IMG/VR virus record: IMGVR_UViG_3300010354_017483
Span: 1-25,793 of that record
Length of the DNA stretch: 25,793 bases
Direction: 5' to 3' (one strand)
DNA from: a virus
A program made the translations under genes and the position numbers. Each line of letters opens with the position of its first letter. Within the stretch, counting starts at the first letter, position 1. Positions 1-25,793 of the stretch are shown one piece after another. Under the pieces are notes generated by a model. The model worked only from the letters and a program-made list of their open reading frames with translations. It was not told the DNA's origin and ran no database searches.

Positions 1-746
1 ACTATATTTTTTTGCATCATATTAATCAATTCATCTAAAGCAGAACTATCGTTTTTACTTACTCTCCACATCAAAATCCTAGTGGCAGGACCATATTTAC
101 CATCTTGTTTAAAAGTCATTGCATCATGTAAACTACGATTACGAGCTGCTTGATCGTTTATAACTGCAGATATTAAATCGCTATGTGACTTACTTGCTGC
201 AGCAGACGTCGCCTTTTTAGGTGCTTTACTGAGGTGTGGATTAGGTTCACTACCATCAATTACTACACTCCAAATTTCCATTGGGTCCACATTCTTAAAT
301 TCTTGTGTACCTCTACTAACAAACTTATAATCCTTTATCTTAGGATTGACTAATCTATATACAGCATCAGTCATTGTGACTCCACCATAATCCGCAAGAC
401 TTTCTGTACGAGCAGCAAGGTTTACAGCATCTCCCATAAGATTAGTACCATATATCCATACTTCACCGACATGCATACCTATACGCCAGCGCATACCATT
501 ATTTAATTTTTTCATACGTGCTTGCATTTCTATGCCAAAACGAACAGCATCAACTGCGCTGGCAAACTCAATGAGTACGCTGTCTCCCCCTGTATTGAAT
601 AGACGACCTTTACTGGCATCTATTAAGGGATCAATAACAGCCCTGCAAGCATCTAACTTGGCTAGTGTTCCTGCTTCATCTTTTTGCATTAAACTACTAT
701 ACCCAATGACGTCACTACAAATTATTGTAGCTAGTTTAGTTTCCAT
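1..746 (-). CDS. Class III nucleotidyl cyclase (3'-truncated by window edge)
   Basis: The frame is open from the ATG at 746-744 to the window edge: 248 residues, no stop. An AGGGA Shine-Dalgarno sits about 9 nt upstream. Residues 5-163 form a class III cyclase homology domain of the compact type common in alphaproteobacteria. D12 (in ICSDVIGYS) and D55 (in NTGGDSVLIEF) are the two metal-binding aspartates; N109 and R113 (in GDAVNLAAR) are the transition-state residues. A catalytically competent enzyme making a cyclic nucleotide from an NTP is therefore expected. At the purine-specifying positions, usually Lys with Asp/Thr in adenylyl cyclases and Glu/Cys in guanylyl cyclases, I read N51 and N102, so the substrate cannot be assigned. 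Beyond residue 165 is a low-complexity linker rich in Ala, Lys and Ser, then an unrecognised C-terminal part. It overlaps the upstream gene by 11 bp, so the two are probably coupled and read from the late promoter at 1214-1221. The family call is firm; the product is open. Confidence 0.88.
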   Translation of the reverse strand, partial: METKLATIICSDVIGYSSLMQKDEAGTLAKLDACRAVIDPLIDASKGRLFNTGGDSVLIEFASAVDAVRFGIEMQARMKKLNNGMRWRIGMHVGEVWIYGTNLMGDAVNLAARTESLADYGGVTMTDAVYRLVNPKIKDYKFVSRGTQEFKNVDPMEIWSVVIDGSEPNPHLSKAPKKATSAAASKSHSDLISAVINDQAARNRSLHDAMTFKQDGKYGPATRILMWRVSKNDSSALDELINMMQKNI

Positions 747-1176
747 TTAATTCTTCCCTGCGCCAATTATAATCTGGGTAACATTGTCTAGGAGCTATTT
801 TCTTATCTATAGTAATTACCCATATGTATTCGCACATTCTTTTAATAATTTCAGTATTGGCTTGTATTCTTTTATCTTGTGATTTTAAACTATTTTCTAA
901 AGCAATATTAGTTTCCTCTAATTTTTTAATAAGAGCATTCTGTTTTTCTAATTGGATTTCTAAATTATTCTGTTGATTAAGTACTACATTAGGTTGAACT
1001 TGAATATCTAATTCTTTAGATGATGTTTTAAAAGTCATCAGAATTAATACTAAGGCGGCGATGGACAATAATAAGACTAAGGAATAAACTGGTTTAGACT
1101 TTATCCATGCTAAAACTAATTCATGTCTAGCCATCTTCAAATTTCTAACTGATCGAGTATAAGGTTTTCTAGGCAT
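736..1176 (-). CDS. One-helix membrane protein with coiled coil (i-spanin-like shape)
   Basis: This 146-residue protein has a basic N-terminus (residues 1-28), one hydrophobic helix at about residues 29-48 (VYSLVLLLSIAALVLILM) and a long predicted coiled coil at about 65-108 rich in Gln, Leu, Glu and Asn. The C-terminus has two cysteines (near C115 and C131). I do not recognise a family. The basic N-terminus suggests N-in topology with the coiled coil in the periplasm, the shape of an inner-membrane spanin, but that is inference. It is the first gene after the minus-strand late promoter at 1214-1221, and its 3' end overlaps the cyclase start by 11 bp, so it is probably co-expressed with the cyclase late in infection. 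It could instead be a membrane anchor or partner of the cyclase. The Shine-Dalgarno at the chosen start is weak (GGA). Confidence 0.72.
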   Translation of the reverse strand: MPRKPYTRSVRNLKMARHELVLAWIKSKPVYSLVLLLSIAALVLILMTFKTSSKELDIQVQPNVVLNQQNNLEIQLEKQNALIKKLEETNIALENSLKSQDKRIQANTEIIKRMCEYIWVITIDKKIAPRQCYPDYNWRREELNGN

Positions 1177-1194
1177 AAGAGTTATCCATAAATC

Positions 1195-1202
1195 TATAAA
1201 TA
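1195..1202 (+). promoter_or_regulatory. T4-type late promoter octamer for the DUF4337 operon
   Basis: An exact TATAAATA lies 33 nt before the ATG of the plus-strand operon. This is the consensus recognised by the T4-type late sigma factor gp55. An AAAGGA ribosome binding site follows at 1224-1229. A second exact copy on the opposite strand, 11 nt away, makes this a divergent late promoter pair. Confidence 0.75.
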
Positions 1203-1213
1203 ATTAATAAAAG

Positions 1214-1221
1214 TATTTATA
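1214..1221 (-). promoter_or_regulatory. T4-type late promoter octamer for the coiled-coil/cyclase operon
   Basis: An exact TATAAATA on the minus strand, 37 nt before the ATG at 1176. It faces away from the plus-strand octamer at 1195-1202. The initiation regions predicted for the two promoters overlap, so they may compete. Confidence 0.72.
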
Positions 1222-1235
1222 GTAAAGGAAATAAA

Positions 1236-1751
1236 ATGGCAGAAGAAAAGAAAGTACCAACACGTAGTGAACGTGAAGCAGCCATCAAGGATAAGGCTGG
1301 TTTTGTAATTGTTTTTCTTGCAGCACTATTAGCTATTAATACTATGATAGGCGGGTCTAACAGTAGTAAAATTCAAAACAATACCATACAAGCCAATAAT
1401 ATGTGGGCATGGTATCAAGCAAAAAATGTTCGAGGTGTATTATATGAAATAAATGCTGCTGAAACACAAATCCCAGCTAATAAGGAAAAATTCGAAGCTG
1501 AAGCTAAACGCATGAGTGATGATAAGAAAGATATTATGGAAAAAGCTAAAGCTCTAGAAGCAGAAAGAGATGAGGCTAAGAAACGTAGCCCATGGTTTAC
1601 CTGGGGTGGTAGCATTCTTCAAATAAGTATTGTTCTTCTTACTGCAAGTATTTTAGCTGCTAGTATGCCTATGTTTTATGTTAGTACTGTAGTGGGCGCA
1701 CTTGGTAGTTTAATAGTTAGCCAAGCATTATGGATGTGGCTTCCATGGTAA
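1236..1751 (+). CDS. DUF4337-type membrane protein
   Basis: 171 residues. The charged N-terminus contains a Lys/Glu/Arg-rich stretch. A first membrane helix lies at about residues 21-38 (FVIVFLAALLAINTMIGG). A motif reading IQANNMWAWYQAKNVRG follows at about 51-67, then a soluble helical, coiled-coil-like segment at about 72-118. Two C-terminal helices lie at about 124-145 and 147-168. The NxMWAWYQAK segment between helix 1 and a charged helical region is what I recall of DUF4337 proteins, found in bacteria and in some phages; their function is unknown. The ATG follows a clear AAAGGA ribosome binding site and a late-promoter octamer. It is the first gene of a three-gene plus-strand set of membrane proteins whose ends overlap. 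A role in lysis, membrane signalling or superinfection exclusion is possible, but nothing here shows which. Confidence 0.72.
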   Translation: MAEEKKVPTRSEREAAIKDKAGFVIVFLAALLAINTMIGGSNSSKIQNNTIQANNMWAWYQAKNVRGVLYEINAAETQIPANKEKFEAEAKRMSDDKKDIMEKAKALEAERDEAKKRSPWFTWGGSILQISIVLLTASILAASMPMFYVSTVVGALGSLIVSQALWMWLPW

Positions 1752-1951
1752 AAATACTTGCTTTAGTTAGCATAGTATTTTTAGTTGGTTGCGCTGACAG
1801 ATATAGGTATCCTTGCCAAGATCCAAATAACTGGAATGAAAATTTTTGTAAAAAACCCTTATGCGAAATTAATAGATCGTGTCCAGAACATATCTTCAAG
1901 GAAGATTTGATGAACGGTAGTATAAATAGAGACAAGGATTGTAGACGATGA
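1745..1951 (+). CDS. Small Cys-rich lipoprotein
   Basis: From the ATG at 1745 the product is 68 residues and begins with a classic lipoprotein signal: a lysine near the start, a short hydrophobic run (ILALVSIVFL) and the lipobox LVGC, giving an acylated Cys at residue 16. An in-frame ATG at 1730 would add MDVAS, with an acidic charge in the n-region, so I prefer 1745. The mature part has six more cysteines (in YRYPCQDP, NFCKKPLCE, RSCPE and the C-terminal DCRR), which suggests disulfides in the periplasm. It overlaps the end of the DUF4337-type gene, and its TGA overlaps the next ATG (ATGA). By size and position it could be an outer-membrane spanin, with the coiled-coil protein at 736-1176 as a possible inner partner; that is inference. 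Confidence 0.7.
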   Translation: MVKILALVSIVFLVGCADRYRYPCQDPNNWNENFCKKPLCEINRSCPEHIFKEDLMNGSINRDKDCRR

Positions 1952-2334
1952 AGGATATTTTAGATAAAATCGTCGGTGAACCGAGTAAGGAAGAAGTAGA
2001 TGACCACCCTAAAAGAAGTCGTAAAGGCGAACGTTATACAGAAAATGAACTCATGGTACGGCTTAAGTTCATCATTGGGTGCTGCTTGGCCTTCACTCTT
2101 ATTGGGATTGTTTTTACAGTTCTTTATAGTATTATGTTTGTCACTCAGCCTCTTAATGCTATTAGTCCCATAGACCAAAAATTTTTCGAATTGATTATTC
2201 CTGTAGCTACATTCTTATGTGGTACTTTGTCTGGCATTATGCTTGCAGGTACAGGTAAGGAAGCTGCTATGGCAGGAGCAAAAGCAGCAGCTGACCAAGC
2301 AGCTAAAGAAGCGAAGGATAAGGAAAATAAGTAA
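1948..2334 (+). CDS. Two-helix membrane protein, holin-like size, function unknown
   Basis: 128 residues. The charged N-terminus (about residues 1-36) holds many Lys, Glu and Asp. Two hydrophobic segments follow at about 37-64 (with FIIGCCLAFTLIGIVFTVLY) and 82-102 (ELIIPVATFLCGTLSGIMLAG). The C-terminal tail, about 103-128, is a highly charged Ala/Lys/Glu helix. The second helix carries small-residue GxxxG-like spacing, which favours helix packing. Size, two helices and a charged tail would suit a holin or another small phage membrane protein, but I see no diagnostic motif and no endolysin nearby. The start overlaps the lipoprotein stop (ATGA), so the two are translationally coupled under the late promoter at 1195. 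The strong hairpin at 2356-2399 lies just after its stop. Confidence 0.68.
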   Translation: MKDILDKIVGEPSKEEVDDHPKRSRKGERYTENELMVRLKFIIGCCLAFTLIGIVFTVLYSIMFVTQPLNAISPIDQKFFELIIPVATFLCGTLSGIMLAGTGKEAAMAGAKAAADQAAKEAKDKENK

Positions 2335-2355
2335 CCTACTTAATCAAATAATAGA

Positions 2356-2399
2356 CATATGGGTAGCATATAGCCTAATATGGATATATGCCCCATATG
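2356..2399. terminator. Strong hairpin at a convergent gene junction
   Basis: The arms at 2356-2372 and 2385-2399 pair as 8 bp (CATATGGG/CCCATATG), a two-base bulge (TA), then 7 bp (GCATATA/TATATGC) around a 12-nt loop. The hairpin lies between the end of the plus-strand operon and the 3' end of the minus-strand tRNA. No T-run follows on either strand, so it is not a textbook intrinsic terminator. It could be a bidirectional terminator, a 3'-end stabiliser or part of tRNA processing. Confidence 0.5.
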
Positions 2400-2437
2400 T
2401 TATGATGCCTAACGATATAGATAATTTAAAATGTTAA

Positions 2438-2512
2438 TGGATGCGGGGGAAGGAATCGCACCTCCGACCTGTGGATTATGAGTCCACCGTTCTACTTCTG
2501 AACTACCCCGCG
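2438..2512 (-). tRNA. tRNA-Met(CAT), initiator type
   Basis: A full cloverleaf reads on the minus strand. The acceptor arms are CGCGGGG and CCCCGCA, and the D stem is GTTC/GAAC. The anticodon stem GTGGA/TCCAC closes the loop CTCATAA, giving anticodon CAT. The variable loop is AGGTC, and the T stem is GGAGG/CCTTC. The first acceptor pair is the C1-A72 mismatch that marks bacterial initiator tRNA, and the acceptor stem matches what I recall of E. coli tRNA-fMet. The anticodon stem has G29-G30-A31 instead of the usual three Gs. The 3' CCA is encoded, after a T at the discriminator. The T loop reads TGCGATT, so position 55 is G instead of the near-universal T. It starts 5 nt after the stop of the 40-aa gene and probably shares its transcript. 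Confidence 0.9.
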
Positions 2513-2517
2513 ATAGA

Positions 2518-2640
2518 CTACTTACCTTGACCTCTATACTTCTTATAAGATCTCTTGGTATGTTTATTCATGGTAGCAGTTTTGCTACCATTCTGCCTTG
2601 TTCTTTTTTCAACTGATTTGTGTTTCTTTTCTGTAGTCAT
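2518..2640 (-). CDS. 40-aa very basic protein, function unknown
   Basis: The 40-residue frame begins at the ATG at 2640-2638, with AAAGGA about 9 nt upstream, and stops at TAG. About 14 of its residues are Lys or Arg; it starts MTTEKKHKSVEKRTRQ and ends SYKKYRGQGK. There is no membrane helix or known motif. It overlaps the 3' end of the zinc-ribbon gene by 32 bp in another frame and ends 5 nt before the tRNA. Such a basic peptide could bind nucleic acid. I believe similar tiny basic proteins occur in other T4-like phages, but cannot confirm it here. Confidence 0.6.
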   Translation of the reverse strand: MTTEKKHKSVEKRTRQNGSKTATMNKHTKRSYKKYRGQGK

Positions 2641-2929
2641 TTTCTAATATCCTTTGAATATCTGGATCAATTCCATTACCAACATTTATAGCTTTTTTAT
2701 AAGAAGCATCTGTTCTTTTTTTATCCTCATTAGTAATGGTTCTTGTACCACATTCATCACAAATAGAGTAGTAAAAATAATGCTTAACCGGGCCACCGAC
2801 CCATTTGTAATTAGTTTCTTTTACTTCTGAATATTCAACTAATTTATTTTTACATTCTATCGGAGAGCATTTAGGTTTATTTGTAATGGGATCAATATAA
2901 ACTACAGGTCCATGCTTTTGTTTTTTCAT
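2609..2929 (-). CDS. Zinc-ribbon protein resembling the MqsA/YgiT N-terminal domain
   Basis: 106 residues. Two cysteine pairs, C21-x4-C26 and C57-x2-C60 (YSICDECG), can form one zinc site. The segment around the second pair, YSICDECGTRTITNEDKKR, resembles the zinc-binding domain of MqsA/YgiT-type antitoxins, where a CxxCG knuckle is followed by a helix with many charged residues. The helix-turn-helix that full MqsA carries at its C-terminus is absent; the remaining 45 residues are polar and look helical. No toxin gene adjoins it, so a toxin-antitoxin role is not supported. Its ATG overlaps the stop of the Sm-like gene (ATGA), and it lies in a string of small coupled genes downstream of hsp20. 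Confidence 0.7.
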   Translation of the reverse strand: MKKQKHGPVVYIDPITNKPKCSPIECKNKLVEYSEVKETNYKWVGGPVKHYFYYSICDECGTRTITNEDKKRTDASYKKAINVGNGIDPDIQRILENDYRKETQIS

Positions 2930-3216
2930 GACTTCTTAATTAACTGAATACCTGATCCAAAAATTTTATTGTAATTGTTATACAACTCTTCAGCTGGCTC
3001 TGCTTCCCATACTATAGATCTTTTATCTATAACTAGCTCATGATTTTTGGTGTAACCAGCATAAGGAATAAGACCCATTCTATGCTGCTCCATTGTTGAT
3101 TGAGCAGGCAAAATAGCAATAGCACATGGTTGTTCTACTTTTAATTTATCATCTTTTAAATCAGTAATCTCACCAATTACTTCTTCACCAGTGATTATTT
3201 TCATAATTTTAATCAT
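2926..3216 (-). CDS. Sm-like phage protein (putative RNA-binding)
   Basis: 96 residues. The opening IKIMKIITGEEVIGEITDL and the following DDKLKVEQPCAIAI have the strand-turn-strand pattern of the short LSm-like proteins I recall from T4-like cyanophages, with a conserved (I/L)xxGEE(V/L)IGE start and a later 'GLIPY' segment followed by a C-terminal 'YN.IFGSGI' tail. Both later elements are present here (MGLIPYAGY and YNKIFGSGI). Those proteins are thought to adopt the Hfq/Sm fold, but their RNA targets are not known. The start overlaps the stop of the 59-aa gene (ATGA), and its stop overlaps the zinc-ribbon start the same way, so these genes are translationally coupled. A TATAAATA octamer lies about 70 nt upstream. 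Confidence 0.68.
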   Translation of the reverse strand: MIKIMKIITGEEVIGEITDLKDDKLKVEQPCAIAILPAQSTMEQHRMGLIPYAGYTKNHELVIDKRSIVWEAEPAEELYNNYNKIFGSGIQLIKKS

Positions 3217-3392
3217 AATTTCTCCAGGTATTCAAACGCTTGCATTTCATCAATAAAAACTACTAACGAATATTCTAAAGACTTCTTATTTATAGAATGA
3301 ATTAGAATTTGATTGTCTAGAGAACTGATTTTTAATATGCAATCCCCTAGACTAATCGTATCAAAAGTACAAATTTTACCTTCTACTGCCAC
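3213..3392 (-). CDS. 59-aa protein with GTG start, function unknown
   Basis: This 59-residue frame opens at GTG (3392-3390). The codon just upstream is an in-frame TAA, so GTG is the first possible start. A weak AGAGAG lies about 5 nt before it. It ends at TGA overlapping the ATG of the Sm-like gene. The protein begins AVEGKICTFDTISLGDCILK and looks like a small beta-rich domain ending in a short acidic helix (DEMQAFEYLEKL). I recognise no family. The overlaps on both sides and the clean open frame in AT-rich DNA make it a likely real gene. Confidence 0.55.
   Translation of the reverse strand: MAVEGKICTFDTISLGDCILKISSLDNQILIHSINKKSLEYSLVVFIDEMQAFEYLEKL
3287..3294 (-). promoter_or_regulatory. 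Possible late promoter octamer inside the 59-aa gene
   Basis: An exact TATAAATA on the minus strand, about 70 nt before the Sm-like gene. It would serve the Sm-like, zinc-ribbon, 40-aa and tRNA set. It lies within a coding frame, so chance in AT-rich DNA is a real alternative. Confidence 0.35.
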
Positions 3393-3484
3393 TTACGCTC
3401 TCTAATAATTTTTTGTACTTGTCTATCAATTCTCATTTGCCTACCTTTAATAATAGAACATACGACATTTTTGATAGTTTTCAT
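3383..3484 (-). CDS. 33-aa basic micro-ORF, function unknown
   Basis: The 33-residue frame begins at the ATG at 3484-3482, whose ATGA overlaps the stop of the 49-aa gene. AAAGG lies 6 nt upstream, a good ribosome binding site. It ends at TAG, overlapping the start of the 59-aa gene. It begins MKTIKNVVCSIIKGRQ and ends in a basic helix (VQKIIRERKWQ). There is no recognised family. Support comes only from spacing, overlaps and the ribosome binding site. Confidence 0.45.
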   Translation of the reverse strand: MKTIKNVVCSIIKGRQMRIDRQVQKIIRERKWQ

Positions 3485-3630
3485 AGTAAGCCTTTCTGTT
3501 GTAAAATTTTTTCTCTATAGCTAAAATCGGCTCGATCTATACTTTTTGCTAAATATAATTCTGCCTGTGATTTAATTTTAAATTTTTGCTTTAGCCAATT
3601 CGTTAGTTTACAATCAGATGTTGATATCAT
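3481..3630 (-). CDS. 49-aa protein, function unknown
   Basis: 49 residues from the ATG at 3630-3628, which overlaps the last 17 bp of hsp20 in another frame; GAGAAG lies about 7 nt upstream. The sequence is mostly helical and charged (NWLKQKFKIKSQAELYLAKS, then a Ser/Tyr/Arg segment and KILQQKGLL). The repeated pattern of basic, hydrophobic and acidic positions suggests a small helical bundle. Its TGA overlaps the next ATG. I recognise no family. Confidence 0.55.
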   Translation of the reverse strand: MISTSDCKLTNWLKQKFKIKSQAELYLAKSIDRADFSYREKILQQKGLL

Positions 3631-4114
3631 TATTCTTCTCAGTCAAGAGTTGCTTTTTGCTTGTCTTCGACTCAGTATCTTTTACTTCAATTTTTTTAGG
3701 CTTTTTATGTTCAGGAATAATTTTTTCTAAAGCGATTTTAAGCATACCATTCATCATAGCAGCATCATTGATTTCAATGTGCTCATCAAGTAAAAAGGTA
3801 CGAGTAAATGCCCTATTAGCTATTCCCTTAAACAGGAAATTATCATTATCTTCCTGTGCCTTACCTGAAATAATTAACTTATTATCTTCAAAGGTAACTT
3901 CAATATCAGATTTAGCAAAACCTGCGACGGCAAGTTCAATAACATATTTGTTATCTTCTACTTTTTTGATATTGTATGGAGGATAGTTAGGAATATTTTT
4001 AGTTAGGTCGTCATGGAATTTTGCCATGCGATTATAGGTCTCATCAAAGCCGACAAGAAACTTGTCCATATCTTTAAACATATCGAAAGGTCCGTTTTTA
4101 AGTACTAAAGTCAT
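3614..4114 (-). CDS. hsp20: Hsp20 small heat-shock protein
   Basis: 166 residues. The alpha-crystallin domain spans about residues 45-140. It opens with the NYPPYNIKK motif typical of IbpA-type Hsp20 and continues through the VELAVAGFAKSDIEV segment and 'LIISGKAQED' strand to the GMLKIALEKIIPE motif (the GxLxIxLxxxxPE signature) near residues 123-135. The N-terminus resembles phage Hsp20 proteins (an Asp/Phe-rich helix), and the tail is long, Lys-rich and has no clear IxI motif. Hsp20 is a holdase that binds unfolding proteins; in T4-like phages of aquatic hosts it is a conserved accessory gene, often near the structural or replication block. AGGAGA lies 8 nt before the ATG. Upstream is a 112-nt leader with three hairpins and a late-promoter octamer at 4226-4233, suggesting late expression, possibly with leader control. 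Confidence 0.92.
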   Translation of the reverse strand: MTLVLKNGPFDMFKDMDKFLVGFDETYNRMAKFHDDLTKNIPNYPPYNIKKVEDNKYVIELAVAGFAKSDIEVTFEDNKLIISGKAQEDNDNFLFKGIANRAFTRTFLLDEHIEINDAAMMNGMLKIALEKIIPEHKKPKKIEVKDTESKTSKKQLLTEKNNDINI

Positions 4115-4145
4115 TTAAGTTCTCCTATTTAGCGAGATAAAAATT

Positions 4146-4166
4146 GCCAACCCTTATGGCGTTGGC
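4146..4166 (-). terminator. Intrinsic terminator-like hairpin after regA
   Basis: On the minus strand GCCAAC-G-CC pairs with GG-GTTGGC around an ATAA loop, an 8-bp stem with one bulged G, and is followed by AATTTTTATC. This fits a rho-independent terminator for the replisome transcript that ends with regA. It also sits in the leader of any hsp20 transcript starting at 4226, so it may act as an attenuator or a leader structure. Confidence 0.6.
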
Positions 4167-4167
4167 A

Positions 4168-4219
4168 CCAGTGGATATTTGAATAGCCTTCACTGGCATG
4201 CTATTTCCCATCCCGGGAA
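4168..4219 (-). other. Two further hairpins in the hsp20 leader
   Basis: CCAGTG/CACTGG (arms at 4168-4173 and 4191-4196) and TTCCC/GGGAA (arms at 4205-4209 and 4215-4219) form two small hairpins between the late octamer and the terminator-like hairpin. Together the three hairpins fill most of the 112-nt leader. They may protect or regulate the mRNA. Confidence 0.4.
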
Positions 4220-4225
4220 TATAAT

Positions 4226-4233
4226 TATTTATA
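4226..4233 (-). promoter_or_regulatory. T4-type late promoter octamer for hsp20
   Basis: An exact TATAAATA on the minus strand, straddling the regA stop (4229-4231) and 111 nt before the hsp20 ATG. It would drive hsp20 and the small genes after it. The transcript would pass through the terminator-like hairpin at 4146-4166. Confidence 0.6.
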
Positions 4234-4657
4234 CCGTAGATTGCTTCTTTTTGCCAATATTATACTTTGTTTGTAGATCCCATTCATCCTTTTCTTTAAA
4301 TGCTATTATTTTTATCTGTGATAAAGGAGCTACATCCTCAAATAGTTTAGCATTCAAGACTTTTACCAATCCCCAATCAACTAATAATTTAGATATAGTA
4401 TTTCTTCTCTGTAAATCATTATCAGTTAGATCCGCTTGTTTTCCATCTAGAGCAAACAATTCTTTAAAGTGAACAATAAAATATCTACCTTGCTTATGTA
4501 AAATATGGCAAGATTGATAAAGCACTTTATCTTTTCTAGAGGCTACACCGATTCTAGTTAATGTTTCTCTGACCTTTAAAAAATCGTCAGGGTGTGTTAA
4601 GGTAACTTCCAAAGGAGCATATCCAGGAAAGTCAATATGAAAAAGTTCATCCGCCAT
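4229..4657 (-). CDS. regA: RegA translational repressor
   Basis: From the ATG at 4657 the product is 142 residues. Residues 17-142 match T4 RegA closely from memory: the VTLTHPDDFLKVRETLTRIG start, the nearly unchanged KDKVLYQSCHIL, then YFIVHFKELFALDGK, LLVDWGLVKV and the terminal KDEWDLQTKYNIG. RegA is an RNA-binding protein that represses translation of early phage mRNAs at their initiation regions, in T4 including gene 44, gene 45 and its own. The N-terminal 16 residues (MADELFHIDFPGYAPL) extend beyond T4 RegA, which is 122 residues. The longer frame starts at GTG (4666), but the AGGTGG Shine-Dalgarno is placed for the ATG at 4657, so that start is chosen. It overlaps the end of gp62 by 11 bp and is last in the clamp/loader block, as in T4. 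Confidence 0.95.
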   Translation of the reverse strand: MADELFHIDFPGYAPLEVTLTHPDDFLKVRETLTRIGVASRKDKVLYQSCHILHKQGRYFIVHFKELFALDGKQADLTDNDLQRRNTISKLLVDWGLVKVLNAKLFEDVAPLSQIKIIAFKEKDEWDLQTKYNIGKKKQSTV

Positions 4658-5114
4658 TTTTTCCACCTTTATACAATCTTGTTCTTATTATTTCAATTTG
4701 TTCATCACTAAGAAGCGGAAGAATTTGCCGGGCCTTTTCTTTGCTATATCCATAGTATTCCCGAATAACTTCTAGCGCTTCAATCTTTTCAGCCTTCAAC
4801 CATTTATTGAATCTTTTTTTAGGCCTTATTATATTTATTAAGAACGAAAATTGAAGTATTTTATCAAGATGGGGTCTCGAATTCATTTCATTCGCAGGAA
4901 TTATAGTGTCCTGCCCATAAGACAAGCCTTTGTTTACTATAAATGGATTATATTGTTTTTCTGACCAATCATCTATAATCAAATTTTCTTTAGAATAATG
5001 TATCGCATTTATAAAATCAAAAGGAGATATTTTAGGTGTTTCATATTTTTCTTCTACGTATTTTACTACAGGGTCTCCAAATAAGTTATTATCTTTACTA
5101 ACTGTTTTTTTCAT
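4647..5114 (-). CDS. 62: Clamp loader small subunit gp62
   Basis: 155 residues, shorter than T4 gp62 (187) but of the short type known in T4-like cyanophages. Recognisable elements are SPFDFINAIHYSKENLI, then PFIVNKGLSYGQDTIIPANEMN at about residues 57-78, the basic RPKKRFNKWLK at about 96-106, and the C-terminal YYGYSKEKARQILPLLSDEQ. In T4, gp62 joins four gp44 subunits to form the ATP-driven loader that places the gp45 clamp on primer-template DNA. The start overlaps the stop of the HEIIH gene (ATGA). Unlike T4, where 44 and 62 are adjacent, an 89-aa gene separates them here. Confidence 0.9.
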   Translation of the reverse strand: MKKTVSKDNNLFGDPVVKYVEEKYETPKISPFDFINAIHYSKENLIIDDWSEKQYNPFIVNKGLSYGQDTIIPANEMNSRPHLDKILQFSFLINIIRPKKRFNKWLKAEKIEALEVIREYYGYSKEKARQILPLLSDEQIEIIRTRLYKGGKNGG

Positions 5115-5380
5115 AATCTAAACTCCGGATTCTCATTCACTAGTGCAACTATAGCTTGGGCAAGATAAATTACTTGTTCCTCAGACAATTTTATATTATA
5201 CGATTTATCCAATATGTGAATAATTTCATGTATAGTAGCAATATGCTGGGTGGTTTCTGTAGCATCCTTATTGATTTTTATAATTTGATTATTAAAATCG
5301 GCTGATCCTAACAAACCATTTAATTCATCTGCTGATACATTTGCTATTGTATAATCTATACCTGCTATTCTTAGTTTCAT
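5111..5380 (-). CDS. 89-aa HEXXH protein, putative minimal zincin, between gp44 and gp62
   Basis: 89 residues. The helix TIHEIIHILDKSYNIKL carries H51-E52-x-x-H55, the zincin signature, as in ImmA/IrrE-like and related small metallopeptidases. The third ligand may be E67 or E68 in LSEEQVIYLAQAI. The N-terminal half (residues 1-40) looks like the beta strands that precede the active helix in that fold (IAGIDYTIANV, NNQIIKINKDA). The protein is far shorter than most such peptidases, so it may be a minimal protease or an inactive domain. It is tightly overlapped on both sides (ATGA with gp44 and gp62), so it is made with the clamp loader. I do not know a described function for a gene in this position. 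Confidence 0.75.
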   Translation of the reverse strand: MKLRIAGIDYTIANVSADELNGLLGSADFNNQIIKINKDATETTQHIATIHEIIHILDKSYNIKLSEEQVIYLAQAIVALVNENPEFRL

Positions 5381-6318
5381 TTAAATTCGACGGATGCCAT
5401 AATCTCAGTAAGACATGCTACTAGATTAATTTCTTGATCAGCGCAAAATGCGCTTTTATATTGATAGTCTGCCAGTATTAAAACCAATTGTGGTACTTGA
5501 ACTACCTGTTCTGTTAGAGTATCATAAACTTTTCTAATGATATTTGCTGGGTCATTATCTAGATTATTTACTACCCAAGCCCTCATTTTCTTCCAATCTT
5601 TTTCCTTTAAAGATGATAACAGCTCAGCCATATTAGCTTCGCCCATATTGACCAGAATACCCTCATCAATTTTTCCAGACACCGAGTAACGCTGCAATTC
5701 ATTAAGAATACGACGATAATCAGGAAAATGCTTCTCAATTACTTTTGCTATGACTTTGGGATCCGCTGCAATGTTTTCTATGCTGAGTATTTCTGTTGCT
5801 CGCTTAAAAAATTTAGCAGCTATTTTTGGCTTATCCTCCTTAGGTAACTTGAATTCTATGACGGTACATCTAGAATGCAATGGAGGAATAATTCTATTCT
5901 TAAAATTACAAGTAAAAATAAATCTACAATTCGCAGAAAATTCTTCAATAAATGCTCTAAGAGCAGGTTGAGTTGAATTAGGATTTAGATAATCTGCCTC
6001 ATCTAAAATTACAACTTTTGTTTTTCCACTAAAAGAAACAGTAGATGCAAACTGTTTTATCTTAGTTCTAAGAACATCAATCCCCGATTCTTCTGATCCA
6101 TTTATAACAATATAATCTGTTTTAAGTTCTTCACATAGTGCTCTTGCTACTGTAGTTTTACCGACCCCAGCAGAACCGCACAATAGCATATTTTGTATTT
6201 CACCCTTGCTAGTCATTTCCTCGAAGATCTTTTTCTGATCAGCAGGGAGAATACAATCACTTAATTTTCTAGGGCGATATTTCTCAACCCACAAAAATTG
6301 ATCCTCACGATATTCCAT
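5377..6318 (-). CDS. 44: Clamp loader large subunit gp44 (AAA+ ATPase)
   Basis: 313 residues (T4 gp44 is 319). The N-terminal WVEKYRPRKLSDCILP is the RFC/gp44 opening. Walker A is GSAGVGKTT at residues 48-56, Walker B is VVILDEAD at 102-109, and sensor 1 is FTCNFKNRI. The trans-acting SRC motif (HSRC) is at 148-151. The C-terminal helical collar domain completes the protein. The loader uses ATP to open gp45 and close it on DNA. GGAG lies 5 nt before the ATG. The TGA overlaps the ATG of the HEIIH gene. This gene is the strongest marker of T4-superfamily descent in the window together with gp45 and RegA. Confidence 0.97.
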   Translation of the reverse strand: MEYREDQFLWVEKYRPRKLSDCILPADQKKIFEEMTSKGEIQNMLLCGSAGVGKTTVARALCEELKTDYIVINGSEESGIDVLRTKIKQFASTVSFSGKTKVVILDEADYLNPNSTQPALRAFIEEFSANCRFIFTCNFKNRIIPPLHSRCTVIEFKLPKEDKPKIAAKFFKRATEILSIENIAADPKVIAKVIEKHFPDYRRILNELQRYSVSGKIDEGILVNMGEANMAELLSSLKEKDWKKMRAWVVNNLDNDPANIIRKVYDTLTEQVVQVPQLVLILADYQYKSAFCADQEINLVACLTEIMASVEFK

Positions 6319-6332
6319 AACAACTCCATAAT

Positions 6333-6512
6333 TTATTTTACTTCAAAAGCGTCAACTCTAACACGAGGTACTGTTATAAATCCAGTATCTCTAAGTGTAC
6401 TACCATATTCATCTTTAATATGATGTCTATGCTGAAGTTCTACTTTCCAAATTTTATTTTTTTCTGGATCATAATATTCCATGACTTGGAACTCATGTTT
6501 ATGTAAAAGCAT
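6333..6512 (-). CDS. 59-aa protein between gp45 and gp44, function unknown
   Basis: 59 residues, starting MLLHKHEFQVMEYYDPEKNK and ending VPRVRVDAFEVK. The start overlaps the stop of the preceding small gene (TAATG), and the stop is 14 nt before gp44. It looks like a small beta-rich domain with a HxxHH-type cluster near residues 29-31. In T4 this interval holds no gene; rpbA lies on the other side of 45. I do not recognise it. The overlaps on the operon strand argue for a real gene. Confidence 0.62.
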   Translation of the reverse strand: MLLHKHEFQVMEYYDPEKNKIWKVELQHRHHIKDEYGSTLRDTGFITVPRVRVDAFEVK

Positions 6513-6691
6513 TACTCACCCCAGAATTTTTTCTTATTTAAAAAACCTAGTTGTTCGAGCAGTAAAACCATATCCCAGGCTTTGCCGATAAAATTATGTT
6601 GATAATCGTTCCAATTATCCTGAGACCCTGTCTTTCTCTCAGACATAATCTTCGCGATATACTCAATATTTTCTTTGGCTTTTTCAGTCAT
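6512..6691 (-). CDS. 59-aa protein after gp45, function unknown
   Basis: 59 residues from the ATG at 6691-6689, just 2 nt after the gp45 stop; it ends in TAATG shared with the next gene. The sequence is helical and charged at the N-terminus (MTEKAKENIEYIAKIM), with an aromatic segment (NWNDYQHNF) and a hydrophobic WDMVLLLEQLGF helix. The ribosome binding site is weak, so translation probably depends on coupling to gp45. I recognise no family. Confidence 0.62.
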   Translation of the reverse strand: MTEKAKENIEYIAKIMSERKTGSQDNWNDYQHNFIGKAWDMVLLLEQLGFLNKKKFWGE

Positions 6692-6693
6692 GA

Positions 6694-7350
6694 TTACACC
6701 ACTGAATCTGGTTCCATAGCAATATAATATTCAATTGCCTTTGTCTCATGCTTAAAGTGCATGAATTTTTTCTTGGAAATAGTTACAGTGTACGCATCGG
6801 GAATGATCTTGAAGTTCTCAACTGCAACGTGACATTCAAAATCCTCAAGTCCTGGACCAATAGTTTTCTTGTAGGTATTTGCAGTATCGTTTTTCTTATC
6901 ACCAATAGTTAAACTTACTTGTTGGTGTTTACAAGACACAGTAATTGTTGGAGCAGAAGTAATGGCAGCTGCCTTCATAATCATTTGTACATCTTCAGCT
7001 GTTAGTTTAAACTGAAAATGATTATCCAATTCAATACTTTTATCTGGTGCTGCTACAATAACGCCTGCGTTGGAATAAAAATACTCAAACTTACCACCAT
7101 CTTTAGAGATGGTCAACGACTTATCACCAAATTCTACATTCTGATTCTCCATTAGAGTCAATAGAGCAAGTAATGAGTTTAAATCATAGATCGGAACTTC
7201 TACAGGAAAGTCTTCAGTAACATTAGCTTTGGCAAAAATATTTTTTGCTGTACTAATTGTTGATAAGGATTTACCTTTTCTAATTAGAATATTGCTATTT
7301 ACACTAGCAAAATTTTTTAAAATTTCAATTGTTTCTTTACTAATTTGCAT
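6694..7350 (-). CDS. 45: Sliding clamp gp45 (DNA polymerase processivity factor)
   Basis: From the ATG at 7350 the product is 218 residues (T4 gp45 is 228). The opening MQISKETIEILKNFASVNSN matches the T4 start closely, and so does VPIYDLNSLLALLTLME. The family end is present in VTISKKKFMHFKHETKAIEYYIAMEPDS. The trimeric gp45 ring tethers the phage polymerase. In T4 it is also the mobile activator of late transcription with gp33 and gp55, which suits the TATAAATA promoters in this window. The longer frame begins at 7377, but GAGG lies 6-7 nt before the inner ATG and that start matches the family, so it is chosen. The gene follows the DUF3310-like gene by 7 nt. Confidence 0.95.
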   Translation of the reverse strand: MQISKETIEILKNFASVNSNILIRKGKSLSTISTAKNIFAKANVTEDFPVEVPIYDLNSLLALLTLMENQNVEFGDKSLTISKDGGKFEYFYSNAGVIVAAPDKSIELDNHFQFKLTAEDVQMIMKAAAITSAPTITVSCKHQQVSLTIGDKKNDTANTYKKTIGPGLEDFECHVAVENFKIIPDAYTVTISKKKFMHFKHETKAIEYYIAMEPDSVV

Positions 7351-7357
7351 AATAACC

Positions 7358-7651
7358 TCACACAGGATGATAATCAAGTTCTTTTACTTCTTCAGTTTCT
7401 AGATCATGCACATATAGCATAATTAATGCATAGTGTAATATCTTTAGTATATCTTTCCTATTCCTTCCGGCTTTCTTTCCATATCTTTGTGCGTATTTTA
7501 TTATATTACCCACAGTATGACCAATACCATGCCCAGAATCAATAATAAATTCAGTAGTTTGAATGTTTCCTTGTGCATAATGTTCTGAGTAAGTTTTGTC
7601 TACATAAGTTTTTAATTCTTGTAATAATTCTAATTCATTGTATTTGTACAT
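7358..7651 (-). CDS. DUF3310-like small protein
   Basis: 97 residues. The core GHTVGNIIKYAQRYGKKAGR, then NRKDILKILHYALIML at about residues 65-80, matches what I recall of DUF3310 proteins (GNxIKYxxRxGKK..R..DLxKAxHY), widespread small phage proteins of unknown role sometimes labelled nucleotide kinase. The first part (EHYAQGNIQTTEFIIDSG) also fits. There is no P-loop. It overlaps the SDR gene by 22 bp and precedes gp45 by 7 nt, so it bridges the sugar block and the replisome block. A role in nucleotide or DNA metabolism is likely from its neighbours but not shown. Confidence 0.7.
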   Translation of the reverse strand: MYKYNELELLQELKTYVDKTYSEHYAQGNIQTTEFIIDSGHGIGHTVGNIIKYAQRYGKKAGRNRKDILKILHYALIMLYVHDLETEEVKELDYHPV

Positions 7652-8469
7652 ATAAGCTCATCCAAAATAGTATAAACACTTTTTTTACTAACGTATCCTA
7701 AAGATACAAGTTTGTTGTTATCCATATACATAGATTTGACTTGAACATTTTTATGAAATTCTGGTTGTACCATGGATTTAACTAGATGTGATCTATTGAG
7801 TTTACTAGAAACGTAATTGATCAAGTCAGCAAATCGTATTGGTGTACCATTGCCTATATTATAGATTTCATTTACTTTTCCATTTTTAAGTACTAAATCT
7901 ATTGCTTGGCAAACGTCATCTATAGAAATGTAATCTCTATAGAAATCACCATTGTCATAAAGTTGTATTTCATTTCCTTCTGATAATTCTCTAACTAAAT
8001 ATGTAAGAGCATTCTTTCTTTTGGATACTTTTGTATCATGGCCTCCAATCACATTTGCTAATCTTAATATTCTATATTTAAGATTATGTGTCTCACAATA
8101 TGATATGAGTAGTTGTTCGGCTGCTCTTTTAGTTATAGAATAAAATCCTTTCGGATCACAATAGGAATTCTCTCTTGCAGGAAGATCTGTGTCTCCATAT
8201 ACAAACCAAGAACTTATAAAATTAAATGTTATGCTATTAGAATACGGTAAATTTTTAAAATTTTCTAGTACTCTAATTAGGGTGGTCAAATTAGTTTCAA
8301 TATCTAGATAAGGATTAATTTTAACATTATAGTTATCAATAGTAGAAATAGTATAAAGTATACTACTACAATCTTTACTTGGAACTAAACTATTTCTTTC
8401 TTGTACTATACACTTATATTTATTAGCAAACTCTTTTCCTACATATCCATACCCAAATAAATTTACCAT
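7630..8469 (-). CDS. NAD(P)-dependent SDR epimerase/dehydratase or ketoreductase
   Basis: 279 residues, an extended short-chain dehydrogenase. The dinucleotide site is G6-Y-G8-YV-G11 near the N-terminus. The catalytic pair is Y110 and K114 in FYSITKRAAEQL, with a serine in FISSWFVYG as the third residue. The C-terminal YNIGNGTPIRFADLIN segment binds the nucleotide-sugar in this family. The N-terminus is trimmed: the usual first strand begins almost at the Met. It lies directly after the RfbH-type dehydrase and overlaps it by 7 bp. RfbH-type enzymes need a 4-ketoreductase to finish a 3,6-dideoxyhexose (as RfbJ or RfbS does for abequose or paratose), so that is the likeliest role. The substrate cannot be told from the sequence. 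Confidence 0.88.
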   Translation of the reverse strand: MVNLFGYGYVGKEFANKYKCIVQERNSLVPSKDCSSILYTISTIDNYNVKINPYLDIETNLTTLIRVLENFKNLPYSNSITFNFISSWFVYGDTDLPARENSYCDPKGFYSITKRAAEQLLISYCETHNLKYRILRLANVIGGHDTKVSKRKNALTYLVRELSEGNEIQLYDNGDFYRDYISIDDVCQAIDLVLKNGKVNEIYNIGNGTPIRFADLINYVSSKLNRSHLVKSMVQPEFHKNVQVKSMYMDNNKLVSLGYVSKKSVYTILDELICTNTMN

Positions 8470-9707
8470 TTGTTTATTACTTCCTCAATATATTTCAAAA
8501 CAGGTTCAGTAAAAACTGGTGTGCAGCCTAAAAAGAAAACATGGGACAAAGCCTTATTTGCATTTGGATATTCTTTATAGTCCCCAAGATGTTTATAACC
8601 CGGATGCAAAAGAATATTTCCAGCAAAATAACTTCTAGTTTGTATCTTATTTCCCTCAAAATGCGCTACTAACATTTCCTTTAATTCTTGTGATTCACAA
8701 ATTATTGGAACGCCGAACCAACTAGGATCTGATTCTGGAAGATAGTTTGCTACTCTTACTCCATCAATTTTGGATAAATATGATTCTATCATATGCTTAT
8801 AAAATCTTCTCTTATAATCAATCATATCCATTTTAGATAATTGTACTAGTCCAATAGCGCCTTGCATATCCAATGGTTTTAAATTATAGCCAATATTACT
8901 AAACACATACTTATGATCAACTATTCCATCATATTGATCTAACCAATAATCAAATCTTTTACCACACGTCCCGCATAGTAACGTATTATTAGCTCCCACA
9001 CAGTAACAATCTCTTCCCCACCAAGAAACACTACGAACTATATTCATAAAGTCTTCAGCATTAGATGAAATCATACCACCTTCACCAGTAGATATATGAT
9101 GTGCTGGATAAAAAGAACATGACCATGCAAAGTAATATTCATTAATATGTTTGTAATTAAATTTTGTTCCTAGGCTATCACAATTATCACCAATCAACTT
9201 TAATCCATACTTAGTGCATATGGCATCAATTTTGTCCATATCAGGAGGATTGCCTAATACAGGAGACACAATTATAGCTCGCGTTCTCGATGTAATAGCC
9301 TTTTCAATTAATTCAACATCAAAGTTTAAAGTATCCATTTCAATATCAATGAATACGGGCTTAAGATTATTTTGCACTATTGGAGCAATAGTTGTTGGGA
9401 ATCCTACAGGGGATACAATAATTTCATCGCCATCCTGCCAATCAAAATATTTCTTTAATGCGGTAATCATTACTAAATTTGCTGATGATCCTGAATTGAC
9501 CATATGACTAAATTTAGTATTAAACATCTTAGCAAAGGTATCTTGAAATTCTGCTACCTTTTCTCCTGAAGGTAACCATGCACCCTCGGTAAATGCCTTC
9601 ACTCCTGCTTCTATTTCTTGATGATCCCAATAAGGTCCAGAATATAATACTACGTCTTGACCAGGTTTGAAATTTTCATAATTTTTAATGTATGGTGGTA
9701 GTTTCAT
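8463..9707 (-). CDS. RfbH/E1-type NDP-4-keto-6-deoxyhexose 3-dehydrase (PMP and [2Fe-2S])
   Basis: 414 residues, DegT/DnrJ/EryC1 fold. In SFYPAHHISTGEGG the lysine that normally binds PLP is replaced by His (H203), the hallmark of the PMP-dependent 3-dehydrases (RfbH/DdhC/AscC E1 and ColD). Cysteines C176, C234 and C236, with C245 or C248, follow the C-x57-C-x-C spacing I recall for the [2Fe-2S] site of E1, which ColD lacks. The GRDCYC and CGKRFDYW segments also match RfbH. RfbH takes CDP-4-keto-6-deoxyglucose towards 3,6-dideoxyhexoses such as abequose, paratose, tyvelose and ascarylose. Neither a CDP-glucose cytidylyltransferase nor a 4,6-dehydratase of that path, nor the E3 reductase, is seen here, so the substrate may be host-made or may be the Gmd product. 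The start overlaps the glycosyltransferase stop (ATGA). Confidence 0.9.
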   Translation of the reverse strand: MKLPPYIKNYENFKPGQDVVLYSGPYWDHQEIEAGVKAFTEGAWLPSGEKVAEFQDTFAKMFNTKFSHMVNSGSSANLVMITALKKYFDWQDGDEIIVSPVGFPTTIAPIVQNNLKPVFIDIEMDTLNFDVELIEKAITSRTRAIIVSPVLGNPPDMDKIDAICTKYGLKLIGDNCDSLGTKFNYKHINEYYFAWSCSFYPAHHISTGEGGMISSNAEDFMNIVRSVSWWGRDCYCVGANNTLLCGTCGKRFDYWLDQYDGIVDHKYVFSNIGYNLKPLDMQGAIGLVQLSKMDMIDYKRRFYKHMIESYLSKIDGVRVANYLPESDPSWFGVPIICESQELKEMLVAHFEGNKIQTRSYFAGNILLHPGYKHLGDYKEYPNANKALSHVFFLGCTPVFTEPVLKYIEEVINKW

Positions 9708-10480
9708 GGTGCTGGAAAATATTTTAAAATTTGTTCAACAATATGTGGAGGACTTACTTTATAAGAATCAGAATGACCATTAGGGCCCACAAATCTAGGT
9801 TTTATAATTTTATTAGTAGAATAAGGATTCATTTTAAAATCATGTTTTTGCCTAACACGGAACGACCATTCCGTGTCCTCATCTTGCCCCCATACTCTAA
9901 CATTATCAAGAGGATATTCTTGCATGAACCTCTTTTTTGCTACCCAAAAAGATCCATTAACATACTGATATTTAGACAGATGAGAAATATCATAAGGAAT
10001 AAGTGAAGGCGGTAAGTCATTTGGATCAGTGTATCTTAAAAGTTCATCCATCTTAGCAGCATTAGGAGGTTGTAAATCTGCAGGCAATTTACTATTCCAA
10101 GGCCAAATAATCCAATCTCGCCACCTTTTATCATCATGTGTTAGTACCTTCGTTACACATACTTTGAAGTCATCACCGAACTTTAGAAATCCCTCATACC
10201 AATCTGACATATAAATTTTATAGTCATGCGAGTATGTTACATTTTCATATTTCGCTAATTCAGTTATAATATTCTTTTTTCTTGTAATCCATTGAGGCTT
10301 AATTTCCTCATTAAAAGGTACTACAGTAGTCCTGTCTCTTTTGACCTTAGACGTGCCTACAACAATGATTTCATATTCTGGAACATTGAGAGCTTCAATA
10401 CTATCTATAATTCTATCTACTCTTTCATCAGCACCATCTTCAAAAACACCTCTGGTGATAACACCAAAACTAAATTTCAT
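9704..10480 (-). CDS. GT2-like glycosyltransferase (GT-A fold)
   Basis: 258 residues. It begins with a GT-A-like strand (FSFGVITRGV), a helix (RVDRIIDSIEALNVPEYEIIVVG) and a second strand, the usual nucleotide-binding start of GT2 enzymes. The later YVNGSFWVAKKRFMQEYPLD followed by WGQDEDTEWSFRVRQK is the typical acceptor-side segment with an acidic ED pair and Trp of GT2 proteins. A clear DxD is not obvious; HDYKIYMSD may carry the metal ligand. It is coupled to the genes on each side by 4-bp overlaps. Donor and acceptor sugars are unknown. Confidence 0.78.
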   Translation of the reverse strand: MKFSFGVITRGVFEDGADERVDRIIDSIEALNVPEYEIIVVGTSKVKRDRTTVVPFNEEIKPQWITRKKNIITELAKYENVTYSHDYKIYMSDWYEGFLKFGDDFKVCVTKVLTHDDKRWRDWIIWPWNSKLPADLQPPNAAKMDELLRYTDPNDLPPSLIPYDISHLSKYQYVNGSFWVAKKRFMQEYPLDNVRVWGQDEDTEWSFRVRQKHDFKMNPYSTNKIIKPRFVGPNGHSDSYKVSPPHIVEQILKYFPAP

Positions 10481-10953
10481 AAATTATCCTTTGCCCATAA
10501 AATACATTCATCCACATTTTTATATAAGTATGCTTTACCTCCAGCGTTTTTCCAATCATTATAATTACTTTCCCTATCATCTATTAATACATCATTAGAG
10601 GTTCTCAAATGTCTCCATTTATCGGTACTAAAAGGACCAAAGAACACGGGATAATCTGGAAAATATTTTTGGGCCCAATTCACTTTATCATAAAAGGCCC
10701 ATTGCATATCATTGTTTCTGGGAACAGCAGTAAGTAGATATATAGAATATGAATTTTTATAACTTGATAAAAACTCCATCAGTTTATAGGCGCCATCTTT
10801 TACTTCCAAGTCTCTGTACAATCTAGGATTCTCTTTTAATTTTGCCCAAGTTAAATTTTCGTATCTTACTTCATTGAATTGTTTGCCTAAAATTTTAGTT
10901 GAGTATTGTTTAAAATCAGCTAAAACATCATCCATGTCTACATAGATATTCAT
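10477..10953 (-). CDS. HAD-family 5'-nucleotidase-like phosphatase
   Basis: 158 residues. HAD motif I is VDMDDVLADF (nucleophile D6, acid D8), the signature of the 5'(3')-deoxyribonucleotidase (NT5C) branch. Motif II is LLTAVP (T75), motif III is K112 in TDKWRHL, and motif IV is LIDDRESN (D125-D126). The compact size and a short helical cap fit NT5C or sugar-phosphate phosphatases. In a phage it could recycle dNMPs, but it lies inside the sugar block between a glycosyltransferase and the GatZ-like gene, so a sugar-phosphate substrate is as likely. Overlaps of 4 bp join it to both neighbours. Confidence 0.85.
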   Translation of the reverse strand: MNIYVDMDDVLADFKQYSTKILGKQFNEVRYENLTWAKLKENPRLYRDLEVKDGAYKLMEFLSSYKNSYSIYLLTAVPRNNDMQWAFYDKVNWAQKYFPDYPVFFGPFSTDKWRHLRTSNDVLIDDRESNYNDWKNAGGKAYLYKNVDECILWAKDNL

Positions 10954-11918
10954 AAATTTTTCTCGTAATGATTAAATAAATTTAAAATCTCAGCCTCAAC
11001 TAAAAATGGCAAGTCTTTAATCTTATCTCTCAAAATCATATATTCATCACTTCTAAATAGATAATGACCTGCCATTAATACTTTATCATTATCATTACCA
11101 TATTGATGCCATTTTCTCCATTTGCCACTGTTAAGTACTGCTTGAGCAAAATTGTTCCATTCAGCTTTTAGATTATTTCGTTTACAATAATTACTTGTGA
11201 CAATTGTCTGAATAACTCCTAGCTGAGGAGCTATATTTAATGCATGCACTCCTGCAATTTTTCTGAGATTAATCTGTTCTGCAGACAGGTAATCTGCATT
11301 GTGTTCCTTCAATCCAATTCCCGCATCGTTAGCGAAAGCTACTAGTTCTTTGACTGTTTCTAAATCAAAATTACCTGCTTGCCTTGTTTCCATAACAAGG
11401 CTTCCTGTCTGCGCAACAACATAAGTCATATTAGAAAAATGTTTAGCAAATTTTACATCTGATTTATAATTCTTTATGCCTGCTGCTACACCTATATTTT
11501 CTTCAGTTCCAAATTCAAATAGAATACTTGGGTTCAACTTGATACAAAATTCAATTAAATCTTCAGCAGTTTTATAGACATCACTACATCTAGAAGTGTC
11601 TATATGGATAAGATCAAATCCAGATTCGATATCCTTAGCAATAGTTTTCTTAGTTGCTTCTATAGCATCAAATTCACTTAAATTTTTTTCTGTATCTAAA
11701 AAGTAAGGTCCACAATGATCTCTACAAAGTAGTAGATTCATGGATTTAAATGGTGCTAGAATATTTTCTAATTCTGCAGATTTACAAACATATCCTGAAT
11801 CTGCATCTATTTGATTTCTGCTAGCAATAACCATTAAAGGCGATCCAATACTTATTTTACCAAGAGCAACTATTATCTCATGGCTCATTGGACCAAGACC
11901 AAGTCTAAATTTATTCAT
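10950..11918 (-). CDS. GatZ/KbaZ-like aldolase-type protein
   Basis: 322 residues, resembling the GatZ/KbaZ subunit associated with class II tagatose-1,6-bisphosphate aldolase (about 420 residues). Matching elements are PLMVIASRNQIDADSGYV near the N-terminus, LLLCRDHCGP, LIHIDTSRCSD, ILFEFGTEENIG, then KEHNADYLSAEQI and VHALNIAPQLGV, followed by WRKWHQYGN and AGHYLFRSDEY. The fold is a TIM barrel. It is about 100 residues shorter than KbaZ, and no GatY/KbaY partner is nearby. Several His, Asp and Glu at barrel ends are kept, so it may be an enzyme in its own right, acting on a sugar phosphate or keto-sugar. It overlaps the AroE-like gene, suggesting sequential steps. The family is likely; the reaction is unknown. 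Confidence 0.78.
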   Translation of the reverse strand: MNKFRLGLGPMSHEIIVALGKISIGSPLMVIASRNQIDADSGYVCKSAELENILAPFKSMNLLLCRDHCGPYFLDTEKNLSEFDAIEATKKTIAKDIESGFDLIHIDTSRCSDVYKTAEDLIEFCIKLNPSILFEFGTEENIGVAAGIKNYKSDVKFAKHFSNMTYVVAQTGSLVMETRQAGNFDLETVKELVAFANDAGIGLKEHNADYLSAEQINLRKIAGVHALNIAPQLGVIQTIVTSNYCKRNNLKAEWNNFAQAVLNSGKWRKWHQYGNDNDKVLMAGHYLFRSDEYMILRDKIKDLPFLVEAEILNLFNHYEKNL

Positions 11919-12627
11919 TTAATTCTTTTTCTAATTTATCATATACAATCATTTCTGGTCTTATACCAGTATAAAGTTCAAACTGTTTTTTAAAATGAGA
12001 TCTATAAAATTTTTTACCAGAATAATAATCTATATCTTGACTTAGTAGTGTCAATTTATTTTTGTTTATACTCAGATCAATTATTAATTTAACATCTTTA
12101 GGTAAATACTTCAATGGACTTTTATCCTCAAGTGTACCTAATGATGTACAATTTACTACGACATCTGTTCTTTCATGTCTATTATCCCAATTATTCAAAC
12201 TTCTAGAATATACCTTTGTATTATATCCATACCCTTTTAGAATTTTATCGTATATCTTCCCCATACTTCCATTTCCTAAAACAGAAACATCTGATAAGGG
12301 AACAATAGTCGAAACAGAATTTAGAACTCCATGTACATCAGTATTCTCTCCGTGATACCTACCATTTTTACGAATAATGGTATTACAACTTTCATATTGC
12401 TCTACATCTTTTGAATAACTATCTAAAAAATTAATTACTTCTTTTTTGAAAGGCATACTAATGCTAATACCATCTACTTCTTTTTCAAAAGCATCTTTTA
12501 AGGCTTTTTCCAAATTATCACATTGTAATGATATATAAGTAGCATCTATTTCATGATGCTTGAAAAGATTATTATAAAAGTATTGTCCTAGCTTACTAGG
12601 CTTTTTACTTAAACTTATAAAATTCAT
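11911..12627 (-). CDS. Shikimate dehydrogenase-like (AroE family) oxidoreductase
   Basis: 238 residues (AroE is about 270). The substrate domain has SLSKKPSKLG, the equivalent of the HSxSPxxHN shikimate-binding loop, then GISISMPFKKEV with catalytic K61, and GENTDVHG with catalytic D97. The dinucleotide domain has VLGNGSMGKIY, a GxGxxG-like loop with the first Gly changed, then VVNCTSLGT. The catalytic Lys/Asp pair is kept, so reduction of a keto-cyclohexane or related compound is plausible. An aromatic-pathway role is unlikely in this setting; no other aro gene is here. Flanked by the GatZ-like and NTF2-like genes with overlaps, it probably acts on an unusual sugar or cyclitol. Confidence 0.85.
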   Translation of the reverse strand: MNFISLSKKPSKLGQYFYNNLFKHHEIDATYISLQCDNLEKALKDAFEKEVDGISISMPFKKEVINFLDSYSKDVEQYESCNTIIRKNGRYHGENTDVHGVLNSVSTIVPLSDVSVLGNGSMGKIYDKILKGYGYNTKVYSRSLNNWDNRHERTDVVVNCTSLGTLEDKSPLKYLPKDVKLIIDLSINKNKLTLLSQDIDYYSGKKFYRSHFKKQFELYTGIRPEMIVYDKLEKELNE

Positions 12628-12941
12628 TGCTTATATGCTCTAATAGAGATTATTTTATTTTTCTCAAATTCTAGTACATCAACTACCTTCAATTGAAGAT
12701 TATCTAATAATATAGTTATTTCTGCCATACAACAACTTTTATCCATAGTCATTCGATTTATATCAATTTTAATCTTTTCAAAATTACTAAAGATATCAGA
12801 CACTGCATTGAGAACAGTTTCCTTACCTACCAGATCCAAATTCCAATCTATAAGTTGCACATTGTCACTAAGTATTTCTGACACGCCATCTAAATTTTTT
12901 GTCTCAAAATCATGGAAATACTTTATTACCTCAAACATCAT
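12624..12941 (-). CDS. NTF2-like/SnoaL-like small protein
   Basis: 105 residues. The pattern is an N-terminal helix (VIKYFHDFETKNLDGVSEIL), then 'LSDNVQLIDWNLDLVGKE', a helix (VLNAVSDIFSNFEKIKIDI) and four strands ending in VVDVLEFEKNKIISIRAYKQ. This is the layout of SnoaL-like NTF2-fold proteins (helix, D.V...W....G...I, then a curved sheet with an 'F....I..I.. Y' end). Members act as small isomerases, cyclases or lyases, or have no catalytic role. It overlaps both the AroE-like gene and the nucleotidyltransferase fusion. A role in shaping a cyclic sugar intermediate is possible but is inference. Confidence 0.75.
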   Translation of the reverse strand: MMFEVIKYFHDFETKNLDGVSEILSDNVQLIDWNLDLVGKETVLNAVSDIFSNFEKIKIDINRMTMDKSCCMAEITILLDNLQLKVVDVLEFEKNKIISIRAYKQ

Positions 12942-14475
12942 TTTCTAACTCCTGAAATAATTTTATACCTAGATACCATAGAAAAATATCAAAAGGTGCA
13001 CTATGTAAAGGAGCCATATTCCAAAATATAATAGGTACTAAAGTTTTCACTTTTTGGTAATCTAGTTTGTTATCAAGTATAAATTGTTTCAATTTTTCTT
13101 GATAAACTTCTATGTGATCTACATTTGGAATACTTAAGGTAGCTACATTATGTTCCATTTCAATATTAAAATTATGATTCTTTATGTCTGCATAGTTTAT
13201 AATTAACCCGCCCATTAGCTTAGCTAGATCATAATATAGATCACCCTCCATAACTAACCCAGCAAATTCATGTCTCCAATCTATTATTTTGAATTCGCCT
13301 TTTTTGGTAATTATAATATTATCAAATTGTAGATCTCCGTGAGTAAATACAGCTAAAGCCGTATCAGCTAGCCTATCCCATTTAATGTTGTTTAAATAGA
13401 ACTTGTAATCTTTTACTGCAACACCATCAACAAAATTTACTGAAGGAAGTGTTGGATATTTTTCTAGAAACTTATTTATTCTAAGTAATGATTTATTCTT
13501 ATAGAATTCTAATGATTGTTTTTTAATGTCAGTTTTAGACTCAACCCATACATTATTTTTTAACCAAGATAATAATTCATTAAACATTACTGGATTGTTA
13601 AAACTATAAAGCGTCTCACCTTCACAAAAATCATATCCTAGAAAGTTTCCGGATTGTGTGCAGTTATCAGGAAATACATTCTTATTAAAAGTAGTCTTTA
13701 AATGTTTCTTAATAGGAATAGATTCATCTACCCACCATTTTACTACTCTGTTTTCTAGTATATAGGTGATCTCATCTTTTTTAGTAAAATCAAATTTTTG
13801 CGATTTACTTAAAGCTGTTTGATAGATATCCGGATTGCCAAAATCTAACCAAGTAGGAAGCAATGCTGCCTGATCCCCCTCTTCTATTAATTTAATGAAT
13901 TCTGTACTATTAAGATTTTCTAATCTATAGAAAAAATCTTGATAATTACTAATATACATCAAACCCGTAAAAGCTTTCCAATCTTCAGGTGCAGTTTGCT
14001 TAAAGGTTATTTGTTTTATTTTATACAAGGAATCAATCTCAATCATAGTATAATGATGAGACATAGCTTTCGGAACGTCTTTTACAAAATATAAATCTTC
14101 TCCCTCATTAGCTTGAACTATAGGAAGAGTTTGCATATAAGTATCACATGGTACATACCAAAAAGGTGAGGATACTAACTCACCACATTTTAGTAATGTT
14201 ATTCCTGTCCCACTATTTTCACTATACCAATCATCTATTTCCAAAAATTCAAAGTATTTGTCTGGATAAGCAGTTAACAAATAGTCTTTAACTTGTTTTC
14301 CAAGATATCCTAGTGGAATAATAAACCTATTATCTCCAGGAAAACAGTCTATAATGTGAGAAATAACAGGCTTATTTAGATAAGGCAATAATGCTTTGTT
14401 TAAATTTTTTGTTAGATTCCCCATTCTGCTGCCTAGACCGGCAGTGGGAATTATAATAGTTTCACTGATGCTCAC
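12931..14475 (-). CDS. Nucleotidyltransferase-kinase fusion (sugar/choline type)
   Basis: 514 residues with two domains. Residues 1 to about 225 are a GT-A nucleotidyltransferase: PTAGLGSRMGNLTKNLNKAL with the nucleotide-binding loop, then LNKPVISHI, and D111 in YVPCDTYM as a metal ligand. Residues about 230-514 form an aminoglycoside/choline kinase-like domain: the catalytic loop is HGDLQFDNI (D381, N386) and the metal site is IIDW (D399). The arrangement recalls LicC/LicA activities joined in one chain: the kinase phosphorylates a small alcohol or sugar and the other domain couples it to a nucleotide. The substrate is unknown. Overlaps join it to the cupin and NTF2-like genes. Confidence 0.88.
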   Translation of the reverse strand: MSISETIIIPTAGLGSRMGNLTKNLNKALLPYLNKPVISHIIDCFPGDNRFIIPLGYLGKQVKDYLLTAYPDKYFEFLEIDDWYSENSGTGITLLKCGELVSSPFWYVPCDTYMQTLPIVQANEGEDLYFVKDVPKAMSHHYTMIEIDSLYKIKQITFKQTAPEDWKAFTGLMYISNYQDFFYRLENLNSTEFIKLIEEGDQAALLPTWLDFGNPDIYQTALSKSQKFDFTKKDEITYILENRVVKWWVDESIPIKKHLKTTFNKNVFPDNCTQSGNFLGYDFCEGETLYSFNNPVMFNELLSWLKNNVWVESKTDIKKQSLEFYKNKSLLRINKFLEKYPTLPSVNFVDGVAVKDYKFYLNNIKWDRLADTALAVFTHGDLQFDNIIITKKGEFKIIDWRHEFAGLVMEGDLYYDLAKLMGGLIINYADIKNHNFNIEMEHNVATLSIPNVDHIEVYQEKLKQFILDNKLDYQKVKTLVPIIFWNMAPLHSAPFDIFLWYLGIKLFQELENDV

Positions 14476-14902
14476 TTTCTATTCTTCCGTGTGTTCTTCC
14501 TTGATCATCATGCAATCGAATAACATCATCTAAATGATTAGTACTACATTCAATAAATTCCAAATCAGTAATAGCTTCAACTCGATGTACTACCCCTGGA
14601 GCCATATCATATACATCGCCGGCTTGTACTTCTATTTCTTCTAACGTAATCATATATTCTAAAAGTTGTTCTTCGGTAAACCCATCCTTTAGATATCTAT
14701 CTATATCTAATTTTTCCTTACTTCTATAAAGTTTGCCTTTACCAGATAGAACATAATTAGTTTCATATTTTTCTTGATGTACTTGTAAACTTGTTCTATT
14801 ACCGGCTTTAAATAAAATGCGCTTTAGTGCGTAGGGTGACTTAGTTCCATCTGCTATCCAAAGTTCATGTCCCCAATGTTTACTTACCTTTTTTATTGTC
14901 AT
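14462..14902 (-). CDS. Cupin, mannose-6-phosphate isomerase type II-like
   Basis: From the ATG at 14902 the product is 146 residues. The longer frame starts at 14932, but the ATG at 14902 overlaps the radical SAM stop (ATGA), so the inner start is chosen. Elements: the KKVSKHWGHELWIADGT opening, FKAGNRTSLQVHQEKYETNYVLSGKG (cupin motif 1, with metal-ligand His/Glu) and AGDVYDMAPGVVHRVEA (motif 2). This is the cupin layout of the C-terminal domain of type II phosphomannose isomerase/GMP proteins. It may isomerise a hexose phosphate, for example feeding GDP-mannose to Gmd, or epimerise another sugar. Confidence 0.83.
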   Translation of the reverse strand: MTIKKVSKHWGHELWIADGTKSPYALKRILFKAGNRTSLQVHQEKYETNYVLSGKGKLYRSKEKLDIDRYLKDGFTEEQLLEYMITLEEIEVQAGDVYDMAPGVVHRVEAITDLEFIECSTNHLDDVIRLHDDQGRTHGRIESEHQ

Positions 14903-15813
14903 ATATACCTCACATTGTCGCAAGATTTGCAAATACTACATTTAGAAAATTCTGCTGTTTCGTTTATAGCGATAATATCCAGTAATTCTTTATTTTTAAA
15001 TATATCTTCCCAGTCCTGTTTAATTAGATTTCCTATAATATGTTTTAAATCATAATCCATACAACATAATACTACATCTCCGTTAGGCAACAAAACATTT
15101 CTATCGAAAAACGGTGTAGAAGCGCATGTTAAAGATCTACTATGTTTAGGAGTAAAACTTATTTCTTGTCCTTTTACTTGATCTATATCTAAACTACCAG
15201 CTCGACTATGCCCGACCCAACCAGGTGTCTTTTCAGCAATATGTGCAATCTCAGGATGAACGACACCGGACTTATCCATAGTCATTGATCCTACACCGCA
15301 GGATACCTTTGCTCTTGCCATTTTATTAAATACATATTCCCATTCCTCGGAATATTTCCAGCCGCGCATATTTTTATTAGCATCAGGCAAATGTAAACAT
15401 ACAACTTCTATTTGTTTATTATGCCTTTCTAAAAGATTAACTACAGTGTCTACTTCTTCAGCTTTCATGCCATATAGTGTGGAAAATACTGCTACAGTAA
15501 AACCCTTTTCCAGTGTCATCTGTAACATAGTTGTACAATCAGGATTTGCCCACGGTTCGGCCATACCACTAAAATCTATTCTAGTATTAATAGGTAACTT
15601 ATCTAATACTATTTCTAAATCCTGTACAGTCATGTATTTTAATTCTTTGCCATATGCATCTCTGAGATTATCTTGAGGACAGAACGTACACATCAAAGGA
15701 CACCCAACCATAGTTGTTAGTTCCATGGCAGGAGGGTGTGGATGTGAATACCCGTATTTTTGTCTTACAGGTGGGACTATAGGTCTTTGCTTAAATGTTA
15801 TTGTTTTTTCCAT
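14899..15813 (-). CDS. Radical SAM/SPASM enzyme
   Basis: 304 residues. The [4Fe-4S] site C38-x3-C42-x2-C45 lies in VGCPLMCTFCPQ, the radical SAM signature. The barrel region follows (MTVQDLEIVLDKL, then DFSGMAEPWANPD). The C-terminus holds SPASM-type cysteines: the CASTPFFDRNVLLPNGDVVLCC block, then IIGNLIKQDWEDIF and SKCSICKSC near the end. The enzyme would use S-adenosylmethionine to generate a 5'-deoxyadenosyl radical and act on a substrate held by the barrel. SPASM members modify peptides or oxidise sugars and aminoglycosides; the context favours a sugar. The start overlaps the GT2 gene by 16 bp and the stop overlaps the cupin. Confidence 0.92.
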   Translation of the reverse strand: MEKTITFKQRPIVPPVRQKYGYSHPHPPAMELTTMVGCPLMCTFCPQDNLRDAYGKELKYMTVQDLEIVLDKLPINTRIDFSGMAEPWANPDCTTMLQMTLEKGFTVAVFSTLYGMKAEEVDTVVNLLERHNKQIEVVCLHLPDANKNMRGWKYSEEWEYVFNKMARAKVSCGVGSMTMDKSGVVHPEIAHIAEKTPGWVGHSRAGSLDIDQVKGQEISFTPKHSRSLTCASTPFFDRNVLLPNGDVVLCCMDYDLKHIIGNLIKQDWEDIFKNKELLDIIAINETAEFSKCSICKSCDNVRYI

Positions 15814-16535
15814 GGAAGAACTCCGTTGTATTGCCTCAGCATGAACTCATTGCCATTAAGAAAAAATTCAGCTCGGACTGAATCAACTCTATTACCAGCT
15901 CTATAGTTCAAACTATATTTATAGCTCGGAGATCCCTTTAAATTATTTTCAAGTAACGCGGACATCATTATTCTATCTATTTCAGGTTGTTCTTCGGGAT
16001 GTCTTGCACGTCTATAAAAAAGAGGAGACATTTGTACACAAAGATTTTTAGGTAAAAAATAACACCCTACATCTACAAAAAAATCACCAATACATGATTT
16101 CCAATTACCTAAACTTTCACAATCATCATTACAAATAAATTTTCCAGACTGATCCACAATTTTTCTAAAAGAAAATGCCCAATGATTATTCTTTACCGCT
16201 TCCACTAACGCTTCGATATGTTCTGAATCTAGATAATTATCCTCATCAATAAAACAAAAATAATCTGCATCAATAAGATATGTACATGCCGCATATATTC
16301 TATGTCCGTTATACCCACCCTTACCTGTGTTTTCAGATAAAGGTAGGTGTTTAGATTTACTAAATTTTTTCAATATCTTGGAGACAGTATCATTATGTTC
16401 TTTGCCATCAGATACAACAATATGCTTAAGATTCTTATATGTTTGTTTATTAATGGAATCTAAATTTTGTTCTAAAAATTTTGTTCCAATAGTAGGTGTA
16501 ATAATAGCAACTGAAGGTTTAGCAATCATTTCCAA
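15798..16535 (-). CDS. GT2-family glycosyltransferase
   Basis: 245 residues. GT-A start: VAIITPTIGTKFLEQNLDSI then INKQTYKNLKHIVVSDG, a textbook GT2 opening. The metal site is the DED at residues 97-99 in YFCFIDEDNYLD. The later part includes CIGDFFVDVGCYFLPK and a Trp-ending C-terminus. It should transfer a sugar from a nucleotide donor by inversion; donor and acceptor are unknown. It overlaps the GT-D-like gene upstream by 10 bp and the radical SAM gene by 16 bp. A TATAAATA octamer at 15916-15923 inside it is considered chance. Confidence 0.92.
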   Translation of the reverse strand: MEMIAKPSVAIITPTIGTKFLEQNLDSINKQTYKNLKHIVVSDGKEHNDTVSKILKKFSKSKHLPLSENTGKGGYNGHRIYAACTYLIDADYFCFIDEDNYLDSEHIEALVEAVKNNHWAFSFRKIVDQSGKFICNDDCESLGNWKSCIGDFFVDVGCYFLPKNLCVQMSPLFYRRARHPEEQPEIDRIMMSALLENNLKGSPSYKYSLNYRAGNRVDSVRAEFFLNGNEFMLRQYNGVLPWKKQ

Positions 16536-17461
16536 TAAGCTCTTTCAAATCTATTAAATAAATCTTTGTTCCTAGGTAAATCATTTTCTTCAGGCCATTG
16601 CCAAGCATCTGTAAACATCTTTGGCCATTCTACGTATGAGGTATTATTTCCAGCCCATCGTGCACCTATTATCCCATAATGTAATTGTAGCACTCCGCAT
16701 AAAGTTATACCTATCTTACCTTTATTTTTAGCATGATTAGCAAGAGCAGGGGCCCATGCTGCAGCACTTACTAATAATACATCATAATCATAAGTGTCGA
16801 TTTCTTTTTTCATTGCTTCTAGAGTTTCATGCCAATTATTAGTATTAGGATAAACTCTATCATCCATCTGAGGATGAAAGGGGGAACGAACTACACCTAC
16901 CAAATCATACCCTGCGATATCCTCTACTTTGTCTCCCCAAATTTCTTTTCTTTTATTCCATTGTTTATTAATTGTCTCCACAAAATTGGAAACTACTAAT
17001 ACCTTTTTACCTTGTAATTTCTTGGTCCATGGATTGGGGCATTCAACATCTACTATACCTTTGTTTATTAGATATCCTGGATCCAAAGCTAAGATATCAT
17101 CCACTCCGTAAAAAGTAAATTTATCCTTACAATATCTGTCATTAAAATTTTTATTAGCTTTTACGTTTCCTGAAATATCTACGAATCCTAACATATCAGC
17201 ATTAAGCATTGCTCGATAATTGATCGGAGCCCAGGTATTAGTCAGATAATTCATATCTGTAGGATAAACACCAGATGTTAATGAAATCCAATAAAAGAAT
17301 TCATTTAATGGAGTTTCATTTTTATTAAAACAATCTAAAAAATACCCCTCCATATTTCCCATTCTAATTACAGTAAATGGATCTCCTTTATCAAATCTTT
17401 TAATAATTTCATCATTGATTGAAGATAGTGTATCCTTATCTTTTACATTATACTGTGGCAT
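16526..17461 (-). CDS. GT-D-like glycosyltransferase (DUF1792 type)
   Basis: 311 residues. FTVIRMGNMEGYFL near residues 29-42 carries R33-x-G35-N36-x-E38, which parallels the RxGDGE signature of GT-D fold glycosyltransferases with Asp changed to Asn. The second domain has YDVLLVSAAAWAPALANHAK at about 225-244 and KIGITLCGVLQLHYG, matching the 'DLVLISAG..AK.L......G...lD.GH' part of that family. The GT-D family was first known from transfer of glucose in glycosylated serine-rich proteins. The Asp-to-Asn change may alter metal use. It overlaps its neighbours by 10-14 bp. I am moderately sure of the family. Confidence 0.68.
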   Translation of the reverse strand: MPQYNVKDKDTLSSINDEIIKRFDKGDPFTVIRMGNMEGYFLDCFNKNETPLNEFFYWISLTSGVYPTDMNYLTNTWAPINYRAMLNADMLGFVDISGNVKANKNFNDRYCKDKFTFYGVDDILALDPGYLINKGIVDVECPNPWTKKLQGKKVLVVSNFVETINKQWNKRKEIWGDKVEDIAGYDLVGVVRSPFHPQMDDRVYPNTNNWHETLEAMKKEIDTYDYDVLLVSAAAWAPALANHAKNKGKIGITLCGVLQLHYGIIGARWAGNNTSYVEWPKMFTDAWQWPEENDLPRNKDLFNRFERAYWK

Positions 17462-18170
17462 GATTTTCCTGATAATATTTTACAAGTTTATTTCTATCTT
17501 TTTTAATGTAATAGAAAGCTTCTTGTATATCATTTGGCAACGAATTAAATAAATCTAACATCTCTTTCTCGGCACGATTCTTATCATAGTTTGTACCTGA
17601 AGGATGCTTTACAGTGTGAGCATAATCTCTTAACACTGGTCTCTGCATCATATGACTCAGTGCAGGATATACAATATCAAAACTCCATCCCATTTTATAT
17701 GGGGAGAAATCTACGTTTCTACTTTTTGCCTTCTCGATAATATCCCTATGTATAAACCAACAAGTGCAATCTGTATTCGCAACCATTTTTAACTTAGATT
17801 CTGGATCAACGAATGCGTCCAAATCTGTTCTTGTAGAATCATACCATGTGTAATCCACATTTGGAGCGTATATCCCCCAGTTATCTTCCTCAAAGTATTT
17901 TCTTGCATCATTTATTAGATCAGACCATCTATCATAACTTGCATCCGCTTGAATATGAAACATAACATCTGCATCAAATAGATTTAAAGCTGCTAACATT
18001 TGATCAGTAAAATATGCAGACTCGCCTATATTATGCCAATCTTTTTCTTTGTGATTATCATCACTATTAATAATGATTGGCTCAATACCTATTTCTTTTA
18101 ATTGTTTAATTTTGAAAAGTGTATTCTCATATTGGCCGCGCCAATTAAATATAAAGGTTTGTATTTTCAT
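17448..18170 (-). CDS. GT-A-like glycosyltransferase, family unassigned
   Basis: 240 residues. It begins MKIQTFIFNWRGQYENTLFK with the strand-helix-strand of a GT-A nucleotide-binding half (IGIEPIIINSDDN). A metal-binding DxD-like motif lies in MFHIQADASYDRW at about residues 70-82. Later VANTDCTCWFIHRDII and GWSFDIVYPALSH are of the 'acceptor loop' kind in glycosyltransferases. I recall similar proteins in large aquatic phages, but cannot name a CAZy family. Overlaps of 4 bp with the GT10 gene and 14 bp with the GT-D-like gene place it in the fucosylation cluster. Confidence 0.7.
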   Translation of the reverse strand: MKIQTFIFNWRGQYENTLFKIKQLKEIGIEPIIINSDDNHKEKDWHNIGESAYFTDQMLAALNLFDADVMFHIQADASYDRWSDLINDARKYFEEDNWGIYAPNVDYTWYDSTRTDLDAFVDPESKLKMVANTDCTCWFIHRDIIEKAKSRNVDFSPYKMGWSFDIVYPALSHMMQRPVLRDYAHTVKHPSGTNYDKNRAEKEMLDLFNSLPNDIQEAFYYIKKDRNKLVKYYQENHATV

Positions 18171-19039
18171 CTTTGCATTATCTTATTGTAAACCACAGCA
18201 TCAAACCAGTTAAGAAAATTATCTAGAACTAGATAAGAGGGTGGAAGATTATTAGTAAATTTTGGTGCTTTTAGATAAGAATTATATAATTCATCATCTG
18301 AGTCCACCTTAAGAACATATTCTACGACATCATCTAAAGTATCAAAGTCATGTACGTTAATAAAAGATTTAGGATTGAAGTCTGAAGTTATAGTTTCACT
18401 GCCCCAATAAATTGGAACAGTTCCTGCATAAAAGGCACTAAGAATTTTTTCTGTTACATATCCAGGATGACTCATAGATTCAAAACATATATTGAATTTT
18501 CTAGTTGAGAGAAAATCTATTTTAGATTGCTCGCCATCAAGTTTAGCTTGTATATTATTATACAACTTGCCACCGCTGTCAACAGATTTTTTAGAATTTA
18601 GTTTGGTAAAGAAATCATTTCGTAGTTTACAGTTTGGATTAGAAACTACAAAGGAACAAAATGAGTCTTTTTTCTTAAGATCAATATCATTCAAAATATA
18701 TGTCATCGGGTAAGGCATCTTGTGAATATGGTTCCATGCCCACATATAGATTACAAATAATGGTAATCTATAATGCCATGATTCAAAGTTATGATCAAAA
18801 CTTATAGCATAATGACAATCATAATCTTCCGGTCTTTGATTTTCTCCAGTAAAAAATATTTTAATAACATCTTTTTTAGAATATTTTCTATTGTCGGTGC
18901 CGAAGTTAGTATCACCAAAAATTAGAAAATCTGGAGATTTATTATCAAATTCTATTTCATAACGTGTAGCTAGAATAGAATGAAAAAATCTAGCAAGGTG
19001 ATCATGAGTATCTGTAAATCCTAGTTTAAGCTTTTTCAT
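18167..19039 (-). CDS. GT10 alpha-1,3/4-fucosyltransferase
   Basis: 290 residues. The GT10 signature spans residues 181-213: KFNICFESMSHPGYVTEKIL followed by SAFYAGTVPIYWGS, the 'KF.i.FENS...GYVTEK...A..aGtVPIY.G' motif of alpha-1,3-fucosyltransferases, with Lys and Glu residues that contact GDP-fucose. Before it lie FFTGENQRPEDYDCHYAISFD and the PLFVIYMW segment, also usual in the family. The enzyme transfers fucose from GDP-L-fucose onto GlcNAc or a related sugar. Fcl lies just upstream in the transcript, so donor and transferase are made together. It is about 80-100 residues shorter than H. pylori FucTs, with no heptad-repeat tail. Confidence 0.9.
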   Translation of the reverse strand: MKKLKLGFTDTHDHLARFFHSILATRYEIEFDNKSPDFLIFGDTNFGTDNRKYSKKDVIKIFFTGENQRPEDYDCHYAISFDHNFESWHYRLPLFVIYMWAWNHIHKMPYPMTYILNDIDLKKKDSFCSFVVSNPNCKLRNDFFTKLNSKKSVDSGGKLYNNIQAKLDGEQSKIDFLSTRKFNICFESMSHPGYVTEKILSAFYAGTVPIYWGSETITSDFNPKSFINVHDFDTLDDVVEYVLKVDSDDELYNSYLKAPKFTNNLPPSYLVLDNFLNWFDAVVYNKIMQR

Positions 19040-19952
19040 AATGAGTTTTATACCATTCTATAGTTTTAATTATACCTGTTTTCAAATCAGTTTTTGCTTC
19101 CCATCCTAAGTTTTTTATCTTATCAACATTTAAAACTTTACGAGGAGTTCCGTTAGGTTTAGATGTATCCCAAATTATTTTGCCTTTAAAATTTAGAACA
19201 TCTGCAATTAGATCAACTAATTCTTTAATAGTGACGTCTTGACCAGTACCAACATTAATAGTGTTTTGGCAATCATTATAATTTTCCATTAGATGCACAC
19301 AAGCATCTGCCATATCATCAACATAAAGAAATTCTCTTTTAGGAGACCCATCTCCCCAGCAAACAACTTCTTCAGGATTGGATATAAATTTATTTATAAG
19401 ACCAGGAATAACATGACTATTGACCGGATCAAAGTTATCACCAGGACCATATAGATTGGTTGGCATACAAGATATGAAATTACTATTATACTGTTTACTA
19501 TAATATTGGCACATCTTTAATCCGGCTATTTTTGCTATAGCATATGCCTCATTAGTTTCTTCTAAATAACCAGATAGTAATTGATCCTCAGTTATAGGTT
19601 GATTAGCAAACTTAGGATATATACAAGATGATCCTAGGAACAATAATTTTTTAACCCCAAATTTTCTAGATGATTCTATGAGATTATTTTGAATCATTAG
19701 ATTAGTATAACAAAATTCAGCAGGATAAGTTTTATTGGCTATGATTCCACCTACTTTAGCTGCAGCAATAAAAACGTATTCTGGCCTATTATAAGTGAAC
19801 CACATATCTAAATCATTAGACGATGTTAGATCGACTGTAGATTTGGGCACTGTCACTACATTATGATAATGATTTTTAGATAAGGCTTTAAGTATTGCTG
19901 ATCCCACTAATCCTTTGTGTCCGGCAACAAATATTTTACTATTTTTATTCAT
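19026..19952 (-). CDS. fcl: GDP-L-fucose synthase
   Basis: 308 residues. The dinucleotide loop is VAGHKGLVGSAI near residues 9-20. The catalytic triad sits in LGSSCIYPK (Ser and the adjacent catalytic Cys) and YAIAKIAGLKMC (Tyr and Lys). The downstream PTNLYGPGDNFDPVNSHVIP motif is diagnostic of Fcl/WcaG. The enzyme epimerises GDP-4-keto-6-deoxymannose at C3 and C5, then reduces it with NADPH to GDP-L-fucose. It works with Gmd two genes upstream. The start overlaps the GT23-like gene (ATGA) and the stop overlaps GT10. Confidence 0.96.
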   Translation of the reverse strand: MNKNSKIFVAGHKGLVGSAILKALSKNHYHNVVTVPKSTVDLTSSNDLDMWFTYNRPEYVFIAAAKVGGIIANKTYPAEFCYTNLMIQNNLIESSRKFGVKKLLFLGSSCIYPKFANQPITEDQLLSGYLEETNEAYAIAKIAGLKMCQYYSKQYNSNFISCMPTNLYGPGDNFDPVNSHVIPGLINKFISNPEEVVCWGDGSPKREFLYVDDMADACVHLMENYNDCQNTINVGTGQDVTIKELVDLIADVLNFKGKIIWDTSKPNGTPRKVLNVDKIKNLGWEAKTDLKTGIIKTIEWYKTHYEKA

Positions 19953-21142
19953 ACTAAAAATAACCTATAGGAAGGCACACTTTTCAAAGTTGTTCTATAG
20001 TAAGTGTCTGATTCATTAGACCAATTAGCAGCATTAACTAAGTTACTTGAAGGACATCCTAAAGTATATCTTGCATCACCTAAAATAACAAAATTTTTCA
20101 CTATTTCTAAAACTTCATCATTAGTAGTTTTTTGAAATAATTCATATCCTTTTTTATCAACTGGTATAAGATTTTTACAATCTATGTATTGAATATGTTG
20201 CATAACATCATAAGACATACTATAGTCGTCACCTATTAGATAAATATCATCACTTATTACAGAAAGCAATTTAATATCTTCAGCAACGAGCTGAGGAGGA
20301 ACAATTATACTTTCCTGTCTAAGTTTATCCCCACCTCTGAAAAAGGCTGCAGTATAATTGCCCGTGGGTAATTCAATATTTTTATTATGTAAGTATGTCC
20401 TCAAGGATGTTTTTATTTCAATGTATCTCTTTATCTTGAATGAGGAATATATGTCTGCATTATAAGGTGTTTTATCTATATGTTCTTTTAATAAAGTTCT
20501 CATCACATCAAAATCAATAACTCCTGTATCATCAGGAACTTCATCCCTAGATAAAAATAAAAAAGTGTCATGAAATAATTCTGAGAAAGGAATCGGATAT
20601 GGCCACCATTTATTATCTACATCATTAACAACTAATTCCTTATCCAATAAAGATGCCACATATTGAGCAACAAGAATATTTTCTATAATAGAAAAGAATC
20701 CTGAAAACCTAGGAGTATACACTAATCTTTCAGAATGAGAAATTGTGGGTATATCTATAATCTTACTGCCAGGTAAAGAAAATGCCCGAAATGATTCATC
20801 ATCTATACCTATCAATGATTTACTTTTTACATATCTTAGACAAGAAAGTAATTCTTGCTTATCCAAATTTTTAAGTTTAGGATATAAACTCTTTAGATCG
20901 TCTTTGACTAACTCTGCAAATTCAGCATCAGTAATCATTCCCCAAAAGTTGAATCTAGCTAGTATTAATGCTATCCTAGGTATTTGTCTAAGATCATTCC
21001 TATATCCTTTAGTGAACTCGTCAACCAATGAAGAACTAAAGTTTCCTTTTGCATTAGCAAGTTTAGGTCTTAACGTATTATAATACTTATTCCAAAAAGT
21101 ATCATTTTCATTTTCATCTTTGTATATACTAAATTGTAGCAT
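19949..21142 (-). CDS. Putative GT23-like (NodZ/FUT8 type) fucosyltransferase
   Basis: 397 residues. About 110-120 N-terminal residues are helical and unassigned ([20 protein letters not shown] and onward). The rest looks like a GT23/O-fucosyltransferase-type fold. Support: [20 protein letters not shown] at about 141-160 then LLDKELVV, the usual first nucleotide-fold elements; [14 protein letters not shown] at about 263-276, similar to the HxRRxDK motif that contacts GDP-fucose in NodZ and FUT8; and IYLIGDD then [21 protein letters not shown], similar to the C-terminal 'D...LS.CD...S..S.' segment. The His of HxRR is replaced by Phe and the second Arg by Gly, so it is divergent. It lies between gmd and fcl, overlapping both, which supports a GDP-fucose-linked role. 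Confidence 0.6.
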
Positions 21143-22136
21143 TTATGCACATCTCTTCCACTAGTTTATCAAAATCATATTTTGGTTGCCAACCAAGTAC
21201 ACTCCTTGCTTTCGAAGAATCGCCTAATAAAGTCTCGACTTCTGCTGGTCTAAAATATGCTGCATCAACTGAAATAACTTGTTTACCAGTATTCAAATCT
21301 ATACCTATTTCATCTAATCCTTCTCCATGCCATTCTATTTTCATATTAAAATAAGGAGCGCATTTTTGAATGAATTCTTTAACAGAATATTGTTCCCCGG
21401 TAGCTATTACAAAATCTTCGGCTTTATGATGCTGCAGCATTAACCACATAGCTTCCACATAATCTTTAGCATGACCCCAATCTCTTTTAGCATTCAAATT
21501 ACCTAGACGTAGGGTATTCAATTTGCCTTCTACAATATCTCTAAGCCCATTGGTAATTTTTTTAGTGACGAATGTATCACCTCTTCTCATAGACTCATGA
21601 TTAAAAAGAATACCGGAACAGGCAAACATACCATAAGATTCTCTATAGTTTTTAGTTATCCAATATCCATATAGTTTAGCCACACCATATGGAGATCTAG
21701 GATAAAATGGTGTTGTTTCTTTTTGTGGTATTTCCTGAACTAGTCCATACATCTCAGATGTAGATGCCTGATAAATCTTAGTGTGATTTTCTAGCCCTAA
21801 TAATCTCACTGACTCTAAAATTTTTAATGCACCCAATGCATCAACTAATCCTGTATACTCAGGTGTTTCAAAAGAAACTTTTACATGGCTTTGCGCTGCA
21901 AGATTATAGATTTCGTCGGGTTTTATTTTTTTGATGACGCCCATCAAGGACAAAGAATCAGTTACATCACCATAATGTAATTTGAGTTTTTTATTATTAT
22001 AGATATGATCTATTCGTTTAGTATTAATGCTAGAAGATCTACGCACAATACCATGAACATCATATCCCTTCTCAAGTAATAATTCTGCTAGATAAGATCC
22101 ATCTTGACCAGTAATACCAGTAATTAAAGCACGCAT
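21129..22136 (-). CDS. gmd: GDP-mannose 4,6-dehydratase
   Basis: 335 residues. [15 protein letters not shown] near residues 7-21 is the Gmd dinucleotide site, followed by [18 protein letters not shown] and GDVTDSLSL. The catalytic residues lie in ASTSEMYG (Thr, Glu) and [12 protein letters not shown] (Tyr, Lys). [19 protein letters not shown] is the diagnostic Gmd segment, with Met for the usual Pro. [20 protein letters not shown] completes the match. It converts GDP-D-mannose to GDP-4-keto-6-deoxymannose, feeding Fcl. It is the first gene of the sugar polycistron, 29 nt after a late-promoter octamer. Confidence 0.97.
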
Positions 22137-22165
22137 AAAAACCTATGATAAAAAATTATATTTAT

Positions 22166-22173
22166 TATTTATA
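22166..22173 (-). promoter_or_regulatory. T4-type late promoter octamer for the sugar operon
   Basis: An exact TATAAATA on the minus strand, 29 nt before the gmd ATG and just downstream of the terminator that closes the cobS transcript. It should drive the overlapping sugar genes from 22136 down to at least 7630. Confidence 0.72.
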
Positions 22174-22182
22174 AGCAAGAAA

Positions 22183-22202
22183 AGGGGCACACAAGTGCCC
22201 CT
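22183..22202 (-). terminator. Intrinsic terminator after cobS
   Basis: On the minus strand AGGGGCAC pairs with GTGCCCCT, an 8-bp GC-rich stem around a TTGT loop, followed by TTTCTT. It lies 17 nt after the CobS-like gene's stop codon and separates that transcript from the late promoter of gmd. Confidence 0.8.
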
Positions 22203-22219
22203 AATTATTTGTTTGCCTT

Positions 22220-23389
22220 TTAGAAAGGAATTTCTTCTTGACCCAATGGTGTCTCTTTAGGAGTTTCAACAGGCGTAACTGCAGGCATATCTATTTTCTG
22301 ATAAAGATCAATAAAGGCTGACTTTGTATCTGAGTCAAAACGATTAATACATAGATTAATAGCTTTCTGCTTATCTTTAAAAACAGAATAAGCCTTTACA
22401 ATATGAACAAGTCGTCTTGTAGAAACAATCTCATCTATAGCACCCTCAGTGAATGTCTTACGAATAATCTCTGCCCAATTTACAAGCTTGTCTGCGAAAT
22501 CTTCATCAGCACATCCTAATGCTTCCATGTTATTCAAAACAATTTTCTTTTCAATAACAGAAGTTGGGTATTCTTGTTCAACAGTCACAGGGAAACGCTC
22601 AAGAAATGCCTCATCAAGAATTTGTGCTGCTATATACTTACCATCATCTGTACCTCTACCTTTAGTGTTCGCTGTAGCTACTACATTAAACCCAGGGGCC
22701 CCAGATACTACCTCACCTGTTTTCTTCACAAAGTATGGCTTACCTTCTAGAATACCTTGAATACACATTAACTTATTGCTGCCTCGATCGATTTCGTCAA
22801 TCAAAAGAATAGCGCCTCTACGCATTGCAGTAATAACAGGTCCTTCTCGGAAAGTTACGTTGCCGTCAATAAGAGTCGAACCACCTACAAGATCATCTTC
22901 ATCTGTTTCGATAGATACGTTGACTCGAATAACTTCTCGTCCCAACTTAGCACAAACTTGTTCCACCATAGTAGTCTTACCATTACCTGTCAATCCAGTA
23001 ATGAATAAAGGATAGAATTGTTTGGACTTAATAATGGATTCTAAATCCCTAAAGAATCCAAAAGGAACATAAGTTTCATCCTTATCAGGAATGAGGTTAC
23101 CTACTTCTGTAAGTAATTTCTTTTGCCGCAGTGGAACAACTTGTGCTTGCATTGCAATTGCCATATCTTGTTCTACGACAGGCGCTTCTTTAACTACCAC
23201 CTCACTTACTCCTGAAAGAGAAATTAAACCCTTGTCTAAACGATACTCGGCTCCATTGACTAACCAATTAGGAATAGCCATGGATTTATCTTTAAAATGT
23301 GCAATCAAATTCTTTCGAGTAATTGTCGAACCAAAAACATCTCGAAGATCAGATACAATTTTAGCTTTCTGCGAATCAGTCAATTTCAT
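22220..23389 (-). CDS. cobS: CobS-like AAA+ ATPase (MoxR type)
   Basis: From the ATG at 23389 the product is 389 residues. The frame also opens at a GTG 9 nt earlier, but GGAG is placed 8 nt before the ATG, so that start is chosen. Walker A is GLTGNGKT at about residues 132-139, Walker B is LLIDEID at about 195-201, and VVATANTKGRG holds sensor 1. The N-terminal 100 residues look like a CobS-type start, and the C-terminal tail is Pro/Glu-rich. CobS is the ATPase of aerobic cobaltochelatase, and phage homologues are common in T4-like cyanophages. No other cobalamin gene is here, so it more likely works with the VWA protein upstream as a MoxR-type remodelling pair. It has its own sigma70 promoter and a terminator. 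Confidence 0.92.
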   Translation of the reverse strand: MKLTDSQKAKIVSDLRDVFGSTITRKNLIAHFKDKSMAIPNWLVNGAEYRLDKGLISLSGVSEVVVKEAPVVEQDMAIAMQAQVVPLRQKKLLTEVGNLIPDKDETYVPFGFFRDLESIIKSKQFYPLFITGLTGNGKTTMVEQVCAKLGREVIRVNVSIETDEDDLVGGSTLIDGNVTFREGPVITAMRRGAILLIDEIDRGSNKLMCIQGILEGKPYFVKKTGEVVSGAPGFNVVATANTKGRGTDDGKYIAAQILDEAFLERFPVTVEQEYPTSVIEKKIVLNNMEALGCADEDFADKLVNWAEIIRKTFTEGAIDEIVSTRRLVHIVKAYSVFKDKQKAINLCINRFDSDTKSAFIDLYQKIDMPAVTPVETPKETPLGQEEIPF

Positions 23390-23417
23390 AATAAACACTC
23401 CACGTTGTACATATCTT

Positions 23418-23446
23418 ATTATAAATTAATTTGAATAAAAGGTCAA
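23418..23446 (-). promoter_or_regulatory. Sigma70 promoter for cobS
   Basis: On the minus strand TTGACC and TATAAT are separated by exactly 17 nt. The -10 ends 28 nt before the cobS ATG. The -35 overlaps the stop of the CobT-like gene. It resembles a host-read early promoter. Confidence 0.75.
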
Positions 23447-25584
23447 GCAATCTGTTCAATAAACTTGTTCAAAAGAATACGATTCAGTATCTTATTCTTT
23501 TGATTGGATACGAATGCTTTCAGCAATTCACGCTTATTGAAGTCATCTTTCACGTCGATTTTAGATTCTTGAACTTCAAGATCTTTACTAAGTACCAAAA
23601 AATACTTGTCATATCCGGTATTGTCCAAACCAAAATACTTATTCTTTCTAGAAAATCTAGCAGCTTCTTCTAGATCCACATGCTGTCCATATAAATTAGC
23701 CATATAATTAATTGTAGTTCTCATAGGACGAGTGCTAATAAAATAGCCAACTAGATTAGTATTAGTCTTAGCTTTCATCATTTTTAGTAAACCAACTGTC
23801 ATTGGTTCATTTGGTTTACAAGTAACTACAATACCAGTTGCTGGATCCTTTAATACTGCGTTGTACATTTTAGATCCTGCTTCAGATGCTAGAGCTCTAT
23901 AGTGTCCATTTTCCCAGATGCATCTAGTTTCTGCACCATCACCATCAGTTAAAAAGATAGTATTTGCTACATCTAATTTATTAGCCGCTTTAAACTGTTC
24001 AATAAAATACGTAGCCAATATGATAGACTCATCTAAAGGAGTGCCATGTAATGTCAAATACTTAGGCACAGTGTTCGTCCTCAATGATCTGAAATAACGA
24101 TTCTCATAACTATGATCTGTGTCCTCAAATGCTGCACCAAGTTGCAAAAGTCTATGCTGCGCATTTCTATATTCTGCCTTACTCATTCTATTAGATAGAA
24201 GATTAATGAGATATACATTACGCCCATCAATAGCTAAATCTTTATTGTGTTTAGAAAACTTTTGATGTCTAAACGATGAATCCCCTGTTCCGTATTTTAG
24301 CTGTCCGAGATACGAATTATCAGAGAAAGCAAATACTTCAAATGGAATGGATACTTTTTTGCAGAAATCTGCTAAAATTAAAGTCTGTTCAATAGTATTG
24401 GTAATATTGTTACTCATAGATCCAGACCAATCAACGTACATCACCATACCATGATTTTTACCATTAGGTAATTTAGTTACACGTTTAAAAAGATCCTCTT
24501 TCAATTTGTAAGACCAAACTTTGTTAGTATCAAGTTCACCTGTTTTAGATACGCTAGCACGCATATACTGACTAGCATTTCTCTTAAGTTCAAATTCTTT
24601 GACCAAATACATAATGAATTTCATGTTCTTTTCTTTGTATTCACTATATAAACGATTCCTATCAAAGCTTGCTAACACACTGTCTGGTACATTATATTGA
24701 TGTTTAGATACATAATCATAAAAATTATCCCAAGGTGAAAAATCGCAACCATTATACAACACCTTATAATCTATAATAGCCTCATCTAATTTCACTTTAG
24801 GTAGATTAGCATATACATAAGGATGTATATCATCAGACAACAAAGTCGATTCTTTAGCTCTAAAATGTCGATCCGTCTCAGATATAGGTTCATATTCATC
24901 ACCTGATCTAGATCCTTTACTACCTATCTTGCCTTTTCCATCATCATCTCCTTCTTCATATTCATCTCCTTCCTCGTATCCTTCTTCATCATATCCTAGT
25001 TCGTCAAAATCAGTAGTAGGATTTTCCTTATGGTAAGTATACAATTCCTCAGCTAATTTGTATACGTCATCCCAAGTCTCTAGTTTTTCCATTCGATCTA
25101 CATAAGTTTTTTCATGCTGTTCGAAAGGTACATTCAATAACGAACCAATTTTAAAATGTAAGTTTAAACGATCAATTAAGGGCAATGAATTAACTTTCGT
25201 TTCATCCACACCAAAAAAGTCGGAGTCAAATAGTTCTCGATATCCTCTATAAAAAGGACCTCGAAGACCAGGGTAACGATTTTTAATTTTCTTTTCAATG
25301 CGAGCATCTTCCACTACATTAAGAAAGGATCTAAATCCCTTACCTTTTTTCTCAATAGCAGTATGCCAACCCTGAGGTGGAGTTTCCCATGCATGTCCTA
25401 CTTCATGACCTACTAAGAGATCATAAATGTCTGTTGACATATCTTTCCAAATAGGAAGTGTCAGAATTCTATTCTTCGGATCGAATGATGCAGTATGGGT
25501 TTTCTTATGTTCTACTATGAGATTTTCTTGAGCTAGCAATTTTGCTAGAATTGACTTTGGATTTGCGATATTTGACAAAGACAT
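23443..25584 (-). CDS. cobT: CobT-like protein: HEXXH metallopeptidase region plus VWA domain
   Basis: 713 residues. Residues 55-65 hold VGHEVGHAW with H60-E61-x-x-H64, and VEDARIEKKI at 91-100 can give the third zinc ligand (E92), a gluzincin-like arrangement. A low-complexity acidic segment lies at about 195-216 (Glu, Asp, Gly, Tyr). The VWA domain begins near 379 with MYVDWSGSMSNN, whose D385-x-S387-x-S389 is a complete MIDAS metal site; ANTIFLTDGDG is a later VWA strand. CobT of cobaltochelatase has the same acidic linker and C-terminal VWA. Paired with the CobS-like AAA+ ATPase just downstream, it should form an ATPase-VWA complex; the peptidase motif suggests substrate cleavage or a structural zinc. 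GAGGAG lies 6 nt before the ATG, and a consensus sigma70 promoter lies upstream. Confidence 0.9.
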   Translation of the reverse strand: MSLSNIANPKSILAKLLAQENLIVEHKKTHTASFDPKNRILTLPIWKDMSTDIYDLLVGHEVGHAWETPPQGWHTAIEKKGKGFRSFLNVVEDARIEKKIKNRYPGLRGPFYRGYRELFDSDFFGVDETKVNSLPLIDRLNLHFKIGSLLNVPFEQHEKTYVDRMEKLETWDDVYKLAEELYTYHKENPTTDFDELGYDEEGYEEGDEYEEGDDDGKGKIGSKGSRSGDEYEPISETDRHFRAKESTLLSDDIHPYVYANLPKVKLDEAIIDYKVLYNGCDFSPWDNFYDYVSKHQYNVPDSVLASFDRNRLYSEYKEKNMKFIMYLVKEFELKRNASQYMRASVSKTGELDTNKVWSYKLKEDLFKRVTKLPNGKNHGMVMYVDWSGSMSNNITNTIEQTLILADFCKKVSIPFEVFAFSDNSYLGQLKYGTGDSSFRHQKFSKHNKDLAIDGRNVYLINLLSNRMSKAEYRNAQHRLLQLGAAFEDTDHSYENRYFRSLRTNTVPKYLTLHGTPLDESIILATYFIEQFKAANKLDVANTIFLTDGDGAETRCIWENGHYRALASEAGSKMYNAVLKDPATGIVVTCKPNEPMTVGLLKMMKAKTNTNLVGYFISTRPMRTTINYMANLYGQHVDLEEAARFSRKNKYFGLDNTGYDKYFLVLSKDLEVQESKIDVKDDFNKRELLKAFVSNQKNKILNRILLNKFIEQIA

Positions 25585-25608
25585 ATGTGGCTCCTCACTA
25601 TATGTCTA

Positions 25609-25637
25609 ATTATATATTAGATAGTATTAGGTGTCAA
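25609..25637 (-). promoter_or_regulatory. Consensus sigma70 promoter for cobT
   Basis: On the minus strand TTGACA and TATAAT are both exact and separated by exactly 17 nt. The -10 ends 24 nt before the ATG, with GAGGAG between. This perfect promoter implies strong early transcription by host RNA polymerase. Confidence 0.87.
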
Positions 25638-25687
25638 TACTTTTTAAAGTTTGAGGATAAAAATAAAAATCTATCAATATCAATGAC

Positions 25688-25792
25688 TTACTGAGATGGT
25701 CTAGTTATTGCTAAAATTTTGGATATCTGAGCATCAATAATTGGCTCTCTATTCGGCCATTTGATAGTATCTTTGCTTGGATTCTTTTTCAA
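25688..25792 (-). CDS. 3' end of a gene running in from the right edge
   Basis: A frame open from the window edge to a TAA at 25690-25688 encodes 34 residues rich in Lys, Pro and Ile, including KKNPSKDTIKWPNREP and ISKILAITRPSQ. The orientation agrees with the neighbouring genes and it ends about 50 nt before the cobT promoter. The stretch is too short to name. The other two minus-strand frames are closed sooner. Confidence 0.4.
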   Translation of the reverse strand: MKKNPSKDTIKWPNREPIIDAQISKILAITRPSQ

Positions 25793-25793
25793 A

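Follow-up and report, generated by a model that had tools for sequence, protein, structure and literature searches.

The window, by which we mean the whole 25.8-kb viral record under analysis, carries T4-type genes (encoding a RegA-family translational regulator, a clamp-loader subunit, a sliding clamp and Hsp20) and, at one edge, a reading frame that spans 248 codons (3–746, minus strand). This frame begins within the window and is truncated at its 3' end by the contig edge. The translated product matches the Guanylate_cyc profile (Pfam accession PF00211; E 5.1e-11; 42.9 bits, where the cut-off is 21.9), and this match, together with full-length relatives, identifies a class III nucleotidyl cyclase gene that is complete at its 5' end and retains 248 of about 410 codons. 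The cyclase homology domain comprises residues 1–165 (252–746, minus strand; delimited by profile, residues and the fold of a relative, L002), and the first third of a C-terminal alpha-solenoid is predicted at about residues 188–248 (3–185, minus strand) from a model of the L002 C-terminus.

The cyclase start overlaps by 11 nt with an upstream gene (736–1176, minus strand) that encodes one transmembrane stretch and a coiled coil, belongs to no recognised family and recurs in 6 of 30 loci (cluster c19). Ahead of this two-gene unit lies a T4-late-promoter-like box, TATAAATA (1214–1221, minus strand), and a divergent copy of the box (1195–1202, plus strand) precedes a gene for a DUF4337 membrane protein (1236–1751, plus strand; PF14235, E 7.9e-32; cluster c3, 12 loci). 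The latter is followed by a small lipoprotein-like gene (1730–1951, plus strand; cluster c2, 19 loci; lipobox recognised by eye) and a small membrane protein gene (1948–2334, plus strand; phrog_25359, of unknown function, E 2.1e-16; cluster c1, 19 loci). The original prediction placed a late promoter ahead of the cyclase. In its favour, the divergent pair sits at the same position in each of the related contigs L002, L003, L005 and L006, but the motif as such is not enriched in the window, where 8 boxes compare with 7.5 expected by chance.

Other features of these phages also merit mention. Two secreted-looking proteins travel with the cyclase neighbourhood (L002:11141–14883, minus strand, with homologues in 10–12 loci); one is very rich in Asn/Ser/Thr repeats, and the pair yielded no Pfam family and one weak PHROG match of unknown function. 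The window itself contains a long sugar-nucleotide/glycosyltransferase-like run (7630–22136), whose genes were assigned by eye as epimerases, aminotransferase-like, nucleotidyltransferase-like and radical-SAM-like, and which resembles a surface-glycan cluster in a T4-type phage. Beyond it, a MoxR/CbbQ-type AAA ATPase followed by a 713-aa protein without a Pfam match (22220–25584) recalls MoxR/VWA pairs.

A scan of viral contigs identified 29 relatives with 70–89% identity to the window protein, and a wider viral scan, which overlaps this set, identified 53 loci in several phage backgrounds. These relatives supply the 3' end that the original prediction had noted as missing and give a full protein of about 410 aa (complete copies, 406–412 aa), in which the cyclase domain (residues 1–165) is joined to a C-terminal Sel1/TPR-like alpha-solenoid. 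The modelled cyclase domain of L002 (mean pLDDT 82) resembles the solved cyclases Ma1120 (Z 22.0, rmsd 2.2, 159 residues aligned) and Rv1900c (Z 21.2). Its C-terminus is modelled as an alpha-solenoid (pLDDT 92) whose nearest solved chains are Sel1-repeat/TPR proteins, though the match to Sel1-repeat proteins (Z 13.8, rmsd 7.1, 200 aligned) falls within the chance range for helical repeats and is only suggestive of a Sel1-like identity. A fold search with the C-terminus among viral models gave no match below E 0.001. Most codon differences between the window gene and two relatives leave the amino acid unchanged (75 silent against 35 changing in one comparison, 61 against 34 in the other), showing that the gene is under purifying selection. 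The 29 relatives, the invariant residues described below and the predominance of silent differences thus indicate that the reading frame is more than a chance occurrence. A tblastn search of 50,697 phage records with the window protein (threshold 1e-5) returned no match, and no isolated phage in that collection is therefore known to carry this cyclase. With bacterial homologues as queries, isolated phages gave weak matches and the scan of viral contigs gave nothing. One of the loci, a 399796-base record (L181, IMGVR_UViG_3300036770_003657) that possibly represents a jumbo phage, has the same cyclase, next to the small membrane genes that also accompany it in contig L004.

As the original prediction stated, the window protein retains the metal-binding aspartates D12 (711–713) and D55 (582–584) and the transition-state residues N109 (420–422) and R113 (408–410), and it has Asn at both base-selecting positions, N51 (594–596) and N102 (441–443; all minus strand). 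Alignment to solved cyclases places N51 at the Lys position and N102 at the Asp position, and the canonical Lys and Asp are absent there; the corresponding pairs are Lys/Asp in 3mr7 and Asn/Asp in 1ybt. D12, N51, D55, N109 and R113 are without variation in all copies that cover them, so the metal and transition-state residues of class III cyclases are intact throughout the family. Position 102 is Asn in 46 of 51 aligned rows and Asp, the adenine-type residue, in the other 5. Neither the Lys/Asp nor the Lys/Thr pair of canonical adenylyl cyclases occurs, as Lys is never found, and the Glu that guanylyl cyclases have at the first base-contact position is likewise replaced by N51 in every copy covering it. 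Without the canonical Lys, the enzyme may select its base loosely. By profile, fold and residues, the window gene encodes a phage-borne class III cyclase that is probably active and whose base-contact residues are non-canonical.

A phylogenetic tree places the phage copies in one clade adjoining a cyclase from a Burkholderiaceae MAG (L031; support 100/99). The genes around L031 are chromosomal (by eye, a sigma-54 gene and one for flagellar export), so L031 does not come from a stray phage contig. Another neighbour is a gene for a cyclic-nucleotide-binding protein (PF00027, E 1.2e-19). Two further full-length copies (L227 and L228), from genomes of the same genus group, came to light when the genus was sampled more densely. 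The three bacterial proteins share the two-domain build of the phage enzyme over its whole length at about 35–37% identity, with Asn at position 51 and either Asn (L031) or Asp (L227 and L228) at position 102; they differ in being chromosomally encoded and in their neighbours, which for L227 and L228 are K/T-type cyclases. In both of these genomes (L227:5–2641 and L228) the homologue directly follows the K/T-type gene, so that two different cyclases stand in tandem. Homology between the phage protein and L031 extends to the C-terminus (E 8.4e-29), so the whole two-domain protein has a bacterial counterpart, and no homology was recognisable between the phage C-terminus and the C-termini of marine alphaproteobacterial cyclases. 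The latter, of about 615 aa, also carry Asn/Asn, although the scan of genome contigs that found them was seeded partly with RLFNTGGD, which biased it towards the uniform Asn seen at position 51. A less biased sample of profile matches contained mostly K/T and K/D pairs, with Asn pairs in the minority. Among 299 genomes of the family, no other matched L031 over its full length at E ≤ 1e-30, which suggests that the donor type is rare. Since Asn pairs occur in bacterial relatives, the pair is most likely older than the phages and not a phage invention, and the exchange of Asn and Asp at position 102 is found among phage and bacterial copies alike.

A known parallel for the base-contact residues is Rv1900c (LipJ) of Mycobacterium tuberculosis (PDB 1ybt/1ybu), a class III domain in which Lys is likewise replaced by Asn. 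It differs from most phage copies in having Asp at the second position and is fused to a lipase domain, whereas the phage protein has a solenoid. Its NCBIfam family is named bifunctional lipase/adenylate cyclase, and Rv1900c is a known adenylyl cyclase.

These comparisons bear on what the unusual pocket means. The original prediction took Asn/Asn as a hint of a pyrimidine product that might confuse a cyclic-nucleotide defence such as Pycsar, and a pyrimidine or mixed product could account for both base-contact residues deviating from the textbook purine pairs in a class III fold with an altered base pocket like that of Pycsar cyclases. Those enzymes, however, choose UTP or CTP through Y50/D94/R97, F60/K104/F109 or F100/R142/Q144 (PMC11224242), and the positions that would correspond, judged by spacing from the metal Asp and not by superposition, are C10, N51, G53, S56 and L58 in the phage protein, mostly outside the Asn pair and none of them alike. 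Ordinary cyclases, too, often have an aromatic residue where the phage protein has C10, and it is therefore only the lack of one that carries information. Weak matches to PADLOC PycC profiles (21.3 bits at best) proved unspecific, as ordinary cyclases score 15–85 bits and the pelagiphage HTVC008M cyclase 85. The present genes, moreover, reside on phages and not on hosts, and no effector partner was recognised. Given in addition that bacterial relatives carry Asn/Asn and Asn/Asp and that the phage pair alternates with the Asn/Asp of Rv1900c, the pyrimidine reading appears highly improbable, and nothing supporting a role in counter-defence was found. Asn/Asn in this cyclase subfamily thus does not signal pyrimidine specificity, which removes a potential trap for annotation. 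The same two non-canonical residues, along with a solenoid that looks protein-binding, would also fit a catalytically dead or nearly dead domain retained as a nucleotide-binding or protein-docking module. We regard this as very unlikely, since the metal and transition-state residues are all invariant and Rv1900c, a known adenylyl cyclase, shows the same loss of Lys.

Gene neighbourhoods provide a further perspective, as the cyclase lies close to lysis genes in several phage groups; this placement among or near lysis genes is the new point of our analysis. Nine contigs (L021, L023, L025, L026, L029, L192, L193, L196 and L200) of a phage type different from that of the window have the order holin-like gene, cyclase, lysozyme (endolysin), with a 4-nt overlap between cyclase and lysozyme at 5 of 6 junctions checked, and they form one branch of the cyclase tree (support 98/97; 5 of the 9 members tested). 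In a second group the cyclase, spanin-like genes and a gene for a GH19-type endolysin lie together in one co-directional run, and in L015 an endolysin lies about 0.75 kb upstream. These arrangements suggest late, lysis-linked expression of the cyclase in the phages concerned. They would also be expected if the enzyme were a lysis-timing component, produced alongside holin, endolysin and spanins, with its product or its solenoid adjusting membrane or envelope events before lysis. That proposal concerns what the enzyme is used for and fits with cAMP being its product. However, window-type phages (L002, L004 and relatives) and L027 contain no recognised lysis gene within the stretch available, and phage late genes cluster anyway, so that the neighbourhood is no proof of function and may mean only late expression. 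The idea of lysis timing, also raised by the original prediction, gains circumstantial backing from the neighbourhoods in related phages, but we still consider it rather unlikely. A broader version, in which the lysis programme of several phage lineages includes a cyclic nucleotide of their own making, with the cyclase co-translated with holin and endolysin and a host receptor sensing the product and setting when or how the cell opens, seems distinctly unlikely.

We consider it reasonably probable that the phages took up a Burkholderiaceae-type bacterial class III cyclase gene, which selection then kept in several lineages, and that the enzyme makes cAMP from ATP late in infection for a host receptor. 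The phage cyclase would act as a homodimer using two-metal catalysis, perhaps with relaxed base choice, and the C-terminal solenoid would probably dock or regulate it. The cAMP assignment draws on Asn/Asp being the pair of the adenylyl cyclase Rv1900c and on the five phage copies that carry Asp102. The target of the product is most likely a host receptor of the CRP/CNB type: eight phage records (52 to 183 kb) contained no cyclic-nucleotide-binding domain (PF00027), although these contigs are fragments in which a phage-coded receptor could be missed, and bacterial L031 lies beside such a gene. The same eight records contained no class I phosphodiesterase (PF00233), an absence that says little because the search passed its cut-off in no control genome. 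The activity of the enzyme, its product, its timing, the receptor and the benefit to the phage are all inferred here. For one phage, T1, the host's cAMP receptor protein is known to influence the choice between lysogeny and lysis (PMC6737242), a precedent, and not a test, for the idea that a phage gains from setting cAMP.

Phage adenylate cyclases have been published before, in pelagiphages, where they are part of a curli cluster (PMC9599517). The enzyme of pelagiphage HTVC008M (AGE60353; PMC9599517) is similarly a class III cyclase on a T4-type phage, but it differs in its length (611 aa), its long N-terminal sensor-like part, its K/S pair and its position beside curli genes. A curli link of this kind (CsgF/CsgG/CsgB neighbours) was considered and rejected for the present family, as no CsgG (PF03783) was found in nine phage records. 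In our tree the HTVC008M enzyme falls among K/T cyclases, at a great distance from the window cyclase family. The latter was thus acquired by phages separately, and it differs in build and genomic place. Among viral structure models, cyclase-domain proteins also occur in uncultured phages and giant viruses. A 634780-base phage record (LR745206.1; L173:3001–3513) encodes a short K/D-type class III cyclase, apparently another independent acquisition.

Phages are known to destroy cyclic-nucleotide signals. Complete genes from relatives now make the question of what the phage cyclase does testable. If the reading we favour is true, a conserved enzyme family that makes such a messenger, and that in some lineages sits among lysis genes, would show phages to be drivers of host second-messenger signalling as well.
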